Assembly (NCBI GenBank): GCA_038040445.1
Contig: JBBPIG010000020.1
Coordinates: 19,471 to 83,470, forward strand
Length of the DNA: 64,000 nucleotides
Direction: 5' to 3'
DNA from: Acidobacteriota bacterium
GTDB lineage: Bacteria > Acidobacteriota > Blastocatellia > UBA7656
Numbering within the stretch: position 1 is the first letter of the stretch; the number at the start of each line of letters is the position of its first letter. A program made the translations under genes and the position numbers. The notes beneath the pieces are model-generated. The model did not search any database, was not told the origin of the DNA, and saw only the letters and a list, made by a program, of their open reading frames with translations. Positions 1 to 64,000 of the stretch are shown here, piece by piece.

Positions 1-223
1 AGCAATCGAACGAGACGTTCAAGCAATCGAACGACACAATCAAGCAATCGAACGAGACGTTCAAGCAATCGAACGACACAATCAAGCAATCGAACGACAC
101 GATCGAGCAGTCGCTGACCTTGATCGGCAATTGGCAGAACAAAGGGAATTAGGCAGAGAGACCGACGCCAGGTTGGCCGCTCTCAGGATAATCGTAGAGC
201 GCCAAATCAGCGATCATCAATAG
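1..223 (+). CDS. C-terminal end of a heptad-repeat coiled-coil protein (partial)
   Basis: The frame starting at base 2 is open from the window edge to a TAG at 221-223, giving about 73 residues; the start lies outside the window. The first 35 residues are five copies of a seven-residue unit of the type QAIERDV / QAIERHN, encoded by 21-bp repeats that alternate to make a 42-bp super-repeat. The tail is rich in R, E, Q and L and also looks helical. An exact heptad with alternating hydrophobic and charged positions implies a coiled coil. No enzymatic domain is visible, so function cannot be assigned. The near-identity of the DNA repeats suggests recent expansion. Confidence 0.6.
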   Translation, partial: AIERDVQAIERHNQAIERDVQAIERHNQAIERHDRAVADLDRQLAEQRELGRETDARLAALRIIVERQISDHQ

Positions 224-351
224 CACCGGCACTCGAATCGACCTAAGATCACCGACTTGAAATCGCGAATCAGCCTGTCAGTTGATTTGCGTCTCGCTTC
301 CCGTGCTTTGCTCGCGCGGTGGGAAGCTATCAAACGCTATTTGGAGGTTGC

Positions 352-1752
352 TTGAGAAAAATCCTCACCGTCAACTGTCTGCTTCTAATTTTAATCCTTC
401 ACGTTCCCTCCCCCGCCATCGCAGCCGGGCGAGTCGACATCATCATCCGCGGCGGGACCGTCGTGACGATGGACGGGTCATCGCGCGTGATAGAGAACGG
501 CGCCGTTGCGGTCAAAGGCGAGCGCATCGTCGCCGTGGGGACCGCTGCGGAGGTCGCCGCGAAGTATGCGCCAGCTCGCATTATCAACGCCGCGGGCAGG
601 GTTGTTATGCCGGGCTTGATCAACACCCACACTCACGTGCCGATGGTGTTGTTCCGGGGCATAGCCGACGATCTTGTCCTGATGGAGTGGCTGCAGAAGT
701 ACATCTTCCCCGCCGAAGCGAAGAACGTCGATGAGCAATTCGTTCGCTGGGGCACACGGCTCGGGTGCCTCGAGATGATTCAAGGCGGGACCACGACTTA
801 CGTCGATATGTACTACTTCGAAGACGCGATCGCCGATGAGACAGCCCGCGCGGGAATGAGAGCGGTGCTTGGCGAAACGCTTATTGACTTTCCCGCGCCC
901 GACAACAAGACCTGGGATGCGGGCATGGCATACATGGAAAAGTTCGCAACGAATTGGAAAGGTCACGCGCTGATTACTCCGGCGATTGCTCCGCACGCGG
1001 CGTACACGGTGTCAACCGATCACCTGAAGCAAGCACATTCGTTCTCGGAGCGGTTCGGGATTCCGCTGCTCATTCACGCTGCTGAAGACCCCGCCGAGGT
1101 CAAAACGATTCAGGAACGGTACGGCTCAAGCTCAGTTGCTTATCTGGAGCGGATAGGCTTGCTAGATGAGCGAGTGATCGCAGCGCACATGATTTGGCCG
1201 ACTAGTGACGATATCGGCACGCTCGCGAAGCGGAGGGTAGGGGTTGCGCACTGTCCGCAGTCAAACATGAAACTGGCGGGGGGAGCCGCTCCTGTGCCAC
1301 AGATGCTCAAAGCGGGAGTAGCGGTCGGGCTTGGAACTGACGGCGCGGCTTCCAACAACGACTTGAGTTTGTGGGAGGAGATGGACACGGCGGCGAAACT
1401 TCACAAGTTGACTTCAAAGGACCCGACGGTGATCAACGCCCGCGAGGCGCTCGAGATGGCGACCATACGCGGCGCGCGAGCGATTCATCAGGACAAGGAA
1501 ATCGGGTCGCTGGAGTCCGGCAAGCGAGCTGACATAATAATCGTCGGGATGTACAGCGCTCACCAGACTCCGCTGTACAACATCTACTCGCAGCTCGTGT
1601 ACGCGACTAAGGCCTCGGATGTTGAAACGGTAATGATTAACGGCAGGGTCGTGATGCAGAATCGCCGGGTGTTGACCATCGATGAACGCTCGGTGCGGGT
1701 GAAGGCCAACGAGTATCGCGACCGAATCCGAAAGAGCGTGGCTGCTCAGTAG
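352..1752 (+). CDS. Exported amidohydrolase, MtaD/TrzA-AtzA-like deaminase/chlorohydrolase family
   Basis: Metal-dependent hydrolase of the amidohydrolase superfamily. After a hydrophobic signal-like N-terminus ending PAIAAG comes the beta-sandwich start (VDIIIRGGTVVTMDG), then the metal motif NTHTHVPM, a second site around HAAED, the AHMIW histidine and the late GTDGAASNN aspartate. Family members deaminate adenosine-type or triazine-type substrates; the substrate here is unknown. A GTG at 319 is possible, but TTG at 352 has GGAGG at 343-347 four bases upstream and begins directly with a good signal peptide, so it is preferred. The length of about 466 residues is normal with a leader. Secretion is unusual for MtaD-type enzymes. 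Confidence 0.85.
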   Translation: MRKILTVNCLLLILILHVPSPAIAAGRVDIIIRGGTVVTMDGSSRVIENGAVAVKGERIVAVGTAAEVAAKYAPARIINAAGRVVMPGLINTHTHVPMVLFRGIADDLVLMEWLQKYIFPAEAKNVDEQFVRWGTRLGCLEMIQGGTTTYVDMYYFEDAIADETARAGMRAVLGETLIDFPAPDNKTWDAGMAYMEKFATNWKGHALITPAIAPHAAYTVSTDHLKQAHSFSERFGIPLLIHAAEDPAEVKTIQERYGSSSVAYLERIGLLDERVIAAHMIWPTSDDIGTLAKRRVGVAHCPQSNMKLAGGAAPVPQMLKAGVAVGLGTDGAASNNDLSLWEEMDTAAKLHKLTSKDPTVINAREALEMATIRGARAIHQDKEIGSLESGKRADIIIVGMYSAHQTPLYNIYSQLVYATKASDVETVMINGRVVMQNRRVLTIDERSVRVKANEYRDRIRKSVAAQ

Positions 1753-1848
1753 TTCGAGACGCCAAGTCAACGGTAAACGCAGGTATCCTGGGATCAACTA
1801 GGATGTTGGGCCTATAATGTAGCGGGCCGAACCGAGGAGGATTACCTT

Positions 1849-2175
1849 ATGGAATACCCGGTGATCGTCGAGCAGAAAAACTGTGTTTGGCGAGCTGTGA
1901 TTCCTGCGCTCTCTGATCTCAGCGCCGAAGGCGCATCCTATGATGAGGCCGTCCAAAAGGCCCGGCAAGCGGCTGAGGCTTTTCTTTCGAAAGTCAGGAT
2001 CACGACTATTGAATTGAATGAGCCGAATCCAGAATTGCGACGCGGCAGTCCAAAGTCAGTGCTGAAGGCATTAGGAAAGTTCAATGGTGATGAAGAAGCG
2101 ATGCGACGGCACATCGAGGAAATCTATTCCGAACGAAGACGGCAGCGTGAAGAAGCCGAGCGCGAAGCTGAATAG
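1849..2175 (+). CDS. HicB-like antitoxin-family protein
   Basis: A 108-residue protein with the HicB/UPF0150 fold pattern: an N-terminal strand region (YPVIVEQ, WRAVIPAL), a helix with DEAVQKARQAAEAFL, and a charged C-terminal helix ending in an E/R-rich tail. HicB-type proteins are antidotes or regulators in toxin-antitoxin pairs. A strong ribosome site GAGGAGG lies a few bases upstream. Nine bases after the stop begins a PIN-domain (VapC-like) frame with an internal deletion, so this appears to be the antitoxin of a locus whose toxin is damaged. No HicA-like gene is seen. Confidence 0.7.
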   Translation: MEYPVIVEQKNCVWRAVIPALSDLSAEGASYDEAVQKARQAAEAFLSKVRITTIELNEPNPELRRGSPKSVLKALGKFNGDEEAMRRHIEEIYSERRRQREEAEREAE

Positions 2176-2184
2176 GCTCACTTG

Positions 2185-2406
2185 ATGAAGCTCTATGTGC
2201 TGGACACAGACATAGCCGGCTTCGTGCAGCATGAGCACCCGACTGTCCTCTCTCGTATCAACGCTTTGCCCGATGCCGATACTCTTGCGACCACCATCAT
2301 TACGATTGCCGCCATCACGCTCTCGGTCAATGGCATTCTGGTCACACGGAATGTGGTGGATTTCGAGCGCATTCCCGCTCTGCGGGTTGAAGACTGGACG
2401 CAGTGA
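2185..2406 (+). pseudogene. VapC-like PIN toxin with internal deletion
   Basis: The N-terminal part (MKLYVLDTDIAGFV, then TLATTIIT) matches the beginning of VapC PIN-domain RNases, including the first acidic motif LDTD. It runs directly into IAAITLSVNGILVTRN and FERIPALRVEDW, which is the canonical C-terminal end. The central segment of about 60 residues, with the middle acidic residues and the aspartate before IAA, is missing while the reading frame is kept. VapC proteins are usually about 130-140 residues; this has 73. It is almost certainly an inactive toxin. It lies just downstream of the HicB-like gene in the same direction. Confidence 0.75.
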
Positions 2407-2503
2407 TCAGAGGTCGTCTGCAAACAAGCTAGAGATGGAAAGGAAGCGTCAGGAATACTTTCCCGGCCTTACTCAGAGAACGCCGGCTCTCCAGTCCATC
2501 GGC

Positions 2504-3952
2504 TCACAGCCCTAGCTTCGGCCAGAGCTGATCGATTCTTCGCTTTACCTCTTCGCTCATCCTGATCTCTTTCGGCCACGGGCGATCGAAGCCTTCTGAC
2601 TTCCACTTGCGCGTTCCATCAATTCCCATCTTCGAGCCGAAGTTGGGCAGCCGCGCCGAGTGGTCCAGTTGATCGACCGGGCCGAGCATGAATTGAATGT
2701 CACGCTCCGGATCGATGTTGTTCAACACTCGCCAGGCGACTTCGTTCAGGTCGCGCACGTTCGTGTCGTTGTCCACCACGACGATGCACTTGGTGAACAT
2801 CGCCTGAGGCAGCGACCAGATTCCATTCATGATCTTGCGCGCGTGACCCGGATAATCTTTGCGAATCGACACGATCATCAGGTTGTGAAACACGCCCGCG
2901 AAAGGCATGTGATAATCGGCAACCTCGGGGAACTGACGCTGCATCAAGGGCAGATAGATTCGCTCGATGGCTTCACCCATCCAGCAATCTTCCTGAGGCG
3001 GCTTGCCGACGATGATCGTCTGATAGATCGGTTTCTTGCGATGCGTGATACAGGTGACGTGAAAGACCGGAAATTCGTCTTCAAGTGAGTAGTAGCCGGT
3101 GTGATCGCCAAAGGGCCCTTCGGTCCTCAGCTCTTCGGTGTCAACGTAGCCTTCCAGCACTATCTCGGCGTTAGCCGGGACCTCGACGTCGACGGTCTCG
3201 CAGCGGACCATCTCGACCGGCTTCTCGCGCAAGAAGCCGGCAATCATCATTTCATCCAGGTCCTCGGGCAGCGGCATGATCGCCGCGAACACAGTCACCG
3301 GATCGGCTCCTATGGCCACTCCTACTTCGAGCCGCCCTCCGCCGCCGCGTTTCAGGTTTCGAAAGTGTTGCGCGCCGTGCTTGTGAATCTGCCAATGCAT
3401 GCCGGTGGTCTTCTCGTCGTAGACTTGCATGCGATACATCCCGCAGTTGCGCTTGCCGGTCTCCGGGTTCTTGGTGAACACCAGCGGCATCGTGATGTAC
3501 CGCCCGCCGTCTTCGGGCCAACACTTGATGATCGGAAGGTCGAACAGCGAGAACTTCCCTTCCCTAAGTACGCGCTCTTTACACGGCCCGTCTTTGACTA
3601 TCTTGGGAAACATCTTTGCGAGATCGGCGAGGCGCGGGATCATCTTGATCTTCTCGATCAGCCCTTGAGGCGACTTCACGTCGGTGAGTTCCGTGATGCG
3701 CTCGGTTATCTCGCCGTAGCCGGTCACGCCCAGGGCGATCATCATCCGCTCGCGGCTGCCAAGCGCATTTATGAGCACGGGGATCGAATGGCCGCGAACG
3801 TTTTCGAATAACAACGCGGGACCGCCCTGTTTGGAAACGCGGTCGGTGATCTCGGCTATTTCAAGATCGGTGTCGACCTCCGCGCGTATGCGCTTAAGGT
3901 GACCGCGCTTTTCGAGAATGGAGATGAATTCTCTCAGGTCTTCGATCGGCAT
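2504..3952 (-). CDS. ubiD: UbiD family prenylated-FMN-dependent decarboxylase
   Basis: 482 residues, the usual length for UbiD. Family enzymes reversibly decarboxylate aromatic or alpha,beta-unsaturated acids with prenylated FMN; in quinone synthesis they act on polyprenyl-4-hydroxybenzoate. The start MPIEDLREFI, the central HKHGAQHFRNL stretch and the TEGPFGDHTGYYS block are characteristic; the last includes conserved active-site region residues. No UbiX prenyltransferase is visible nearby, so the cofactor source must be elsewhere. The exact substrate cannot be inferred. It stands alone, convergent with the damaged VapC locus and divergent from the lysozyme gene. Confidence 0.9.
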   Translation of the reverse strand: MPIEDLREFISILEKRGHLKRIRAEVDTDLEIAEITDRVSKQGGPALLFENVRGHSIPVLINALGSRERMMIALGVTGYGEITERITELTDVKSPQGLIEKIKMIPRLADLAKMFPKIVKDGPCKERVLREGKFSLFDLPIIKCWPEDGGRYITMPLVFTKNPETGKRNCGMYRMQVYDEKTTGMHWQIHKHGAQHFRNLKRGGGGRLEVGVAIGADPVTVFAAIMPLPEDLDEMMIAGFLREKPVEMVRCETVDVEVPANAEIVLEGYVDTEELRTEGPFGDHTGYYSLEDEFPVFHVTCITHRKKPIYQTIIVGKPPQEDCWMGEAIERIYLPLMQRQFPEVADYHMPFAGVFHNLMIVSIRKDYPGHARKIMNGIWSLPQAMFTKCIVVVDNDTNVRDLNEVAWRVLNNIDPERDIQFMLGPVDQLDHSARLPNFGSKMGIDGTRKWKSEGFDRPWPKEIRMSEEVKRRIDQLWPKLGL

Positions 3953-4157
3953 AGATTAACAGTTCCGGCTGGGTTGGAATTGCAGAGCGTAACACGCGAA
4001 CTGTGGGAAGACAAATTCTGCAAGTGTGAGCAAGCAGGGTGAAATCAAACGAGAGACTCTGACTGAAATCTCACCTCAAGGCGAGTCACGGCTTATACGA
4101 GCGATCGAAGGTTTTGCGTCAGGGCTGTCTCCCGTTTGTGTCAGCTATCACAGAGCA

Positions 4158-4185
4158 TTGATGAAAACATCGGCTGTACTATATA
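4158..4185 (+). promoter_or_regulatory. Probable sigma-70-type promoter for the lysozyme gene
   Basis: TTGATG at 4158-4163 and TATATA at 4180-4185 are separated by 16 bases. They stand in a locally AT-rich stretch about 55 bases before the lysozyme start. The rest of 3953-4240 shows no convincing gene. Confidence 0.4.
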
Positions 4186-4240
4186 GTCTCCGACCGCTCC
4201 TGTTCCGACTGTAGTGACTATCGACCGAAGGGAGGATCGA

Positions 4241-4720
4241 ATGATGCAAATCAGTGAACACGGCCTCGAACTGCTGAAACAATGGGAAGGCTTTGAGCTC
4301 AAGCTCTACAAAGACTCAGCCGGGCTGCCGACAATCGGTGTTGGTCACCTCCTTACTAAGTCCGAGCTGACATCCGGTAAGATTCTGATCGATGGTTTGC
4401 CGGTACAATACTCCGGCGGTTTGACCGACCAGCAGGCGCTTGATCTGCTGAGTCAAGACGTCAAGCCCGCGGAACAAGCTGTTAACACCGGCGCCAAGGT
4501 AGCTCTCACTCAGAACCAGTTTGATGCGCTCGTTTCATTTACCTTCAACGTTGGAGTCGGAGCTTTCACGGGCAGTACTCTTTTGAAAGTGCTCAACCAG
4601 AGCCAGTACGCCGGAGTGCCGGATCAATTGCGTCGCTGGACTCGATCTGGCGGCCAGGTCGTGCAAGGGTTGGTCAACCGCAGAGAAAATGAAATCAAAC
4701 TCTGGAACGGTCAGATCTAA
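4241..4720 (+). CDS. Phage-type lysozyme (glycoside hydrolase family 24)
   Basis: Muramidase cleaving the MurNAc-GlcNAc bond of peptidoglycan. The catalytic arrangement is visible near the N-terminus: E in WEGF, then YKDSAG, then TIGVGH, i.e. the E-8-D-5-T spacing of T4-like lysozymes. The later NQFDALVSFTFNVG and RRxxEIKLW segments are also typical. A GTG start at 4214 is possible, but ATG 4241 (or 4244) follows GGAGG at 4231-4235. There is no signal peptide, holin or other phage gene nearby, so this is an orphan endolysin-like gene; a cargo or domesticated role is inferred. Confidence 0.9.
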   Translation: MMQISEHGLELLKQWEGFELKLYKDSAGLPTIGVGHLLTKSELTSGKILIDGLPVQYSGGLTDQQALDLLSQDVKPAEQAVNTGAKVALTQNQFDALVSFTFNVGVGAFTGSTLLKVLNQSQYAGVPDQLRRWTRSGGQVVQGLVNRRENEIKLWNGQI

Positions 4721-4785
4721 CCCGGCCGCTTGATGAGGTTCTTCGTGAACCAATCATTGACCTGAGTTGCTGTGCGAGGAGCGCT

Positions 4786-5145
4786 ATGAATAAGGGAATG
4801 GCAGGCTTCACAATCAAGAGTCACTTTGATGGCCGCGACCCGGTTGTTCGGGATATTTACGACCGGGTGGTGAAGTCATTGAAACGGCTCGGTCCCCTCA
4901 CCGAAGACCCGAAGAAGACTTCCATTCACATTGTGAATCGCACAGCGTTAGCAGGAGTGGCGACCAGAAAAGGCCACCTCGTTCTAACCATCAAGAGTGA
5001 TCGAAGAATCGCAAGCCCGCGCATCCACAAGTCGGAGCAGACGTCGGCCAGCCGGTTTCATCATGAGGTCAAGCTCAAATCTCCAACGGAAGTAGATGAC
5101 GAGCTGGTGGGCTGGCTCGAAGCCGCCTACGCACTGAGCGCCTAG
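4786..5145 (+). CDS. Small conserved protein, DUF5655-like
   Basis: 119 residues, with GAGGAG shortly before the ATG. The pattern VRDIYDRVVKSL, then TSIHIVNRTALAGVATRKGHLVLTI, then the HHEVKLKSPTEVDDELVGWL ending, resembles DUF5655 proteins, whose biochemical role is not established. It is soluble with no catalytic motif I can name. The gene lies 65 bases downstream of the lysozyme and may be cotranscribed. The assignment rests on recalled sequence pattern only. Confidence 0.6.
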   Translation: MNKGMAGFTIKSHFDGRDPVVRDIYDRVVKSLKRLGPLTEDPKKTSIHIVNRTALAGVATRKGHLVLTIKSDRRIASPRIHKSEQTSASRFHHEVKLKSPTEVDDELVGWLEAAYALSA

Positions 5146-5280
5146 AGATCAACAACCCGAATGGAATCGTCTTGCGCAATCGGGCAAACCTGACTGACAA
5201 TTCTTTAAGCCGCGAGCCCAGAGCTTCATAAAAGACTGACGAAGGATTCTACTACGCTTGACGTATATCGAGAGGAATCT

Positions 5281-7401
5281 ATGAAAAGACTAACCACAGC
5301 ATTCTTTTTGCAGGCAGTGTTGCTTGTCGCAACGCTCGCGCCTATAACGCTGGCGCAAAATGGTCACAGGCAGCCTCCACTCGCCAGGAAGGCGCCGCAC
5401 GCGACCGAGATTCACGGCTACACGCTTAAGGATGATTACTTCTGGCTTCGCGAGAAGAAGAATCCCGAAGTCATCAAGTATCTCGAGGCAGAAAACGCCT
5501 ATACCGAAGAGGTGATGAAACCAACGAAGGAGTTTCAAGAAGCGCTTTACAAAGAGATCCTCGGCCACATCAAGCAGACCGATTTGAGCGTGCCGTCGCG
5601 CATCGGCGAGTATTACTACTATTCGCGAACGCAAGAGGGCAAACAGTATCCGTATCAGTGCCGCAAGAAACGCAGCCTGGAAGCCAAGGAAGAAGTCTTG
5701 CTCGACCTGAACAAGCTGGCCGAAGGTCACTCGTTCCTCGGGCTCGGCGGATTCCGGGTCAGCGACGACGGCAATTTGTTAGCCTACTCGACAGACACGA
5801 CCGGCTATCGCCAACACACGCTTCACGTAAAAGACCTGCGCACCAGTCAAACGTTGAGCGAGAACATCGAACGCACCGGCTCGATCGTGTGGGCGAATGA
5901 CAACAAGACCCTCTTCTATACAACTGAGGACGACGTTTCAAAGCGTTCGGATAAGTTCTGGCGGCACGTGGTCGGCAGCGACAAAAACGACTTGCTCTAC
6001 GAAGAGAAGGATGAGCTGTTCGACGTCGGCGCCGGCCGCTCGCTCGACAAGAAAGTCATCTTCCTGGGTTCGTACGCGAAGACTTCGAGAGAGATTCGCT
6101 ACTTGCCCGCCGACAATCCCACAGGTGAGCTCAAAATAGTTCTTCCGCGTCAGGACGGTCACGAATACGACGTCGATCACTACAACGGGCAGTTCTACAT
6201 CACAACCAATAAGGATGCGAAGAACTTCCGTGTTGTCACCGCGCCCATCAACGATCCGTCCGAGAAGAATTGGAAGCCGTTCATAGCGCATAACCCGAAA
6301 GTGAAGATCGACGGCCTGGCTACTTTTGCCAATCACCTGGTTGTGTCCGAGAAGGAAGGCGGTCTCAACTACCTGCGCGTGATTGACATGAAGACCAGGC
6401 AATCGCATCGCATAACAACCGACGAAGCAGATTACGCGCTGTTCTTAGCCGGCAATCCTGAGTTCAACACAACCACCGTACGCTTTAACTATCAATCGAT
6501 GGTGACGCCGTCCTCGGTGTACGACTACGATTTGAACACGCGGCAACGCAAGCTCCTCAAGCAGCAGGAAGTGTTGGGCGGCTACGACGCGAAGAATTAC
6601 GAAGCCAGGCGCATATGGGGAGTCGCGCGCGACGGCACGAAGGTGCCGATGTCGCTGGTCAACAAAAAAGGTGTGAAGTTCGATGGCTCGGCGCCGATGC
6701 TGCTCTACGCTTACGGTTCTTACGGCGCGTCGATGGCTCCGACGTTTTCATCGAGCCGGCTGGCCCTGCTCGATAGGGGAGTAATCTTCGCCCAGGCATA
6801 CATTCGCGGCGGCGGCGAGCTCGGCGAAGAGTGGCGCGAACAGGGCCGAATGATGAAGAAGCTGAACACGTTTTATGACTTCATCGACTGCGCCGATTAC
6901 CTGGTGAAGAACAAGTACACGTCGGCTAACAGGTTAGTGATTCAGGGCGGCAGCGCCGGTGGATTGCTGATGGGCGCAGTCGTGAACATGCGGCCGGATT
7001 TGTTTAAGGCAGTCGTGGCGCAAGTGCCCTTCGTCGACGTGATGAACACGATGCTCGACGCTACGTTGCCGCTTACCACCAGCGAGTACACAGAATGGGG
7101 CAATCCCAACCAGAAGGCCGCGTTCGACTACATGATAAAGTACTCGCCCTATGACAACATTGCGGCTAAGAACTACCCGGCGATGTTGGTGCACGTCTCG
7201 CTCAACGACAGCCAGGTGCCGTATTGGGAAGGCACGAAGTTCCTGGCGAAATTGCGCGCAACTAAAACGGATAAGAATCCGCTTTTGCTGAAGGCTAATA
7301 TGGGCGCGGGTCACGGCGGTGCGTCGGGCCGCTACGATGCGTTGCGTGAGACGGCTTTCACCTATTCGTTCATGCTCTGGCAAATGGGCATCACCAAGTA
7401 G
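5281..7401 (+). CDS. Exported prolyl oligopeptidase (peptidase family S9A)
   Basis: 706 residues with a signal peptide (hydrophobic to about residue 25, ending LAQ), so periplasmic or secreted. The first half is the seven-bladed propeller gate starting PHATEIHGYTLKDDYFWLR; the second half is an alpha/beta hydrolase. The catalytic triad can be placed: Ser558 in GGSAGG, Asp643 in LNDSQVPY and His678 in GAGHGG. The family cleaves short peptides after proline. The length matches the family and no defect is seen. An AGAGGA ribosome site precedes the ATG and an intrinsic terminator follows the stop. Confidence 0.95.
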   Translation: MKRLTTAFFLQAVLLVATLAPITLAQNGHRQPPLARKAPHATEIHGYTLKDDYFWLREKKNPEVIKYLEAENAYTEEVMKPTKEFQEALYKEILGHIKQTDLSVPSRIGEYYYYSRTQEGKQYPYQCRKKRSLEAKEEVLLDLNKLAEGHSFLGLGGFRVSDDGNLLAYSTDTTGYRQHTLHVKDLRTSQTLSENIERTGSIVWANDNKTLFYTTEDDVSKRSDKFWRHVVGSDKNDLLYEEKDELFDVGAGRSLDKKVIFLGSYAKTSREIRYLPADNPTGELKIVLPRQDGHEYDVDHYNGQFYITTNKDAKNFRVVTAPINDPSEKNWKPFIAHNPKVKIDGLATFANHLVVSEKEGGLNYLRVIDMKTRQSHRITTDEADYALFLAGNPEFNTTTVRFNYQSMVTPSSVYDYDLNTRQRKLLKQQEVLGGYDAKNYEARRIWGVARDGTKVPMSLVNKKGVKFDGSAPMLLYAYGSYGASMAPTFSSSRLALLDRGVIFAQAYIRGGGELGEEWREQGRMMKKLNTFYDFIDCADYLVKNKYTSANRLVIQGGSAGGLLMGAVVNMRPDLFKAVVAQVPFVDVMNTMLDATLPLTTSEYTEWGNPNQKAAFDYMIKYSPYDNIAAKNYPAMLVHVSLNDSQVPYWEGTKFLAKLRATKTDKNPLLLKANMGAGHGGASGRYDALRETAFTYSFMLWQMGITK

Positions 7402-7424
7402 ACAAGCTCGGTAGGTAGCGTGCT

Positions 7425-7452
7425 AGGGCGCCCATCTCTGGGCGCCTTTTTC
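7425..7452 (+). terminator. Intrinsic terminator after prolyl oligopeptidase
   Basis: The stem GGCGCCC (7427-7433) pairs perfectly with GGGCGCC (7440-7446) across a six-base loop, followed by TTTTTC. It begins 25 bases after the stop codon. It is the clearest rho-independent terminator in the window. Confidence 0.85.
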
Positions 7453-7672
7453 TTTTCGTAATTCTCCTCCCCACGAATTCCGGTTTTGTAAAAAGGCTCT
7501 TTTAACGGCAACAACGCGAACACCCTCCCGGCCTGCCGCTTCGATTTAGCTCCCTTTCTCCTCTTGACGCTTGGTCAGACTAGGATAAGATTCTCACTCG
7601 TTGGGAGAAGACAAGGCCGCTTGTCGGTGTTAGACCGGCACCATCCAAAACATAGATCCGAGAACTGGATTC

Positions 7673-9340
7673 ATGACAGACCGACAAACCAGGTTTGACG
7701 CGAAGACCGATATCGACTTTCTGATTATCGGCGCGGGCGCCGCGGGCGGAATAGTCGCCAAGGAATTATCCACAGCGGGATTTCGCGTGGTCGTGCTCGA
7801 ACAAGGACCGTACATGAAAGAGCCGGAGTTCGAACATGACGAGCTGAAATACATGCGGCGACACGCGATCACCAACGACTACGCTCGCCAACCCAACACA
7901 TTTCGCAAAACCGAAAAAGAGAAAGCCACGCTGCAGCCCGCCTTGACCTATGGCCGCATGGTCGGCGGCGGCACGGTGCACTTCACGGCGAACTTCTGGC
8001 GCTTTCATGAAATTGATTTCGTCGAGCGCAGCCTCTTGGGACCGATAGCCGGAACGGCGTTCGCCGACTGGCCGATCACCTACGCCGAGCTCGAGCCGTA
8101 TTATACGAAGGCCGAGTGGGAGCTGGGCATATCGGGACTCGCGGGAGCGAGTCCGTTTGATCCGCCTCGCTCGAAGCCCTATCCTCTTCCTCCGCTTCCG
8201 ATCAAGTCCTCCGGCGTGCTTGCCGAGCGAGGCGCGAGGAAGCTTGGATGGCACGCTTTCCCGGCGCCTATGGCTGTGATCTCCCAACCGTATCGCGGCC
8301 GCAGCGCTTGCCTGCACTGTGGCTTCTGCGAGCACTTCGGCTGTGAAGTAAGAGCCAAGTCGTCGACGCTGGCGACCGTGATCCGGGAAGCAGAGGAAAC
8401 GGGTCGTTGCGAAATTCGCCCAAACAGCTACGTGCGAAAGATCGAAACCAACAAGTCGGGGCTAGTCATCGGTGTGATCTATTACGATGAAACCGGCCGC
8501 GAAACCTTTCAGAGCGCCCGGTCAGTTGTGCTCTGCGCAAATGGAGCCGAGACTCCGCGCCTGCTGCTCTTGTCGAAGACATCTCTATTCCGGCGCGGTC
8601 TCGCGAATTCGAGCGGCAAAGTTGGAAAGTATCTGATGTTCAACGGCCATGCTTCAGCCTCGGCGTTGTTCGAGCACCCGCTAAACGAATTCAAGAGCGT
8701 CGCGGTGAGTAGAGTCATTCACGACTTTTATGACAGCGATCCCAAGCGCGGGTTCTACGGGGGCGGCGGAATGGACATGCGATTCGTCTCTTACCCGGTC
8801 GGTTTTCCTCTTCGAAATCTGCCACCCGACGCACCCACGTGGGGTCGCGAGTACAAGGCGCTGCTCAAGGAGCACTACACCCGCACCGTGAATGCCGTTG
8901 GCCACACGACTTCTCTGCCGGTAGAAACAAACAGCATCTCCCTCGATCCGCGCGAGAAAGATGCATGGGGACTCCCCGCGGTGCGCGTCACCTACAAAGA
9001 CCATGCGGAAGACATGAAAACGATGCGGTTCTTCCAGGACCGCTGCAAGGAACTTCTGGATGCGGCCGGAGCACGGAAACTGTGGAGCCGCCCGGTGAGA
9101 GAACAGTCGTTTGGATTTCACTTGCTGGGCACGTGCCGGATGGGCAATGACCCGAGAAGCTCGGTCGTCGACAAGTATCATCGCGCGCACGACGTGCCTA
9201 ATCTTTTCATATGTGATGGAAGCAGCTTTGTGACCTCAGGCCGCGGGCAGCCGACGTGCACGATACAGGCGCTCGCCTACCGCGCATCGGACCACATCAT
9301 CCGCATGGCCAGGAACGGCGAGATTAAGTCGGCTCTCTGA
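7673..9340 (+). CDS. GMC family FAD-dependent oxidoreductase
   Basis: 555 residues. The N-terminal Rossmann fingerprint (FLIIGAGAAGGIVAKEL) binds FAD. A middle block GGGTVHFTANFWR and the C-terminal GMC signature (FHLLGTCRMG, then FICDGSSFVTSGRGQP) follow. There is a cysteine-rich stretch CLHCGFCEHFGC, as in the large subunits of membrane-linked gluconate, sorbitol or related dehydrogenases, so an alcohol or sugar substrate is likely but not resolved. No small subunit or cytochrome c partner gene is adjacent. No signal peptide is evident. Confidence 0.9.
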   Translation: MTDRQTRFDAKTDIDFLIIGAGAAGGIVAKELSTAGFRVVVLEQGPYMKEPEFEHDELKYMRRHAITNDYARQPNTFRKTEKEKATLQPALTYGRMVGGGTVHFTANFWRFHEIDFVERSLLGPIAGTAFADWPITYAELEPYYTKAEWELGISGLAGASPFDPPRSKPYPLPPLPIKSSGVLAERGARKLGWHAFPAPMAVISQPYRGRSACLHCGFCEHFGCEVRAKSSTLATVIREAEETGRCEIRPNSYVRKIETNKSGLVIGVIYYDETGRETFQSARSVVLCANGAETPRLLLLSKTSLFRRGLANSSGKVGKYLMFNGHASASALFEHPLNEFKSVAVSRVIHDFYDSDPKRGFYGGGGMDMRFVSYPVGFPLRNLPPDAPTWGREYKALLKEHYTRTVNAVGHTTSLPVETNSISLDPREKDAWGLPAVRVTYKDHAEDMKTMRFFQDRCKELLDAAGARKLWSRPVREQSFGFHLLGTCRMGNDPRSSVVDKYHRAHDVPNLFICDGSSFVTSGRGQPTCTIQALAYRASDHIIRMARNGEIKSAL

Positions 9341-9478
9341 GCGATGCGATTAGCTCTAACGGTCGCTGCGAATGTATGACCCCAGACCAAGACGGACCAA
9401 TCCACATGGTTTACGAAGAACGCCTTCGCGCTCGTCGTCAACCTGGTGGTTACGGTCCTTACAACAAAAGGAGACTAC

Positions 9479-9973
9479 ATGAAGAGTATTCGATCATTTG
9501 CCACCATCGCAGTTGTTATGTTTGGGTTGGTTCTCAACGTTGAAGCCGGGCAGAAGAAAGAACAACCAAAGACCGGCCCGGCGCAGTCAACCGGGACTTC
9601 GGTCGAGTATTCGAGTGCAGCCGGCAGTTCAAGCCGCCCGTTGTCTGAGTTTGTTCGCGTGGGCAACGTGATTTATCTATCAGGAAAGCTCGGCACCGAT
9701 AGCACCGGCAAACTGGCGGCCGGAGGCATCGCCCCGGAAACAAAGCAGACTCTCGAGAATATTCGAAGCGTGCTCGAGAAGAACGGCTCCTCAATGGACC
9801 AGGTCTTCAAATGCACCGTGATGCTCGCTGACATGAAGGAGTGGGGAGAGATGAATTCGGTCTACACCACGTTTTTCAAGAAAGAACGGATGCCGGCGCG
9901 CAGCGCATTTGGGACCAGCGGCCTCGCGCTAAACGCGCGCGTTGAGATTGAATGTATCGCACTAATGAAATAA
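9479..9973 (+). CDS. Exported RidA/YjgF/UK114 family protein
   Basis: 164 residues. A signal peptide (MKSIRSFATIAVVMFGLVLNVEAG) is followed by a Rid domain: RPLSEFVRVGNVIYLSGKLG, then the ETKQTLENIRSVLEKNGSSMDQV block and the C-terminal RMPARSAFGTSGLALNARVEIECIA. The conserved arginine of imine/enamine deaminases appears as RSAF. AAAGGAG lies just upstream of this ATG, which is preferred to a GTG at 9446. Rid proteins normally act in the cytosol on reactive enamines; an exported form is less common and its substrate is unknown. Confidence 0.88.
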   Translation: MKSIRSFATIAVVMFGLVLNVEAGQKKEQPKTGPAQSTGTSVEYSSAAGSSSRPLSEFVRVGNVIYLSGKLGTDSTGKLAAGGIAPETKQTLENIRSVLEKNGSSMDQVFKCTVMLADMKEWGEMNSVYTTFFKKERMPARSAFGTSGLALNARVEIECIALMK

Positions 9974-10090
9974 CCCGGGAGCGCGGCTGCGTGTGCAGTC
10001 GCCAAGCGCCGTCACGAAGTCAGAGCGAAGACAATCGAGACTAAGTCTCCCGCGACACATCTACCAGCGCGTGCGATGGGTCGCCGAGCT

Positions 10091-10741
10091 TTATCTTGAT
10101 GCTGCAGTGTTGGTCGACCGCTTCGCAATCTTGTTGATCGTTTCGCTTAGTTTGATGATGCCTTCCAGATCACGACTGGCTTTCAGTCGAAGCGCAGCGT
10201 CGTTGGCCGAACTAAGGCGAAAGACAGGGCTGCCAAGGAAGCCATTAATCAAGCGGCTCAGTTCGGGCAGCATCGACGCGAGATGATCAGGATTCTCATC
10301 GTATCTAATCTTCTCGCCCTTATCGGCAACCTGAAGAAGCGGAACATTGTACTTGATTCGAGTTGCGCGATTCTTCAGATCGGCTGTCGCGTCGGAGAGA
10401 GTCTTATAGTCTAGCGAAGGCGCTGATGAGAGGGCGGCGATCTTCTCGACGTTGATCGAGTGCAGCTTTTCGAAGTCTTCGCTCAACTGAGTCTCCCGTC
10501 TCCTGCGGACGAATGCAGCCTGGGCCTCGTCATCAGGGACCGCTATCAGACCCAATTCGCGAGCTCGCTGGTTAATCGCCTCGACCATCGCCCGGGCCTT
10601 TGGCCTCTCCGCCGGGTCAACAGCCCTGTTAGACGGCTGCTGCTGTTGAGCGAGAATTGATTGTGCCCCGACAAGAACGACAAGAGCGACGAGAGCGGCG
10701 ACGAGAACCGTAGCGGCGTACGCTTTTCTGGGCTCCTTCAT
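10091..10741 (-). CDS. Exported hypothetical protein with helical C-terminus
   Basis: About 216 residues starting MKEPRKAYAA, with GGAGG eight bases before the ATG. A signal peptide runs to about residue 35 (LVVLVGAQSILAQ). The mature part has a Q-rich linker and then mainly helical charged sequence with repeated DL/LS motifs. I recognise no domain and no catalytic motif. It is convergent with RidA and divergent from the second amidohydrolase. Probably periplasmic; function unknown. Confidence 0.65.
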   Translation of the reverse strand: MKEPRKAYAATVLVAALVALVVLVGAQSILAQQQQPSNRAVDPAERPKARAMVEAINQRARELGLIAVPDDEAQAAFVRRRRETQLSEDFEKLHSINVEKIAALSSAPSLDYKTLSDATADLKNRATRIKYNVPLLQVADKGEKIRYDENPDHLASMLPELSRLINGFLGSPVFRLSSANDAALRLKASRDLEGIIKLSETINKIAKRSTNTAASR

Positions 10742-10868
10742 TGTGGCAGCCTCCGGAACTAAAAGATGTGCAGCGAGTATAAACGGTGTTATGTAACTTC
10801 TCAATGACGTTCATGACATTTTGGCGCCCGAAAGACTTAGGAGCCGCTCGGCGATGCTCTCGTTCGGT

Positions 10869-10910
10869 CCACGGGTTCGCGGACTCACCCGTGGCTTTGT
10901 TCCGCCATCC
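10869..10910. repeat. Palindromic intergenic repeat, copy 1
   Basis: CCACGGGT and ACCCGTGG flank a ten-base loop; the repeat then continues to GGCTTTGTTCCGCCATCC. Nearly the same 42-bp sequence recurs at 62785-62826, over 50 kb away. It lies in the gene-free stretch 10742-11016, which otherwise shows nothing. Confidence 0.75.
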
Positions 10911-11016
10911 CTCCGGGGTTCACTCCACCTTCTGCCCTTGACCAGCAACATCGACCTCGAACCATCGGGCGTTGTATTCTAAGAAACATCCCCACTGAAA
11001 AGGAGAGGCATTCGAT

Positions 11017-12270
11017 ATGCGATCCGCGAAGATCACCCTAAGCATCCTCAGCACTCTTGGCGTCTGCGCCCTGGCGCAACCAACTCCTTCAAAGGCGCCT
11101 ACTCAAAACAAACGCATCGTGATTGCTGCGAGCGCCCTGCTCGATGGCCAGGGCCGCGTGCTCCGCAACACTCGCATCGTGATCGAGGGCTCAAAGATTG
11201 TCGCAGTTGACCCAAAGGCCGGCCCCGTAGACTACGACCTGCGTGGGCTGACCGTGTTGCCGGGCTGGATTGACGCGCACGTGCACATTACCTGGAGCTT
11301 CGGCAAGGATGGGAAAAATGCGGGCGCGGGAGAAACAACACAGGAGGCCGCGTATCGAGCAGCCTCGAATGCATGGGTGACGCTGATGGCGGGCTTCACG
11401 ACGGTCCAAAGCGTGGGCTCGCCCGCCGACATTCCACTGCGCGATGCCATCGCGAAAGGCGCACTCCCCGGCCCGCGCATCCTCACGGCCGTCGAGCCGC
11501 TCTCCGGGCGAGGCGAGCAGACCGGCTCACCGGATGAAATCCGCGCATACGTGCGGAAACAAAAAGAAGCAGGCGCTGACCTGATCAAAATCTTCGCGTC
11601 GCAGAGCATTCGCCAGGGCGGTGGGATGACGCTCTCGCAGGAGCAATTGAACGCGGCCTGCGATGAAGCGAAGAAGCAGGGCCTGCGCACGCTCGTGCAC
11701 GCTTACAAAGGTGCTGTCCGTGCCGCAACTCTTGCCGGGTGCACAGAGATTGAGCACGGTACTCTGGCCACCGACGACGATCTGAAATTGATGGTCGAGA
11801 AGGGAACCTACCTGGATCCGCACTGTAGGCTCGTGATCGAGAACTACTTGCTGAACAAGGAAAAGTATCTCGGCACACCCGGCTACACCGAAGAGGGTTT
11901 TGCGGCGATGGAGAAGATCCTGCCGATGAACCATGATCTGGTGCGACGCGCGGTGAAAACTCCGGGACTGAAAATTGTCTTCGGCACCGACGCCGTAGCG
12001 GGCGCGCACGGGCGCAACGCTGAGGAGTTCATAGACCGCGTACGCGACGGTGGAATCGACCCAATGGCGGCGATGGTCTCGGCGAACTCGCTCGGGGCGG
12101 AAGCGCTTGGGATGGCGGATCAGATCGGCTCGATCGCGTCGGGCCTGCAGGCGGACATCATTGCGCTCGATGGTGATCCGTTGAAAGACATCACGGCCGT
12201 TCGGCGCGTGGTATTTGTGATGAAGGGCGGCATTGTTTACAAGAACGCCGCGCGCGGGAAGACACATTGA
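11017..12270 (+). CDS. Exported amidohydrolase, imidazolonepropionase-like
   Basis: 417 residues with a short signal peptide (to about residue 21). The fold start ALLDGQGRVLRNTRIVIEG is followed by the metal motif DAHVHIT, then KIFASQS (lysine region), LVHAYKG, CTEIEHGT, and the late aspartate in FGTDAVAG. The C-terminal GSIASGLQADIIALDGDPL is typical of Xaa-Pro/imidazolonepropionase-like amidohydrolases from soil bacteria. It probably hydrolyses a cyclic amide or dipeptide outside the cytosol; the substrate is unknown. AAGGAGAGG precedes the start. A paralogous-fold amidohydrolase lies at 352-1752, but the two are not close relatives. Confidence 0.9.
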   Translation: MRSAKITLSILSTLGVCALAQPTPSKAPTQNKRIVIAASALLDGQGRVLRNTRIVIEGSKIVAVDPKAGPVDYDLRGLTVLPGWIDAHVHITWSFGKDGKNAGAGETTQEAAYRAASNAWVTLMAGFTTVQSVGSPADIPLRDAIAKGALPGPRILTAVEPLSGRGEQTGSPDEIRAYVRKQKEAGADLIKIFASQSIRQGGGMTLSQEQLNAACDEAKKQGLRTLVHAYKGAVRAATLAGCTEIEHGTLATDDDLKLMVEKGTYLDPHCRLVIENYLLNKEKYLGTPGYTEEGFAAMEKILPMNHDLVRRAVKTPGLKIVFGTDAVAGAHGRNAEEFIDRVRDGGIDPMAAMVSANSLGAEALGMADQIGSIASGLQADIIALDGDPLKDITAVRRVVFVMKGGIVYKNAARGKTH

Positions 12271-12329
12271 TGCTCGGTGATATGGAAGCTGAACTCTGTT
12301 GGCGGCCCAAGCGTGAGCCGCGTCGTTCA

Positions 12330-12632
12330 TCATCTAGACCGTCGTTCTTCCTTCACGAGCCGGACCTCCAGTTTGTATCCTAACGCCCTGGCATATCGCC
12401 GGAGCGTGGCGATCGATGGAGAATGCTTTGGTGCGGCGGATTCCAGGCGGGCGATCGCCGACTGCGTTGTACCGACGCGCGCGGCGACTTCCGCCTGCGA
12501 AAGGCCCGATTCGGCCCTTGCCTTGAGTACCTCATCGAGGAAAGCGAATTCCTCGGCGAGATCGTCGTACGCCTTCTTCACTTTCGGGCGCGCGAAGGCG
12601 CGCGCCTTGAACTGCTTTAGAGTGCTAGTCAT
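12330..12632 (-). CDS. XRE-family antitoxin
   Basis: 100 residues with a central helix-turn-helix (GLSQAEVAARVGTTQSAIARLE) and the usual antitoxin ending IATLRRYARALGYKLEVRLV. Such proteins repress their own operon and neutralise a HigB/RelE-type toxin. Its start overlaps the end of a 49-codon frame matching only the N-terminal half of such a toxin (12625-12774), so the antitoxin is intact but its toxin is not. It may persist as an anti-addiction gene or simply as a relic. Confidence 0.85.
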   Translation of the reverse strand: MTSTLKQFKARAFARPKVKKAYDDLAEEFAFLDEVLKARAESGLSQAEVAARVGTTQSAIARLESAAPKHSPSIATLRRYARALGYKLEVRLVKEERRSR

Positions 12633-12774
12633 GTTTCACTTGTGGCATTCCCAAATCCGGCCCGAACGTCTCCATTCTCTCGGCATATCGTAGAAAGCGC
12701 GCAAGCAGTCCGGTTGGGAGAGCGAGGATCTCGGCCTCGACGCGCTCGTTGTAGAAGGTGACGTTCCAGGTCAC
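12625..12774 (-). pseudogene. Truncated HigB/Gp49-like toxin (N-terminal half only)
   Basis: A GTG-initiated frame encodes 49 residues: VTWNVTFYNERVEAEIL, then LPTGLLARFLRYAERMETFG and MPQVKH, then stop. This is the start of phage-derived Gp49-like/HigB toxins, which normally continue after VKH with the GKLWELR core for another 50-60 residues. The frame ends instead by running into the antitoxin start (8-bp overlap). A TATACT box at 12781-12786 lies only six bases above the GTG, suggesting near-leaderless transcription. The catalytic half is gone, so the toxin must be inactive. Confidence 0.7.
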
Positions 12775-12931
12775 GGGCGCAGTATAGCATATCCGCTATG
12801 TATGCCGAGCCGCGAAGAACGACAATCCGGCCGACGGACCAGACGCGATATTCCCTATGTCCGTGCCGGGCTGCGCGTCTGCCGTTGCCGGGCAGCGAGA
12901 GAAGGGGTTCGAGAGGGTTGAGACTTTGTAG

Positions 12932-13227
12932 ATGGATGAGAAACTACTGACACTTACCGATCAATTCTCTCCCGCATTGGTGCAAGCGGCAGCGATCTGC
13001 TCCGGACTTGGCGACAAGACCGCGCGTTCGAGCTATGCAGAAAAGCTCTCGCCGTACGGGATGACAGGCTGCTTTGGATTAAGGTCGATCCGAGATTCGA
13101 TAATCTCCGCGCGGATGAGCGCTACGAGGGACTTCTACGTCGTATGAACCTTCCGAAAGAGGCGAGGTCGCTTCGCCCGCCTGCCCTTATGTCAATTTCG
13201 CCCTCCCTCGACGAGAGTTGTCTATGA
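12932..13227 (+). pseudogene. Frameshifted C-terminal remnant of a TPR-domain protein
   Basis: Frame one reads ALVQAAAICSGLGDK, the end of a tetratricopeptide helix pair. After about 13018 homology continues one base later as RAFELCRKALAVRDDRLLW, IKVDPRFDNLRADERYEG and LLRRMNLP, to about 13161. This is the familiar tail of soil-bacterial TPR proteins (winged-helix regulators or Ser/Thr kinases with TPRs). A single frame change therefore splits the remnant, and no upstream body is present. The frame runs on to a TGA at 13225 and touches the next gene. Confidence 0.6.
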
Positions 13228-13932
13228 AGTGACTTTACCTGTTTCGCGGGTCAGCGACGCGAATATCTTGAGGACAATATCGGCAAACCAACATTGGCGC
13301 TGATAGAACTCGAACGCGAATAGCACCGTTGCAGCAGCAGTCCCGATCAGAGCAGACCACTTAACTCCACAGGTTGATATCAGGGCATTGGCTGTAAACG
13401 TGGGATGAACGAAGATCGACAGGAGCGACAAAAGGAAGAGAACAAAACAATCCAAAGCATTCATGCGAGCCATTTTTACCCGCGCGTGCCGCTCCAATAA
13501 GTCATTGGCGATCGAGGGATGGTTTATCTTTATCCAATATATCAAGGTCCAGTAGTTGCCGCGGCGTTTCTCAGAAAACTCCTCCAATAAGGCGAATTCT
13601 TTGAGCAGTCCCTGATAATCAAAGAAGAAATCCCGAGCAGTTCTTGGCTGAAGAGTTCTTACAACAAAGCTCACTGGCTTTCGGATAGCGTGATAGGACG
13701 CAACGCTTATGAACTCGCTGTATACATATACGGCGCTTAGAACGGATGGCACAATAGCCAGCTGTCCCGCCAACTGCAACGATTTCCAACCGGCCACGAG
13801 CGCAGAGAGATCGAGGAATAAGATTGAAGCCAGGGAGAAGAACAAGATACCCGTCGATAGGTAGGCAAAGACATTATATAGAGAATCCGGAACAAATCTC
13901 GTGGAGGCTTCCGGCGAGGTCGGAACGACCAT
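13222..13932 (-). CDS. Multi-pass membrane protein of unknown function, last gene of the NIS-like pair
   Basis: About 236 residues. The ATG at 13932 follows AAGGAGG by eight bases; an in-frame GTG at 13941 lies partly inside that ribosome site and is less likely. Two hydrophobic segments near the N-terminus (about 21-48 and 58-80) and two near the C-terminus (about 162-182 and 190-210) flank a cytosolic-looking basic/aromatic middle (PRTARDFFFDYQG, KRRGNYWTLIYW). No known family is recognised. It begins 31 bases after the NIS-synthetase-like gene and is probably cotranscribed. Membrane proteins at the end of nucleotide-signalling operons can be effectors, but that is speculation here. Confidence 0.7.
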   Translation of the reverse strand: MVVPTSPEASTRFVPDSLYNVFAYLSTGILFFSLASILFLDLSALVAGWKSLQLAGQLAIVPSVLSAVYVYSEFISVASYHAIRKPVSFVVRTLQPRTARDFFFDYQGLLKEFALLEEFSEKRRGNYWTLIYWIKINHPSIANDLLERHARVKMARMNALDCFVLFLLSLLSIFVHPTFTANALISTCGVKWSALIGTAAATVLFAFEFYQRQCWFADIVLKIFASLTRETGKVTS

Positions 13933-13963
13933 GGCTCTCACCTCCTTAGGGTCCTTAGCGAAG

Positions 13964-15226
13964 TCAACTGAATCTGAACTTCGGATTTTCTAACTCTACG
14001 TAGGGTCTCTCACGCGTGAGTAGGATTCTATCATGAATAAACCAACTGTCCCTGGGATAAAAATGGCCACTATCTCGGCCGAGTGAAAACTCCCGGAAAA
14101 AATACTTGATTTCTTCGCGCAACGTGGTGGCACGCAGCCGAAAGGTCCGTGCGATAACCGCCACCAATTCCTCAAAAATATACTCCCCAAGCTTGAAGTC
14201 ATAGCTGAAGCTGTGGCGGATAAAGTAGTCTCGCTCGTTCGAGGCGCGATCAATACACTTATAGGGTTCCGATTTGAATTGGCATTGAAGACCCAATGCT
14301 CCCCGGATTGTGAGATCCTTTTCCAACCCCTGCAAGTCCCGCATCACAACACCCTTGAACTGGTACTGGTCGTCAATGGCCAGCAGAAGATTCTGTGCAT
14401 TGAATTCGGGAATTAGACCGAGATCAAATACAAGAAAGCAGTAACCTCGAAGCAGCGGCTCAATGAGGCCGCGTCTAAGTGTCTCCCAGGGATGTCGATA
14501 GTCGCCTAGCAACTGAACGAGCAGCAGTGGATCACGCTCGCTCAGAGTGTCTTGCGAGAATAGCGAGAAGAAAGGGATCAGAAACGATTCTCCAAGAAAT
14601 GGGAGCGGTTTGGTCGTCCTAAAGATGCAACCTACTTCTTCGGTTCCTTGCCTGGCCGCGCAGGTTTTCACGAGTGCGAATGGCTCCGGGAGAAATGCAA
14701 AGCCTGAGGGAGCAGAGTCGCGGCTAAAGCAGATTACGAGTTCCTCGGAAATCTCCGTGCCCGCCACAGTTTTCATGATCGGCAGCTTGCGATCAACTCG
14801 GCCTAATATCCCATCGTAGTGGAGCTTAAGATAGAGCGGAGGTTGATGACCGAGGCAATATACAGTTCTCCCGTTAGCAGTAGGAACGACAGCCACGGTA
14901 TCCAAAACGCGCGTCGGCTCAAACTCGTAGAGATTCAACTCGGCGACCAGTTTTCTTTGCATATCGGGGTGCAAGGGGAATAGAACAGACTGAGAGCCGC
15001 GGAGAAACGTACTGGCTATGTCCTTAGACGCTTCACCGAATATCAATACCTCATCCTGCGAGAATTCATACAGAGGTAACTGAAAAGTGGCAACGCCGCC
15101 AATCGGTGAATACATGGGCGATGTTGAGAATGCCTGTGAGAATCCGCTCGGCGATCCCTTATTAACGTATCGCTCCATATGCAAGAGCGAGGCTATGGGG
15201 TCGTTGCGTATTGTAGACAGGAGCAA
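13964..15226 (-). CDS. NIS-synthetase-like protein (IucA/IucC fold), divergent
   Basis: About 420 residues from a TTG start with GGAGG six bases upstream. Several blocks follow the IucA/IucC pattern in order: FPLHPDMQRKL (cf. HPWQ), EPTRVLDTVAVV (cf. the S/T-R-T block), PPLYLKLHYDGILGRVDRKL, HPWETL, and EFNAQNLLLAI followed by VMRDLQG (cf. E-x-H-x-QN and RD). These enzymes adenylate a carboxylate and join it to an amine or hydroxylamine in siderophore synthesis. Here the usual histidine of the E-x-H-x-QN motif is asparagine, the protein is about 150 residues shorter than IucA/C, and no siderophore genes are near. Activity and substrate are uncertain. Confidence 0.6.
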   Translation of the reverse strand: MLLSTIRNDPIASLLHMERYVNKGSPSGFSQAFSTSPMYSPIGGVATFQLPLYEFSQDEVLIFGEASKDIASTFLRGSQSVLFPLHPDMQRKLVAELNLYEFEPTRVLDTVAVVPTANGRTVYCLGHQPPLYLKLHYDGILGRVDRKLPIMKTVAGTEISEELVICFSRDSAPSGFAFLPEPFALVKTCAARQGTEEVGCIFRTTKPLPFLGESFLIPFFSLFSQDTLSERDPLLLVQLLGDYRHPWETLRRGLIEPLLRGYCFLVFDLGLIPEFNAQNLLLAIDDQYQFKGVVMRDLQGLEKDLTIRGALGLQCQFKSEPYKCIDRASNERDYFIRHSFSYDFKLGEYIFEELVAVIARTFRLRATTLREEIKYFFREFSLGRDSGHFYPRDSWFIHDRILLTRERPYVELENPKFRFS

Positions 15227-15443
15227 GGCAAGCCTCCTAATTGCGACGAGTAGGGTCAGAGATTGGGTTCAGGCTTGCAAATAGCAATTCGGGAATCGCA
15301 TCCCCAGTTCAACTCGCGTAGGCATTACTACGCAAATATCGAGCAGGTAAATTGCAATTTGCGCACCTGACTCATGTGGTCCCCGGACCCCCGCCCGTTT
15401 ATGACCCCCGGTGTTCGCTTAATTGCTCTGTGCTGTTCTTTGG
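15227..15443 (-). promoter_or_regulatory. Spacer between alarmone-synthetase and NIS-like genes, with a perfect 12-bp palindrome
   Basis: 217 bases separate two gene groups on the same strand. It contains the perfect palindrome AAATTGCAATTT (15349-15360) and locally AT-rich sequence, so it may hold a promoter or operator for the downstream NIS-like and membrane genes. No gene or clear terminator was found. Confidence 0.3.
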
Positions 15444-16151
15444 TCAGGAACTGCCAGATTTCGCCGATCGAAAGATTGAGTCGACGAGCCGACTACAACT
15501 GGATGTGACGCGCGCTAAGACCTTTATTTGCTCCCGGCACGAAGGGACAGGTGATTCGTGAGGATAGTTCATTGAGTGATCAACCTCTCCCCAAAGTTCT
15601 TCGGCGAGTGTTCTTACTTGAATCTCACAAGTAGCCTTTGTGCTGCTGTTTGATTCAACCACGTAGTGCACGCTAGTGTATAATGTCGGACTCTTAACCG
15701 GCCGAATGCCAACACCTCGAAAGAACTCGCGGGTCTCATCATCCCAAGTGCGTGCCTTGGGTTCCTCAAACAGGGGAAACTTATACTCGTCGAAAACCGC
15801 GCGAAGTTCGCGATCAATCGAAATGATCTGTTCCGTGTGAAGGTGAAGGATTCGGAAACCGACGAGATCAGTGATCCGATATAGCAGATTCTTTTCCGAG
15901 ATTGTAAACGGTCGCTTCTTCAGTTTCGCATCTCGCAGTTGGCGGAGAAGCTTGTCTTCAAGGTGAGCAGGATCCTTGAGTCGTCCCTTCGTTGAATGTA
16001 CCTGCGCCATCAACTCCTGGGAGCCGAGAATCGCATCACTGAGTTGCTTAAGCATGACTTCGAGAAAGCTTCGATTCTTGACGTAGTGAGCCACCAGACC
16101 GCTGATAAGCTTCCGATCCGCTTTGGTGATTGTAATCCCGACCTTTGGCAT
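15444..16151 (-). CDS. RelA/SpoT-domain protein, small alarmone-synthetase-like
   Basis: 235 residues dominated by a RelA/SpoT nucleotidyltransferase domain: STKGRLKDPAHLEDKLLRQ, then ITDLVGFRILHL, YTSVHYVVE, and the key EIQVRTLAEELWGEVDH. The Asp of the TDLVG motif and the Glu of EIQVRT needed for pyrophosphate transfer are present, so synthetase activity is plausible. There is no HD hydrolase, TGS or ACT domain. Small stand-alone synthetases make (p)ppGpp or, as toxSAS enzymes, other toxic products or tRNA modification. It starts three bases after the ParA gene, so the two are cotranscribed. Linkage to ParA suggests an accessory defence or plasmid-type role (inference). Confidence 0.85.
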   Translation of the reverse strand: MPKVGITITKADRKLISGLVAHYVKNRSFLEVMLKQLSDAILGSQELMAQVHSTKGRLKDPAHLEDKLLRQLRDAKLKKRPFTISEKNLLYRITDLVGFRILHLHTEQIISIDRELRAVFDEYKFPLFEEPKARTWDDETREFFRGVGIRPVKSPTLYTSVHYVVESNSSTKATCEIQVRTLAEELWGEVDHSMNYPHESPVPSCREQIKVLARVTSSCSRLVDSIFRSAKSGSS

Positions 16152-16154
16152 TTG

Positions 16155-17162
16155 TTATTGGCCCGCGATTCGCGAAATTATTTTTTGAGCAAATTGCCGG
16201 AACGCAACAGCAGCCTCATCCTTTAGGTACTGCGTGCCTCCTTCAACGTCGTTCATCGCAAGTCCTTGTTGCTGAGCCAGGTTGGCTAGCGTCGAAAAAT
16301 CCTTAATCTGTCCTAATTTGAACTGGCTGGGTGATCCCGGGGCAAGGTCTTCATCAATCTCCTTGAGGACCTTTGCGACATCGCTATAGCTATGACGATC
16401 TAACACCCGCGCGTATTCCTTATAGCCACTTGAAATGTCTCCACCATACATTCGAAATCGTTGCAAGACATAGCCAAGGTAAACTGGCCGTCCGCCCAAT
16501 TGCGGGACATCCTTGGGTGCCAACTGGGAGATAATCTCCCAATCTTTAATCCAATTGGCGATCGAATGTCCTAAGGTCTTAAGTGCTCGCGTCGAAAAAT
16601 AGTCGCATGCGCCAGGTACAATGAAGTAATCACAATCCATGAGAATCGCTCTATTAAGCGGCCCAATATTAGGTCCAACATCGTAGAGTACGAAATCGGC
16701 ACTCAAGATGTCTGCGCAACCGTCTACAAAAGTCGACAGCGCCGTCGTTTCGACAAAACCTCGGATCTTTCTTTGAAGGCAGTCAATCCAAGACTGCTGG
16801 AGGTCAAGTTCGTATTCTGAGAGTCGAATATCCCCCGGTAGAAGGTAGATGCCCTCCGATCGCTCGTAGGGCTTGATGAGTTTCGGTGCTTTTCCTTCTT
16901 CAATAACCGGACGCAGAGCCGACCAAATTGTCTGTCCGCTGTTGCCTTCCGACTCATCAAGCCACTTGTCAACAACATCTGCCTCAACCAGGTATGAGGT
17001 TAGATTGCATTGCGGGTCTGAGTCGACCAAGAGTACAGTCTTGCCCAGATCCGCTAAAGCAAAGGCAAGATTGACCGTCAACGTAGTCTTTCCAACCCCC
17101 CCTTTATGATTGAAGAGCGTTAGTCGGAATGATTTTCTTCGAGAGTGCCTGTTGGCCGTCAT
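16155..17162 (-). CDS. ParA/MinD-family ATPase
   Basis: 335 residues with a deviant Walker A (HKGGVGKTTLTVNLA), LLVDSDPQCNLTSYL, and the Walker B region FVLYDVGPNIGPLNR. ParA ATPases position plasmids, chromosomes or protein cargo by ATP-dependent dimerisation on DNA. This one is accessory: it overlaps the upstream winged-helix-like gene by four bases (ATGA) and precedes the RelA/SpoT-domain gene by three, with no ParB and no replication gene. The long insertions (GKAPKLIKPYERSEG, KDVPQLGGRPVYLG) fit the ParA group found alone in genomic islands. Its role with the alarmone synthetase is not established. Confidence 0.9.
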   Translation of the reverse strand: MTANRHSRRKSFRLTLFNHKGGVGKTTLTVNLAFALADLGKTVLLVDSDPQCNLTSYLVEADVVDKWLDESEGNSGQTIWSALRPVIEEGKAPKLIKPYERSEGIYLLPGDIRLSEYELDLQQSWIDCLQRKIRGFVETTALSTFVDGCADILSADFVLYDVGPNIGPLNRAILMDCDYFIVPGACDYFSTRALKTLGHSIANWIKDWEIISQLAPKDVPQLGGRPVYLGYVLQRFRMYGGDISSGYKEYARVLDRHSYSDVAKVLKEIDEDLAPGSPSQFKLGQIKDFSTLANLAQQQGLAMNDVEGGTQYLKDEAAVAFRQFAQKIISRIAGQ

Positions 17163-17719
17163 GACGAGACGCTTCCCTTTCGGGCAATTTTTTGTTTCTT
17201 GCTGCTACGTCTCGGCCGAAGTGTGCGGATCGCTTCCCACGCCGCTGCTCTGTCCGGCAAGAGCTCAACGAATTTCTCCCCGGCGGCAGTAATCTGTTTG
17301 TTTCCTTTCGTCGCTGGTACCAAGAGGCCACGGCTCCTTGCGTTATCTACTGCCACCGCCGCGTTCGAGAATTTTGGTTGTGCCGCTTCCGTATTAAGGG
17401 TGCTGATATCAACCGTCTTAAAATGTGGAGCGTTCCGATAATGTGTGAGGTAGTACGCAAGACAAGTAGCTCGCTCTACGTCGGTCGTCGGCTCCTTATC
17501 TCGCAAAAACTCCTTCGGCGACAAAGACCGATCACGTGAGAAATCTTGCTCTGAGACGGTTCGCGAGGGGCGTAAGGTGTCTGCATCGCGCGGTGTAGCC
17601 CCATGTTGAGGTTGTAGTCCGAGAAACGTTTGTACTGATTGAAGCACCCGTCTCTGGGCATCTGGTTCAAGTTGCTTAAGGGCTCCGACTATCGTCGATA
17701 GCACGTCAAAGTCGTCCAC
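17159..17719 (-). CDS. Winged-helix-like protein, first gene of the ParA/alarmone-synthetase operon
   Basis: 186 residues from a GTG with GGAGG six bases upstream. The N-terminal 60 residues are a helical segment (LSTIVGALKQLEPDAQRRVLQSV) and a linker. The C-terminal 110 residues (DVERATCLAYYLTHYRN, FKTVDISTLNTEAA, FSNAAVAVDNARSRGLLV, KQITAAGEKFVELLPDR) look like a compact winged-helix fold, ending in a basic tail. No named family is claimed. Position at the head of the operon and the basic tail suggest DNA binding, perhaps as a ParB-like partner or regulator for ParA (inference). Confidence 0.75.
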   Translation of the reverse strand: MDDFDVLSTIVGALKQLEPDAQRRVLQSVQTFLGLQPQHGATPRDADTLRPSRTVSEQDFSRDRSLSPKEFLRDKEPTTDVERATCLAYYLTHYRNAPHFKTVDISTLNTEAAQPKFSNAAVAVDNARSRGLLVPATKGNKQITAAGEKFVELLPDRAAAWEAIRTLRPRRSSKKQKIARKGSVSS

Positions 17720-17953
17720 GCTGCACCTCCATTTCTAGAGAGACGATACCAACTCAACCCGAATGCGTCTAGCCCGGTGAGTCAATGATAACTTGCTACG
17801 TTCGTTCTAAGTAACTTCTTAACAGGTTTCCTGGCCTACTTTGAGTTGGTGACCGGAATAGAAGCAAGTTCTTAAGCCTCTCGAATTCAATGTGCCTGCC
17901 AGACACCCGTCCCTCGATGCTGCGTCCCTGGCTCATCAGACGCTATCGTCCCG

Positions 17954-18199
17954 CTATGGCGCGGATGGAGGAGGGACGCGACGTTTCGTCGCCTGCTCAA
18001 ACGCATACGCAAGCTCAATCAGCCGAGGCTCGCTGCAGGCTGTCCCCGTGAAGCCCACTCCGAACGGCGAAGGTTTTGGAGCGAAGCCTTCGGGGAACGG
18101 CGGGGACGGAGGGGTCGGTGCGTTCGGAACTAAGCCAAACGGTACGATCACTGTCGGGTAGCCCGGCTTCGCTGCGATTGCCGTACTGCTCGAACTCAC
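17954..18199 (-). pseudogene. C-terminal remnant of an amidase-signature protein
   Basis: The frame encodes SSSTAIAAKPGYPTVIVPFG, then PFGVGFTGTACSEPRLIELAYAFEQAT and a final RRVPPP. This is the end of amidase-signature enzymes (GatA-like family), which close with a GYPxxxVP block, a PxGxxFxG block and a YAFEQAT helix. About 400 residues that should precede it, including the Ser-Ser-Lys triad, are absent upstream. A proline/glycine-rich stretch inside (NAPTPPSPPFPEG) is expanded. Clearly a relic. Confidence 0.65.
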
Positions 18200-18276
18200 C
18201 GCTTGCTATTCGATATGCCGATAAGGTGTGGGAGTGAAAATAAGCAAAGCTCTAACCAGCGATTCGCTTTTCAGCG

Positions 18277-18489
18277 TCACCTCATTGTAGCTCGAAGCTT
18301 GCGTTGAACTCGTGCCGGGAGCTCGATGATCTCAAATCCTTTGGCGCTGTAGAGGTAGTCTTCGCCGGATTCATCAACGATCCGTATGTACCCCTCGGGG
18401 TCATTGGCTTCCGGCCGAAGCACCTGGTATACCTTGACGTGAAAGAGGAATCGAGGGTCAGGCGTGCGAATTGCAATTCTCACGCGCAT
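18277..18489 (-). CDS. Small conserved hypothetical protein (about 70 residues)
   Basis: The frame from ATG 18489 reads MRVRIAIRTPDPRFLFHVKVYQVL, then GYIRIVDESGEDYLYSAKGFEIIEL and a basic end. Similar 65-80-residue proteins with a KxYxVLPD and YIRVIDESGEDYLYP pattern are common beside antitoxin-type genes in soil bacteria. It looks like a compact beta-rich (SH3-like) fold. No strong ribosome site is visible. It lies downstream of a frameshifted XRE gene in the frame that the shift opens into, so read-through fusion is conceivable but a separate start is more likely. Confidence 0.55.
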   Translation of the reverse strand: MRVRIAIRTPDPRFLFHVKVYQVLRPEANDPEGYIRIVDESGEDYLYSAKGFEIIELPARVQRKLRATMR

Positions 18490-18566
18490 AAACCGAAAAC
18501 CGCGAAGGCCGACTTCGGATGATCCACCCAATAGATGCCCTGCCGCCGTGCGGCGAGTGAGTAATC

Positions 18567-18849
18567 TCAACCCATGATTTCTACTCTCAAATTCTTGCCC
18601 AAGGCTTTGGCGTACTTTTGGATGGATAGTCGACAAACGTATGTCTTCGGCGTGATTCTCTATTCTCGAAATTGCCGACCTCTTAGTTCTCAATCTCCGT
18701 GCAACGTCATCTTGAGTCATCCCGGCTTTCTCGCTCGCTTGCCTGAGCAGAACCCCGACTTTGAAATTGGAATAGCCAACCTCGAAGCCTTCTGCGAATT
18801 CAGGGTCCAGCCGCTTACGTTTCTTAACGTATCTTTCAAGATCGCTCAT
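18567..18849 (-). pseudogene. XRE-family antitoxin with a frameshift
   Basis: The frame from ATG 18849 reads MSDLERYVKKRKRLDPEF, then an intact helix-turn-helix (GMTQDDVARRLRTKRSAISRIE) and HAEDIRLST. Near 18622-18630 the family consensus moves one base to another frame, where IQKYAKALGKNLRVEIMG and a TGA at 18567 follow. That is the normal end of these antitoxins, so a one-base indel is the likely cause. The DNA-binding part could still be made as a longer fusion read-through. No toxin gene is adjacent. Confidence 0.65.
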
Positions 18850-18902
18850 TGATCCCTGCTCTGTTGTAGTCCGCGACATTGAGCTCCGCGCTTTGGGTTG
18901 CG

Positions 18903-19142
18903 TTAGGCGATCAGCAGCAGCGTGCGAGCCGCGCCTGACGGCGCCCGACGGCCCTGCTCCCAATCCTGAAGAGTGCGAACCGATACCCCGAGCAATGTAG
19001 CGAAGCGCTCTTGCGAAAGCCCGGTCTTTTCGCGAATGCTTGCGACACTGGGAAGGTTCACCACGCGTCCGTGCTGACCGCTCCTAATCTCTCGCAGGCC
19101 TTGCAGGATCTCGCGTCCGATGTCTCGCTTTGCGTTAGCCAT
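18903..19142 (-). CDS. XRE/HigA2-like antitoxin
   Basis: 79 residues from ATG 19142 (AAGGAG seven bases upstream). The pattern IGREILQGLREIRSG, LPSVASIREKTGLSQERFATLLGVSVRTLQDWEQGRR and PSGAARTLLLIA is the small DNA-binding antitoxin family partnered with RelE/HigB2-type toxins. It autoregulates its operon in known cases. Its start overlaps the last codons of a frame that matches only the end of such a toxin (19135-19212); the rest of the toxin has been replaced by palindromic repeats. Confidence 0.8.
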   Translation of the reverse strand: MANAKRDIGREILQGLREIRSGQHGRVVNLPSVASIREKTGLSQERFATLLGVSVRTLQDWEQGRRAPSGAARTLLLIA

Positions 19143-19212
19143 TCTCAATCTCCTTCCGGATTCTTCGAAGGACCTGCGCTGAAATGTTTTTGATGACGTT
19201 CTTCGGATACAT
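19135..19212 (-). pseudogene. Last codons of a RelE/HigB2-type toxin
   Basis: The frame reads YPKNVIKNISAQVLRRIRKE and then IENG, ending at a TAA at 19135-19137 inside the antitoxin start. This is the standard C-terminal tail of RelE/HigB2 toxins (a YPKNxxxxLSxxE-type motif). Upstream of about 19212 the homology stops and palindromic repeats begin, so at least three quarters of the toxin is lost. Confidence 0.55.
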
Positions 19213-19217
19213 TCCGC

Positions 19218-19398
19218 TTCAACTCCGTAGGAGTGTCCTGTCTATAGAAACCGCGCTGCCGAGATTCCGCGTCACTCCGTAGGAGTGTCCTGTCTATAGA
19301 AGATACGCGTTTCGATCAGATAGGAGACTCCTACGGAGTCAAACCGGAATCTGGCGTGGGCGTTTCTACAGACAGGACACTGCTACGGAGTTGAAACG
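19218..19398. repeat. Palindromic repeat cluster (ACTCC-gta-GGAGT core with TCTATAG tail)
   Basis: Two direct copies have the core ACTCCGTAGGAGT at 19222 and 19274, followed by GTCCTGTCTATAGAA. A core-only copy (GACTCCTACGGAGTC) lies at 19326-19340 and an inverted copy with tail at 19361-19398. The first three cores are spaced 52 bp apart. This fills most of 19213-19409, between the toxin tail and the LigD polymerase gene. Confidence 0.85.
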
Positions 19399-19409
19399 CC
19401 GTCGCATTT

Positions 19410-20288
19410 TCACCCTGTTGCATAAATTCGACGCAACTTCTCCATCGGACGTCGCAGCGAGCGCTTGCGCCTGAGCATGTCTGACCACAGGTCGCCGACT
19501 TCGGCGATGCGGCTGGCCATCGTCCGCAGCGTGAACGTCCGTGGGCCGACCTCGCCGCGTTCGAGCTCCTCCCACATGCATGGCGCGGACACGGGCGCGC
19601 CAGCCTTCGCGCGCACGGCGTAGGTCGCGGCGAAAGTCGCGCTGTAGCCATTGCGTCCGGTGTCGATGAGGATGCGCCTGCCACGGTCGGCCTTGCTGAA
19701 CTCAAGTGTGAGGTTCCGCGGATCGCGCTTGATAAGAATCGAAGCAACCGTGTGAGCGAATCTCCCCACCTCGCCAAAGCCGGCCTTGCCGTCGAGCGGG
19801 ACGACTATGTGGAACCCCTTCGAGCCTGATGTCTTCACCCAGGTTGGCAAGCCCAACTCATCGAGAAGATCCCGAAGCCCGAGCGCTGCGGCGCGCAATA
19901 CATCAGGTTCATCAACCGACGGGTCGAGGTCAAAGACGCAGATATCTGGCTGGTAAAGGTTCGGCGCGCGAGACGTCCACACGTGAGGTGTGATGCTGTT
20001 CTGGTTGGCGAGCCAGAGCAGCGATCGCGTATCGCGGACGACTGGATGATGCACCGTCCCGCCCTTCTTCGGAACCTCGACGCGCTTGAGCCATTCGGGG
20101 AAACCCCTCGAAACATCTTTCTGCATAAAACCCTTCTCGCCAATTCCGGCCGGGTACCGCTCCATCGTGACCGGACGTGAGCGAATGTGCGGCAGCATGA
20201 CGGGCGCGATGGCTTCGTAGTAGGACGCGAGCTCGCCCTTGGTGATCCCGTCATCCGGAAACAGCACCTTCTCGGGATGGGTTATCAA
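19410..20288 (-). CDS. LigD-type DNA polymerase (archaeo-eukaryotic primase domain)
   Basis: About 292 residues from a TTG at 20288 that overlaps the ligase stop (TTGA), with GAGGGAG five bases upstream. Hallmarks are THPEKVLFP, YPAGIGEKGFMQKD, the catalytic acidic pair in VFDLDPS, KTSGSKGFHIVVPL, and RGRRILIDTGRNGYSATFAA. The domain adds NTPs/dNTPs at broken DNA ends in Ku-dependent end joining. In most bacteria it is fused to the ligase; here the two are separate, translationally coupled genes. No Ku gene is in the window. A second LigD-type polymerase lies at 58163-59509. Confidence 0.9.
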   Translation of the reverse strand: MITHPEKVLFPDDGITKGELASYYEAIAPVMLPHIRSRPVTMERYPAGIGEKGFMQKDVSRGFPEWLKRVEVPKKGGTVHHPVVRDTRSLLWLANQNSITPHVWTSRAPNLYQPDICVFDLDPSVDEPDVLRAAALGLRDLLDELGLPTWVKTSGSKGFHIVVPLDGKAGFGEVGRFAHTVASILIKRDPRNLTLEFSKADRGRRILIDTGRNGYSATFAATYAVRAKAGAPVSAPCMWEELERGEVGPRTFTLRTMASRIAEVGDLWSDMLRRKRSLRRPMEKLRRIYATG

Positions 20289-21151
20289 GACGTCTCCCTC
20301 ACGATCTCGCGTGCCGGCTTGTCGTAGCGGACTCCCAGCAGCCGCGGATGGCGGAGCTTGCCGTGCACCGTCCATTCGATGAAGGCGACCTGGACGACCA
20401 CCTCGGGGCGCACCCAATGCGCGCGGACGCGCGGCAGCCCGACGGACTTAGTAAACGGCGGCTTCGCAATCTCGAGCGCATTCAGCCTCGCGCGGAGGTC
20501 CAGCAGCAACTTCGTGTCGAAACCGGTTCCGATCTTCCCAGCAAAGACGAAGTGGTCACCCTCGAAGTAGCCGATCAACAGCGCACCCAGACCGACGCGC
20601 CGGCCTTGCGGATCGGTGAAGCCGCCGACGACTAGCTCCTGCGTAGCTTCACACTTCATCTTGAGCCAATGCTTCGAGCGGCGATGCTCATACTGCGAGT
20701 TGCGCCGTTTGGCAATGACGCCTTCCCAGCCTTCGTTGCAGGCTCGCTCCCAAGGCTTTTCATCCGTGAGTGACTCAACGCTGGACAGTGGCGAGTGGAG
20801 CGGCAACTCACTCAACAGCGCGCGACGCGCGTCGAGGGGCAACGACGTGACATCGCGGCCCTCAAGCCACATGACGTCGAACACGTGGTAGGTGACCTCT
20901 CCCTTGCCCCATGTGACTTCCCCGTCGAGGACCACGTCGTGCATCGGCAACTTCGCGATCGCCTCGACGACGAAAGGAATGTTCTGCGGCAACCGGTTTC
21001 GCGAGAACAGTCGGACTTGCGGTCCCTTTTTGAACGCGAGCAAGCGAATGCCGTCGAACTTTCGCTCGAAGATCCACTCCGGGCCGGTGAACCGTTCCTG
21101 TGTGAGGGTCGCCGCCATCGGCTCGACCCATTCGGGAAAGGAGATCGTCAT
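20285..21151 (-). CDS. ATP-dependent DNA ligase (LigD ligase module)
   Basis: About 288 residues from ATG 21151 with GAAGGA eight bases upstream. The nucleotidyl-transfer lysine is Lys31 in ERKFDG; further motifs are VRLFSRN, LDGEV, EGWEGVIAKRRNSQY and HWLKMK. The C-terminal OB domain includes GKIGTGFD and RPEVVVQVAFIEWT, ending KPAREIVRE. It seals nicks or double-strand breaks after polymerase processing. The in-frame sequence upstream of 21151 is made by palindromic repeats and is probably not translated. It overlaps the polymerase gene by four bases. Confidence 0.9.
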   Translation of the reverse strand: MTISFPEWVEPMAATLTQERFTGPEWIFERKFDGIRLLAFKKGPQVRLFSRNRLPQNIPFVVEAIAKLPMHDVVLDGEVTWGKGEVTYHVFDVMWLEGRDVTSLPLDARRALLSELPLHSPLSSVESLTDEKPWERACNEGWEGVIAKRRNSQYEHRRSKHWLKMKCEATQELVVGGFTDPQGRRVGLGALLIGYFEGDHFVFAGKIGTGFDTKLLLDLRARLNALEIAKPPFTKSVGLPRVRAHWVRPEVVVQVAFIEWTVHGKLRHPRLLGVRYDKPAREIVRETS

Positions 21152-21215
21152 GTGAACCATCCTTCGGGGCGACGAGTGAACGATGCAGACAACCATACCC
21201 GGTGCTGCCAGTCTT

Positions 21216-21447
21216 CGGAATCCCACCAACGCAGTTGGTGGATCGTTCATACACTACCTACAAAATGCTGAGGCAAAAAGGCTAGGTATGAAAACATCCA
21301 CCAACTGCGTTGGTGGGATTCGGCCGCACCTTGTCCGTGTAGGCTGAATATGAACGATCCACCAACTGCGTTGGTGGGATTCGGGCGCCGCGCTTTGTCC
21401 GTGTAGGCTGAACATGAACAATCCACCAACTGCGTTGGTGGGATTCC
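21216..21447. repeat. Four palindromic repeats (CCACCAACTGCGTTGGTGG) at 61-64 bp spacing
   Basis: One inverted copy (about 21218-21243) and three direct copies (cores starting 21298, 21359 and 21423) share CCACCAACTGCGTTGGTGG followed by GATTC. The spacers after the second and third cores are also alike (both contain TTGTCCGTGTAGGCTGAA), so these are tandem units of 61-64 bp. This is most of the gene-free stretch 21152-21492. Open frames through it are by-products of the repeat. Confidence 0.85.
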
Positions 21448-21492
21448 GAAATCACGCTGTTCGTCACAATCACGGTGACTGACTACTCGTTA

Positions 21493-23457
21493 CTACTTCT
21501 TCGTGATCTTGAAATCGCCGGGTTGGTTGCCGCCGCCGATCACGCGGCCTGTGGCACTGCCTTCGAGGACTGTGCCTTCAAAGACAAAACGGACAACGAT
21601 GCCCTCGTCCGCTACGTCTACTTCGAGCTTCATGGCGCCGGTCTTCGGATCGAACGTTCCTGTCTTGATCTCGCCAGGCAGCGGCGGCCCCGTGACGGGG
21701 CCGGAAACGGCGGACGTTCCGTCGAACTTCAGCTTCATAGTGATTGGATACCGAGTGGTTTCGTTCAAGCCCATGTCTCCCTTCCAAGTTCCCGAAATCG
21801 GATCCGTCGTTGGCGCGGGCGCCGAGCTGACCGGAGGCAGTGCGCCAGTCTTGTGGTATTGGTCCAGCAACTCCACGATCTCTTGATGTCCCCTCCGAGT
21901 CGCCCACGCGAGCGGAGTGGCCCACGGTGGATCATCGGGCAGGTTTAGCTTTGCGCCGCGGCTCAGAAGAAACTCGACCATGTGGGTCCTCCCGGATTTG
22001 GCCGCCCACCCCAATGGCGTCGAACAGATGTCCTCATCGCGAGCATGCAAATCGGCTCCGTGGTCGATGAAGATCGCGGCTTTTTCGAGATCGCCCGACC
22101 TTGCGCAGTGATGCAGCGGCGTGATTCGCAGCCAGTTAGAATGGTTCGGATTCGCGCCGCGCTCGAACAAAAATTCGGACAGCTCTCGCGTCTTGGCTTC
22201 GCCGGAGACGCGTTTGGCAAGATCGGGCTGATGGTGAAGCATCAGGCGAACAAATGCTTCGTGCCCATTGCCTGCGGCTTGCGAGAGCGCGTGAGGGTCG
22301 TCTGCCAGCGCCGGGTTGGCCGCGAAGATCGCAGCCGCTGTCTCGACATCGCCGTAGTGCGACAAGATGTCCACGGATCGGGCGGCGCCGTACGAGCAGA
22401 GCAGCTCCACCATCCTCTGATCGCTGTTAAGCAGGGCGATGCTCAGAGCGTCAGCGGAACTTTCGACTTCCGGACTCGGGTAGGCGCCCTTCTCCAGCAG
22501 GAGCTTGGCGATCTCGTAGTGTCCGCTGTAGACCGCTGAATACAGCGCGTGGCCGTGTGGCGCGATGCCTTCCTCGGGCAGATTCGGATCGGCCCCGCGC
22601 TCGAGCAACAGCTTCACGATCTCGATATGCCCGCGGGCGGCGGCGTTCTTCAGCGGCGCCCCGGAGCCGAGGTAGTACGTGACGTATTCCGAGACGCGGT
22701 TGGCGAGCGAGGCGTCTTGATCGAGCAGTTCTCTCACTCGTTTCTGATCGCCGATGTGCGAGGCGGTGCAAATGTCGACGTACGCGCCGCGCGCGCGCAG
22801 GTGCTCGAGCACATCTCGCGGAGTGGTCGCGATGTCTTTGGGCACATCGCGCCAGCCTCGATAGTTGTAATCCCCGTTGGTGAGCTGGATCGGGCGCGCG
22901 CCATCGAAGCGCGCTGCGTTGATGTCCGCGCCGCGCGCCAGCAGCTCGTCGATCATGTCGATCTGTCGCGTCATCACCGCCCAATGAATCGGCTGATTGC
23001 CGCGCTCATCGCCAGCATGCAGAAGCTCGGGCGAGGTCTCGAGGAGGTTCCGCACTTTGGGCAGATCGCGCTTGCGGATCGCCGCGGCGATTGGTTCTCC
23101 TTTTGTTGAGGCGCCGTGCTTAGTCGTGTAGGTGGTCTCCAGCAACTTCTGCATCTCGACGTATCCGCGATCGCGACAGATGTCGAGAAGGCTGTCGCCC
23201 ACCGCCAGGCTCAGCGGGTCGGCGCCGTGCTCGAGCAGGAATGCGGCGACTTCAAGTTGGTTCGCCCGAACAGCGAAATAGATCGGCGTGCGATACGCGT
23301 GATGGCAGCGCACGATCGACGGGTCATTGTTAACCAGCCGTTTGACGGTATCCAGGTCTCCCGCAATGCAAGCGCAGAAGATCTCCCAGACATCGGAGCC
23401 CGTGCCGGTAGACCAGAGCAGCGGTTTATTCTTCTTCAGTTCGTCAGGCTGAATCAT
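21493..23457 (-). CDS. Large ankyrin-repeat protein with lipocalin-like C-terminal domain
   Basis: 654 residues. At least ten ankyrin repeats run from about residue 25 to 540, with typical units such as GNQPIHWAVMTRQIDMIDELLARGAD, GHIEIVKLLLERGADPN and GHYEIAKLLLEKGA. The last 100 residues (DPISGTWKGDMG, RYPITMKLKFDG, GEIKTGTFDPKTGAMKLEV) form a beta-rich domain like the lipocalin-type modules at the ends of some soil-bacterial amidohydrolases. Ankyrin arrays mediate protein binding. There is no signal peptide, so it is probably cytosolic. It follows another ankyrin gene on the same strand, 104 bases apart. Confidence 0.9.
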   Translation of the reverse strand: MIQPDELKKNKPLLWSTGTGSDVWEIFCACIAGDLDTVKRLVNNDPSIVRCHHAYRTPIYFAVRANQLEVAAFLLEHGADPLSLAVGDSLLDICRDRGYVEMQKLLETTYTTKHGASTKGEPIAAAIRKRDLPKVRNLLETSPELLHAGDERGNQPIHWAVMTRQIDMIDELLARGADINAARFDGARPIQLTNGDYNYRGWRDVPKDIATTPRDVLEHLRARGAYVDICTASHIGDQKRVRELLDQDASLANRVSEYVTYYLGSGAPLKNAAARGHIEIVKLLLERGADPNLPEEGIAPHGHALYSAVYSGHYEIAKLLLEKGAYPSPEVESSADALSIALLNSDQRMVELLCSYGAARSVDILSHYGDVETAAAIFAANPALADDPHALSQAAGNGHEAFVRLMLHHQPDLAKRVSGEAKTRELSEFLFERGANPNHSNWLRITPLHHCARSGDLEKAAIFIDHGADLHARDEDICSTPLGWAAKSGRTHMVEFLLSRGAKLNLPDDPPWATPLAWATRRGHQEIVELLDQYHKTGALPPVSSAPAPTTDPISGTWKGDMGLNETTRYPITMKLKFDGTSAVSGPVTGPPLPGEIKTGTFDPKTGAMKLEVDVADEGIVVRFVFEGTVLEGSATGRVIGGGNQPGDFKITKK

Positions 23458-23561
23458 ACGCTCGACCTCGCGGGCAATTTTTGATTGCTCGGCGGGCGCG
23501 GAGGCTGCAAATGCCCCTGCTACCGCACCCGCGAATTCTTAATTCGTTTTCTCAATTGCAC

Positions 23562-24872
23562 TCACGGTTTCATTCCGTGCCGCCGCAGCAGTTCATCGAC
23601 ACGCTCGTTGCCGGTGGGAAAGTCGGAGTCGGTCTCGTAGACCTTCGCGCCGGCGTCGACTAACATCTGCACGATCGCGAGCCAGTCAGTGTCGGAGTCT
23701 GGCCAACGGTACACGGGGTCGCTCTGGCCGACAGCCCAAATCGCGCAACCGAGAACGGTCCCGCCGTAGTTGTTCTCGGATTCGAGCGGAGCCTTTCGCT
23801 CCAGAAGGAACTTGATCGTGTCCAGGCGTCCGCCAACCATCGCCCAGTGCAGGCCGGTCATTCCGTGGGCCTTCGTGCCCACGTCGAGACCCCCTTGATT
23901 AATGTCCAGCAGGAACTCGGCGACGCGGGTGTGGCCATACTCGCAAGCCCACATGAAGCCCGATTCCATCTGCGCTTTCGTGGCGGTGGGTTTCAAACTG
24001 CCGTCTTCGTTGAAGAAGCTCTGAACGATGTCGAGGCGCCCGACTCCTGCCGCGGATTCGAGGTCCAATCGCGCGCCGCGCCTGGCGAGAAAGTGGGCGG
24101 CCTCAGGGCGTCCGTTGGCGAGGCAGCCATTGACGAAGCCCCATCCTCCTCGAATGCCATCGAGGGCCGCGCCGGCGTCCAGCAAACTTTCCATCAGGGC
24201 GATCTGCACACCAGCGTGCGCCGGATGAATGCTCGTCGCCACCAATCCCAGCGTCGTTGATCCGACGCGCTCGGGATAGCGTGTCCGAACCGACAGCGAC
24301 GAGCCGTACGCGAGATCCGCGTCGACCTCGGCGCCAGCCTTGAGCAGAGTCTCCGCAATCTCAACGGCGTTCTTCGGAGTCTTCTGGCGGAAATCCTCGA
24401 CGCCGTTGGCGGCGACGTAGTGAAGGAGAGTCGCGCCATGCTCGCGCGCTGAACGCGCTCGAATCAGTTCCGGATTCTCGTGAAGCAACCGTTCGAGTGT
24501 GGCCACGTCGCCGGAGACTACAGCATCAACTGCAGCTTCGAATTGTGAGTCCGGAGAATTTTCCGTGTTGATTGCGTGGATGTACCCCGAAAACGTGAAC
24601 CAATTCTCGAAGCAGTGCGAGTCGGCGATGAGATCTTGTGCATCGCCAAGCGCAAAGTCGGCGCTTTGGTTCTCGGAGCCCCGCAGTCCGCGCAAGCGCT
24701 GCGCGATTCTCGCGCGCAGCTCTTCCAAGGTCAGGGGGCGCTCGAACGCGTAATGCTCCTTGATGCGCTGCAACGCATCGGAATCGCCTGAGTTGTAGGC
24801 GTTGACGACGTCCTCCGCCAGCTTCTCGTATTGCGTCAGGCTGGGGCGAGCGGGCAGTTCCCTGGCGTCCAT
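23562..24872 (-). CDS. Ankyrin-repeat protein
   Basis: 436 residues. The N-terminal 130 residues are helical and unassigned (KLAEDVVNAYNSGDSDALQRIKEHYAFERPLT region, split here into recognisable halves of a helical pair). From about 105 to 430 there are six or more degenerate ankyrin repeats, for example GATLLHYVAANGVEDF, GMTGLHWAMVGGRLDTIKFLL and TDWLAIVQMLVDAGAKVYETD. Proteins with this layout are common in soil bacteria and have no known enzymatic role. It is upstream of, and probably cotranscribed with, the larger ankyrin gene. Confidence 0.85.
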   Translation of the reverse strand: MDARELPARPSLTQYEKLAEDVVNAYNSGDSDALQRIKEHYAFERPLTLEELRARIAQRLRGLRGSENQSADFALGDAQDLIADSHCFENWFTFSGYIHAINTENSPDSQFEAAVDAVVSGDVATLERLLHENPELIRARSAREHGATLLHYVAANGVEDFRQKTPKNAVEIAETLLKAGAEVDADLAYGSSLSVRTRYPERVGSTTLGLVATSIHPAHAGVQIALMESLLDAGAALDGIRGGWGFVNGCLANGRPEAAHFLARRGARLDLESAAGVGRLDIVQSFFNEDGSLKPTATKAQMESGFMWACEYGHTRVAEFLLDINQGGLDVGTKAHGMTGLHWAMVGGRLDTIKFLLERKAPLESENNYGGTVLGCAIWAVGQSDPVYRWPDSDTDWLAIVQMLVDAGAKVYETDSDFPTGNERVDELLRRHGMKP

Positions 24873-24950
24873 GTGTCGACCTTCCTACGTTCCTTGTTCC
24901 TTCCTCTGGGCCTATGCTTTTGCGATCTGCTCGAGATAGTACTTTAGCTT

Positions 24951-25114
24951 CGACAAACTTCAGCTTGTCGATTGGTCGCTGAAGCGTCGCATTCGGCTCG
25001 TCGCGACAAACTGAAGTTTGTCGTCCCCCTCCGGTAGGAGGGCCATGTTTATAGACCCCGCGTGGAGATCCGACCGCCCTCCGGTAGGAGGGCCAGCCGC
25101 TGGCTTACCAGCGG
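24951..25114. repeat. Composite palindromic repeat cluster
   Basis: Three palindrome types stand side by side. CGACAAACT/AGTTTGTCG-type units are at 24951-24970 and 25004-25023. CCCTCC-ggta-GGAGGG is at 25027-25042 and 25077-25092, exactly 50 bp apart; the first has the tail CCATGTTTATAGACC. CCGCTGG-ctta-CCAGCGG is at 25097-25114. The TTTATAG tail resembles the tail of the ACTCC/GGAGT family elsewhere in the window. It occupies the space 24873-25123. Confidence 0.8.
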
Positions 25115-25123
25115 AGCTACCGT

Positions 25124-25516
25124 TCACGCATGATCGCGCGTCCAAGCTTGAGAAACCGTTCGCCCTCTCGCGATGTCGTCCACGACAAGGATCAGTTGAT
25201 GATCGTGGTCGCTATAGAGGACCTCGATGTTGACGCCCGTCTCGGCCATCCGGCGTGAGATCTTGCCGAGCTGGCCTGGTTCAGTTTGGTTCAATCGTTG
25301 TATGAGCACCTCTCGCTCATCCAAGACCTGGATGCCTGCCGCTTCGAGTGCCCTGCGTGCCGCCGCACCATCCTCGAAGAGAAAGTGGGCCACACCGTGG
25401 CCGTTGACTACGAAAGCGCCGCCGCCCTCAATGCTAACTCCGGCGCGACCCAGAGCGTCGCCCATCTCGGCCAACGCGCCCGGCCGGTTCTCAAGCGCGA
25501 TCGTTAAATCCTTCAT
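25124..25516 (-). CDS. Tandem ACT-domain protein
   Basis: 130 residues with two ACT-like halves: MKDLTIALENRPGALAEMGDALGRAGVSIEGGG, and later LNQTEPGQLGKISRRMAETGVNIEVLYSDHDHQ (each written here as seen, in pieces of one domain). ACT domains bind amino acids or other small ligands and regulate enzymes. There is no attached catalytic domain, so it may be a stand-alone sensor. It lies downstream of an FGE remnant and upstream of repeats. Confidence 0.8.
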   Translation of the reverse strand: MKDLTIALENRPGALAEMGDALGRAGVSIEGGGAFVVNGHGVAHFLFEDGAAARRALEAAGIQVLDEREVLIQRLNQTEPGQLGKISRRMAETGVNIEVLYSDHDHQLILVVDDIARGRTVSQAWTRDHA

Positions 25517-25588
25517 GATCGTCTCCTCAATAGATTGATAGGGCTAGACGTTTGCGTCATCCGATCTGCTGCTTGCTCGCCTCTGGCG

Positions 25589-25870
25589 CTAGAGCTGAAC
25601 GGCAACGATTCGAAAGCCGATGTGGTCGTGCCGCCGCTCCGGCTCGAACCGGAGACGAAAGGCCGAACGGCAAGGCCAGCCCTCATCGGCCCAGCACCCG
25701 CCCCGGCGCACCCGGGAGATATCGCCGTGTTCGCTTTTCGAAGCCGAGCTCTTCGCCGAATACAAGTCGGGGTCCACACCCCCGGGTAGCTTCAGGTGAT
25801 ACCAATCCAGCAGGAGGACGGCGACCCAGCCTCTTGCTCTACGGCTATTCGATAAGCTTTCTCGCGCAGA
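25589..25870 (-). pseudogene. C-terminal fragment of a formylglycine-generating enzyme (FGE/sulfatase-modifying) protein
   Basis: The frame contains LLLDWYHLKLPGG, then DISRVRRGGCWADEGWPC, RSAFRLRFEPERRHDHIGFR and IVAVQ before the stop. This follows the C-terminal third of the FGE-sulfatase fold (WDWY, RVxRGGSW, xRSAxR, xIGFRxV). The N-terminal two thirds are missing and sequence upstream of DWY drifts out of frame. FGE converts a sulfatase cysteine to formylglycine; a sulfatase of the cysteine type is encoded about 1 kb upstream at 26831-28273. This copy cannot be complete, so activation must come from elsewhere. Confidence 0.6.
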
Positions 25871-25895
25871 AGTCAAAACCATTCTCTCGGCCATT

Positions 25896-26321
25896 CTAAT
25901 TTTGACGTTCACCAAGACAGTAACAGAGCCCGTCCGGCGCCACTACGAAAAACACTTTGAAAGAAGTTTCTCCGTGTTGGTCGATGCTGAAGCCAGCCTC
26001 TTCTCTTTCCTCCGGCGCCTTCCGCCCAGTCCAGCTAGGGTGCGTAGTTAAGCCATTCGACTTCAATTCCTCGAAGGCTGCTTCGGCATTATCAACTTCA
26101 AAGAAACATCCTTCCTGGGCCGGGTCGCCTCCATTCTCTGCCAGGCCGATCTGAATGCCATCCCTGGCGAGGACAACAGACTTACACGGCGAGTCGTTGC
26201 GTGATACAACCTGGAACCCCATTATCGTTTCGTAAAAAGGAATGGCCGCTTCGACATTCTCGACAGGGAGGTTCATTGCGTCGTCGGCATACGCCCAGGC
26301 GGTGTTGAATACTGCATTCAT
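25896..26321 (-). CDS. VOC-fold (glyoxalase/bleomycin-resistance-like) protein
   Basis: 141 residues in the beta-alpha-beta-beta-beta pattern: NLPVENVEAAIPFYETIMGFQVV, then VVLARDGIQIGLAENGG, EGCFFEVDNAEAAFEEL, and FFVVAPDGLCYCLGE. Vicinal-oxygen-chelate proteins bind a metal and act on or sequester small molecules; the substrate is unknown. A partial, decayed copy of its middle region lies at 30946-31040. It is between the FGE remnant and a SnoaL-like gene, all on the minus strand. Confidence 0.85.
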   Translation of the reverse strand: MNAVFNTAWAYADDAMNLPVENVEAAIPFYETIMGFQVVSRNDSPCKSVVLARDGIQIGLAENGGDPAQEGCFFEVDNAEAAFEELKSNGLTTHPSWTGRKAPEEREEAGFSIDQHGETSFKVFFVVAPDGLCYCLGERQN

Positions 26322-26345
26322 TCTGATCTCCTCGCGTATAGCCTG

Positions 26346-26768
26346 CTACTCCGGATTCACGACCCCATGGGTAATCTGGTCCTGGTACGCAGCACTGTCG
26401 AAGTGGCCCCGCGACTCGGCAATCAACCCGTCACTGCCGAATCGCCACACCTCGAATCCACTGATGCGAACCTGCTTGCCCGTTCCGCCCGGACCGGTGT
26501 TTGTCCCGATAAGCGTCCAGTGATAAATCGCGTGGTCATCTTTCCGGAGTAAATCATCCATGAGTACTCGCAAGTCCGGGAAGTCAGTCATGAATCCCTG
26601 AGCGACCGCAGTGATAGCCTCACGCCCCACCGCCGGAGGCCCTTCATTAACGCTGAGCGAGCCATCTTCCGCATAAAAGGCGGCTACGCGGGCAGCGTCC
26701 TGGCTGCACCAGGCGGCGGTATATGCTTCAGCGAAGCTGCGCAAACGGTCTACGCCTGAACTCGTCAT
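26346..26768 (-). CDS. SnoaL-like (NTF2 fold) polyketide-cyclase-type protein
   Basis: About 140 residues from ATG 26768 (GAAGGAG just upstream). The pattern FAEAYTAAWCSQDAARVAAFYAEDGSLSVN, then GREAITAVAQGF, DFPDLRVLMDDLL, HWTLIGTNTGPGGTGKQVRISGFEVW is typical of SnoaL-like small-molecule-binding proteins. Catalysis cannot be judged from sequence. It may share a transcript with the upstream sulfatase, 62 bases apart, and the VOC gene downstream. Confidence 0.85.
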   Translation of the reverse strand: MTSSGVDRLRSFAEAYTAAWCSQDAARVAAFYAEDGSLSVNEGPPAVGREAITAVAQGFMTDFPDLRVLMDDLLRKDDHAIYHWTLIGTNTGPGGTGKQVRISGFEVWRFGSDGLIAESRGHFDSAAYQDQITHGVVNPE

Positions 26769-26830
26769 ACTTGCTTCTCCTTCGATTTCATCTAACACAG
26801 CTACTCTACTCGTTCCCAGGTCAGCTATTT

Positions 26831-28273
26831 TCAATTTGCCTGCCTTCCGGCATTCGTCTCCCTGAGCAATCGGTCCATTTCCTTCTGCATCCCGCCGAGC
26901 GCCTTCTCCGAGCCCGGCTGATTGATCAGGTTCTTCATCTCATAGGGATCGGTTTTGAGATCGTAGAGCTCATCCATCCCTTTCAGCTCGAGATAGTGAA
27001 TGTACTTCCAGCGCCCAGTGCGCACGGCCTTGTAGCCCATCTGCACTATGCGCGGAAAAACGCGGTCAGAATGGTATTCGATCAGAAACGAGTCTCGCCA
27101 TTTGATCTTCTCGCTTTTCAACAGCGGCACCAGAGAGCGTCCCTGCATATTGCCGGGTACAGGGACTCCGGCAATGGAGAGCAGAGTCGGGGCAAGGTCA
27201 ATGTTGAGCGCAAATTCGTTCCGCACCATGCCCGCTTTGATCATGCGCGGGTAACGCACGAGCAACGGCATGCGAATCGACTCCTCATAGGCCAACCGCC
27301 GTTCGACGCTCAGGCCATGTTCACCGTAAAAGTAGCCGTTATCGCTGGCAAAGACGATCACGGTCTTGTCGAGTTGGCCCGTCTCTTTCAAGGCCTTGAA
27401 GATTTCGCCGACGCCGTCTTCAATCGCCATCAGCGAACGCTGCCGTCCGAGGATGGCTTCGTCGCGTGTGCCTGTGTTTGCTCCGAGTGGAGGCAGGTTG
27501 CCGATTTGGCGCTGCAAGGCGGGTTTGCCTTCCGGTGCGCGATTGTAATTCGGTCGGCGCGGAACGGTCCTGCCCGCGTACAGATTACGGTGTCGCTCGG
27601 CGGGGATGAACAGCTCCGCATCGGCAACGTTGACGCTCCCATCGTTATTCTGGGTCACTTCGGGATGGACCGCTTTGTGGGCCAGATAAATCAGGAACGG
27701 TTTGTCGTGTCCCCGCTTGATGAACTCCACGGCATAGCCGTTAAGAATATCCGTGATGTAGCCGGAGGGCTTGACGGCCTTTCCGTCATCGTTGATGTCG
27801 GGATCGAGGTACGTGCCCTGCCCCTTGAAACTCACCCAGCGGTCAAAGCCTGGTCGCGGCGAGTCATCATTGCCCATGTGCCATTTGCCGATGAAGGCGG
27901 TTTCGTAACCCGATTGATGCAGCAGCAAGGGAAAGGTCGCGAGCCTATGGCTGGCAGCAGAGCGGTCAACGTTGTCGGTGATGCCGTGGGTATGTGCGTA
28001 TTGCCCCGTCAGAAAACTTGCGCGGGACGGCGAGCAGAGCGGGGTGGTCATAAATGCATTGCGGAACCTCGCACCTTCTCTTGCGATGCGGTCAATGTTG
28101 GGCGTTTTGATGAACGGATGCCCGGCAATGCCCAGCTCGTCCCAGCGTAGATCGTCTATCAGGATGAAGACGATGTTAGGCCGGGAGTCGCTCGCCTCAC
28201 CCGAAGGACGCCGGCTTATCAGTCCTGATGGGAATACCAGTAGCAAGGAAAGCAAGAGCATGGGAAACCACAT
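26831..28273 (-). CDS. Exported sulfatase (cysteine-type, formylglycine-dependent)
   Basis: 480 residues with a signal peptide and GGGAG eight bases before the ATG. Domain landmarks: PNIVFILIDDLRWDELG (metal-binding Asp pair), the sulfatase signature CSPSRASFLTG with Cys80 as the residue converted to formylglycine, FIGKWHMG, and VIVFASDNGYFYGEHG (late metal site). It should hydrolyse sulfate esters, probably of polysaccharides, outside the cytosol. Activity needs an FGE; only a fragment of one (25589-25870) is nearby. Length and motifs are complete. Confidence 0.93.
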   Translation of the reverse strand: MWFPMLLLSLLLVFPSGLISRRPSGEASDSRPNIVFILIDDLRWDELGIAGHPFIKTPNIDRIAREGARFRNAFMTTPLCSPSRASFLTGQYAHTHGITDNVDRSAASHRLATFPLLLHQSGYETAFIGKWHMGNDDSPRPGFDRWVSFKGQGTYLDPDINDDGKAVKPSGYITDILNGYAVEFIKRGHDKPFLIYLAHKAVHPEVTQNNDGSVNVADAELFIPAERHRNLYAGRTVPRRPNYNRAPEGKPALQRQIGNLPPLGANTGTRDEAILGRQRSLMAIEDGVGEIFKALKETGQLDKTVIVFASDNGYFYGEHGLSVERRLAYEESIRMPLLVRYPRMIKAGMVRNEFALNIDLAPTLLSIAGVPVPGNMQGRSLVPLLKSEKIKWRDSFLIEYHSDRVFPRIVQMGYKAVRTGRWKYIHYLELKGMDELYDLKTDPYEMKNLINQPGSEKALGGMQKEMDRLLRETNAGRQAN

Positions 28274-28315
28274 GGCGCGATACTCCCTTTTTAGTAGTCC
28301 GGCTATTTCTTCGTT

Positions 28316-28702
28316 TCAGCACAGTGCTTCGTGAACTTTCAGGGTGTCTGTGTATTGCACAAACTTGACGGCTTTACCCTCTCGCACCATCCACACATGT
28401 GCGAAGTTTGCCAGAAAACTCTTGCCGGTAGCTTTGTACTTTCCGCTGTACTTCCCTAGCACGACGACGATATCACCCGCGTCGATGAATTCATCGGGTA
28501 CGGCAGCATACCCGTCCCATTCTGTGCCCAACTTCATGAAAACGCCTTCAAGCACGGCATTTGGTCCCTTGTACGTCCCACCATATGGAAACCCTTCCGC
28601 TTCGGTCCACTCAATATCAGCGCTTAAGAACCCCAGTACTCCGGGAACATCGCCCTTGGCAAATGCCTCATAAACGCCTCGAACTCCATCAAGATTACTC
28701 AT
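28316..28702 (-). CDS. SnoaL/NTF2-fold ketosteroid-isomerase-related protein
   Basis: 128 residues: VRGVYEAFAKGDVPGVLGFLSADIEWTEAEGFPYGGTYKGPNAVLEGVF, given here as the family start, then FIDAGDIVVVLGKYSGKYKATGK and FAHVWMVREGKAVKFVQYTDT. This is the common stand-alone NTF2 fold of the ketosteroid-isomerase-related group. No active-site residues can be assigned with confidence. It is on the same strand as the sulfatase, 42 bases away. Confidence 0.85.
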   Translation of the reverse strand: MSNLDGVRGVYEAFAKGDVPGVLGFLSADIEWTEAEGFPYGGTYKGPNAVLEGVFMKLGTEWDGYAAVPDEFIDAGDIVVVLGKYSGKYKATGKSFLANFAHVWMVREGKAVKFVQYTDTLKVHEALC

Positions 28703-29022
28703 TCGTTTTTCCCCTTTCTTCCTATCCTATTTGATTTCGGAACGCGCCTATCGTTTCAGTAGCCGCCCGGCCAGATTACGCGCCACCGTTTGCTCCAAAC
28801 ACCGAGCTGGGTTCGCTTGGTTCGTTGTTACTTTGTGTGATGGCGCCCTGGCGAAGCCGTCAGGTTCTGCCGCCCTGCTTTCTGAAGCCCTCAAAGACTG
28901 TTTGACCGGTTGATGTGTCGGTCTTTGCGTCCGTTTCCATATTCGTTCCCTTCGATCACGCTTATCACCGACGTTAATGCCGGGGCATTGGTCAAAGGTG
29001 ACGTCCTTTACAACGCTTGATC
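28703..29022. other. Gene-poor stretch
   Basis: About 320 bases without a convincing gene. On the minus strand a 26-codon frame beginning METDAKTDTSTGQTVFEG follows AAGGGA but ends quickly, and I cannot match it to a family; it may be the start of a decayed gene. Nothing else was recognised. Confidence 0.4.
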
Positions 29023-29916
29023 TCAGGCGAGCACCACGCGGTCACCTGTTCGCATCGTCCCCGGCGCTTCGACCACGGCATACACGCCCGCGCAGGGGAA
29101 TTGACCGGCAGCTCCGACTTGAACCTTGTTGTGGCGAATCAGAGTCCGCAGGACGTCGGTGTCATTCGGGAGTTCGGCTTGGGCGAGCGTCGTCATCACA
29201 CATCGCGCATCGGGGCGGGCCACGCTCAGGCGCACCGCGTCGCCGATCGCGAGCTGGTGGCCGATCCAGTCGTTCTCGACGAACCCAGCTTCTGTGGCGC
29301 CGACGATCACATTCATCCGGAACCGGCGCTCGTCGAAGCGTGTCTGAGGCCGAAGCTCGCTCAACTGCTCGAGAGTGGACGTCGTCAGGACGGACACCGG
29401 GAACAGGTCGAAGAACGACCCGACGGGCACGGGTGAAGCAAGACCAGCTTCGGCGAAGAAGGCCGAGCCGAGCTTCTGCTCGACGACTGTGTCTCGATGG
29501 CCTGCTGGGTCCAGATCCTCGACGTCGGGGTGGTACTGGTCGATGGTGAAATCTTCCGGTGCGGACCGAGCCAGCGTGACCTCTCGTCGGAAGTACGTTG
29601 ATAGCACGCGGTCTACATCACTGGAGTCGCTGGTCACCGACGTGCCGTCCGGCAGCGCGATACGCACTGGTGGCAGCTCGCGGCCCAAACGTGGCGGCTC
29701 GACGAATGCGGCCCGACAGCTCAACACGCCGGGAAACAGCCTCACGCTCTTCGCGCTCACCACCTTGCCTGTGTCCGCGTCGATGAGCGCATAGGCGCGG
29801 TCACCAACGAGACCTCGCTCCGTCAGCTCCGCTTGCTCGAGCCGCTCGCCCGTCATGGACTTGACCGGGAACCTCCACAGCCCAGCCACGGAGCCGACTA
29901 CTCCGTTCGTCGCCAT
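29023..29916 (-). CDS. MOSC-domain protein with MOSC N-terminal barrel (mARC-like)
   Basis: About 297 residues from ATG 29916 (AAGGAGGAAG upstream). The start GSVAGLWRFPVKSMTGE and GLVGDRAYALIDADTGKVVSAK is the MOSC N-terminal barrel. The MOSC domain follows with RFRMNVIVG, DWIGHQLAIGDAVRLSVARPDARCVMTT, where the cysteine is the expected molybdenum ligand. Family members move sulfur or hold the molybdenum cofactor and reduce N-hydroxylated compounds. No electron-transfer partner is adjacent. Slightly higher GC than its neighbours. Confidence 0.88.
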   Translation of the reverse strand: MATNGVVGSVAGLWRFPVKSMTGERLEQAELTERGLVGDRAYALIDADTGKVVSAKSVRLFPGVLSCRAAFVEPPRLGRELPPVRIALPDGTSVTSDSSDVDRVLSTYFRREVTLARSAPEDFTIDQYHPDVEDLDPAGHRDTVVEQKLGSAFFAEAGLASPVPVGSFFDLFPVSVLTTSTLEQLSELRPQTRFDERRFRMNVIVGATEAGFVENDWIGHQLAIGDAVRLSVARPDARCVMTTLAQAELPNDTDVLRTLIRHNKVQVGAAGQFPCAGVYAVVEAPGTMRTGDRVVLA

Positions 29917-30107
29917 TTCTTCCTCCTTCGCAGCACTTGGTATTCGTTCGTCGTCACGACCCACTGCTCGACCGAGAAGCCGCATACTCTAGGCGGAGTC
30001 GAGCGGATCTGACCAGCAGGCGGCCTAGTTCTACACAACAACCGATATTGGGCGCAACGACCTTACGACGCGCATAACGCGCGCGTCAAGCTCCGCCACA
30101 TCCACAC

Positions 30108-30923
30108 CTATGCCAAGAGATGAAACCGCATGAACTCCAGTATCTGTCTGATAATCTCGCGAGACGTCTCGCTATCATGCATCACGTCAAACGCGTGAGG
30201 CGCGGTCGCGTGATTCGTGAATGTGATCGGCAGATTGCAAGTCAACGCCTTGGCCACGAAGCGGTCAAGCGTTTCGTTCAGGTGAGGCATTTCGTCTTGA
30301 CCTGCTCTCACTATGAACAGAGGCAGATCCCGTGGAAGTTCATTTACTGATTTTCCGGCGCACGGATTGACGAACCCAAACCTCTTCGCCGACTCAGCCG
30401 TACTGGTGTACCCTTCAAGGTCCAGCATCACCCCATAGCACAGGACAGCACACTTCAAATATTCCCGATCTTCGTGCATCAGGACCGATAGCGCGTTCGG
30501 AACATTGCCGGAGCAGGCCCACACGCCAATCCTGTTCTCATCAATTCCCAAAGAAGCGGCGTTCTGCCTGACATATTGAAGCAACGCGTGTATATCTGCT
30601 GCTGGCCCTGTAGCGGAGTACGTGATTGCCACCATCCCTGAGGCAGCCGTCAATTCCGCCCACGAGATGTACGATTCCATTTCTTTGAGCTTGCAGCCGA
30701 GCATCTTCTGAAATCCCACATCAGAATATCCAGACACAAAGACTACGGCGGGTATCCGCGCTCCACTCTTCCAGTCAGGTGGATGGTAGAGATCCATTGT
30801 TAGAATCCCTGCATCGGTTACTCGGTATTCAATGTCTCGCCGAATTGTAACAGCATCCATGCCGGGGATTTGGTAGACGACCCGTTTTTTCGTTATGTCA
30901 TCGTGCGGAGTTTCTTGGCTCAA
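30108..30923 (-). CDS. Alpha/beta-hydrolase (BD-FAE/dienelactone-hydrolase-like)
   Basis: 271 residues from a TTG at 30923 with AAAGGAG ten bases upstream. The strand-loop YHPPDWKSGARIPAVVFVSG, the elbow GVWACSGN (nucleophile serine), the acid region LFIVRAGQDE and the late histidine in ATAPHAFDV give a complete triad order. Such enzymes hydrolyse esters or lactones; the substrate is unknown. No signal peptide. A decayed VOC fragment lies immediately upstream. Confidence 0.8.
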   Translation of the reverse strand: MSQETPHDDITKKRVVYQIPGMDAVTIRRDIEYRVTDAGILTMDLYHPPDWKSGARIPAVVFVSGYSDVGFQKMLGCKLKEMESYISWAELTAASGMVAITYSATGPAADIHALLQYVRQNAASLGIDENRIGVWACSGNVPNALSVLMHEDREYLKCAVLCYGVMLDLEGYTSTAESAKRFGFVNPCAGKSVNELPRDLPLFIVRAGQDEMPHLNETLDRFVAKALTCNLPITFTNHATAPHAFDVMHDSETSREIIRQILEFMRFHLLA

Positions 30924-30945
30924 TCTATGTTGCTCCTTTGCCGCT

Positions 30946-31040
30946 GCTTCGGCACTATCAACTTGAAAGAAACATCCTTCCTGGATCGGGTCGCCTCCGT
31001 TCGGCTAGAAATATCTGAATGCCGTCTCTACTGGCTCCAC
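30946..31040 (-). pseudogene. Decayed partial copy of a VOC gene
   Basis: About 90 bases match 26073-26165, inside the VOC gene at 25896-26321, with roughly 80 percent identity by eye and small indels. Translation gives SRDGIQIFLAE, then a frame change, then the equivalent of EGCFFQVDSAEAA. It sits immediately upstream of the alpha/beta-hydrolase gene. No intact ends remain. It shows that this VOC family was duplicated in the region. Confidence 0.65.
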
Positions 31041-31072
31041 GGGTTTCGGTTTATAGCCCAAGTGCAGAGCCT

Positions 31073-31636
31073 TCATGCTGGCCGCACTCGCTCTGATTGA
31101 TCAACCTCTCCAATCACCTTGTCCAGTTTGTCCAGTTCTGAGATTACTCTATCCCTCAGCACTCCTATTCTCTCCACATAGCTGTCGTGCTGCTCCTCTA
31201 GCTCTTTGACAATCTCTGACGCTCTCAGCAGTTCCAATACTCTTGGATCCTCGCTGTTTGATTTCGCCTCCTGCTCTGCCCTCGCTCGCCGAGTCTCTGC
31301 CTCTCCCTTCCTGTGATCTAGTAAGTGAATCTCATTCGTAAGCCAGTTTAGTTCATAACTGAGAGGCTCCGCGATGCCGAATTCCAATTCACCAATAGCT
31401 CTATCCAACTTCGATCTAGACATTGTGTGACTACAGCCTGGTCTTTCTGCACGCACCTCAGGGCTGCACAATCCGACTCGCTTAAAATCACCTGGTGTAC
31501 CTGGGCTAAACACAGGCTGCTTTGAGTCGGCTAATCTAACGATTCGCTCATGCGTCATGCGGCATTTCACGATGCTCATAGCTGCGATTTCATCACGAAG
31601 GAAGCTGAGATAACTCTTGCGAGATTGTTGTGTCAT
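31073..31636 (-). CDS. Hypothetical protein with C-terminal coiled coil
   Basis: Up to 187 residues; the true start may be internal (for example the methionine of MSRSKLDRAIGELEF). The C-terminal half is strongly helical and charged (RKGEAETRRARAEQEAKS, ASEIVKELEEQHDSYVERI, RVISELDKLDKVIGEVDQ), predicting a coiled coil. Base composition is lower in GC and codon use differs from neighbours, which hints at acquired DNA. No family is recognised. Confidence 0.45.
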   Translation of the reverse strand: MTQQSRKSYLSFLRDEIAAMSIVKCRMTHERIVRLADSKQPVFSPGTPGDFKRVGLCSPEVRAERPGCSHTMSRSKLDRAIGELEFGIAEPLSYELNWLTNEIHLLDHRKGEAETRRARAEQEAKSNSEDPRVLELLRASEIVKELEEQHDSYVERIGVLRDRVISELDKLDKVIGEVDQSERVRPA

Positions 31637-31828
31637 GCTTTCTCATCGACCGTATGGCTTTACCAGCACCGGCTCCTGACGGTCCAACATGAATTACGCG
31701 GGGAACGACGCCACCAGATTCGGCGTAGTTCTTCCCGCCCCTGTTTCAAGTTCCGATCGAAGTGAGGGATGTTCCTGCTCGACCCTCGAGTGGAATGCAC
31801 AGCCGCGACACCGCGCCCCGGCTTGCGT

Positions 31829-32704
31829 CTATTTCCCGTTATCCATGTGCCAGCCCGGATTTACCCACTGCCCTTTGCGCAACACGAATACCTCGGTGAC
31901 GCGGCCGCTTTGCTGAGAGCGCTGGCCGCCAATCTCCAGCTCGTAAGAATAGTTGGAGTACACGACCGCGGTGTAGCCATAGACTTGAATTTCGGTCTTT
32001 GGAAACTCCAGCCTGATAAGCTTGCCGCCGCCTTTCGCGAACTGCGCCGAACCCTCGAAGATCGACTTACGATTCGACCAGGTGTTGTCTCCTGCTTCGA
32101 TGGCTACCGTCTCCTCAGGGATCAGCTTTTCGAGCGCCGCCCGATCGTTCGAGAAGTACGCCCGCCAGACGGCTTCCCGCGCCTCGAGCAATCGCTTTTT
32201 CATTTGATCGCCCAGAGACCTCGGCGTCTGGTATTGCTCCTCCGCCGATTCCGGATGAAGCTCCGTATCGCTGCCCGTCTGGATCCACTTGCCATCTTGC
32301 TTGGTGTAAAAATCCGCGATGCGAAGTGCGCGCTTCATGATTCCGTTTGGTGTGTTCGACTCGACATCAGCGGTGAAGCATACGAAGGCCGCATCACCCT
32401 TGAAGATCATGTCGAACTCGCGCATCTTGTAGCTTTTCATTCCGTATGCGCTCGCCGGGTCGACGTAGACGTTGTCCATATACCCGCCGACTCCGCGAAT
32501 CATGGTACGCGACCCTTCGAGGTAGCCAAGCCAGTTCTGATGGTGGGTGGCGCGCAGCTTGGCGGCGTCTTTATTGATAAACGCCTGGAAAATGCTGTCG
32601 ATGTGCGCGCGGATCGCCTCGCGGTCAGCCGTGCGATCATCCTGCGGCGCCGCTTGGAGCGTTGTCGCGAGGACAAGTAACATTGCAAATGTGCGAAGTG
32701 CCAT
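31829..32704 (-). CDS. Exported protein with two SnoaL/NTF2-like domains
   Basis: About 291 residues from ATG 32704. A signal peptide (LRTFAMLLVLATTLQAAPQ) is followed by two NTF2-like units: DREAIRAHIDSIFQAFINKDAAKL with HHQNWLGYLEGS, and EAREAVWRAYFSNDRAALEKLIPEE with YGYTAVVYSNYSYELE. Both end in the strand pattern typical of DUF4440/SnoaL-like proteins (IADFYTKQDGKWIQTG, TEVFVLRKGQWVNPGWH). It probably binds a small ligand in the periplasm. Tandem exported forms are frequent in Acidobacteria-like genomes (recollection). Confidence 0.82.
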   Translation of the reverse strand: MALRTFAMLLVLATTLQAAPQDDRTADREAIRAHIDSIFQAFINKDAAKLRATHHQNWLGYLEGSRTMIRGVGGYMDNVYVDPASAYGMKSYKMREFDMIFKGDAAFVCFTADVESNTPNGIMKRALRIADFYTKQDGKWIQTGSDTELHPESAEEQYQTPRSLGDQMKKRLLEAREAVWRAYFSNDRAALEKLIPEETVAIEAGDNTWSNRKSIFEGSAQFAKGGGKLIRLEFPKTEIQVYGYTAVVYSNYSYELEIGGQRSQQSGRVTEVFVLRKGQWVNPGWHMDNGK

Positions 32705-32838
32705 GGATTGTCCTTTCTTAGGCCCGCCTGCCAATTCGAGAGAGTCGCCCGCAAGAGTGAGCGGGGCGTATACTACGACGGCTTCAGCTTGGTGAGCAAG
32801 CCAAAGGCCCGCGCTTTGCGATGCCTCGTTGGAGGTTT

Positions 32839-33111
32839 CAACCCTGAAGGGGTTGCATATCTCAGCCCAGAGTTGCTGTACTCAGCTACTCTGAGTGATG
32901 AGGCCGGCCCAACGAGGCGCCGGTTGTTGGCAGCAACACTGAAGGGGTTGCTGCCTACGGCAGCCATCACCCCAGACGACGTTTGATTGTAGATCGTTCG
33001 AGTCCGACGGGCGCAACCTCGTTGGGTTTGGGAACAAATAGCGATCCGGTAACCCAAGGTAGCCGAGTACGGCAAACCTTGGGCTGCGGGACGCAATCCC
33101 GTCGGGATTGC
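32839..33111. repeat. Palindromic repeat cluster (CAACCCTGAAGGGGTTG and related)
   Basis: CAACCCTGAAGGGGTTG lies at 32839-32855 and CAACACTGAAGGGGTTG at 32934-32950. A CCCAAGGT...ACCTTGGG pair follows around 33054-33082, and GCAATCCCG-t-CGGGATTGC at 33093-33111. These fill the 440-base space between an exported SnoaL protein and the phosphodiesterase. No gene is visible in it. Confidence 0.75.
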
Positions 33112-33145
33112 CCTTGAATGTCCAAACATCAGGAGAGGCACACGA

Positions 33146-34852
33146 ATGAGCGAGGAACATAACGCAATGAGTAGAATGAGACGTTCTCTGGCGGGGCTGG
33201 CACTGGCTGTGAGTATCATAGCGCTCGGCACGACAATCTCGCATACCGGAGAGGCGGCGCGCTTAGCTCGGCAATCACGAGCCAGCGCCCGCCTTATCCT
33301 GATAGTCGTTGTGGATGGGCTGCGTCCCGATTCGATCAACCGCGAGGACACGCCCACGCTTTTCCGGCTGCGTCAGGAAGGCGTGAGCTACATCAACTCG
33401 CATTCGGTATTCCCCACCGTCACGCGAGTAAACTCCGCCGCTATCTCGACGGGCACCTACCCCGATGTCAACGGGCTGGTCAGCAACTCGATGTTTGTGC
33501 CCGGTGTGCATCCCAACCGTGCCTTCAACACTGGCGACTACCGCCAGTTGCTAAAGCTGCGAGAGGCAAGCGGCGGGCGCTTGCTCTTTGCGCGTAGCCT
33601 GGCCGAACGCCTCGTCGAGCGCGGCATCCGCTTCGCCGCTGTCAGCTCGGGGTCGACCGGCAGCGCATTGCTCTTGAATCATCGAGCACCTGAAGGCATT
33701 GGCGTGCTGGTCAACGGCAACTTCGATCCGGGCAGGCGCGTTGCTTATCCCGACGAGTCCAATGCCGCCATCCTTTCACGTTTCGGTCCGGCGCCCACCG
33801 AAGAGGGCAGCTCATTGGTCGACTGGTCGGACCGAGTGCTGCGCGAGTATGTCCTGCCGGAGTTAAAATCCGAGGTGGTGATCGACTGGCAGACCGAGCC
33901 CGATGGCGCGCAGCACAGGCACGGCACGGGGTCGCCAGAGGCCCGCAAGGCGCTGGCCAATAGCGACCGCAACCTCGGGCTGACGCTCGCGAAGCTGCAG
34001 GATCTCGGCCTGGCCGACAAGACCGATCTGATAGTGCTCTCCGATCACGGCTTCAGCTTGCACAACTTTAGGGTTGACGCAACGAGAGCGCTGATCAACG
34101 CGGGACTCAAGGCCACCGGCGAGTCGGACGACGTTGTGTTGGCCTCCAACGGGCAGTCGGTGCTGGTGCACGTCAAGGGTCGAGACTCTCGGCGGATCAG
34201 AAAGATCGTTCGCTTCTTGCAGGCACAGGACTGGGTCGACGTGATCTTCACTGCCGGGCGAAAACCCGCCACCGCGACAGGCGGACAGCTCGGGCGCGAA
34301 CGCGCGGCGACACGAGAACAGTTGGGCCGCGGGCGCAAAACAGGGGATGAGCTGGGAGGGGTTTCAGGAACGTTCTCACTAGGGCTGATTCGGCAGGCGA
34401 ACGCCGAGCGCGGTGCGGATATCCTGTTCACCTTGCCGTGGAGCTCGGAGGTCAATGCGTTTGGCATGGCGGGTAAGCACTACACGGATGGAGGCGGTAA
34501 CACCGGCCCGCTCACCGGGGCCGCCAGCGGGCATGGAGGCATGAGCCCGTGGCTCGTGCGTAACACCCTGATACTTTGGGGCCCCGACTTCAAGCACGGA
34601 GTTACCGTTCGAACCGCCGCCGGGAATGTCGATATCGCGCCTACCATCCTGGCTCTGAAAGGCGTTAGCGGCGGCGAATCGCTCGATGGCCGGGTGCTCG
34701 CGGAAGCGCTGCGAGATGGACCCGACGAAGAGCAGATTCCATCTGAAACACATGTCTTGAGGACTGAGACAGTAGGCCGATACCGCGCGGCGGTTCAGGT
34801 CACCGATGTCGGTTCGCACCGTTACATCGATAAGGGCTGGCGAATCCGATAG
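33146..34852 (+). CDS. Exported alkaline-phosphatase-superfamily phosphodiesterase/nucleotide pyrophosphatase
   Basis: 568 residues from ATG 33146 or the ATG at 33167; either leads into a signal peptide ending near GEAARLA. Metal site and nucleophile blocks are VVVDGLRPDS and FPTVTRVNSAAISTGTYP (nucleophile Thr or Ser), then LIVLSDHGFSLH and, near the end, ASGHGGMSPW. This is the type I phosphodiesterase/NPP group acting on phosphodiesters or phosphonates outside the cytosol. A Q/G/R-rich insertion near residue 375-415 is unusual. Palindromic repeats precede it. Confidence 0.9.
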   Translation: MSEEHNAMSRMRRSLAGLALAVSIIALGTTISHTGEAARLARQSRASARLILIVVVDGLRPDSINREDTPTLFRLRQEGVSYINSHSVFPTVTRVNSAAISTGTYPDVNGLVSNSMFVPGVHPNRAFNTGDYRQLLKLREASGGRLLFARSLAERLVERGIRFAAVSSGSTGSALLLNHRAPEGIGVLVNGNFDPGRRVAYPDESNAAILSRFGPAPTEEGSSLVDWSDRVLREYVLPELKSEVVIDWQTEPDGAQHRHGTGSPEARKALANSDRNLGLTLAKLQDLGLADKTDLIVLSDHGFSLHNFRVDATRALINAGLKATGESDDVVLASNGQSVLVHVKGRDSRRIRKIVRFLQAQDWVDVIFTAGRKPATATGGQLGRERAATREQLGRGRKTGDELGGVSGTFSLGLIRQANAERGADILFTLPWSSEVNAFGMAGKHYTDGGGNTGPLTGAASGHGGMSPWLVRNTLILWGPDFKHGVTVRTAAGNVDIAPTILALKGVSGGESLDGRVLAEALRDGPDEEQIPSETHVLRTETVGRYRAAVQVTDVGSHRYIDKGWRIR

Positions 34853-34914
34853 CTCCTCCCTGAATCCGTCAAAGCTCTCGGTTAGCCGGTCTGCCCGGAA
34901 AGGCGGCGATGGTG

Positions 34915-35250
34915 TTAGTCGGTTGAAAACGCTTCTGAGAAAGTCCTGAGTTGCTGTCGAGCAGCGTCCTCCTCTCGCTCGCTGGATCGGGGCGATGCTG
35001 TAACGAACGCCCACCAAGGCGACTGGTCCTCATCACTGACAAGCGTGATAAACCGGTGAACGAATTCCAATTCTTCTTCAGTACAAAGAGCCCGCAGATC
35101 GCGCCCCAATAAGAAGGCGCTGGCCAGGCTGTATTCTAACCCTGCATTGGTGATCGCTTCAGTGAATACTCGATCGCTATCGGCCTGGTACTTCGATAGC
35201 AAAGCGCGGATATGAAACAGATCCTTGCGTCGACGCTGCGGGTCATCCAT
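34915..35250 (-). CDS. C-terminal half of a split AbiEii-like nucleotidyltransferase
   Basis: 111 residues starting MDDPQRRRKDLFHIRALLSKY, a segment that in nucleotidyltransferases of this group normally follows directly on the KIIAF helix at the end of the upstream frame. The ATG (35250) overlaps the upstream stop within ATGGATGA. Either a single inserted T split one gene, or the two halves are made separately by coupled re-initiation. The rest is helical and ends DAARQQLRTFSEAF. It carries no catalytic residues itself. Confidence 0.6.
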   Translation of the reverse strand: MDDPQRRRKDLFHIRALLSKYQADSDRVFTEAITNAGLEYSLASAFLLGRDLRALCTEEELEFVHRFITLVSDEDQSPWWAFVTASPRSSEREEDAARQQLRTFSEAFSTD

Positions 35251-35707
35251 AGAACGCTATGATCTTAAGGAGCATCAAGACAACAAGAGGAATCACGCGT
35301 AGCACGAGGTCGTCCGCCACCGTAACTGGCTGCGCTTCGGAGAACGCGTGATCAAGGCCCTCGAGACTCATCGTTAGCTCGCTTTTTGGCCAGGTAAACC
35401 GCTTTGATTCGCGCAGTTTCATTCCCGCTGGAATCAAATCCAGCAATGCTCCGCGCTTGCTTCGCCAGCGTTCTTCACGCTTTGGTTCCTGAGCCCAGCC
35501 CAATGCGGACAATTCTGCCTGCAATTTCGCGAAGTCAGCCAAGTCCAGGGCAATCGCGAAATCGATGTCGCCGGTTTTGAGCTCGTCATCGGAGAAGTGG
35601 AGCTGGTAGGCAATCGCACCGACAATTACTAGGTCGGCGTTCATTCGCTTGCAGAGTTCATTAAGATCCCGCAGATCATCTATCTCAGCCTTGCTCAACT
35701 CGATCAC
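35243..35707 (-). CDS. AbiEii-like nucleotidyltransferase, N-terminal half
   Basis: 154 residues with the nucleotidyltransferase core: ADLVIVGAIAYQLHF, then GDIDFAIALD, where the D-x-D pair is visible, and SKRGALLDLIPAG plus the PVTVADDLVLRV C-terminal strand. Known AbiEii toxins are GTP-dependent nucleotidyltransferases. The frame ends with KIIAFYG just where homologues continue; the continuation is the next frame (34915-35250). It overlaps the AbiEi-like gene by 23 bases. The core looks intact. Confidence 0.75.
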   Translation of the reverse strand: MIELSKAEIDDLRDLNELCKRMNADLVIVGAIAYQLHFSDDELKTGDIDFAIALDLADFAKLQAELSALGWAQEPKREERWRSKRGALLDLIPAGMKLRESKRFTWPKSELTMSLEGLDHAFSEAQPVTVADDLVLRVIPLVVLMLLKIIAFYG

Positions 35708-36737
35708 TGCTTAGAAACTCCGCTTTTAGTTGTTCCGCCGCCTCGTGTGCTCTGGGATCGGAAGAGTACATCAGCTCGCAATAGATTAGCCACGGATGAG
35801 CAATCGTACTCCGGCGAATCTGTTTCCAGAAAGGCACAGTGCCAAACGCGCGGAGAAGAATCAAAGGGCCGTTCCTGTCGGGCAACACACGAAGCTCGCG
35901 AAGCGTCGCTTCGGCGAGAGACTCTACGAAGATAGGAATCTCTGCGCCCTTGTAGAAGCGCTGAAGTTCGAATGCCGCGGGTCCGCCCGTAAGCGACCAT
36001 CTCAACGACGCTTTTGCGAACGTGGCTCGAATCTTTCCCAGGAATTGCTCTGTGGATGACTCGGCCGCTCTGAACCGGTTGATGAAAAGCTTCGGCCGCA
36101 GCGCTTGTTCGTATGCGCGTAGTAGTTGACTCTCAAGCTCCTTGCCATCTCTAAGGTGGAAGGTGCGGGTTAGGATTCCTTCATCGACAAGCTGCTTTCT
36201 TATCGTGGCCACATTGCTCTTGCCGACGCCAGAGGCTTCAGCAAGTTGCCTGACGGTCCACGTCGGCGCCTGCTCGTACGCAGCAAGAGCAAAGAGGAGT
36301 TGCCCCTTTGCCGCGGTCATAGCTTTTGCTTCTTTAGCTCTTTGCTGTTCGCGTCTCCCGACAACGGTGCGGCCGTAGCTCTTTCCAAGCGTCAGGTGCA
36401 CATTGCCGGCTCGATCTACGAAGCTAACCCCGGCATCGATTAGTTTCTCGGCGGACGGCGCGGGCACATATCTGGCGAGAAGGAGCAACGGGCGGCGATC
36501 CTTCTCGGCATAGTGTTTTGCTTGAGTGATCAGGGCATTGATATGAGCGCGGTCGAGGTAGGAATTCCTGAGTTCAATGTAAAAGGCGAAAGTGCCTTTA
36601 GGCGTGCCAATGCGGAGCAGGCCATCGACATTCCGGCTTTCTTGCTTGAAATCCGCAGAGAGTTCGACGCGTTGAACAAAATCGAGCGCTCGGAGTCGTT
36701 CCAGGTATGGACTTAGTTGCTTGTCGGTGAGGGTCAT
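35685..36737 (-). CDS. AbiEi-like antitoxin/transcriptional regulator
   Basis: About 350 residues from ATG 36737; in-frame starts further up (for example 36761) lie within or above the promoter. The N-terminal domain (RNVDGLLRIGTPKGTFAFYIELRNSYLDRAHINAL region, a restriction-endonuclease-like fold by pattern) is followed by a winged helix (TWTVRQLAEASGVGKSNVATIRKQLVDEGILTR, seen around residue 190) and a C-terminal domain ending near HPWLIYCELMYSSDPRAHEAAEQL. This layout fits type IV AbiEi-family antitoxins, which repress their operon and counter the nucleotidyltransferase. A 19-bp palindrome in its promoter supports autoregulation. Confidence 0.75.
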   Translation of the reverse strand: MTLTDKQLSPYLERLRALDFVQRVELSADFKQESRNVDGLLRIGTPKGTFAFYIELRNSYLDRAHINALITQAKHYAEKDRRPLLLLARYVPAPSAEKLIDAGVSFVDRAGNVHLTLGKSYGRTVVGRREQQRAKEAKAMTAAKGQLLFALAAYEQAPTWTVRQLAEASGVGKSNVATIRKQLVDEGILTRTFHLRDGKELESQLLRAYEQALRPKLFINRFRAAESSTEQFLGKIRATFAKASLRWSLTGGPAAFELQRFYKGAEIPIFVESLAEATLRELRVLPDRNGPLILLRAFGTVPFWKQIRRSTIAHPWLIYCELMYSSDPRAHEAAEQLKAEFLSSDRVEQG

Positions 36738-36745
36738 TGTCCGCG

Positions 36746-36774
36746 ATTGTAGCGTGTCCATTAGTAATGGACAA
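36746..36774 (-). promoter_or_regulatory. Promoter with embedded operator for the AbiE-like operon
   Basis: On the minus strand TTGTCC (69-74 of 367xx) and TACAAT (46-51) are 17 bases apart, a near-ideal sigma-70 promoter. The perfect palindrome TGTCCATTA-g-TAATGGACA (36755-36773) covers the -35 box and most of the spacer. A protein bound there would block RNA polymerase. The -10 box ends about eight bases before the ATG at 36737, so the transcript is nearly leaderless. Confidence 0.8.
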
Positions 36775-37244
36775 GGCAACACTCCGGACACCAAAGATAC
36801 TGGAGTTACCGATCGCCTGGCGGTTACGCCGCGACGCAAAGGGATGAACGACGCGTTCGCGTGTACTCGAGCATCCGCACTGGCCGAGCCGCAGTTACAA
36901 ACGAAGATGTTTACGGTTCACATGCCGATACCGCTTTACTAACCAGTTTCTCGCGTGTAGTCTAGGACTTCGCTTCTGCTTGGCTCTGCGCTGCGTGCCT
37001 GCGCGTCTCGGGCATTGATGCGAGTATGCCATCTTTAATCGCTTTGATTGTGTGCTTAGCTGCTTCTGGTTCTCGATGGTTCCAAAGCGCGCAAGACTAG
37101 ATACTCGGAACGTGGTTTCCCAACTGCACACCATCATTGGCAATCAAGCATGCCAAGCATCTCATTTTGATGTTCGGATTGGCTGACATTGATTTCCTGT
37201 TACGATCGCACGTTGTCAACTACGCCAGCCGTACAAGATGAACG
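36775..37244. other. Divergent intergenic region of the defence island
   Basis: About 470 bases between the AbiE-like operon and the small gene before Z1. I see no gene on either strand and no repeat. A weak promoter-like pair TTGGCT-N16-TACGAT ends about 45 bases before the downstream start. The sequence is less GC-rich than flanking genes. Confidence 0.4.
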
Positions 37245-37667
37245 ATGACAATTCAAAAGCAAGAATTCTATGAAGGCGCGGCACTTCACCAACTGGCTCG
37301 TCGCGGTGGGATTGCCAGTCTTAGATACGAACCACCATTCTTCATTGTGAACGGCGATGTCATAGTTTGCCTCAAGTACAGCACCAAGAACCGCAGTCCT
37401 TGGGCCTTTACCTTTACATCCGATGAACAGGTCTTGTTGCGCAATCGCGCAAAAGGCTCGTCCTTAGTCATCGGTCTGATCTGTGGTGCCGATGGAATAG
37501 CTGCGATTCCTTACAAGTCCTATCGAGAAATCGCAGCGCCGAGGAGAACTGCACTACACGTTTCATGCTACCGACGGCACGGGCAACATTACGCAGTCTC
37601 CGGTCCTGATGGGGAACTTGCTCGAAAAGTCGCTCCATCCTTGTGGCAACGCATTCTTGAGAAGTGA
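37245..37667 (+). CDS. Small protein preceding Z1 ATPase, unknown family
   Basis: 140 residues. The pattern EGAALHQLARRGGI, PPFFIVNGDVIVCLKYSTKNRSPWAFTF (in parts), VLLRNRAKGSSLVIGLICGADGIAAIPYKSY suggests a compact alpha/beta protein; the KYSxKNRSPWxFTF block resembles short proteins seen beside restriction-type operons. I cannot name the domain. Its stop is seven bases before the Z1 start, so the two are one operon. Confidence 0.65.
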   Translation: MTIQKQEFYEGAALHQLARRGGIASLRYEPPFFIVNGDVIVCLKYSTKNRSPWAFTFTSDEQVLLRNRAKGSSLVIGLICGADGIAAIPYKSYREIAAPRRTALHVSCYRRHGQHYAVSGPDGELARKVAPSLWQRILEK

Positions 37668-37674
37668 GGAGTGT

Positions 37675-39621
37675 ATGAATCATCGCGACCAAGTAGTTAA
37701 TCTCTTGATGAAGCAGATTGGCAATCCGGAAGAGGTCGAGGAAATCCGAGTCACCGCCCAGGAAGTGGCAGAGCTATGGGTAAATCCAGTAGGTGGCGGG
37801 AGCGAGGAGACTAACGGCCTGATTTATGGCCTGATCCAGAGTGGCAAGACTGGTGTTCTGACCGTCACTGGGGCCATTGCCGCCGATGAGGGATATCGGA
37901 CCGTTCTCATTCTGACATCCGACAACGATCCTCTTTACGAACAAACCTTGGGCCGAGCCCGAGAAGCTTTTCCGGGTATGGATATTTTGGGCAAGGCAGA
38001 CATCAAAGATTGGGGGTCCTTCATTCAGCGAATCAAGGTAGGAGCCTGCGCTATCATCATGACAAAGAACGCAGGTCACTTGGGTACCCTGATTGAAAAC
38101 TTAAAGAAGGGGAATGTGGGGGAGCTATCCTGTCTCATAATCGACGACGAAGCGGACCAAGCCAGCCTAAACACGCGCACAAAGAAAGCTGATGGAACGA
38201 GGAGCGCCATCAACCAGAAGATTCTAGAGCTGAGAAGCTTCTTCGAGAAAAACACCTACCTGCAGGTTACCGCCACGCCGCAAGCACTCTTCCTCCAACC
38301 GACAGGTCATGAGTTTCGTCCCAAGTTCACTGTGCTTAGTCATCCGGGTGCCGGGTATGTTGGGGGAGAAGAATTCTTTGGCGAGAACTCCACCCTTGTA
38401 CGTGAATTTCCTCTCGATGATATCGGGGCCTTGACCTCATCGTCACAGCCCAGCCCAACAATGAATATTCCAATGTCTCTGCTCAAGGCACTTGACACAT
38501 TCATGATTGGCGCGACATACAAACGCCTTAAAGATGTCGACCAAAATTGTGCCTTCCTCTGTCATGTCAGCACAAGGAAAGATGATCACCGCTATATCGA
38601 AGCCTTGCTTCGCAAGTACAAGATTGATCTTGCTTCTGGCACCAAGGCTGGGACGCCAGCGCTACTTAGCCGCCTAAAATCTGCCTATGATGATCTGTTG
38701 ACGACCCATCCAGAGCTGAGCGACCCGGGCTTCGACGAATTGGTGAAGGCGATCATCTTCTATTCACCTGGAATCGCTGTCAAGCTCGTCAATGGTGAAA
38801 CCGATGAAGATGTCGCCGTACATTCTCCGTATAACCTTTTCGTTGGCGGCAATAAGCTTGGCAGAGGTGTAACGATCAAGAACCTACTAGTCAGCTACTA
38901 TGGGCGCAACCCCAAGAAGCCTCAAGCTGACACCGTTCTTCAACACGCGCGGATGTACGGCTATCGCAGGGCAGACATCGGCTTGTTGCGACTGTTCTTA
39001 CCAAATGAGTTGCACACGGTTTTCAAAGCCATTCATAAGATGGAACGCGGCCTGCGAGATATCATTGCTCAAGCGCCAAGTGAAGAGTTTCGTGGCGTGT
39101 ATATCGAGAGCTCATTAAACGCCACTAGACCCAACGTGCTGGTTCCCGGAGCCATCGGTGTATATACAGGAGGTGGGTCGTATAACCCCGCCCAAGTGAT
39201 ACGCGATGCTACATCCGAAGTTGCAACCGGACGCCTCAACGAGATGCTAGCGGACGTACCAAACAAGCAATACAAACGGATCCCTTTGGAAGAACTCCGG
39301 CAGATGATAGAACTCACAAAGCCAGACGAGAGCCAATCAGAGCGGGTATGGGACCCAGTTGCTGTGGCGGAAACGATTTCACAGTTCGCGACGCTGCGAG
39401 ACCAAGAGGAGGGATATGTCTATGTGGATCGAGGTCGCGAACTTAGAGAAAATCGTCGCGAGACCCGAGGAGTTCTATCAGGCGGTGAGGCGGCCAACGT
39501 ACCTGACGACCGACTCACTTTGTTTCTCCTAAGGACCAAGGCGGAGAGAGGAATGAGCGAGGCTTGGTGGCCTCAGATTCGGTTCCCTAAAGGAAGATAC
39601 GCATTTGCTTTCGCGCTTTGA
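37675..39621 (+). CDS. Z1-domain ATPase (superfamily-2-like, defence-associated)
   Basis: About 648 residues from ATG 37675 preceded by GAGGAG. A P-loop-like GLIQSGKTGVLTVTGAIA is followed by VLILTSDNDPL, the Walker B CLIIDDEADQASL, and VTATPQALFLQP, the helicase-like motif order of Z1 proteins. The later block NLFVGGNKLGRGVTIKNLLVSYYGR, with HARMYGYR, is the characteristic Z1 domain. Such proteins occur in defence islands with Dcm, Vsr and GHKL ATPases; their biochemical role is not well defined. Here it is convergent with exactly such genes at 39744-44593. Confidence 0.88.
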   Translation: MNHRDQVVNLLMKQIGNPEEVEEIRVTAQEVAELWVNPVGGGSEETNGLIYGLIQSGKTGVLTVTGAIAADEGYRTVLILTSDNDPLYEQTLGRAREAFPGMDILGKADIKDWGSFIQRIKVGACAIIMTKNAGHLGTLIENLKKGNVGELSCLIIDDEADQASLNTRTKKADGTRSAINQKILELRSFFEKNTYLQVTATPQALFLQPTGHEFRPKFTVLSHPGAGYVGGEEFFGENSTLVREFPLDDIGALTSSSQPSPTMNIPMSLLKALDTFMIGATYKRLKDVDQNCAFLCHVSTRKDDHRYIEALLRKYKIDLASGTKAGTPALLSRLKSAYDDLLTTHPELSDPGFDELVKAIIFYSPGIAVKLVNGETDEDVAVHSPYNLFVGGNKLGRGVTIKNLLVSYYGRNPKKPQADTVLQHARMYGYRRADIGLLRLFLPNELHTVFKAIHKMERGLRDIIAQAPSEEFRGVYIESSLNATRPNVLVPGAIGVYTGGGSYNPAQVIRDATSEVATGRLNEMLADVPNKQYKRIPLEELRQMIELTKPDESQSERVWDPVAVAETISQFATLRDQEEGYVYVDRGRELRENRRETRGVLSGGEAANVPDDRLTLFLLRTKAERGMSEAWWPQIRFPKGRYAFAFAL

Positions 39622-39743
39622 GGCCTTAGCCGGGCCGGGAACAACGGTAATCCGCACGTGTAATGCGACAACGTGCGCCTAATGCCTACGAGCGGCTTCC
39701 CACGGTGCTCAGCTTCAATTAGTTCGATTTTTTGAAATGGCGT

Positions 39744-40529
39744 CTACAGTTTTAGAGTCCGCCCATTTACTCTCGCAGAACCATCAAGCTCCCCTGTATT
39801 GATATCCGCTGTTCCCAAGTGCTCACCGTGGGCGGAGAATACCTCGATATGAGCTGATCCTCCCGGGTGACCTTCGTCGACATAGTAGAGTCTGCAGGTT
39901 TCCATTTCCTCAAAAACGCGCCTGAAGCCCCGGCGTTCAATCTTGCTCGTGGCCCGGAATCGATCCGGCAATTTTAGTAAAATAGTCTGAAAGTCTTTCG
40001 GAGCGACGGCGGACGCAGGATCGTAATATCCTCTCTGTTCGGTGACCCACCTTCTGACCAAAGATAGGGAGGATAGGCATCGCAACTCAATCTGTTGCCG
40101 GGTTCTGTCTTTTGACACGGAAATCTGATATCGATCTTGGAACGCGGAATCCTCTGCGCTGAGAAGAGAAGCTTCCAATCCGTTATCTAGAATTTTTCGC
40201 TCCGCAGCTTCACAAATAGAGTGATCTTGTAGTGCCAGAACCGGTTCGTGGCAGGTGTACTGGTCGATATCATTAGAGAGCCTTTCGGGTCTCCAGCATC
40301 TGTAGTATCGCTCGCCAAAAACAAGCTCTCTAATTAGCGCTCGGACGTCCTTTGGTAGACTTAGAGCGTTAAATTCTCTTGCGAAGTCAGCAGTGAGGAA
40401 GAAATGGCTGTCTTTAAAAAGAATCGTCCCCTCTCTCGCTAGTTCCTGAGCGGCAAGGAGGAAGAAGTTTAAAGACGCTTCTGAAGCCCCGTGATCCCCT
40501 AGACTATGCTCATTAAGGAAACCTATCAT
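39744..40529 (-). CDS. Unknown protein, last gene of the Dcm-Vsr-DUF262-AAA run
   Basis: 261 residues starting one base after the AAA ATPase stop, so translationally coupled. Readable segments are NFFLLAAQELAREGTILF, DVRALIRELVFGERYYRCWRP, a basic middle (SKIERRGFRRVFEEME) and a beta-rich end (GGSAHIEVFSAHGEHLGTADINTG). I recognise no catalytic motif. Coupling to an AAA ATPase of the overcoming-lysogenisation-like type suggests it is a partner or effector (inference). Codon use resembles its operon neighbours. Confidence 0.7.
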   Translation of the reverse strand: MIGFLNEHSLGDHGASEASLNFFLLAAQELAREGTILFKDSHFFLTADFAREFNALSLPKDVRALIRELVFGERYYRCWRPERLSNDIDQYTCHEPVLALQDHSICEAAERKILDNGLEASLLSAEDSAFQDRYQISVSKDRTRQQIELRCLSSLSLVRRWVTEQRGYYDPASAVAPKDFQTILLKLPDRFRATSKIERRGFRRVFEEMETCRLYYVDEGHPGGSAHIEVFSAHGEHLGTADINTGELDGSARVNGRTLKL

Positions 40530-40530
40530 G

Positions 40531-41661
40531 CTATCCGAGAATAACGCTCAAATCGTTGTCGAGCTGATCGAAAAAGCCATCGGGCCAAGTGGCGATATCC
40601 CCTGATTCCGAAACTGCTATCTGGGTTACTGAAGGCTCGAAGGCGTCCAAGGGTTTAGCGAAAAAGAGAAAGCGGACCTTATCAGGAGTTAAGATTGTTC
40701 GTTTGACCATCCGCCGAATGCCATTCAGGACATGCTCGCTGTGAGTTTCGACAAATACCTGGGTTCCTCCAGCTGCAACGCGTGCCAAGAACTCCCCAAT
40801 CATCGACTGCGCTTTGGGATGAAGATGTGCTTCAGGATTCTCAACGATTAAGACTGTATCGCTCGTCGCAGCCAAGCCTGCCACTATTACTCCAAGTACA
40901 AAAGACAAGCCAAATCCGGTATTGGTCGGGCGAACAAATAGGCTTTGACCGGTTTGCTGTCTTTGGAGTGCTAGTCCTAACCTAACTTGGTCGGCCCGAC
41001 TATAAATCTCTGACTCTCCATCGAAGCCCGGAAAGAGTCGCGCCATCCAAAGTGCCCATTGGTACTGTATCGTTGGGTATTCCTTTTCATCTGAGCTTTC
41101 CAGCACGAGTATGCTGTTGGTAATCTCTGTTTCTCTAAGCTCAGAGGCAATGATGTAAGGAGCGTTCTCACCGTTCTTGCCAACACGTAACGGATGCCCT
41201 TCATCAGGAGATATCTGAAATACCTTTCGGGGACCAACCCGCTCCGCATGCAGATAGTTGAAGGGTTCTAAAAAAAGCCCCGAAGTCAGCGCTCGTTCCT
41301 CGATTAAAGTATCGCTACGAAGGGGCAAAGAATAATGCGTTCGGTACTTTTCGAATTCGCCACTTTGCAAATGGAGCACTTGGTCTTGTTCAGAACCTCT
41401 CAGTATGATTTCTATGGAATCCCCGTCCGGATCGGCGCAATAGACCTCTCCACTGGTGCCCAAGTCCACCAAAGAGCCGTTTAGTTTGAGCGTTCCGCGG
41501 GACAGACTGCCTGATTCCCACGATTGTCGGACCGCCAGGAGGCTCTGAATGACGGTGGACTTTCCTGCGCCATTCATGCCCGCAAGCACGTTGATCATCC
41601 CGAGGTCCATCGTCCGAGACCTAAAACATTTAAAATTAGTAAGGGTGATCGAGGCGATCAT
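40531..41661 (-). CDS. AAA/RecF-like ATPase (AAA_21 with DUF3696-like end)
   Basis: 376 residues. Walker A AGMNGAGKSTVIQSLL follows SITLTNFKCFRSR. The ABC-type region reads FGLSFVLGVIVAGLAA, with Walker B TVLIVENPEAHLHPKAQ and the H-loop VETHSEHVLNGI. The C-terminus (RFLFFAKPL, SVTQIAVSESGDIATWPDGFFDQ) is the DUF3696 ending. There is no TOPRIM nuclease domain, so any nuclease must be a partner. It overlaps the DUF262 gene by four bases and is followed at once by the 261-residue unknown protein. Confidence 0.9.
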   Translation of the reverse strand: MIASITLTNFKCFRSRTMDLGMINVLAGMNGAGKSTVIQSLLAVRQSWESGSLSRGTLKLNGSLVDLGTSGEVYCADPDGDSIEIILRGSEQDQVLHLQSGEFEKYRTHYSLPLRSDTLIEERALTSGLFLEPFNYLHAERVGPRKVFQISPDEGHPLRVGKNGENAPYIIASELRETEITNSILVLESSDEKEYPTIQYQWALWMARLFPGFDGESEIYSRADQVRLGLALQRQQTGQSLFVRPTNTGFGLSFVLGVIVAGLAATSDTVLIVENPEAHLHPKAQSMIGEFLARVAAGGTQVFVETHSEHVLNGIRRMVKRTILTPDKVRFLFFAKPLDAFEPSVTQIAVSESGDIATWPDGFFDQLDNDLSVILG

Positions 41662-43130
41662 TCTAATACTTTCTCAACTGCACTATGGGCGCGCTGGAAA
41701 CGTGTCTTCACCGAATTCACGCTGCCTGTGCCTGCCGATAACGACCTAACGTAGTCGGGATCCGAAAACATCTGGAAGAGGCTTGAAAGGATCTGGTCTT
41801 TCCGTTGGCGCAAGAGTTTCAAGTCGTAGCCCTGAAGAACATTTGACCATGACTCAAAGAGTGCTTTATTGATCGGCGCTCTTCTATCGGTTTCCAGGTT
41901 GAACTTGCGGAAGGCCAGTCGACCAAAGATCTCAAAAGCTCGATTCATTGCCTCGCGAAAGCTTAGGTTGAGGAGCATCACCTCAGAGTTGGACATACAG
42001 TTTATGTCCGCCATCGTAGCTGAAAGGAAGGTATTTAGATCAGATTTCAAGTATTCGCTGTAGGGATGAATATGGAATGCTGCGTATCGCAGAACGCACT
42101 CACGAGCATCCATCCGCGTATCGCTTACGCCGCCTCCAGTTGCCTCCAGGAAATCCTCAGATTCGGCCAATGTTCTTAACAGCCTAGTAGCCTCCCCTTG
42201 AAAGAGTGCGTGACGAATTTCCTGAGCGGTGAGCACGAGTCCACCAGTATTGATTCTATAAAAAATTGTAAACTTTACCTCTGGCGGCGTCTCCGGGCGG
42301 ATAATGAAGAGCGTCACCTGAGTGTCTTCCAGATCGCGTCGCATCCCTCTCGGTAGTTCATCAAAGGTTTTCCCTTCGGCGGACTTGAGGTATTCAAGCC
42401 GCTCAAGTCGAAAGTTCCTTTCGGTTACAAAGTCCTTGAGAGTTGAGAGTCGCTGCAATCCATCAACTACCACCCAGCGATTTGCATCTACACCATCGAA
42501 GTAAAATGCGGGTAGAGGAATGCGTAAGAGCGCAGATTCAATGAGCCGCGATCTTCGAACCGGATCCCACACTAGATTGCGCTGGAACTCAGGATCTAGA
42601 ATGATTTCGTTGAGGGATATCTTCCGCAGCACTTGAAAAACCGTCATTGGTTCGCGATCAACTTTGATTTTGGTCGGATCGAATGGCTCTGTGATTGATT
42701 CGTCGCCTTCGGAGTTTTCGCTTTCCACTCCCAGTGTCGCTAGTTCGATGCCACCATCCGCACAGATTTCCAGGAAGACATCGTCGTCAATTCTGCGCAC
42801 AGCATTCTGCGCATTGTAGAAGGGAGCCAACTCGCGTGGCTTTCCATTTTCAGCGCGGCCAGGAACGGTTATGGTGAAGGGACGATAGTTCAGAATTTCA
42901 GCAAAGAACTGATCAGGATTGTCCGGGTCGGCAATCACGGCTCCTACTTCACCGTAACCAAAGTATTCACCTTCGCCGGACTTTTTCGGTTCGTAATAGA
43001 CGAATTCGATCGCTGGCAGCGTTAGGAAGTTGAAATATTTCCTTGGAAAATGGTAGCGAGTGCCGATCTGATCAGCATAAGCAGAAGCTTTACGATATTG
43101 GGCTAAGACGAGCTTGGTTTTCTGTTGCAT
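41658..43130 (-). CDS. DUF262 protein with N-terminal PUA/EVE-like domain
   Basis: 490 residues. The C-terminal two thirds are DUF262 (ParB/Srx-like nuclease fold, as in GmrSD): FQVLRKISLNEIILDPEFQR, the signature VVDGLQRLSTLKDFV, and FYRINTGGLVLTAQEIRHALF. The N-terminal 100 residues (ADQIGTRYHFPRKY, FVYYEPKKSGEGEYFGYGEVG, FFAEILNYRPFTITVP) resemble the modified-base-reading PUA/EVE-type modules found on HNH and McrBC-like proteins. A reader joined to DUF262 suggests recognition of modified DNA (inference). The gene starts 31 bases after vsr. Confidence 0.8.
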   Translation of the reverse strand: MQQKTKLVLAQYRKASAYADQIGTRYHFPRKYFNFLTLPAIEFVYYEPKKSGEGEYFGYGEVGAVIADPDNPDQFFAEILNYRPFTITVPGRAENGKPRELAPFYNAQNAVRRIDDDVFLEICADGGIELATLGVESENSEGDESITEPFDPTKIKVDREPMTVFQVLRKISLNEIILDPEFQRNLVWDPVRRSRLIESALLRIPLPAFYFDGVDANRWVVVDGLQRLSTLKDFVTERNFRLERLEYLKSAEGKTFDELPRGMRRDLEDTQVTLFIIRPETPPEVKFTIFYRINTGGLVLTAQEIRHALFQGEATRLLRTLAESEDFLEATGGGVSDTRMDARECVLRYAAFHIHPYSEYLKSDLNTFLSATMADINCMSNSEVMLLNLSFREAMNRAFEIFGRLAFRKFNLETDRRAPINKALFESWSNVLQGYDLKLLRQRKDQILSSLFQMFSDPDYVRSLSAGTGSVNSVKTRFQRAHSAVEKVLE

Positions 43131-43161
43131 TATCTAAAGATAGGATTCTGGAACATCTCTC

Positions 43162-43575
43162 TTAAAGATCATAGTCCAAACAACGCACGACTCTCCGCGT
43201 CACCTTCTTCGGGTCTCTCAATTCATGTTGCCAGACCCTGAGTATTTGCCAGCCTCGACGCTTTAGCTCTCGATTGACAAAGCGGTCTCGATTCCTATTG
43301 CGCGTGAGTTTCTCCCTCCAAAAGGCCGAGTTGGTTGCTGGGATGGTGCCGTGGCTTCGGCACCCATGCCAAAAACAACCATCTACAAAAACGGCCAGTC
43401 GCTGCTTGGGAAAAACAAAATCTGGATTGCCTAAAAGCGCAAAGTGCCTGCGCCACCCGCTGATCCGACGTTCGCGAAAAATATTTAAGAGCCGAACTTC
43501 TGTCGAGAGATTGCCTCGGCTCTTTACGCGAGACATTATCTCTGAGCGTTTTTCTGCATCAAAGACATCGGCCAT
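43162..43575 (-). CDS. vsr: Very-short-patch repair endonuclease Vsr
   Basis: 137 residues. The Vsr landmarks are EIMSRVKSRGNLSTEVRL, GNPDFVFPKQRLAVFVDGCFWHGC (catalytic Asp and zinc-binding region) and NRDRFVNRELKRRGWQILRVW. Vsr nicks at T:G mismatches created by deamination of 5-methylcytosine made by a partner Dcm. It overlaps the dcm end by 17 bases, confirming the partnership. Length is normal. Confidence 0.93.
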   Translation of the reverse strand: MADVFDAEKRSEIMSRVKSRGNLSTEVRLLNIFRERRISGWRRHFALLGNPDFVFPKQRLAVFVDGCFWHGCRSHGTIPATNSAFWREKLTRNRNRDRFVNRELKRRGWQILRVWQHELRDPKKVTRRVVRCLDYDL

Positions 43576-44593
43576 CAGATCCCTCTAACGCTTGAACAAT
43601 TTTAAGCGCATGCCGCCGTATGAATTCTGGAGGTAAGGCGTTGCCTATCATCTCAGCCGTCGCAATCCTGCCACGTTCCAGAGAAAAAAAGTACGACGCC
43701 GGGAAAGTCTGAAGCAGTGCAGCCTCGCGCAATGTAATGGCGCGGTTTCGTGTTGGATGTAAAAAACGTCCCTTTGAAGGATTGAAGCAGCCGGTTGTAA
43801 TTGTAGGGGCCACTTCATTCCAGCTCATGCGGCCATAGACATCTTTGAAACCGTCGCAGCTCTTATGACACTTCAGCTGTTCTTTCTTTCCGAGATCTAG
43901 GCGACTTCCTCCATTTTTCGGGATCAGCCTAATCCTGCGTTTAACTTCTTCCGTTCTTTTCTCTTTGTAATTGTGAAGGGGGTCTCGCTTAGCTCGTTTG
44001 CCCAGCTTTCGGAACGCATCGCGAACGACCGGCTTGCAACGCGCTTGTCGACCGAATGGTATCTTGGTTCGATGACCAGCCAACAAGATGAAGCGGCGGC
44101 GCCGTTGGGGTACTCCATATTCTGCAGCGTTGAGAACATCAGCAGTGCAGTCGTAACCGAGTTCTTTTAATTCAGAGAGCACCTTCTTCATTCGTCGGTC
44201 TTTTGCAAGGCCTGGAACGTTCTCCAACATTACGGCCTTGGGTCGCAGGTTCCTAACAAACTTCATAAACTGGAAGATAAGATCATTTTGAGCGTCGTCA
44301 ATAATATAACTGCCATTCAGCGTTGTGATGGTGGAGAACCCTTGGCAAGGCGGGCAGCCAGCGAGAAGATCCAGTTGACCTCGCTTCAGCTTCAGTTTAC
44401 GCATCACCGCCGCAACGGAGACGTCGCTTATATCCTTCGCCCAAACAGTTACTCGCTTGTGATTCGCTTTATACGTGCTGACTGCGAGAGGGTCGATTTC
44501 GACGGCGCCAATAACGCGAAAACCCGCCTGCTTGAGCCCCAACGTAAGGCCTCCGCAACCTGAGAAAAGGTCAATAGCAACCGGCTTCGCCAT
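43559..44593 (-). CDS. dcm: DNA (cytosine-5) methyltransferase
   Basis: About 344 residues from ATG 44593; an upstream in-frame TTG (44668) would add 25 residues not typical of the family. Motif I is AIDLFSGCGGLTLGLKQAG, motif IV GCPPCQGFST with catalytic Cys83, motif VI ENVPGL, motif VIII QRRRRFILLAG, and motif X GNALPPE near the end. The target site cannot be read off. No separate restriction endonuclease of known type is adjacent; the DUF262/AAA/Z1 genes may supply that role. Followed by vsr in the same operon. Confidence 0.95.
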   Translation of the reverse strand: MAKPVAIDLFSGCGGLTLGLKQAGFRVIGAVEIDPLAVSTYKANHKRVTVWAKDISDVSVAAVMRKLKLKRGQLDLLAGCPPCQGFSTITTLNGSYIIDDAQNDLIFQFMKFVRNLRPKAVMLENVPGLAKDRRMKKVLSELKELGYDCTADVLNAAEYGVPQRRRRFILLAGHRTKIPFGRQARCKPVVRDAFRKLGKRAKRDPLHNYKEKRTEEVKRRIRLIPKNGGSRLDLGKKEQLKCHKSCDGFKDVYGRMSWNEVAPTITTGCFNPSKGRFLHPTRNRAITLREAALLQTFPASYFFSLERGRIATAEMIGNALPPEFIRRHALKIVQALEGSDGRCL

Positions 44594-44808
44594 GCTCCCG
44601 ATTCTGAAAGCTTTGTCAAGAAGCGTCAAGACGAATTCCGCTAGATGAAATTTGCCCACTGTTTTCAAAGCTTCAGAGACACCAACCCGCTCTTTCTACG
44701 AGGAAGCTTCGACGCTTGAAACGAATCTGTGCCGGCTGGGCTCACCGCGTCTCAAGTAGCTTCGCACTCTCAACCCGCGAGGCGGCCTACAGAACAGGAG
44801 TGCTGGGT

Positions 44809-46212
44809 CTACGCCTCCTTCTTGTCGTCGCTCGCTGCCGGCGCGACAGCGAGCCCCGGCCTCGCATACTGATCCAACCCGAATCCAAGAGTAATCGTCG
44901 CCAACAGAATCGCCGACGAGAAGAAGTACGGCGACGATACTCCGATCGAATCGAAGGCCCAGCCGAAGAACAACGGTGCGATGATGCGAGCCACTCCGCC
45001 ATACGTCTGTTGCATTCCCATATACAAGCCGCGTTCTCTTTGAGAAATGACTCGTGACAGAAGCGCCGTGACGCACGGAAACGTAAAGGCCGTGCCCAGC
45101 GGAATCAGCGCTACGGCTAACGCCAGCATCCCCAGGCTTCGCGAGAGCGGCATCCCGAGAACGCCCGCGGCCAGGAGCACGAGCCCCAGACGCGAGAGCC
45201 TCGCCTCGCCGAGCCAATCGACCGCGCGCCCTAAAAGCAGCACGCGAGCGAAAACCGCAATTGACCCGATATACATGAAGAAATAGCCTATCGTCTGTTC
45301 GGTGACTTGAAAGCGCGCGTTCAGGAAGAGCGCGAGCACCGAAAAGCTTCCCTGAAAGGCGCCAATGGCAATCGCATAAATCAAGATGAGGCGCGACGCG
45401 GGCTCGCTCGATCGCGAGATCACGCGCCAGATCGCCTGACGCGAGGTAGGGCGTACGTAGCCTTCCTGCGGCGGCTCGCTCGAATCACGAGACTCGGTCA
45501 GATAGCGAGCTGCGAAGATCATGTTCAGCAAGCAGAGCCCGGCCGCTATGATTCCAGGCCCCGCGCGCCCCATCAGCAACGTCCCCGGCCCCGGCATCAG
45601 ATCGCGCTTGCCTAATGCAATCGCGAAGGAACCGAGCACCGGCCCCAGCGCTACACCGAGATTGGTTGTCGCCGAGAGCCATCCGAGCGCTCGCGCGCGA
45701 TCCTTTGGATTCGTCGAGTCGGCTACGTAAGCCTGGATCACGCCTACCGTGCCCCCGCCCGCGCCCTGCACCAAGCGCGACAGGAACAAGAGGAGCAGCG
45801 AGTGCGCGAAGCCGAAAATCAGATACGCGATTCCTGCTGCGCCTATCGCGATCAGCAGCGTGGGCCGGCGCCCCACTCGATCAGAGAAGCGGCCCCACAT
45901 CGGCGCGCTTATAAGTTGTGCGATGGTGAACGAGGCGACAATGAATCCGGAGATGGTCCCGATTCCAAAGTGCAGCCCGAGTACGTCGATCCCCGGCCCG
46001 CCGAGTTCCTTTACGTAAAACGGCAGGAGCGGAATGATCATCAACAGCCCCAGCATGTCTACGAATGCCGTCGCCATGAGTGTGAACAGCTTGGCGGGGA
46101 TCTTCCGGACTTCTTTCCACAGAACGTAGAGAAGTGCCATCGCGATCGCGCCGAGCAACACGCGCACGACAGGCGATTGGAAGGAGTGGGCAATGTCTTG
46201 CTGGATTATCAT
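44809..46212 (-). CDS. MFS transporter (TetA-like drug/proton antiporter family)
   Basis: 467 residues with about twelve membrane segments after an extra hydrophobic N-terminal stretch. Family motifs: GRFSDRVGRRPTLLI (motif A), LFLSRLVQGAGGGTVGVIQAYVAD (motif B region), and GWLSATTNLGVALGPVLG (motif C), a signature of drug antiporters. The centre loop is short. Export of an organic substrate is likely, but the substrate is unknown. It is separated from dcm by 215 bases. Confidence 0.88.
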   Translation of the reverse strand: MIIQQDIAHSFQSPVVRVLLGAIAMALLYVLWKEVRKIPAKLFTLMATAFVDMLGLLMIIPLLPFYVKELGGPGIDVLGLHFGIGTISGFIVASFTIAQLISAPMWGRFSDRVGRRPTLLIAIGAAGIAYLIFGFAHSLLLLFLSRLVQGAGGGTVGVIQAYVADSTNPKDRARALGWLSATTNLGVALGPVLGSFAIALGKRDLMPGPGTLLMGRAGPGIIAAGLCLLNMIFAARYLTESRDSSEPPQEGYVRPTSRQAIWRVISRSSEPASRLILIYAIAIGAFQGSFSVLALFLNARFQVTEQTIGYFFMYIGSIAVFARVLLLGRAVDWLGEARLSRLGLVLLAAGVLGMPLSRSLGMLALAVALIPLGTAFTFPCVTALLSRVISQRERGLYMGMQQTYGGVARIIAPLFFGWAFDSIGVSSPYFFSSAILLATITLGFGLDQYARPGLAVAPAASDDKKEA

Positions 46213-46389
46213 TAGACGCGCTGTCTTCGGTTCTCCAATACATTTGCTCGGTTAGCGTCGGGGCATGTGACCACTTGGACTGGGCATGATGCAAACGCGT
46301 TAGAAGCGGTTCTTCATCTGTATGGTCGATTGCGGGATCTAAGAAGACAGTTGGGTTCACCTGGCGGGGCATTCTTCAATAGAGATATT

Positions 46390-46465
46390 CCTCTGCGTTC
46401 CTCCGCGTCCTCTGCGGTTTACTCCGGATGCATTTAACCGCAGAGGACGCCGAGGAACGCAGAGG
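46390..46465. repeat. Inverted repeat, CCTCTGCG family
   Basis: Arms of 30 bases (46390-46419 and 46436-46465) pair with one mismatch around a 16-base loop; the sequence is of the type CCTCTGCGTTCCTC...GTCCTCTGCGGTT. It lies just past the DUF1428 stop and may act as a terminator. A degenerate relative is at 63677-63755. Confidence 0.8.
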
Positions 46466-46477
46466 AGAAGTGGCGGC

Positions 46478-46837
46478 TCAAGCTTCGACGATAACTTTGA
46501 AACCTCCGTAGACCATGCGCTTGACGTCGAAGGGCATCGGCACCCCCTCCATCATCTTTGCCATGCGGGGGTCTTTCATCACTTTCGCGTTGACGCGATC
46601 GCGATGCGCGCGCGACTTGAACACTATCCACGAGAACACCGCCGTCTCGCCGGGCTTGAGCTTCATTGTCCGCGTGAACGAAACGCCAAACTTCACATCG
46701 AGGTCGTCGCCTACGCACTCCCGGTACTCGAGCGCGCCGTGCTCGCGCCAGATTTTTCCAGCCGCTCGCGAGATGCGGCGGTAGAGCTGCACGTTTTTCG
46801 TGGGGACCGGCAACACGAATCCATCAACGTAGTTCAT
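46478..46837 (-). CDS. DUF1428 family protein
   Basis: 119 residues: MNYVDGFVLPVPTKNVQLYRR, HGALEYRECVGDD, FSWIVFKSRAHRDRVNAKVMKDPRM, and the ending FDVKRMVYGGFKVI. This is the DUF1428 ferredoxin-like fold, related to the dimeric alpha-beta barrel group; its function is unknown. It begins 34 bases after the PhnB-like gene. Confidence 0.88.
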   Translation of the reverse strand: MNYVDGFVLPVPTKNVQLYRRISRAAGKIWREHGALEYRECVGDDLDVKFGVSFTRTMKLKPGETAVFSWIVFKSRAHRDRVNAKVMKDPRMAKMMEGVPMPFDVKRMVYGGFKVIVEA

Positions 46838-46871
46838 AAATCCTCCGTAGTAGTTTATACCTGGAAAGAGG

Positions 46872-47282
46872 TCAGGTAGCTTGTCCGCAGTTGATCATCC
46901 ACGGGATGCCGAACCGATCGGTAACCATCCCAAAACGGACGGCCCAGAAGGTCTGCTGGAGCGGCATCTGAACCGTTCCGTTCTCTGACAACGCGTCGAA
47001 TATGCGTTCTGCCTCTGCCGGATCGTCGATTTGGATCGATACACAAAAGCCTGTTGGTTTCACATCGCGATCAGGCGGAGCGTCAGCCCCCAGCAGTGCC
47101 GTCTCTCCGACAATCAGGCTCGCGTGAATGATTCTATCGCGCCATTCTGATGGCACTTGATCGGCCATCGGCGAATCACCATAGGTCATCATCGTTTGGA
47201 TGTTCCCGCCAAGACACTGCTGATAGAACTTGAACGCAGCATCGCATTGGCCGTTGAAAGCGAGGTATGGACTCAATTGCAT
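46872..47282 (-). CDS. PhnB-like VOC protein
   Basis: 136 residues beginning LSPYLAFNGQCDAAFKFYQQCLGG, with MMTYGDSPMADQVP, IIHASLIVGETALLGAD and the ending WAVRFGMVTDRFGIPWMINC. This is the PhnB/3-demethylubiquinone-methyltransferase-like VOC group; the enzymatic role is unproven. It is one of five VOC-type genes in the window and stands upstream of DUF1428 on the same strand. Confidence 0.9.
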   Translation of the reverse strand: MQLSPYLAFNGQCDAAFKFYQQCLGGNIQTMMTYGDSPMADQVPSEWRDRIIHASLIVGETALLGADAPPDRDVKPTGFCVSIQIDDPAEAERIFDALSENGTVQMPLQQTFWAVRFGMVTDRFGIPWMINCGQAT

Positions 47283-47326
47283 AGTGGACTCCTTTGGTTA
47301 TTAGTAGGTTGCTGAAAAAAGTCATC

Positions 47327-47433
47327 CGATACCACGGGCTTCAGAGACTGTGCGAGACCTCCGGGAATCCCACCCACTGCCCGTGGGTGGGATTCCCTGA
47401 CTTTTCGCACACTATCTGAAGCCGGTGGTATCG
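47327..47433. repeat. Nested palindromic element
   Basis: The centre is a perfect 15-bp inverted repeat GGGAATCCCACCCAC (47363-47377) / GTGGGTGGGATTCCC (47383-47397). Around it a second, imperfect pair joins CGATACCAC-GGGCTTCAGA...GTGCGA (47327-47355) to its complement at 47405-47433. The whole 107 bases would fold into one long hairpin. Confidence 0.8.
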
Positions 47434-47471
47434 AAGAAGCGCGGCCCGTTTCAAACGTACTGCTGCCGACT

Positions 47472-47768
47472 CTAGCCGCCGGCTATCGCACCTACGACCA
47501 GAAGAGGCTCTGCGCCACTGGCGACCGCTTCCGGTAGCGCGGCGTCCGGCGGTTCGTGTGATAGATCTTCCTCGCAGGCGAAGAACCTCAGGAAGGGCCG
47601 GCGCTGCCCGGTGACGTGGTCGCGGATCGTCCCTCGCAGCATCGGATAGCGCGCCTCGAGTGCGTCGAGCACCGAACGCAGCGTAACCTGACCTTGAACG
47701 TCGAGCTGCACCTCGTCGTCGACCTTCGCCAGAGTTCGCAGATGGTACGGGAGCTCGACTCGGATCAC
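47472..47768 (-). CDS. MoaD/ThiS-like sulfur-carrier-type protein
   Basis: About 98 residues from a GTG at 47768 that overlaps the preceding stop (GTGA). The beta-grasp pattern [45 protein letters not shown] ends in the diagnostic Gly-Gly (VVGAIAGG). In MoaD/ThiS the GG tail is adenylated and thiocarboxylated to deliver sulfur. No MoaE, MoeB or ThiF is adjacent. Coupling to an Asp-box propeller gene is a recurrent but unexplained arrangement (recollection). Confidence 0.82.
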
Positions 47769-48952
47769 GGAAGCACCTGGACTTCTACCGACAGCACGGG
47801 CGGAAGATCTCGGACGATGGCAGCCCAGTTGTCTCCGGCGTCGGCCGATGCGTACACCTGCCCGCCGGTTGTGCCGAAATACACGCCGCACGAATCAAGC
47901 GAGTCGACAGCCATCGCGTCGCGTAGCACGTTGACGTAGCAGTCGCTTTGCGGCAGACCTTTCGTGAGCGCTTCCCACTCGTTTCCACCTGTGCGGCTGC
48001 GGTAGACTCGCAGCTTTCCGTCGGGCGGATAGTGCTCCGAGTCGCTCTTGATCGGGACAACGTAGACGGTGTCCGGCTCGTGCGCATGAACGTCGATCGC
48101 GAACCCGAAGTCGGTCGGCAAGTTCCCGCTGATCTCGTGCCACGAATCGCCGGCGTCATCGCTGCGCATGACGTCCCAGTGCTTCTGCATGAACAGCACG
48201 CCCGGGCGGGACGGGTTCATCGCGATGCGGTGAACGCAATGACCGACCTCCGCGGTCGGGTCGGGGATGTACAGCGAATGCAGCCCACGGTTGATCGGTC
48301 GCCACGTCTCGCCGGCGTCGTCGGTTCGGAAGGCGCCCGCGGCGGAAATAGCGATGAAGATCCGGTTGGGGTCACTCGGATCCAGAATGATCGTGTGCAG
48401 GCACATCCCACCGGCGCCTGGCGCCCAGTTGGGTCCCGAGCCGTGGCCGCGCAGTCCGGCGAGCTCCTGCCACGTCTGGCCGCCATTCGTCGAGCGAAAC
48501 AAGGCGGCGTCCTCAACCCCGGCGTAGACCGTATCGGGATCAGTTAACGAGGGTTCAAGATGCCAGACTCGCTTGAACTCCCACGGACGCAGCGTGCCGT
48601 CGTAAAACTGATGCGTGGTAAGCGGCTTGCCGGTTTCCGCAGACGTGTCGTAAACGAACTTGTTGCTCTCGCCTTTGGGCATGCCCTCCGGGGTAGTGGT
48701 CGGTTCGCCTGGCGGTGTTCCGGGTTGGTGCCAGGTTTTGCCGCCATCGTCCGAACGTTGAATGATCTGGCCGAACCAGCCGCTGGACTGCGATGCATAC
48801 AGCCGATTCGGATCAGCGGGCGACCCTTTGACGTGGTAGAGCTCCCAGCCCGCAAAGTGTGGCTCACTGACGTCCCACCGTTCGCGTTTTGCGTCCGCCG
48901 TTAGGACGAACGCGCCCTTACGTGTACCGACCAACACCCTTACTCCGCTCAT
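47765..48952 (-). CDS. Asp-box (BNR/sialidase-like) beta-propeller protein
   Basis: 395 residues with at least five Asp-box motifs: [32 protein letters not shown] and SADAGDNW. These mark a six- or seven-bladed propeller of the sialidase/VPS10-like type. There is no signal peptide and the sialidase Arg/Tyr catalytic residues are not evident, so it is more likely a binding or structural protein. It overlaps the 65-residue gene upstream (ATGA) and the MoaD-like gene downstream (GTGA). Confidence 0.88.
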
Positions 48953-49146
48953 ACATTTGCTCCTTTCTTTCTTGGTTCATAGTAAGAGTTCAGAATACAA
49001 GAGTTCAGAGTCGTTCCCCCAATAAACAGATGTCCCGCCACATGAAGCCAGGTCTTACCGTCGTTGCCGAAGAAGTCTCCCGGAATGCTGTAGATGTTGT
49101 CAGTGCCGGTGACGATCGCCAGCACAATCGCTGGAACGATTATCAC
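48949..49146 (-). CDS. Small protein with one hydrophobic N-terminal segment
   Basis: 65 residues from a GTG at 49146 that overlaps the SRPBCC stop. The start [17 protein letters not shown] may be a membrane anchor; then [25 protein letters not shown] and a basic end. It resembles the end of longer membrane proteins (about 140 residues) with an LHxxGHL motif, so it may be a truncated gene kept by coupling. Its stop overlaps the start of the propeller gene. Confidence 0.5.
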
Positions 49147-49775
49147 TTATGCTTTACCAAAGCCTCTGCAAGCTTGTCGAGACACTGGCTCAAGCCGGCT
49201 TCGGACATCTCGCGCATTTGGCCCACCGTCCAGCCGTATTCGGTGGCGGTCAGTTCAGTCTTGTCGCCAACGCGCTTGAAAGCCAGGGCGCTGGGTATTT
49301 CTCTCGGGAAGTCTGGGGGCATGCCCATCGTAGTAGGATCAATTCTGTTGCCGTCTTTGTCGGCCAGGCCCTGGCTGAACTCGATCAGCTTCATGGGCAC
49401 AATCTTCTTGTAGACGCCAGCGGTGTAGAAGTCTTGACCACCTTGAAATTCTTTCGGCGCGCGCATGTGGAACAAAAATTTGCCGCCTTCACGAAAATCT
49501 ATTTTGCATGACGGCGAGGTAAAGCCTGTTGGACCCCACCAACGCATGACGTACTCGGGATCGGTCCAGGCTTTCCATACCAGCTCGATCGGGGCGTCGA
49601 AGACACGTGTAATGACGAGATCGCGTTTCTTTACATTGTCTGCGGTATTTTTGCCCTGTACCTTCACGGTCGGCCCTCCGGTCTCAGCCCTGGTGGAATT
49701 GTCGCCTCCCACGATGAGAGCCGACGCGGCAAGCACGCCGAGCACGGCGAGCGATGGGTTGTTCATTGTCTTCAT
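49143..49775 (-). CDS. SRPBCC/AHSA1-like protein with signal-like N-terminus
   Basis: 210 residues. A hydrophobic leader (NPSLAVLGVLAASALIVGG) is followed by a START-like SRPBCC domain: RDLVITRVFDAPIELVWKAWTDPEYVMRWWGP (family start), GGKFLFHMRAP, and the end TVGQMREMSEAGLSQCLDKLAEAL. Proteins with this domain bind lipophilic ligands or, in the AHSA1 group, chaperones. Export is unusual for the group. It is the first gene of a four-gene coupled chain. Confidence 0.85.
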   Translation of the reverse strand: MKTMNNPSLAVLGVLAASALIVGGDNSTRAETGGPTVKVQGKNTADNVKKRDLVITRVFDAPIELVWKAWTDPEYVMRWWGPTGFTSPSCKIDFREGGKFLFHMRAPKEFQGGQDFYTAGVYKKIVPMKLIEFSQGLADKDGNRIDPTTMGMPPDFPREIPSALAFKRVGDKTELTATEYGWTVGQMREMSEAGLSQCLDKLAEALVKHK

Positions 49776-49820
49776 AGCGTAGTCTCCTTCGAATGGTTCC
49801 TAGTCCCAACTGCGAAGTCC

Positions 49821-50234
49821 TCATTGACGGTCCCGATAACTCCTGCCCGACTCGTTCTCCGCGATGCGCGCCTTGATAAGCTTCCTCACGAGTGCGGTGG
49901 GAAGCGGTTCGCCGGGCGCAAAGCGGATGGAAGCTTTGCCGAGTTTGTAGCCCTTGAGATCAACTGCGTGCGCGCGCGTCACGTTCGTGCTCATGATGTG
50001 AAAGGTGCAGAGGCCCTTCGACGCCGCGAAGCCCACCAGGAGTCCGTGGTGTTTGTAAGCGGGGATCTGATAGCTGATGACCTCGGTGGCCTTGGGCGCC
50101 GTGGCTTTGATCGTCTTGCGAAGCTTCTCGAGCGCGGTCCGCACATCTTCCGGCACGGCCGCGAGGTAGTCGTCTACCGTCTGAACCCCCGCGCTTTTCT
50201 TCGCGGGCTTAGCATTAGCAGCTACTTTTTTCAT
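49821..50234 (-). CDS. DUF1801-family protein (YdhG-like)
   Basis: About 137 residues from ATG 50234 with GGAGG seven bases upstream. After a lysine/alanine-rich start come VDDYLAAVPEDVRTALEKLRKTI, ATEVISYQIPAYKHHGLLVGFAA and a final SIRFAPGEPLPTALVRKLIKARIAE, all typical of DUF1801 (frataxin-like fold, iron-chaperone-like). Function in this organism is unknown. Confidence 0.88.
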   Translation of the reverse strand: MKKVAANAKPAKKSAGVQTVDDYLAAVPEDVRTALEKLRKTIKATAPKATEVISYQIPAYKHHGLLVGFAASKGLCTFHIMSTNVTRAHAVDLKGYKLGKASIRFAPGEPLPTALVRKLIKARIAENESGRSYRDRQ

Positions 50235-50320
50235 GAGAAATCCTCCCTTATTGTTGTTGTTGCAAATCATTCAGACATAGTCTCTTTGGTTTAACCCGGG
50301 ACAGTCTCATGCAGCCGCGT

Positions 50321-50496
50321 ATTTGGACTGCGCCGCCTATTCCTCATTCAACGACTGTCTCATGCAGCGGCGCTTTGTCTTTTGGCGAACACTCGACCAA
50401 CAGATTGTGTTCTGCGGTTCCTCTCTCCACATCAGAAAAAGCGCCGCCGCTGCCTGAGAGCGTTCTTGTCTGACCAATAGGCGGCGCAGTCCAAAT
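50321..50496. repeat. Nested palindromic element, copy 1 with outer arms
   Basis: Perfect 21-bp arms (50321-50341 and 50476-50496, ATTTGGACTGCGCCGCCTATT and its complement) enclose an inner element at 50357-50460. The inner element has GCAGCGGCG...CGCCGCTGC arms and, deeper, GAACAC/GTGTTC around a 14-base loop. The inner element recurs at 50590-50695. It occupies much of the gene-free stretch 50235-50748. Confidence 0.8.
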
Positions 50497-50589
50497 GACC
50501 CCCTGCCAGACAGCCCTTTCTCAGATGTTCGCGACATGATCGCGATAGATGCCTGTGGCCGCGGACCATGTCGAGGGTCAACCAGTGAC

Positions 50590-50695
50590 TCTCTCGTGCA
50601 GCGGCGGCGCTTGTCTTTTGGCAACACTCGACCAACAGATTGTGTTCCGCGGTTCCTCTCTCGACATAAGAAAAAGCGCCGCCGCTGCCTGAGAC
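50590..50695. repeat. Nested palindromic element, copy 2
   Basis: About 106 bases, roughly 90 percent identical by eye to 50357-50460. The outer inverted arms GCAGCGGCGGCGCTT/AAGCGCCGCCGCTGC are perfect here, and the inner AACAC/GTGTT stem is retained. It lacks the 21-bp flanking arms of copy 1. It ends 53 bases before the DoxX stop. Confidence 0.8.
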
Positions 50696-50748
50696 GGCCC
50701 TTGATCGACGAATCAGTGGCGAGCCCGGAATCGTTGTGAGAACCTGGG

Positions 50749-51111
50749 TCAGCGATGCGGCGTCTGCCGCCAGCGGCCGTAGGCAATGAACGCCGCCAGG
50801 AGCCCCACCACCAGCGTGATCAGCGCCACTGCTACACCACCGCCCACCAGGTTGGTCACCGTCGCACCGATCATGATGATCACCAGCCCTGCGGCCGCAA
50901 GCGGTGTCAGGCCCGGCCGCATTCGCAAGAGTCCGGGGAGAATCAGGCCGAGGGCGCCGAGCACTTCGCACACGCCGATAAACCGTAAGAACAGAACCGG
51001 GATCGGCACCGGTCCTTTTAGCGCCTCGGGCGGCAGGACCAGCTTCGCTCCACCGGCAAACAGAAAGAGCAACGCGAGCAGCACCTGAACGATCCACAAC
51101 GCGTAGGTCAT
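50749..51111 (-). CDS. DoxX-family membrane protein
   Basis: 120 residues with four membrane helices: ALWIVQVLLALLFLFAGGAKL, FLRFIGVCEVLGALGLILPG, AAGLVIIMIGATVTNLVGG and ALITLVVGLLAAFIAYGR. The GGAKL and GVCEVLGALGLI motifs mark the DoxX/SURF4-like family, of uncertain transport or redox role. It follows a PhnB-like VOC gene on the same strand. Confidence 0.88.
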   Translation of the reverse strand: MTYALWIVQVLLALLFLFAGGAKLVLPPEALKGPVPIPVLFLRFIGVCEVLGALGLILPGLLRMRPGLTPLAAAGLVIIMIGATVTNLVGGGVAVALITLVVGLLAAFIAYGRWRQTPHR

Positions 51112-51167
51112 GATCGGTCTCCTCGTTGGCGACTCGTCGCCGTCTTCCGGCGCGGCCCGTGTTTGGA

Positions 51168-51641
51168 TTATTGTCCGTCATACGCTTGCTTCAAAGTCTT
51201 TATGTCAATCTTATCCATTTGAAGCATTGCCTCCATGACGCGTTTCGCTTTCTCAGGATCTTTGTCTTGCAACATCTCAATTAGGATAGTGGGATTGACT
51301 TGCCATGACAGACCATATTTGTCCTTTAGCCAGCCGCAACTTGATTTTTCTCCGCCTTCAGAAAGCTTCTCCCACAGCTCATCTATTTCTTCCTGCGTGT
51401 TACTGTCCACGCTTAACGATATGGCTTCCGTGAAGGTGAATTGCGGACCACCGTTTAGAGCAATGAATTCAAGTCCTTCGAGCTGGAATGCCATGGTCAA
51501 TACTGTTCCCTTCGGACCAGGCCCTGCTTCTCCACAACAGGTAACGCTCAAGACCTTTGAATTTTTGAAAATAGAAACATAAAACTTCACGGCCTCTTCC
51601 GCGTTGTTGTCGAACCACAAGAATGGGGTAATTTTCTGCAT
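51168..51641 (-). CDS. PhnB-like VOC protein
   Basis: 157 residues: [73 protein letters not shown] and a lysine-rich helical end [21 protein letters not shown]. The [11 protein letters not shown] block marks the PhnB-type VOC group. A more AT-rich codon choice than its neighbours suggests separate ancestry. Upstream of DoxX on the same strand. Confidence 0.92.
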
Positions 51642-51698
51642 GTCATCTCCTTTTTGTTTGCAATCCTGGGTTAACGTTTCTGCCCATTTGCTCGCGTA

Positions 51699-52064
51699 CT
51701 ACTTTTGCGGCAGGCCCGCGAGCTCGATCACTGGGCGGATCTCGACTGTGCCGATACGCGCACCTGGGATTTGTCCGCCAATGTCGATGGCTTCGTCAAG
51801 ATTCCCGGCGTTGGTAAGGAAGTAGCCGCCGAGCTGTTCGCGCGTCTCGGCGAAGGGCCCATCGGTCACGAGCCGTTTGCCCTCGCGACCCCGGACGCAG
51901 GTCGCTGTCGAAGCTGCGTGCAGCGGGGCGGCGTCTAAATACTGCCCGCTCGAGTTGATCTGGTTTGCGAGTTGTACGGACTCCTCGCGCATTTGCAGCA
52001 ACTCGGTCTCGCTCAGCTTGCCGAGGACCTGTTCGTTGTGGTGAACCAGCAATATGTATTTCAT
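51699..52064 (-). CDS. YCII-domain protein
   Basis: 121 residues: KYILLVHHNEQVLGKLSETEL, then GREGKRLVTDGPFAETREQLGGYFL and DEAIDIGGQIPGARIGTVEIRPV. The DGPFAETREQLGGY motif is typical of YCII proteins coded next to SigJ-like sigma factors. It may act with the sigma factor at 52741-54000, but no mechanism can be read from sequence. A paralogue lies at 52307-52663. Confidence 0.9.
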   Translation of the reverse strand: MKYILLVHHNEQVLGKLSETELLQMREESVQLANQINSSGQYLDAAPLHAASTATCVRGREGKRLVTDGPFAETREQLGGYFLTNAGNLDEAIDIGGQIPGARIGTVEIRPVIELAGLPQK

Positions 52065-52160
52065 GTTTAGCTCTATCAGTAAGTCGAATAGCGAATGTAC
52101 GGATCGACACTCCGCCAGGAAATATTCATGAATCTTTGCTAGCGATCAAATCGGCAAGAA

Positions 52161-52274
52161 ATCCGCGCAAATCCGTCGAATCCGTTTCATCAGTGGTCTA
52201 ATGCGTTCGGAGGAATCGCTTTGCTAATGCCGCACAGACCACGGATGACGCTGATCCGACCGATTTGCGCGGAT
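52161..52274. repeat. Imperfect inverted repeat
   Basis: Arms at 52161-52199 and 52236-52274 (39 bases each, about 80 percent complementary) begin ATCCGCGCAAATC and end in its complement GATTTGCGCGGAT. It lies between the two YCII genes and fills most of that 240-base gap. Confidence 0.75.
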
Positions 52275-52306
52275 ACCTCACCAGCGAATTGTCTGTTAAC
52301 ACGCCA

Positions 52307-52663
52307 CTAATCCTCCGGCAAACCCGGGATCTCCAGCACCGGCCGGATCTCGATGGTACCCATACGCGCTACCGGAATTCGTTCAGCGATACCCATCGCC
52401 TCGTCGAGATCCCTGGCCTCGATTAAGTAGTAGCCGCCCAGTTGTTCGCGCGTCTCCGCAAACGGACCGTCTGTCACGAGCCGTTTGCCCTCGCGCACCC
52501 GGACGCTGGTCGCCGTCGAAGTCGGGTACAGCGGGCCGGCAGAGAGAAAGTGCCCGCTCGAGTTGAGATCTTGCGTAAGCAGCGCAGACTCCACGTAACA
52601 GTGCTCCCGCTCGGTCTCGCTCAGGGCCTGCTCGTCGAGATAAACCAGCAACATGTATTTCAT
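52307..52663 (-). CDS. YCII-domain protein adjacent to sigma factor
   Basis: About 118 residues from ATG 52663 with GGAGG eight bases upstream. It starts KYMLLVYLDEQALSETERE and carries the VTDGPFAETREQLGGYYLIE motif, then DEAMGIAERIPVARMGTIEIRPVL. It is a clear paralogue of the 51699-52064 gene. It is divergent from the sigma factor across 77 bases, so the two share a regulatory region. Confidence 0.9.
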   Translation of the reverse strand: MKYMLLVYLDEQALSETEREHCYVESALLTQDLNSSGHFLSAGPLYPTSTATSVRVREGKRLVTDGPFAETREQLGGYYLIEARDLDEAMGIAERIPVARMGTIEIRPVLEIPGLPED

Positions 52664-52740
52664 AGCCTGTGCCTCCATCAGTAAGTCGAATGGCGCGTGC
52701 CGGGATCGACACTCCGCCTGGAAATTATTTAACATCAGGT

Positions 52741-54000
52741 ATGCTCCCAGAAGCCAACGTCGCGGTCGAGTCGGTTTATCGCTCTGATTGGGGCCGGATC
52801 GTCGCCACGCTTATTCGCCTCTTCGGCGACTTTGACTTGGCCGAAGAGGCCGCTCAGGAAGCGTTTGCAGCCGCTGTAGATCAGTGGCGCGACTCCGGCG
52901 TCCCTGAGTTTCCACGCGCATGGATCATCCAGACAGCTCGGCACAAGGTCATTGACCGCCTACGCCGGCGGACGCGGTTTGAGGAAAAACTTGAATCGTA
53001 CGCCGCGTCCGGGTTGAGCCGGACCATCGAGGAGCCGGATTACTTCACGGACGAGATTCCCGACGATCGGCTTCGGCTGATCTTCACCTGCTGTCATCCG
53101 GCGCTTGCGCACGAGGCGCAGGTCGCACTGACACTCCGCACGCTGGGCGGCCTGGAGACGGACGAGATCGCGCGGGCGTTTCTTGTGCCCGCGGCGACGA
53201 TGGCGCAGCGGCTCGTGCGCGCCAAGCGGAAGATTCGAGACGCAGGCATTCCATACACAGTGCCTGAAACCAGTGACCTGCCCACTCGGTTGGACGCGGT
53301 GCTTACCGTGATCTACCTGATCTTCAATGAAGGCTATGTGGCGACTCGAGGCGAGCCGCTCGTGAGGGCTGATCTCTGCGCAGAGGCCATTCGACTTGGA
53401 CGTCTCGTGAGAATGTTGATGACCCCCCAACCGCCGTCGGAAGCGACTGCTCTCCTCGCTCTCATGCTACTTCACGATTCGCGTCGCGATGCCCGCATCG
53501 ATGAGGCCGGTGATCTTGTCGTTCTGGAAGAGCAGGATCGCAGCCGCTGGGACGAGCGGCAAATCGCCGAAGCGCTTCCGCTGGTCGCTGAGTCTTTGCG
53601 CGGCGGGCCTGGTCCGTTCGCTGTGCAGGCGGCGATCGCTGCCGAGCATTGTCGCGCGGCGCGAGCCGAAGATACGGATTGGGCTCAGATCGTCCGGCAC
53701 TACGATCTTCTTGAGCGCCTCCAGCCCTCTCCCATTGTGTCGCTGAACCGGGCTGTGGCGGTCGCGATGGCGGAAGGCCCCGCGCGCGGGCTCGCGCTCA
53801 TTGATGCGCTCTCGGCAGCCGGCGATCTCGACGGCTACCACCTGCTGCATGCTGCACGTGCCGATCTGCTGCGTCGGATTGGATCATCAGTAGAAGCGGC
53901 GAAAAGTTACGAGCAAGCGCTGGCGCTGGTCACCAATGAAAGCGAGCGCCGATTTCTGGAGCGACGTCTGCGTGAGGTTCAGCCTCCGCGCATCCATTGA
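52741..54000 (+). CDS. SigJ-like ECF sigma factor with C-terminal DUF6596-type extension
   Basis: About 419 residues from ATG 52741. Region 2 ([41 protein letters not shown], in parts) and region 4 ([36 protein letters not shown]) occupy the first 190 residues. The C-terminal half is helical repeats ending [24 protein letters not shown], as in sigma factors paired with YCII proteins. These redirect RNA polymerase in response to unknown signals, and the extension probably regulates activity. The divergent YCII gene supports this pairing. Confidence 0.93.
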
Positions 54001-54260
54001 ATGGTTGTCGATCATCTCTCCGTTCGCTGCGCTGATGGCAAACTGCGGTTCAGGGTTCAGGGTTCAGAGTTCCGGGTTTAGCCGAAAGTTTATTGTAGTT
54101 AGCTCTTCGGGACATCGGCTACGAGCTTCTGCTAAAGGGCCGGACTACGAACTCTGAACCCGGAACCCTCCTCTGGATTTGATTTGAGAGTACACAGTCA
54201 CGAAACGCGACCTTCGCGAATCATTGCAACGTTGCGATAGCTCCGAATGCTCGCGAAGAA
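54001..54260. repeat. Gene-free stretch with GGTTCAGAG-type direct and inverted repeats
   Basis: GGTTCAGGGTTCAGGGTTCAG occurs near 54050-54070 in overlapping copies, and the complementary type AACTCTGAACCCGGAACCC occurs near 54150-54170. This makes a loose hairpin around 80 bases of unremarkable sequence. No gene is supported. Confidence 0.5.
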
Positions 54261-54707
54261 CTACGGCTTGAGATCAAGCGACGCTTTGCCGGTCTCGACG
54301 TCGAACGGCACCGAGCTATGCTCATGCGTGACCATCCACTTGCCGTCGATCTTGCGGAAGCAAACGGTGGCGCGCCACCACATATCGATTTTCCCTCCGT
54401 CTGTCCGAGTTCCGTTGACCCGGTTGAGGCTATGGCAGAAGGCCACGTCATCGCCCGCAGTAATGTTGAGGTCGCGAAGCTCGTAGCCGATTGGACCTTG
54501 GAACGAAGAGAACCACTCCTCCGCGCGTTTTCTACACGCATCCAGTCCGATTTTTTGCAGTGTGGTTACGACATCGAACGAAACGATGTCCGGCGCGTAG
54601 TTGGACACCGACCCGTCGATGTCCTTGGCGCGGACTGCCCGTGCCTGATCATCTATTAGCTTTCGGATCTGGGCCTCACTGGTTGCTTTGCTATTTGTAG
54701 CGGTCAT
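54261..54707 (-). CDS. SnoaL/NTF2-fold protein
   Basis: About 148 residues from ATG 54707 (GAGGA eight bases upstream): IRKLIDDQARAVRAKDIDGSVSNYAPDIVSFDVV (first helix-strand), RAEEWFSSFQGPIGYELRD, GDDVAFCHSLNRVNGTRTDG and WRATVCFRKIDGKWMVTHEHSSVPF. This is the YybH/SnoaL-like group of stand-alone NTF2 folds. No neighbour clarifies the substrate. Confidence 0.88.
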   Translation of the reverse strand: MTATNSKATSEAQIRKLIDDQARAVRAKDIDGSVSNYAPDIVSFDVVTTLQKIGLDACRKRAEEWFSSFQGPIGYELRDLNITAGDDVAFCHSLNRVNGTRTDGGKIDMWWRATVCFRKIDGKWMVTHEHSSVPFDVETGKASLDLKP

Positions 54708-54881
54708 GTCTTTTTTCCTCGGTTGAAAGACTGAAGTCTTGGTTGACCCCAAGTCGGTCCGGCACTCAGGTGCGAAGTCGAAGAGGTTCCCAAAGCGATT
54801 TGTTGAATTGAAGAGTCGTGCCTTGGCCGCCCGGCCGGCACAAGCTGAGTTTTGTTGTCCATGTCATCCGATTCTGAAGGC

Positions 54882-55322
54882 TCATTTCTTGCGCGTCGCG
54901 GCGGCCTCTTTGGCAGAACGCGAGCGCGAAGCGCCCGAGCGCTTGGCTGCAGCGCTTCGAGCGTGGCGCGATAGCGCCGTTTTGGATGCCGCGCTGTGGC
55001 CTTCACGCTTTAGCTTACGCGAGGCTGCGCGCGAGCGCTTGGCCGACGTCTTTCCTTTCCCAGCGCTCCTTCCTTTGCGAGTGTCGCGCGCAGCTTGTTC
55101 TCGTGTCTCTGTGGACGCGTTCTTCGGAGGAGGAAGCTTAACGCCGGCCCGGCGCGCTTTGGATAGTCCGATGGCGATAACTTGTTTGGCTGAGCGAGCG
55201 CCGTGCTTGCCCTCGCGAACATGTTCAATTTCTTCTCGGACGAACTCTCCAGCTTGTGTGCTTGCGGCTCTTCCTTCACGCTTGTCCTTCTCTGCGCGTT
55301 CCAGTGTTTCCTTGTCAGGCAT
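54882..55322 (-). CDS. Basic DUF6496-like protein with histone-like tail
   Basis: About 146 residues from ATG 55322. The conserved half reads ETLERAEKDKREGRAASTQAG, EFVREEIEHVREGKHGARS and KQVIAIGLSKARRAGVKLPPP. The rest is an Arg/Lys/Ala/Ser-rich tail (KRSRAASRKLKREG, SGASRSRSAKEAAATRKK) like histone H1 tails. The conserved part matches small proteins known as DUF6496; DNA or RNA binding is likely from charge alone. Palindromic DNA features are absent nearby. Confidence 0.75.
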   Translation of the reverse strand: MPDKETLERAEKDKREGRAASTQAGEFVREEIEHVREGKHGARSAKQVIAIGLSKARRAGVKLPPPKNASTETREQAARDTRKGRSAGKGKTSAKRSRAASRKLKREGHSAASKTALSRHARSAAAKRSGASRSRSAKEAAATRKK

Positions 55323-55509
55323 AATTCTCTCGTCTCCCTGGTCCCCCGCAAAACCGCACGAGGAATCCGATACATGCGCCAAGCACGTCGGAGATATCGC
55401 TGGAAGATCGGATAGAGATACCTGAGTCAGAAGCGATAAGAATTCCTCGTGATTCATTCATAGACTGTTTAGACCGCGCCACGCATTCCCAAAGGTGAAT
55501 CAGCGGCGT

Positions 55510-56874
55510 TCATTTCTTGCCGATGCAGTAGAGATGCTTTGAGCCGCGAATAAAGAGCTTGCCCGCGCCGACGGCTATCGAAGCATAGACCGGTTCGCCG
55601 AGCGAGTTGGTGCGGAGGACTTCGAACACGGGACCGGCTTTGATGACAAAGGTATCACCATCTTCACTCGTCAGCAGGATCTTATCGTCGAAGGCCACGG
55701 GCGAAGATGAGAACGTGGCGGGCACTGGCACGCGGCCACCTTCATATTTGACCTCGCCGGTCCTGGCTTCGAGACACGTGATGATGCCACTGTCTGTCAT
55801 CAGGTAGAGGTAATCGCCATACAAGATCGGGGATGGCACATAGGCCGTACCCTTGTTGTATTTCCACACGACATAAGGTGTGCCCTTGAGATTGCCGTCA
55901 CCGCCGAGACGAATGCCTATCGCGAGCTTTGGCTGTCCCGACGAGCCTCCCGAAACGAAAACCATGCCGTGACCTGTCACGGCGCTCGGAATCGCATGAG
56001 AGATGACGCCTTCCGAGCGCCATAGCTCCTTGCCGGTCGCCGGATCATAAGAAACAGTGCTTTCAGCGCCGCTCGCAATCAACTCCGTTCGCTGCGGCGT
56101 GTGAACAAGCACCGGCGTCGCCCAGGTTTTGCGCTGAGTGCGTGGCACGCGCCACATTTCCTTACCGGTGAGCTTGTCTAGCGCCGCGATGAAGGAGCCC
56201 GGCCCCCCGTCTTCTTGATCGCATTGCAGGATCACCAGATTCTCGTAGAGCACCGGCGACATGCCATTACCCATCCCCATCTTGGCGAACTTGCCCAGCG
56301 ATGTTTTCCAGACCAGTTTGCCGTCGAAGTCGTAGCAGTAGACTCCCTCCGCATCGAACAGAGTCCACACGTACTTTCCATCGGTGACCGGCGTGGCCGA
56401 AGCGAAAGTATTTTTCCGATGCCGGTCGTCGTAGACGGTTCCTTCGTAGGCAGTTTTCTCCCAGAGAACCTTGCCGGTCTCACGGTCCAGGCAAAGGACC
56501 TTGATCGTATAGCTATGATCTCCGCCGGCGCTGTCCGGATGGCGATACACCTGGCCACCGCGGATGTGAGTGACGGCTTTAGCGCCCGGCACGGTTGGGC
56601 CTTCGATTGAAGTGGTCAGAAAGATTTTCTTGCCCCAGATGATCGGCGACGAATGCCCACGCCCTGGGATCTCGGTCTTCCACTGAACGTTTTTGGTCTC
56701 GCTCCATTCAGTGGGCAAATTCTTTTCCGTCGAGACGCCGCTGCCATTCGGCCCTCGCCACTGCGGCCAGTTTGTTTCATAATTAGAGGCTGCGGCCATC
56801 GGCGAATGGGGACTAGACAGAGCAAGCGAACAAACAATCAAGATAAAGCCAAGGCTGAAAGACGTTCGTTTCAT
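55510..56874 (-). CDS. Exported PQQ-type beta-propeller protein
   Basis: About 454 residues starting MKRTSFSLGFILIVCSLALSS, a signal peptide. The mature start NWPQWRGPNGSGVSTEKNLP and WKTEIPGRGHSSPIIWGKKIFL is the usual PQQ-like (pyrrolo-quinoline quinone repeat) propeller of acidobacterial and planctomycetal outer proteins. Further blades include LCLDRETGKVLWEKTA, LDKLTGKEMWRV and YDPATGKELWRSE. No dehydrogenase active site is evident, so it may be a structural or BamB-like propeller. Start choice is by signal peptide; no strong ribosome site is seen. Confidence 0.88.
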   Translation of the reverse strand: MKRTSFSLGFILIVCSLALSSPHSPMAAASNYETNWPQWRGPNGSGVSTEKNLPTEWSETKNVQWKTEIPGRGHSSPIIWGKKIFLTTSIEGPTVPGAKAVTHIRGGQVYRHPDSAGGDHSYTIKVLCLDRETGKVLWEKTAYEGTVYDDRHRKNTFASATPVTDGKYVWTLFDAEGVYCYDFDGKLVWKTSLGKFAKMGMGNGMSPVLYENLVILQCDQEDGGPGSFIAALDKLTGKEMWRVPRTQRKTWATPVLVHTPQRTELIASGAESTVSYDPATGKELWRSEGVISHAIPSAVTGHGMVFVSGGSSGQPKLAIGIRLGGDGNLKGTPYVVWKYNKGTAYVPSPILYGDYLYLMTDSGIITCLEARTGEVKYEGGRVPVPATFSSSPVAFDDKILLTSEDGDTFVIKAGPVFEVLRTNSLGEPVYASIAVGAGKLFIRGSKHLYCIGKK

Positions 56875-56929
56875 AGCCGTCATCGCATCTTGCACAACGT
56901 GAGAAGTCTTGGCGGGCGGGTCGGTCGCT

Positions 56930-57214
56930 CTATGACGCGAGCTTCACGACCCGAAGCTGCTTCCGACGCTGCTCAACGTGCCAAAGGTCATACTGCGTTT
57001 GTTGGTTGAGCCAGCTCTCCGCAGAGGTGTCGAAGGCAATAGAAAGACGCACGGCCATCTCAGGCGTTATACCCGCACGGCCATTCAGAATAGCGGAGAG
57101 GGTCTTGCGGCTTACCCCCAGAGCTTCTGCCGCCTGCGTAACGGTGACACCGAGTGGTTCAAGGCAAAGGGCCTTGATGACCTCACCCGGATGAGGTGGG
57201 TTATGCATACGCAT
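56930..57214 (-). CDS. higA: HigA-type antitoxin
   Basis: 94 residues from ATG 57214 following GAGGAG; a GTG three bases earlier is possible. The pattern [50 protein letters not shown] is the classic HigA/VapI start with helix-turn-helix. It ends [17 protein letters not shown]. It neutralises HigB and autoregulates the operon in known systems. It lies directly after an intact HigB gene, as usual for higBA. Confidence 0.93.
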
Positions 57215-57228
57215 CACTACTACTCCTC

Positions 57229-57507
57229 TCAGTGATAGTCCTCGTAATCGACAGACTCAGCGTCCTTACCAATGAACTTGAACGTCACCCGCCAGTTCCC
57301 GCTCACGGCTACAGCCCAAGTTCCTTTTCGTTCACCCTTGAGCGGGTGAAGGTCCAATCCCGGAAGAGCCATATCTCGTGGGGCAGTGGCGGCGCTGAGG
57401 CGACCCGGGATCAGACGCAGCCGTTCGGCATGTTGAGCCTGGACGCCAACCTTGGTGCCGGTCTCGAAGAACTTGGCCAACCCCTTGTGTTTGAACCCGC
57501 GGATCAC
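57229..57507 (-). CDS. higB: HigB-type mRNA interferase toxin
   Basis: 92 residues: [73 protein letters not shown] (core block), ending ESVDYEDYH. This is a complete RelE-fold HigB with the basic core and C-terminal histidine. It cleaves mRNA at ribosomes in known cases. It is the only intact toxin-antitoxin pair of HigB/RelE type in the window. Confidence 0.93.
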
Positions 57508-57576
57508 CCTCGCTGACTGTAACCCGGATCGTTACAGCCTTACAAGGGAACCGGGCGGCGACGGACCGCGGCAACA

Positions 57577-57639
57577 TGACTTCTGAGTTCTGACCTCTGA
57601 CTTCTGAGTTCTGACCTCTGACCTCTGACTTCTGATATT
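57577..57639. repeat. Heptanucleotide minisatellite
   Basis: Eight tandem TGANYTC units, mostly TGACTTC, TGAGTTC and TGACCTC, in the order of a repeated 21-bp triplet, then a degenerate ninth. It lies between higB and the VOC gene. Confidence 0.85.
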
Positions 57640-57683
57640 CACATCCTTGCACGGCGCTCCTTCGCGGGCATAGTATTGCGGCC

Positions 57684-58127
57684 ATGCTGGCCAAACGACT
57701 GATCCCCATCTTGAACGTCTCCGATATCAAAGAGAGCTTTGCGTGGTTTGAAAAACTCGGGTGGAAGAAATCATGGGACTGGGGCGATCCGCCGGACTTC
57801 GGCGGAGTCTGCTCGGGCGAATGCGAGATCTTCCTCTGCGAAAACGGTCAAGGGGGACGTGGCAAGGGTTCCGTCAAGATGACCTTCGGTCCGGAAGGCG
57901 ACGAATCCGCCGACAAGGGCGCGTGGATGTCGATCTTTGTTGATGACGTGGACGCCGTCTACCAGCACTGCCTGGCGCAGGGAATTGAAGTCGCGTGGCC
58001 TCCGACCGACATGCCATGGGGCGTGCGCGAGATGCACGTGCGCCACCCCGATGGTCACGTCTTTCGAATCGGACACGGTCTTGATGAAGAGGATGTCACT
58101 CTAAACCCTGAAAGCGTGAGGGCATGA
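57684..58127 (+). CDS. VOC-fold bleomycin-resistance-like protein
   Basis: 147 residues: LIPILNVSDIKESFAWFEKLGWKK, GVCSGECEIFLCENGQGG, WMSIFVDDVDAVYQHCLAQGIEV and REMHVRHPDGHVFRIGHG. The HPDGHVFR ending and paired VOC modules match bleomycin-resistance-type binding proteins; true drug binding is unproven. It is followed 35 bases later by the LigD-type polymerase on the same strand. Confidence 0.9.
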   Translation: MLAKRLIPILNVSDIKESFAWFEKLGWKKSWDWGDPPDFGGVCSGECEIFLCENGQGGRGKGSVKMTFGPEGDESADKGAWMSIFVDDVDAVYQHCLAQGIEVAWPPTDMPWGVREMHVRHPDGHVFRIGHGLDEEDVTLNPESVRA

Positions 58128-58162
58128 AGCCACAGGTGAGGTGGGCGTGTTAACTTATCTCA

Positions 58163-59509
58163 GTGAAGAAGGATGACACAGCCGAGCTTCTGTCGATCGG
58201 GGGACGCGAAGTCCCTGTGACCCACCCCGACAAGCCGTATTTCTCTAAGCAAACGAAGCTCTCGAAACTCGATCTCGTCCGATATTATCTGTCGGTCGCG
58301 CCGGGTGTTCTTGCTGGAATCCGAGATCGTCCGCTGGTTCTCAAGCGCTTCGTCAACGGCGCCGAAGCCGAGGCGTTTTATCAGAAACGCGCGCCCGCCC
58401 AGCGCCCCGCGTGGTTGCGAACCGTTACGCTGTCATTCCCTTCGGGCCGCAAAGCGGAGGAGGTCGTCGTCGATGACGCGGCGGGGCTCGCTTGGATCGT
58501 CAACCTGGGCTGCATCGAATTGCATCCGCACGCCGTGCGCTCCGGCGATCTCGAGCACCCGGATGAGTTGCGCGTCGATCTCGATCCAGGTCCTGGTGTC
58601 ATCTGGGAGGACGTGCGCCGTGTTGCTCTCGAGGTGAAATCGCTGCTCGAGGAGATGGGGCTTCGTGGCTGGCCCAAAACAAGCGGTTCACGGGGAATGC
58701 ACGTGAATGTACGGATCGAACAACGCTGGACGTTCATCGAGGTGCGCCGCGCGGCACTCGCGTTATCGCGTGCGATCGAGCGGCGCGCACCCACGCTGGC
58801 CAGCTCGAAGTGGTGGAAGGAGGAGCGTCACGGCGTGTTCCTCGACTACAACCAGAACGCTAAGGATCGCACGACTTGCTCCGCGTATTCCGTGCGTCCC
58901 GTTCCCGACGCGCGTGTGTCCACGCCGCTTCACTGGCGTGAGGTCCCCGACTGCGAACCGGCCGACTTCACCGTGCTCACGGTTCCCAAGCGCTTCGCGG
59001 AGCTCGGCGATCCGCACCGAGGCATGGACGCCGAGCCAGGTTCGCTCGAAAAGCTGCTCGAGCTCGCGGACGAAGACGAGGCGGCAGGTCTTGGCGACGC
59101 ACCCTGGCCTCCACACTTTCGCAAGATGGAGGGCGAGGCAACGCGCGTCGCCCCTTCGCGCGCCCGCCCCACCGCAAAAAAATCCACCGCGAAGAAGCCG
59201 CCGACGAAGATGCCGAAGATGACGAAGATGCCGCTTCTGGTGATCGCGAACTCTCCCAAGAAGGACGCCGCGCTCGCGGGTCTGGAGAGGTGGAAGAGCA
59301 AACATCCCGAAGTGGCCAGGCTTCTCGCCGTGGACGATGTGCTGATCGACTCCATGCGAGGCAGGTCATCCACCTGGACCCGCATCCGAGTGAACCTGCG
59401 GAATGTGCCGGAAGGGTTGCGCCCACCGCAGGAAACTCCCGACCCTGATGACGATCCAACGCGTGAATGGCGCAACTGGCTCGCTTCGAAGCGGAGCCAG
59501 ATCAAGTAG
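58163..59509 (+). CDS. LigD-type polymerase-domain protein with extended tail
   Basis: 448 residues from a GTG. The polymerase part runs to about residue 295: VTHPDKPYFSKQTKLSKLDLVRYY, VLKRFVNGAEAEAFYQKR, the acidic pair in RVDLDPGPG, KTSGSRGMHVNVRI, and DRTTCSAYSVRPVPDARVSTP. The tail is a lysine/proline linker (AKKSTAKKPPTKMPKM) and a helical end with WRNWLASKRSQIK. It is a second end-joining polymerase besides 19410-20288, distinct in sequence, and lacks a fused ligase. It is convergent with an ATP-dependent ligase at 59676-60764. Confidence 0.88.
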   Translation: MKKDDTAELLSIGGREVPVTHPDKPYFSKQTKLSKLDLVRYYLSVAPGVLAGIRDRPLVLKRFVNGAEAEAFYQKRAPAQRPAWLRTVTLSFPSGRKAEEVVVDDAAGLAWIVNLGCIELHPHAVRSGDLEHPDELRVDLDPGPGVIWEDVRRVALEVKSLLEEMGLRGWPKTSGSRGMHVNVRIEQRWTFIEVRRAALALSRAIERRAPTLASSKWWKEERHGVFLDYNQNAKDRTTCSAYSVRPVPDARVSTPLHWREVPDCEPADFTVLTVPKRFAELGDPHRGMDAEPGSLEKLLELADEDEAAGLGDAPWPPHFRKMEGEATRVAPSRARPTAKKSTAKKPPTKMPKMTKMPLLVIANSPKKDAALAGLERWKSKHPEVARLLAVDDVLIDSMRGRSSTWTRIRVNLRNVPEGLRPPQETPDPDDDPTREWRNWLASKRSQIK

Positions 59510-59511
59510 GA

Positions 59512-59638
59512 GTTTCGCGCAAAGACGCAAAGTTCCGCAAAGACGCCAGGCATTCAGCGGAGGCAGCCTTCGGCGCCGAGGTTATTGTCACCTCATTATC
59601 TTGGCGTCTTTGCGGAACTTCGCGTCTTTGCGCGAAAC
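59512..59638. repeat. Long inverted repeat, CGCAAAGACGC family
   Basis: Arms of 37 bases (59512-59548 and 59602-59638; GTTTCGCGCAAAGACGC...) pair with one mismatch around 53 bases. It lies between two convergent genes and may be a bidirectional terminator or the end pair of a small mobile element. Similar sequences are widespread in bacteria (recollection). Confidence 0.85.
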
Positions 59639-59675
59639 ATCTACTCAATCTGGCTCTCTTTCCGAGGTTAGGACA

Positions 59676-60764
59676 CTACCGGCCGCTTGCGAAAATCTCC
59701 GCCAGCTCCTGCGGCGGAACAACCTCAAGCTGATCGTAGGTGCAATCGCTCGGCTTCTTTTCAGTGCGCCACCTTCGAAACTGCGCTGTGTGACGGAAGC
59801 GGCTGCCCTGCATGTGGTCGTAAGCGACTTCGACTACGAGCTCGGGACGCAGCGGCTGCCAGGACAGGTCCTTGCCCTGGCTCCAGCGGCTCTGGGCGCC
59901 TGGCCTGCGATGCCCGGCTTCACCATTCGGTGCTTCATGCTCGGCCCAATGTTTCCAAGGATGAGCGGCCAGCGCGTCCTGGCGATATGGTGCGAGGTAT
60001 TCTACAAGCTCACGGCGCACCTTGTCCGTGAAGCTCGCGCAGACGCCGACATGCTGCAGCGCGCCCGAGTGGTCGAAAAGGCCGAGCAGGAGTGAGCCGA
60101 CAGCCGTGCCCTCGACGTTCTTGTGCCATCGAAAGCCGGCAACGACACAATCGCAATCGCGCTCGTGCTTGACCTTGAGCATCACGCGTTTATTAGGTTC
60201 GTAGGTTCCAGATATCGGCTTAGCGATGACGCCGTCGAGACCCGCGCCCTCGAAGCGACGAAACCAGTCCGCCGCCACGCTTAGTTCGCTGGTTGCGGGT
60301 GTCAGGTGTATCGGCGGCACTGCATATGAGAGCAGCGATTCCAGCTTCAGGCGACGCTCGTGGAAAGCGATGCCGCGCAGATCTCGGTCCCCCTCGCAGA
60401 GGAGGTCGAATAAGACGATCGATGCCGGGATTTCCTGGGAAAGAAGCTTCACCCGCGACGCGGCGGGATGAATGCGGAGTTGTAACGCATCGAAGTCGAG
60501 CCCGCCATTCCTTGCGACGACGATCTCGCCGTCGAGCACCGAGCGACGAGGCAACTGTGACAGGAGCGGCTCGAGCAGTTCGGGAAAGTAGCGGTTCAGC
60601 GGTTTTTCGTCGCGGCTCTGGATGAGGATCTCGTCCCCGTCGCGAAAGACCAGGGCACGGAACCCATCCCATTTCGGTTCGAAAATCCATGTTCCGCCTA
60701 CGGGTAATTCGCCGACCCGCTTGGCGAGCATCGGCAAAAGGGGCGGGTTCACAGGAAGATTCAC
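59676..60764 (-). CDS. ATP-dependent DNA ligase, LigC-like
   Basis: 362 residues from a GTG at 60764 (a GTG at 60752 is also possible). Motif I is EPKWDGFR with Lys31; then LIQSRDEKPLNRYFPEL, LDGEIVVARNGGLDFDALQLR, GLDGVIAKPISGTYEP and MLKVKHERDC; the OB end reads RPELVVEVAYDHMQGSRFRHTAQFRRWR. This is the LigC-type stand-alone ligase group. Together with the convergent polymerase it makes a second end-joining or repair set. Confidence 0.9.
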   Translation of the reverse strand: MNLPVNPPLLPMLAKRVGELPVGGTWIFEPKWDGFRALVFRDGDEILIQSRDEKPLNRYFPELLEPLLSQLPRRSVLDGEIVVARNGGLDFDALQLRIHPAASRVKLLSQEIPASIVLFDLLCEGDRDLRGIAFHERRLKLESLLSYAVPPIHLTPATSELSVAADWFRRFEGAGLDGVIAKPISGTYEPNKRVMLKVKHERDCDCVVAGFRWHKNVEGTAVGSLLLGLFDHSGALQHVGVCASFTDKVRRELVEYLAPYRQDALAAHPWKHWAEHEAPNGEAGHRRPGAQSRWSQGKDLSWQPLRPELVVEVAYDHMQGSRFRHTAQFRRWRTEKKPSDCTYDQLEVVPPQELAEIFASGR

Positions 60765-60824
60765 ACCTCAATCTTATACTGCACGGACTCACACCGGCGA
60801 CCCGCAGCCGTTCTCAACCGGATT

Positions 60825-60890
60825 GGAAGGAGTGTCCTAATCTTGTGTTGGTCGGACTAGGACAAGACAGGCTCCTACGGAGTTGGTCGA
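60825..60890. repeat. Isolated divergent pair of the ACTCC/GGAGT palindrome family
   Basis: GGAGTGTCCTAATCTTG (about 60829) faces GACAAGACAGGCTCCTACGGAGTT (about 60861-60884), so the GGAGT/ACTCC core and a CTGTCTTG-like tail recur here. It lies in the 340-base gap 60765-61103, which shows no gene. Confidence 0.6.
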
Positions 60891-61103
60891 CCACCTGATG
60901 GAATCGCGTGTAGCAACTCGACCTGGGTGGGATTGTGTGAGAGCGTGTGACGACTAAGCTGGGCCGCTCCGTTGCTCTCGCGGGCGTTTCCTGCTCTCGA
61001 TTCCGCCTCATGTCACAGTCTACCTGGGAGGTATCATAGTAAACTTATGGCTCCCGAGCCTCAGCGTGAGGCGTTGCCTGAATGAAGGCGTGGAGGTTGT
61101 GTC

Positions 61104-61829
61104 TTGAAAGTAACTAAAGAATCGATAGAGAGCTTCACCGTCGAATTCGAAAGTGATGAGGAGCTTCGAGACGAGTTCGACGCAAACCTCAGCGCGGGCG
61201 GATTGTTTCTCTCTTCAACCGAGAGACCCGCCGAGATGTCGACGATTCAGCTTACCTTGCGGCTGAGCGAAGGCGGCTCTTTTGCAACTAGCGCAACCGT
61301 CGTGCGGCTCTTCGAAGGCGCGTTTGCGGTCTCGATTGACGCGAACCCGCAGGAGATTCTTTCGAGTTTGACGGCAAGGCCCAATGCGCCCGATGAAAAA
61401 GAAGAATCCGCAGCCGGGAAACATGCAAGCGTGTGGGACCGCATTCGGGCGATGCCTTATGCTGAGAAGATCATTCTCGCCGCCAAAGCCGGCCGAAGCG
61501 AAAGAGCCGTGTTGATACAGGACAACGATCCGCAGCTTCTGTATTACCTGCTCAAGAATCCTCGCATAACTACAGAAGAGGTTCTGCGCATAGCGAGGAT
61601 GACTTCGATCTCCGCGGCTGTCGCCGATCAGATTGCGAAGACGACTCAATGGTCATCCAATCAGGAGATACGCTCAGCTATTGTCAACAACCCCCGCACG
61701 CCCACGCCGCTCGCGTTAAAGCTCCTGGGCACTCTTCCTGAGCCTGAGATTCGGCACATAGCCAAAAGCACTGGAGTGAGTCAGGCTCTCAAGCAAGCGG
61801 CGTTGCGAATAGTAATAAGCCGGGGTTAG
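61104..61829 (+). CDS. PilZ-like domain fused to helical-repeat (DUF2336-like) region
   Basis: 241 residues from a TTG with GGAGG seven bases upstream. The N-terminal 95 residues (FTVEFESDEELRDEFDANLSAGGLFLSS, QLTLRLSEGGSFATSATVVRLFEGAFAVSI) follow the PilZ-like beta-barrel pattern, with the NLSxGGLFL element. The rest (YAEKIILAAKAGRSERAVLIQDN, LLYYLLKNPRITTEEVLRIAR, AIVNNPRTPTPLALKLL) is a HEAT-like repeat array resembling DUF2336. PilZ-type proteins may bind c-di-GMP, but the RxxxR motif is not clear here. Confidence 0.75.
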   Translation: MKVTKESIESFTVEFESDEELRDEFDANLSAGGLFLSSTERPAEMSTIQLTLRLSEGGSFATSATVVRLFEGAFAVSIDANPQEILSSLTARPNAPDEKEESAAGKHASVWDRIRAMPYAEKIILAAKAGRSERAVLIQDNDPQLLYYLLKNPRITTEEVLRIARMTSISAAVADQIAKTTQWSSNQEIRSAIVNNPRTPTPLALKLLGTLPEPEIRHIAKSTGVSQALKQAALRIVISRG

Positions 61830-62005
61830 CGGACTGAGGCCGTCTGCGTTCGGCTTGCGCGGCTTTACGTCTGTCGATCGAGCACTGGTCACAGAGTTTG
61901 TGTGGAGCGAGCGGTTGTTCGACAACAAGATCCGCGCCAAGACCTAGAGCAATCCGCCCGAGCCGGTCCGAATAAAGAAAGTGAATCTGGGGCTGGGTTG
62001 GCCTA

Positions 62006-62329
62006 CTACGCCGCATCTTGTGGCAGCTTCTCTCTGCGACGTTGCAACCAGCGCTCAAATGAAGTGGCGCTCTCCGACGAATGTTTGCCAAGCAACAATC
62101 CCTCGACGCCGATATCCTCGTCGAGGTCGGGCCAATGTACGCCATAGCCGGCGCTGCTGATCTGAAGATTAGCGCGTTCCGCGGGCGTGCCATTTGCCAG
62201 ACGCGGATACCACCCGATCGGAACGGATACAGTCCGGCCGTCCTCGAGATCGACTGACAGCGTGTCGTCTGTGACCTCTACATTCAAGACTCTAGTTAAT
62301 GTAACCACTGCAGAATTCGTCCCATTCAT
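62006..62329 (-). CDS. DUF2442 protein
   Basis: 107 residues: VVTLTRVLNVEVTDDTLSVDLEDGRTVSVPIGWYPRLANGTPAERANLQIS (conserved core) and GYGVHWPDLDEDIGVEGLLLG. This is the DUF2442 fold, usually coded next to DUF4160 and probably part of a toxin-antitoxin-like or regulatory pair. Its start overlaps the DUF4160 gene by 38 bases; translation is coupled. The role of the pair is not established. Confidence 0.88.
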   Translation of the reverse strand: MNGTNSAVVTLTRVLNVEVTDDTLSVDLEDGRTVSVPIGWYPRLANGTPAERANLQISSAGYGVHWPDLDEDIGVEGLLLGKHSSESATSFERWLQRRREKLPQDAA

Positions 62330-62540
62330 TTCTCAATAACGCCAGGTTCTCGCGTACGATGCGCTCGATCGTGCGCAACTCTCTCCGGCCATAACCGTGA
62401 TTTGTGACCAACGACGCGTCCGGATCGAGCCAAAATTTCGCGCTGCAATTCTCTCGGTCGGCATGGGTATGTCGCGGCTCGCCGCAGTCGTACGAGTAAA
62501 AATAGAAGCGATATGGTCCCGCTCTCAGAATCGTTGGCAT
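62292..62540 (-). CDS. DUF4160 protein
   Basis: 82 residues from ATG 62540: MPTILRAGPYRFYFYSYDCGEPRHTHADREN (domain start), AKFWLDPDASLVTNHGYGRRELRTIERIVREN and LRNEWDEFC. The EPRHxHxxR motif is the hallmark of DUF4160. It is followed directly by DUF2442, as in many bacterial genomes, where the pair is listed as a candidate toxin-antitoxin module (recollection). Both genes look intact. Confidence 0.9.
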   Translation of the reverse strand: MPTILRAGPYRFYFYSYDCGEPRHTHADRENCSAKFWLDPDASLVTNHGYGRRELRTIERIVRENLALLRNEWDEFCSGYIN

Positions 62541-62549
62541 CGCCGTCAT

Positions 62550-63194
62550 TCTATCGCAACGGAGGCGGCAGACAAATCCTATTCGAGTTCAAAGAGTGCG
62601 TCTATTATCGTAGGCTGGGCTTGAACAACTTGGTAGGAGATGCGAGCGAATCGAACCCGCGAAGCGGGTGGCGGCGTTCGACAATTCCAAAATCAGTGGG
62701 TCCGTGGCCGCCGGCTTCGACGATGTTCCCTCACATCGAGGCGGTCACCCGCTTCGCGGGTTCGCGTCGCACCTCGGGTTTCCACCACGGGTTCGCGGAC
62801 TCACCCGTGGCTTTATTCCGGCATCCCGTTGGGATTCAACCGCAACACTCCGACTGCTAACATGTATCCGAAGAATGTGATCGAGGACATTCCGCCATTC
62901 GCAACTTCCACGCAATCTCTCAGACAATCTGCTGGCCGACTGCGATGCGTAACCCAGTTCGTTTTGCCACCTGGGCGCGGCGTATTTTGTTCCTGCATTG
63001 TGACTGCGTTACAAAAGGCTGTCTTCACGCACCTATATACGAATGCCTGTAGAAAGCAAACAAAGGCATCTATACGTGCAAGTTTTTCAACTGCGTTGAG
63101 CAATTGAAAGCATTTTAGGCCCACCACTTTTTTGGTTGCCGTGGTGGACTGGTGGAACACGACGCGCGACCCACTTTTCAACAAAAGAGAAACC
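62550..63194. other. Gene-free stretch with palindromic repeats
   Basis: 645 bases without a supported gene. It contains ACCCGC/GCGGGT palindromes near 62655 and 62748, the second copy (62785-62826) of the repeat at 10869-10910, and a CCACCAC...GTGGTGG hairpin at 63121-63147. Between 62860 and 63120 nothing was recognised. Confidence 0.6.
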
Positions 63195-63587
63195 ATGAAC
63201 TCTTCACAGCGCAATTCACGAAAGGCTCTCGCTGGTGTTGTGGCGATTGCCATTCTATTCACCGTTGCTCTCTCGACAGTCGGGGGGACCGCCCCGCCGC
63301 CGCCGCCGCCGCTCTCCATAGGCGGAATCGCCGGCTTTGCGGCTGGGCAGGCTGGGATCAATATCAACTTCCCGGCTGGGATCAAGATCGCGGGCGCCAA
63401 ATATGCCGTGGTCGTTCAGGAAACAAACACGGCCGGGTACTCGACGACTTCCGATTGCACTTACTTTAACCCCTTGCACAAGAGGGATGACGGGTTTGAG
63501 GTTCAGCATAAAAGGTGCGACACCGGCGTGCCCGTCCCGCTCGATGTCAACGTTTCCCTTAATTGGATAGTCGTTGAAATCAAGTAA
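63195..63587 (+). CDS. Small exported protein of unknown function
   Basis: 130 residues from ATG 63195 (AAGAGA upstream). A signal peptide (NSRKALAGVVAIAILFTVALSTVGG) is followed by a poly-proline stretch (PPPPPPLS), a GIAGFAAGQAGI motif, and a beta-rich end (KIAGAKYAVVVQETNTAGYS, VPLDVNVSLNWIVVEIK). Two cysteines (SDCTYF, HKRCDT) may form a disulphide. No family is recognised. It is probably periplasmic or surface-exposed. Confidence 0.6.
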   Translation: MNSSQRNSRKALAGVVAIAILFTVALSTVGGTAPPPPPPLSIGGIAGFAAGQAGININFPAGIKIAGAKYAVVVQETNTAGYSTTSDCTYFNPLHKRDDGFEVQHKRCDTGVPVPLDVNVSLNWIVVEIK

Positions 63588-63762
63588 GGCTGCCCGGCGC
63601 GGCGAGCACATACCAACGCTTGGGGGGTCGGTTGCCCCTTCCCCCCAACCCCGCATCGTTGGACCAGGTGACCATTTCCCGCCTCTGCGTCCCCTGCGCC
63701 CTCTGCGGTTGATCCCCGGCCGCTCTAAAGAAAACCGCCGAGGACGCCGAGGAGTCAAAAGC

Positions 63763-63988
63763 CCACTCCGTACTAGTGACGTGTCTATGGTGGCAACGAA
63801 CGTGTCCCGTTCACTCCGTAGGAGTGACATGTCTATAGAAAGGACAACGGGGCGTCATGTTCACTCCGTAGGAGTGACATGTCTATAGACGCGGCGACGG
63901 CACGTCACGCTCACTCCGTAGGAGTGACCTCTTCGCGAGCCTGCGCATCATCGCACCCAAGCCAAGCACAGGTAACTCCTACGGAGTT
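63763..63988. repeat. Tandem ACTCC-gta-GGAGT palindrome array with constant TCTATAG tail
   Basis: Cores lie at 63811, 63861 and 63911 (TCACTCC-gta-GGAGTGA), exactly 50 bp apart, with a degenerate fourth at about 63763. Each of the first two is followed by CATGTCTATAGA and a GC-rich 18-20-base spacer that differs between copies. An inverted core (AACTCCTACGGAGTT) closes the set at 63974-63988. The array continues to the window edge. It fills most of the gene-free stretch 63588-64000, after a degenerate CCTCTGCG-type inverted repeat at 63677-63755. Confidence 0.85.
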
Positions 63989-64000
63989 CGAACCATTCAA

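Follow-up and report, generated by a model that had tools for sequence, protein, structure and literature searches.

A horizontally spread cassette of a ParA ATPase and a stand-alone alarmone synthetase, probably a phage-defence module of a type not yet described

Background

The toxSAS enzymes are toxic alone and neutralised by a partner, and their product is either (p)ppApp or made on tRNA-CCA. They include CapRel and are anti-phage effectors (PMC9712102). Pairing of an effector with a ParA ATPase also has a precedent, the HEPN (MAE_18760 family)-ParA/Soj dyad, predicted by Anantharaman et al. 2013 (PMC3710099) to be a toxin-antitoxin system with ParA as the antitoxin. Here we describe a locus in which ParA is followed by a stand-alone RelA/SpoT-domain synthetase (RSH). 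It lies in a window of 64,000 nucleotides, by which we mean the whole stretch of DNA analysed.

Results and discussion

Genes belonging to the cassette

Five minus-strand ORFs run through positions 13222-17719 of the window, and all five appear in the ORF list: a winged-helix gene (17719-17159, 186 aa), which is the first of the cassette; a ParA gene (17162-16155, 335 aa) overlapping it by 4 bp; the RSH gene (16151-15444, 235 aa) after a 3-bp gap; an NIS-like gene (15226-13964, 420 aa) after a gap of 217 bp; and the gene of a multi-pass membrane protein (13941-13222). The last gap is 22 bp when counted from the GTG start of the membrane gene, the 31 bp given for it in the original prediction being about the distance to the next in-frame ATG. 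That prediction treated the five as one group; the winged-helix, ParA and RSH genes (17719-15444) cohere, but the NIS-like and membrane genes do not.

The unit is the winged-helix-ParA-RSH cassette (17719-15444), which also exists in a two-gene ParA-RSH form without the winged-helix gene. In the first relative, from another family of the same class, the RSH is 66% identical and belongs to a tight winged-helix-ParA-RSH trio between housekeeping genes, with the NIS and membrane genes absent. A scan of the contigs of 84,980 genomes with the RSH alignment, using RSH peptides only and not ParA as query, returned 75 loci, whose ORFs were compared by Blast with the five window proteins. This gave 30 winged-helix-ParA-RSH loci and 37 ParA-RSH loci, a copy on a Caballeronia plasmid included in the latter. 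Nine loci had no ParA match: three carry other RSH families, three are cut by contig ends, two hold RSH fragments, and the last (L062, a Gracilibacteria contig) has a ParA that was missed by Blast of ORFs and is present by tblastn. ParA lies directly upstream of RSH in 68 of 70 usable loci, both exceptions being broken RSH fragments, and the spacing among related loci is mostly -8 to +9 bp, with 4-bp overlaps usual. The winged-helix gene accompanies the pair in 30 of the about 70 related loci (nearly half). All-against-all comparison of the flanking genes revealed no other conserved companion, and the same comparison of small ORFs revealed none conserved as a third member of the two-gene form. 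Plasmid RSH matches that were inspected, the Caballeronia copy excepted, were rejected as different, longer RSH without ParA.

Homologues of the NIS-like and membrane proteins occur in none of the about 70 related loci. NIS homologues were found on Methylocystis plasmids, in the company of chromate genes and an MFS transporter, and on a short Acidobacteriota contig from which ParA and RSH are absent. The NIS-like protein itself matches IucA_IucC weakly (9.7e-5), at 22.5 bits against a Pfam gathering cut-off of 25 and thus below threshold, and has no relative among solved structures. The membrane protein has no family match. Co-occurrence beyond the source genome therefore applies to the ParA-RSH pair, which recurs widely, and never to the NIS-like and membrane genes, so that the role of linked enzyme and effector originally proposed for these two proteins falls away.

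The window copy of the cassette is chromosomal, with a G+C content of 50.4% against 56.3% for the window, and no recognisable prophage surrounds it. RSH and ParA genes of this kind occur once each in the source genome, its remaining RSH and ParA genes being distant. About 20 kb away lies a defence island recognised by PADLOC (37609-44668), composed of a Z1/Type II helicase-domain protein (37609-39621), NsnC (39744-40529), NsnB (40531-41661), NsnA (41658-43130) and a cytosine DNA methylase (43559-44668). The decayed toxin-antitoxin loci originally reported nearby may correspond to HTH/antitoxin-like ORFs to either side of the gene group (12330-12632, 18277-18963 and 18903-19148, from the ORF list and Pfam), which are perhaps remnants of such loci.

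Three further features of the window were observed. Positions 19211-19398 hold an 81-nt inverted repeat with a 28-nt element that recurs in both orientations, MITE- or REP-like in appearance. At 21250-21470, ORF translations contain a short motif several times (SHQRSWW or NPTNAVGG) in different frames, and a short palindromic DNA repeat is therefore likely. ORF reading also identified two separate pairs of LigD-like polymerase and ATP-dependent ligase genes (bacterial NHEJ), at 19410-21250 and 58163-60764.

The cassette proteins

Both enzymes keep complete active-site motifs, as judged from alignments of 61 relatives. ParA (AAA_31, 9.5e-28 in Pfam) has a KGGVG motif with K25 in over 90% of these, along with D47, D49, D161 and P164, its deviant Walker A and switch motifs being invariant or nearly so. 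Their retention implies an ATP-switched dimer, which is the general behaviour of ParA proteins. In profile comparison ParA matches PDB 3pg5, a solved but uncharacterised protein, over its full length (3.6e-59). It is presumed to be the control protein of the cassette.

The RSH is a stand-alone RelA/SpoT synthetase domain (RelA_SpoT, 9.5e-14 in Pfam), with no hydrolase domain and with its catalytic residues intact. Its alignment has 22 invariant columns, including R57, K59, D95, R100, Y158, H162, E176, Q178, R180 and H192, and profile alignment places the invariant residues on catalytic positions that S. aureus RelP conserves; the catalytic Asp and Glu regions noticed at the outset thus correspond to Asp95 and Glu176, invariant in all 61 relatives. 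The predicted structure (pLDDT 96.1) finds RelP and RelQ as best folds, followed by CapRel (7ztb, E 1e-6) and an exported SAS. The RSH is presumed to be a toxic effector, and production of ppGpp, production of ppApp and pyrophosphorylation of tRNA are not separable by its sequence.

The winged-helix protein, conserved in the 30 three-gene cassettes, was first called by eye, and the call is backed by an AlphaFold2 model (pLDDT 85.7) with an N-terminal helical hairpin (residues 2-33), a MarR-like winged helix (about 80-152) and a basic C-terminal tail. Foldseek matches to MarR-type regulators are weak (best E 0.03), and searches of Pfam, NCBIfam, PADLOC, PHROG and solved structures gave no match or relative. 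We consider the protein a putative DNA-binding regulator or adaptor.

Distribution and coinheritance

The cassette is found sporadically across about 13 phyla; its genes, coupled and inherited together, have spread horizontally. The RSH occurs in 2 of 297 Acidobacteriota genomes, 6 of 399 Pseudomonadota and 1 of 397 Actinomycetota, the last being the seed genome. In the 399 Pseudomonadota the link between ParA and RSH holds both ways: the six matches to the RSH profile comprise one distant, longer RSH (G908) and five full-length ones, one match being the seed genome, and the five matches to the ParA profile at E<=1e-115 are in precisely the five genomes with a full-length RSH, where the two genes are adjacent in each case. 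The next ParAs score 1e-77 or weaker.

Distance matrices of ParA and RSH are correlated overall (Mantel r 0.65) and within the two types (r 0.58 and 0.82), a correlation reached in 0 of 2000 permutations in each case. Near relatives are found in different phyla (Acidobacteriota with Xanthomonadales), which indicates horizontal transfer. One hybrid cassette (L053, 6233-8552) combines a winged-helix gene and ParA of the three-gene type with an RSH of the two-gene type, an apparent effector exchange. ParA or RSH genes that are frameshifted or reduced to fragments, on the Caballeronia plasmid (L005, 6900-7974) and in L038, L055, L077 and L080, suggest that decay is frequent. Most copies are single, chromosomal and placed between unrelated genes. 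A ParA with a stand-alone synthetase, in the absence of partition or replication genes, had been taken to suggest an accessory system, and the pair does recur far beyond the source genome, outside partition and stringent-response loci.

Sister ParA modules

The next tier of Pseudomonadota ParAs is paired with other effector-like genes, often by a 4-bp overlap. Their partners are Schlafen/AlbA_2 proteins with a C-terminal HATPase_c_4 domain (L105-L117, L120, L124), SIR2 proteins of the SIR2_2 family (L121, L122, L127), HEPN proteins of the HEPN_RiboL-PSP family (L123, L125) and, by eye and with no Pfam support, a class III cyclase-like protein (L126). A ParA gene is also followed by a HEPN-type gene in the filamentous Pseudomonas phages Pf1 (L162, 2498-4049) and WX-TY (L163, 2676-4308), the HEPN-type call having Pfam support in WX-TY and being made by eye in Pf1. 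Salmonella phage ST160 (L161, 3956-5062) has a lone relative of these ParAs in a P22-like immunity region, no effector being annotated as its partner.

Such pairs are possibly an effector-swapping family. In the ParA tree the RSH-partnered ParAs form two clades with other partner types between them; one and two origins of RSH use are not separable on this tree, which is unrooted and has some long branches. The chances are about even that ParAs of this clade constitute a general immunity control module with swappable killers (RSH, SIR2, HEPN, Schlafen/AlbA_2), some of these being cargo of unrelated phages. ParA would then respond to a signal from phage or DNA by turning on the effector linked to it.

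Location in prophages

Seven of 5426 complete E. coli genomes carry the two-gene form, as one group of copies that are 99.8-100% identical. One such pair occupies NZ_CP053787.1 1454564-1456347. The three copies inspected lie between the replication endonuclease/DinI and portal genes of a P2-like prophage. This gpA-gpQ interval, home of old and tin, is described by Rousset et al. 2022 (PMC9122126) as a hotspot of tested anti-phage systems. An alignment scan of IMG/VR gave 25 viral contigs with RSH relatives, a few of them near-duplicates, where a scan with a single RSH sequence had given no match. ParA is adjacent in 22 of the 25, one having the three-gene form, and eight contigs with the pair carry it beside P2-type gpA, gpQ or gpP genes. 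The two-gene form thus sits in the anti-phage hotspot of P2 prophages, both in the three of seven E. coli copies inspected and in P2-type contigs.

The neighbourhood of the cassette in related loci, surveyed as 227 proteins (the two nearest on each side) with PADLOC and Pfam and with no control set, included three integrases and a few defence-type matches, namely type I RM, PD-Lambda-1, NsnA and candidate PDC families. Enrichment of defence genes in this uncontrolled survey is low.

Possible function

We read the cassette as a mobile phage-defence module of the abortive-infection or toxin-antitoxin-like kind. Because the anti-phage activity is something we infer, this reading is given a probability of about 0.66. 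It is based on the conserved unit, the two-way link, the correlated trees, the lack of any other conserved neighbour and the sporadic spread; on the P2 hotspot location, the viral contigs and the interchangeable partners of sister ParAs; and on the precedents of the HEPN-ParA/Soj dyad (PMC3710099) and of toxSAS enzymes as anti-phage effectors (PMC9712102). The accessory defence or nucleotide-signalling system of the original prediction is therefore upheld as an accessory module with E. coli copies in an anti-phage hotspot, its activity and product being the inferred part.

In an uninfected cell, an ATP-bound ParA dimer would keep the RSH inactive; where the winged-helix gene is present, its product would act alongside ParA as a DNA-binding adaptor or autoregulator. 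A phage trigger would alter the binding of ParA to nucleotide, DNA or protein, and the RSH would be freed or activated. The RSH could then move pyrophosphate from ATP to GTP/GDP or adenine nucleotides, so that alarmone builds up and ATP/GTP are drained, or it might instead target tRNA 3'-CCA ends; translation and growth would stop and no phage would be produced. The opposite polarity, with ParA as the activator of the RSH, is possible.

Against the defence reading stand the window copy, chromosomal and outside any recognisable prophage, the low enrichment of defence genes in the uncontrolled survey of neighbours and the fact that the P2 hotspot also houses true partition systems. The P2 survey gives about a quarter of P2-like prophages a putative partition system there (PMC9122126), which keeps alive a maintenance or addiction role: ParA would retain the prophage, plasmid or island through partition or as an antitoxin, the RSH would be a post-segregational killer, and any protection from phage would be incidental, if it occurs at all. 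The family membership of ParA agrees with such a role, as do the copies on mobile elements and the several decayed ones, and in three-gene cassettes a centromere-binding adaptor could, in principle, be supplied by the winged-helix protein. The two-gene form, however, has no ParB or centromere-binding gene and no iterated repeats upstream, the E. coli copy showing no more than two imperfect palindromes, each single; a search for operators or centromeres upstream of the winged-helix gene found no shared palindrome or word. As most copies are single in chromosomes between unrelated genes, and as sister ParAs are paired with SIR2 and HEPN effectors, we regard the maintenance role as unlikely.

Growth control is less probable still. 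ParA would here place or time the RSH on the nucleoid, with alarmone made locally according to the state of the DNA and without toxicity. The canonical synthetase residues, all kept, would suit this, as would the housekeeping nature of the closest folds (the SAS RelP and RelQ) and the winged-helix gene that nearly half of the cassettes include. Housekeeping signalling is hard to reconcile, though, with a sporadic and horizontally moving gene set present in roughly 1% of genomes or less, with its prophage hotspot, and with sister modules that swap the partner for NADase-like and RNase-like proteins. Finally, a five-gene system in which a ParA-RSH signal is passed on to the NIS-like enzyme and the membrane protein can be dismissed as a conserved system, since strand, adjacency and similarly low G+C (49.9% and 50.4%, where the window as a whole has 56.3%) are outweighed by the 217-bp gap, the absence of both genes from every related cassette and the NIS homologues found apart from ParA and RSH.

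If the defence reading is right, the defence systems based on alarmone synthetases would gain a widespread and apparently undescribed type. ParA ATPases, whose familiar task is the movement of DNA and cargo, would also be switches of toxic effectors. The compact two-gene copy of E. coli P2-like prophages (about 1.8 kb) and the solved ParA relative 3pg5 make the proposal directly testable.

Comparison with known systems

The ParA-RSH pair is not described as a system by any PADLOC, PHROGs, NCBIfam or Pfam entry. PADLOC-DB (2023) does not list the cassette and gives only partial matches, of the P-loop protein to PDC-M28B and, weakly, of the RSH to PDC-S33. The original statement that no system of this composition is described holds for the open-access papers searched, none of which joins an alarmone synthetase and a ParA as a system; the arrangement as such does have its 2013 precedent.

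The cassette RSH shares its fold and all catalytic residues with the housekeeping RelP and RelQ (YwaC/YjbM), but differs from them in its near-obligate ParA neighbour, its accessory distribution and a WDxE segment peculiar to the family (residues 136-139), which precedes the YTSxHYV motif. As is the case for ParABS/Soj partition, the ATPase is of the deviant Walker A type with the signature lysine and Walker motifs; the two-gene form nevertheless lacks a ParB-type partner and recognisable centromere repeats and is linked to an effector enzyme.

With toxSAS systems such as CapRel the cassette shares a small RelA/SpoT-type pyrophosphokinase (the RSH model matching 7ztb) that is mobile and prophage-borne, with a dedicated partner gene adjacent to it (ParA in the 68 of 70 usable loci). 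That partner is a ParA with or without the winged-helix protein, not an antitoxin of the Panacea, PAD1, pseudo-ZBD or hydrolase type, and the RSH, whose toxicity is presumed, is closer to RelP and RelQ. With the HEPN-ParA/Soj dyad the cassette has in common the two-gene arrangement of ParA and effector. The partner gene is not HEPN, however, and the effector is an alarmone-type synthetase rather than an RNase; a three-gene winged-helix form and a prophage hotspot location are further differences, and the ParA falls in a different clade from the sampled HEPN-partnered ParAs. With toxSAS effectors and the ParA-HEPN dyad already known, ParA-RSH is thus not categorically new; the likeliest reading is a module of phage defence, so far undescribed, that joins an alarmone-type synthetase to a ParA.

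Follow-up and report, generated by a model that had tools for sequence, protein, structure and literature searches.

Hairpin-and-tail arrays of an Acidobacteriota genome as probable REP-like elements of an IS200-like transposase of TnpA_Y1 subclass 1.2

Which kind of repeat forms the short palindromic arrays found on contig JBBPIG010000020.1 of an Acidobacteriota bacterium (Blastocatellia)? We analysed a window of 64,000 nucleotides, the whole stretch of DNA under study (G000:C20:19471-83470), which lies within a 6.75-Mb genome of 72 contigs; positions without a contig name are those of the window. A first-pass annotation, made from the sequence, had described palindromes that recur about every 50 bp, change on both arms and keep a constant tail, and could not assign them to a named repeat class. 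Our analysis indicates that the arrays are very probably non-autonomous REP-like elements of a Y1 (HUH, IS200-like) transposase of subclass 1.2, with processing of single-stranded DNA as the mode that we infer.

Re-measurement in the sequence bore out the spacing at all three sites. Hairpins of the form TCACTCC-gta-GGAGTGA recur with an exact 50-bp period, their starts being 63811, 63861 and 63911; a degenerate copy precedes the 63811 unit by 48 bp, with its start at 63763. As read from the sequence, the decayed first unit (CCACTCCGTACTAGTGACGTGTCTATGG; 63763..63790, + strand) is followed by two units in which the hairpin precedes a CATGTCTATAGA tail (63811..63839 and 63861..63889, +) and by a tail-less terminal hairpin (63911..63927, +). 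The array faces an inverted partner hairpin, AACTCC-TAC-GGAGTT (63974..63988, -), whose own array runs past the window end to C20:83499 (tail match C20:83481-83499). At 19.2 kb the hairpins start at 19222 and 19274, 52 bp apart, and comprise ACTCC-GTA-GGAGT with a TGTCTATAGA tail (19222..19248, +) and CACTCC-GTA-GGAGTG with its tail (19273..19300, +). Opposite them lies an inverted partner (19326..19394, -) that comprises GACTCC-TAC-GGAGTC as a hairpin together with a second, degenerate unit carrying a TCTGTAGA tail (match 19365-19389, 2 mismatches). At both 63.8 kb and 19.2 kb the array is thus more than a plain direct one and is opposed by an inverted partner. A second family is represented by CCCTCC-ggta-GGAGGG hairpins starting at 25027 and 25077, 50 bp apart. 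The first carries a CCATGTTTATAGA tail (25027..25055, +), and its stem and tail are identical to the flanks of a transposase gene on contig C26, described below; the second is terminal (25077..25092, +). The hairpins at 63911 and 25077, each the last of its array, lack the TCTATAG/TTTATAG tail, and the CCATGTTTATAGAC that had been placed after both CCCTCC hairpins is present at 25027 and missing at 25077.

The pattern TCCGTAGGAGTGWCMTGTCTATAGA, with at most three mismatches allowed, matched five times in the window and never in 100 shuffles, and its recurrence is beyond chance expectation. The 50-bp array was also detected by TRF. The spacers, said earlier to differ, are often mutually related inside one array and are not independent sequences there; across unrelated genomes, neighbours 48-54 bp apart have unrelated spacers. 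A palindrome pair, GACAAACTTCAGCTTGTCG and GACAAACTGAAGTTTGTCG, occupies 24950-25026, immediately ahead of the 25027 unit, and unrelated short tandem repeats are present at 1-113 (21/42 bp) and 57577-57635 (7/21 bp).

Regular spacing, a constant repeat with a variable interval and G+C-rich intergenic hairpins call to mind other hairpin classes, namely CRISPR arrays, the attC sites of integrons, transcription terminators or structured RNAs. Against these readings speak the related spacers, which are not those of a CRISPR array, the short, dispersed arrays standing opposite inverted partners, a TTTATAG in place of a run of T after the hairpin, an Rfam scan of the window in which no family matched and the Y1 gene that the units adjoin in relatives. 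We regard this group of explanations as extremely improbable, and the RNA role that had been proposed for the hairpin found no support either.

Turning to the REP-like reading, the genome-wide search proposed earlier found six exact copies of the first unit, and a looser unit pattern gave 25 matches in the genome and none in the reversed control, all these counts being pattern-based. The approximately 25 units in 6.7 Mb lie mostly in short direct arrays opposite an inverted partner, a layout that recurs at C20:85.3 kb, C21:84.3 kb and C2:51.8 kb, among other sites, and that also characterises the repeats on either side of the transposase gene. Contigs C7 (at 275293), C18 (at 143357) and C26 (at 1) terminate inside arrays. 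The assembly thus breaks there, and assembled array lengths may be too short.

The proposed search for a RAYT- or IS200-like transposase sharing hairpin and tail in its flanks was likewise successful. The Y1_Tnp (IS200-like) domain gave seven hits in five genes, each of which is flanked by inverted copies of its own palindrome family. The gene at C7:274573-275031 lies between GACTCC/GGAGTC hairpins with TCTATAG-type tails and the gene at C26:73-537 between CCCTCC/GGAGGG hairpins with TTTATAG-type tails. The second stem type of the window matches the C26 flanks exactly, and the first is close to that of C7, with CACTCC/AACTCC in the window against GACTCC beside the gene. The two proteins are 59% identical, score 96 and 87 bits with Pfam Y1_Tnp and match the ISDra2 and IS608 transposases by sequence and by fold, with a further fold match to the E. 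coli REP transposase structure 4er8; their nearest named homologues include Acidobacteriota (Blastocatellia, Pyrinomonadaceae). Since both stem and tail types of the window flank a Y1 gene in inverted orientation, the array units are REP-like, and there is little doubt that they are REP-like elements cognate to this transposase.

The remaining three Y1 genes have palindrome families of their own. The one at C2:30160-30429 (L043:3978-4577) is a classical RAYT with GTAG-tagged hairpins (CGTAGTCCCGCCTTCAGGCGG) on both sides; it meets the NCBIfam REP-transposase cut-off and provides an internal contrast. The gene at C4:67855-68691 (L042:4853-5692, - strand) encodes a protein of 279 aa with two Y1 domains in one chain and has relatives at loci L254-L258. 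Its first domain keeps the tyrosine and Q--HH, with the second histidine of HuH replaced by R or Q; the second domain keeps DHxH, and in five of six sequences Phe occupies the position of the Tyr, which G022 retains. Judged from these residues, the protein resembles a dimer joined in one chain that shares a single composite active site, and its AF2 model contains two Y1 folds at low confidence. The palindrome flanking this gene, CCACCAActgcgTTGGTGG with a CCTACA tail, also forms the 63-64 bp repeat at window 21288-21446. A second double-domain gene (C3:210277-211091; L041) extends across two reading frames, which may reflect a frameshift, decay or a sequencing error, and its flanks carry CCCCAACCggaaGGTTGGGG palindromes that have a GCCTACA tail.

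To which class do the C7 and C26 proteins belong? They carry the motifs DH[VIT]H, WQ and YIxNQxxHH, the last present in 80 of 82 proteins of the relative set, and the catalytic residues H55, H57 and Y115 are invariant in an alignment of 27 sequences. The Y---NP motif of known RAYTs is absent and Y---Q--HH stands instead. Both proteins exceed the NCBIfam cut-off for IS200, and for the REP transposase model NF047646 their scores of 35 and 30.5 bits fall well short of the cut-off of 80. For TnpA_Y1 subclass 1.2 the described signature is DH[IV]H, WQ and YI-NQ--HH in proteins of about 148-150 aa with low copy number (PMC6006769, Quentin and others). In that survey the subclass lies near true IS200 transposases, occurs mostly in Cyanobacteria and Bacteroidetes and is entered as "no" in the REP column (PMC6006769). 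By motifs and length, the two proteins are assigned to subclass 1.2.

The association of gene and repeat holds across phyla. A scan of one genome per species in 84,980 species yielded 80 loci with 54-63% identity. They spread over at least seven phyla, with members in Acidobacteriota, Verrucomicrobiota, Planctomycetota, Ignavibacteria, Neomarinimicrobiota, KSB1, Bacteroidota and one Anaerolineaceae. We counted 72 units of hairpin and TNTATAG at up to 700 bp from these genes, a density of 0.68/kb compared with 0.08 farther off and 0.02 in shuffled flanks. Units accompany 41 of the 80 relatives with the strict tail and 48 with a looser one. No strict-tail unit was found at the other 39, mostly Bacteroidota such as Chryseobacterium, where the repeats may be different or absent. 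Among unselected close homologues of the same class (L134-L142) units were present at all nine loci, and among more distant Y1 loci at 1 of 38. The tail type tracks taxonomy, which confounds any tree-based comparison of tail type against protein.

The geometry of the unit is fixed. When every distinct TNTATAG near a gene was taken, with no hairpin required, 59 of 119 were preceded by a perfect 5-bp hairpin whose loop ended exactly 11 nt before the tail, and any other distance (5-23) occurred at most twice. Units selected by their 3' half alone had a complete stem in 71 of 110 cases with a 3-nt loop and in a further 17 with a 4-nt loop, all other slides giving at most one. The stems co-vary: pairing at variable stem positions was 0.81, a value that relatedness among units can inflate, and 1000 reshufflings of the 5' arms never gave more than 0.62. 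Stem types differ on both sides (ACTCC/GGAGT, GCGCC/GGCGC, ACGCC/GGCGT, GTCCC/GGGAC, ATCCC/GGGAT, GCACC/GGTGC). The earlier proposal of a conserved unit, in which both stem arms change and the tail stays, is supported by the 11-nt geometry, the 3'-half selection and the covariation test that it had suggested. The consensus reads A-[RCNCC]-GTA-[GGNGY]-G-A-M-A-T-N-T-T-T-R-T-A-G, and the rule is a hairpin of at least 5 bp with a loop of 3-4 nt, six bases and then TT(A/G)TAG or TCT(A/G)TAG, with 11 nt from loop end to tail. The constant motif, TT(A/G)TAG, lies on the 3' side. GT[AG]G was not found at the 5' hairpin foot of the units, where one A is the sole conserved letter.

The orientation and number of the units bear on where they come from. 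The unit nearest to a relative's gene directs its tail to the gene in 60 of 72 cases (left 30 versus 4, right 30 versus 8), so that the flanking units are inverted with respect to each other. The strict pattern has 481 copies in G006 (= G059), a genome of the same family as the source genome, and 131, 51 and 48 copies in three others, with 1-5 matches in the reversed controls of these four genomes; the close gene mostly occurs once per genome. In G006 two families, GGAGTG..TCTGTAG and GGAGGG..TTTATAG, make up about 480 units over many contigs (e.g. C32, C47, C580) with array periods of 50, 71 and 75 bp. The first family was the only one observed next to a gene, and no gene flanked by the GGAGGG family was found in this draft. 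One could take the units for leftover end fragments of ordinary IS200/IS605 insertion sequences, in which the gene moves together with its ends, since the protein is nearest to IS200-type transposases and a hairpin with a cut-site-like 3' motif resembles an IS605 right end. This explanation is improbable: IS605 ends read on one strand, whereas the units flanking these genes are mutually inverted; true IS200 has many near-identical copies, whereas the two genes of the source genome are only 59% identical; and units exceed genes by up to hundreds to one.

Furthermore, same-strand neighbours cluster at a spacing of 48-54 bp across unrelated genomes. Some arrays, with units of 50 or 71 bp, have almost identical spacers, as slippage would yield, which favours a passive spread of the tandem and inverted repeats through replication slippage and recombination, the gene being one site among many. 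We consider this very unlikely, because the units are concentrated beside one Y1 protein clade across phyla with the tail directed gene-ward, and the spacers vary while geometry and tail stay constant. One comparison of related genomes speaks for REP-like elements of a transposase. Synteny between G006:C553 and G003:C19 extends over 7 kb, and a three-unit array (~7762-7980) in G006 is missing at the syntenic site in G003, where a 19-bp gap stands; the exact array borders are unreadable in the diverged intergenic DNA. At the two inverted pairs of C20, the empty-site comparison with the nearest relatives found one flank conserved and the neighbours rearranged. By analogy with related transposases, we infer that the units are mobile.

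A sister clade, whose proteins start with 'LxYHIVFSTK' and keep Y---Q--HH, comprises more distant relatives of the same class. The TTTATAG unit is absent beside its genes, and at 12 of 20 loci (L144-L161; e.g. L150, L158, L159, L161) the flanks contain hairpins directly preceded by GTAG, TTAG or ATAG, with 34 such tagged hairpins found against 0.4 in shuffles. A second hairpin often lies about 12 nt ahead of the tag. Subclass 1.2 in the wide sense thereby appears to be REP-associated, as far as these flanking motifs indicate.

How might such units spread? In a circle of the IS605 type the right and left ends are joined, and the stretch from one tail to the next resembles that junction. Enzymes related to this transposase bind hairpins in single-stranded DNA and cut nearby through a tyrosine, the cut site being chosen with short conserved letters beside the hairpin (PMC8266576; PDB entries of relatives). 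A transposase dimer would bind the hairpin in single-stranded DNA, probably the lagging-strand template, and its tyrosine would cut at or beside the TATAG tail; the letters that select the cut site here would be TT(A/G)TAG, 3' of the hairpin. By analogy with IS608/ISDra2 and with TnpA_REP biochemistry, cleavage at the tail is a balanced proposition, with as much to be said for it as against it. Each tail-to-tail stretch (about 23 nt, the hairpin, 13 nt) would then represent one hairpin with a possible cut site on either side, and could be excised and rejoined or inserted next to another tail. Excision, rejoining and insertion of this kind would lead to tandem arrays of fixed period as well as to dispersed inverted pairs. 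That the tail-to-tail monomer is the moving unit is nevertheless somewhat unlikely, and replication slippage alone could also extend arrays, with the same appearance expected. As a tentative and rather doubtful extension, subclass 1.2 might constitute a further REP-forming branch, consisting of a clade starting with 'QIYIQVVFAV' with the 3' TT(A/G)TAG tag and the sister clade with a direct (G/T/A)TAG, in which the ~50-bp tail-to-tail unit would be a minimal single-strand transposon with one hairpin, giving rise to arrays as it inserts next to its own tail.

If the REP-like reading is true, a whole branch of IS200-like proteins kept separate from the RAYTs has a cognate repeat of its own, which obeys a simple rule: hairpin, six bases, TT(A/G)TAG. 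With this rule such repeats could be recognised and given names in Acidobacteriota, Verrucomicrobiota, Bacteroidota and other groups, whose assemblies break at them. The reading would also place a REP system on the IS200 side, with a 3' tag like that of an IS605 right end and an inverted layout like that of REPs, and thus the origin of REP systems from insertion sequences would become directly testable. Moreover, an enzyme this small, acting on a short single-strand target of fixed form, would be easy to assay. We found no earlier description of this repeat in the open-licence literature searched.

Among known systems, class 3, subclass 2.6 TnpA_Y1 and the TIRtrons resemble the present one in having Y1 genes flanked by GTAG-less palindromes or inverted repeats (PMC6006769, PMC3733652), and class 3 and one TIRYT group do occur in Acidobacteria (PMC6006769, PMC3733652). 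Nevertheless, none of them fits the units: class 3 differs in NHVH, W[TA], Y----Q and a CnGA foot (PMC6006769), subclass 2.6 has Y---NP, and most TIRtrons have a shared GGGGWSAS (PMC6006769, PMC3733652). IS200/IS605 elements (IS608, ISDra2; subclass 1.1) share the fold, the catalytic residues and a hairpin with a short 3' motif as right end, whereas here the flanking hairpins are inverted, the units are hundreds-fold commoner than the gene and multiple identical gene copies were not seen. The GTAG REPs with their RAYT/TnpA_REP (REPtrons, BIMEs, REPINs; class 2; PMC6006769, PMC3733652) likewise have a Y1 HUH gene between inverted palindromes, numerous dispersed copies between genes for only a few of the gene itself, a separate repeat family for each gene with several families per genome, and inverted pairs together with tandem groups. 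In contrast to them, our units have TT(A/G)TAG or TCT(A/G)TAG on the 3' side, six bases off the stem, instead of GTAG/GTGG immediately 5' of the hairpin, the protein has Y---Q--HH instead of Y---NP, and direct arrays of ~50-bp period are prominent, whereas most GTAG families have few head-tail dimers (PMC3733652). The system is REPtron-like, with intact HuH and tyrosine, inverted flanking palindromes and many copies for few genes; the two defining features of canonical REP/RAYT systems that we tested, the 5' GTAG foot and Y---NP, are lacking. Hence the statement that the arrays belong to no named class gives way in part to the REP/RAYT match that the first-pass annotation had itself named as its refutation, and what survives of it is that they are an undescribed variant within the REP/RAYT-like class. 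With TnpA_Y1 subclass 1.2 (PMC6006769) the present transposases share the DH[IV]H, WQ and YI-NQ--HH motifs, a similar length (~150 aa), low copy number and proximity to IS200; unlike the subclass as surveyed, for which no REP was listed, cognate repeats here flank the genes in Acidobacteriota, Verrucomicrobiota, Planctomycetota, Bacteroidota and others. On our best reading, the units are to be filed as REP-like elements of TnpA_Y1 subclass 1.2, a variant of the REP class.
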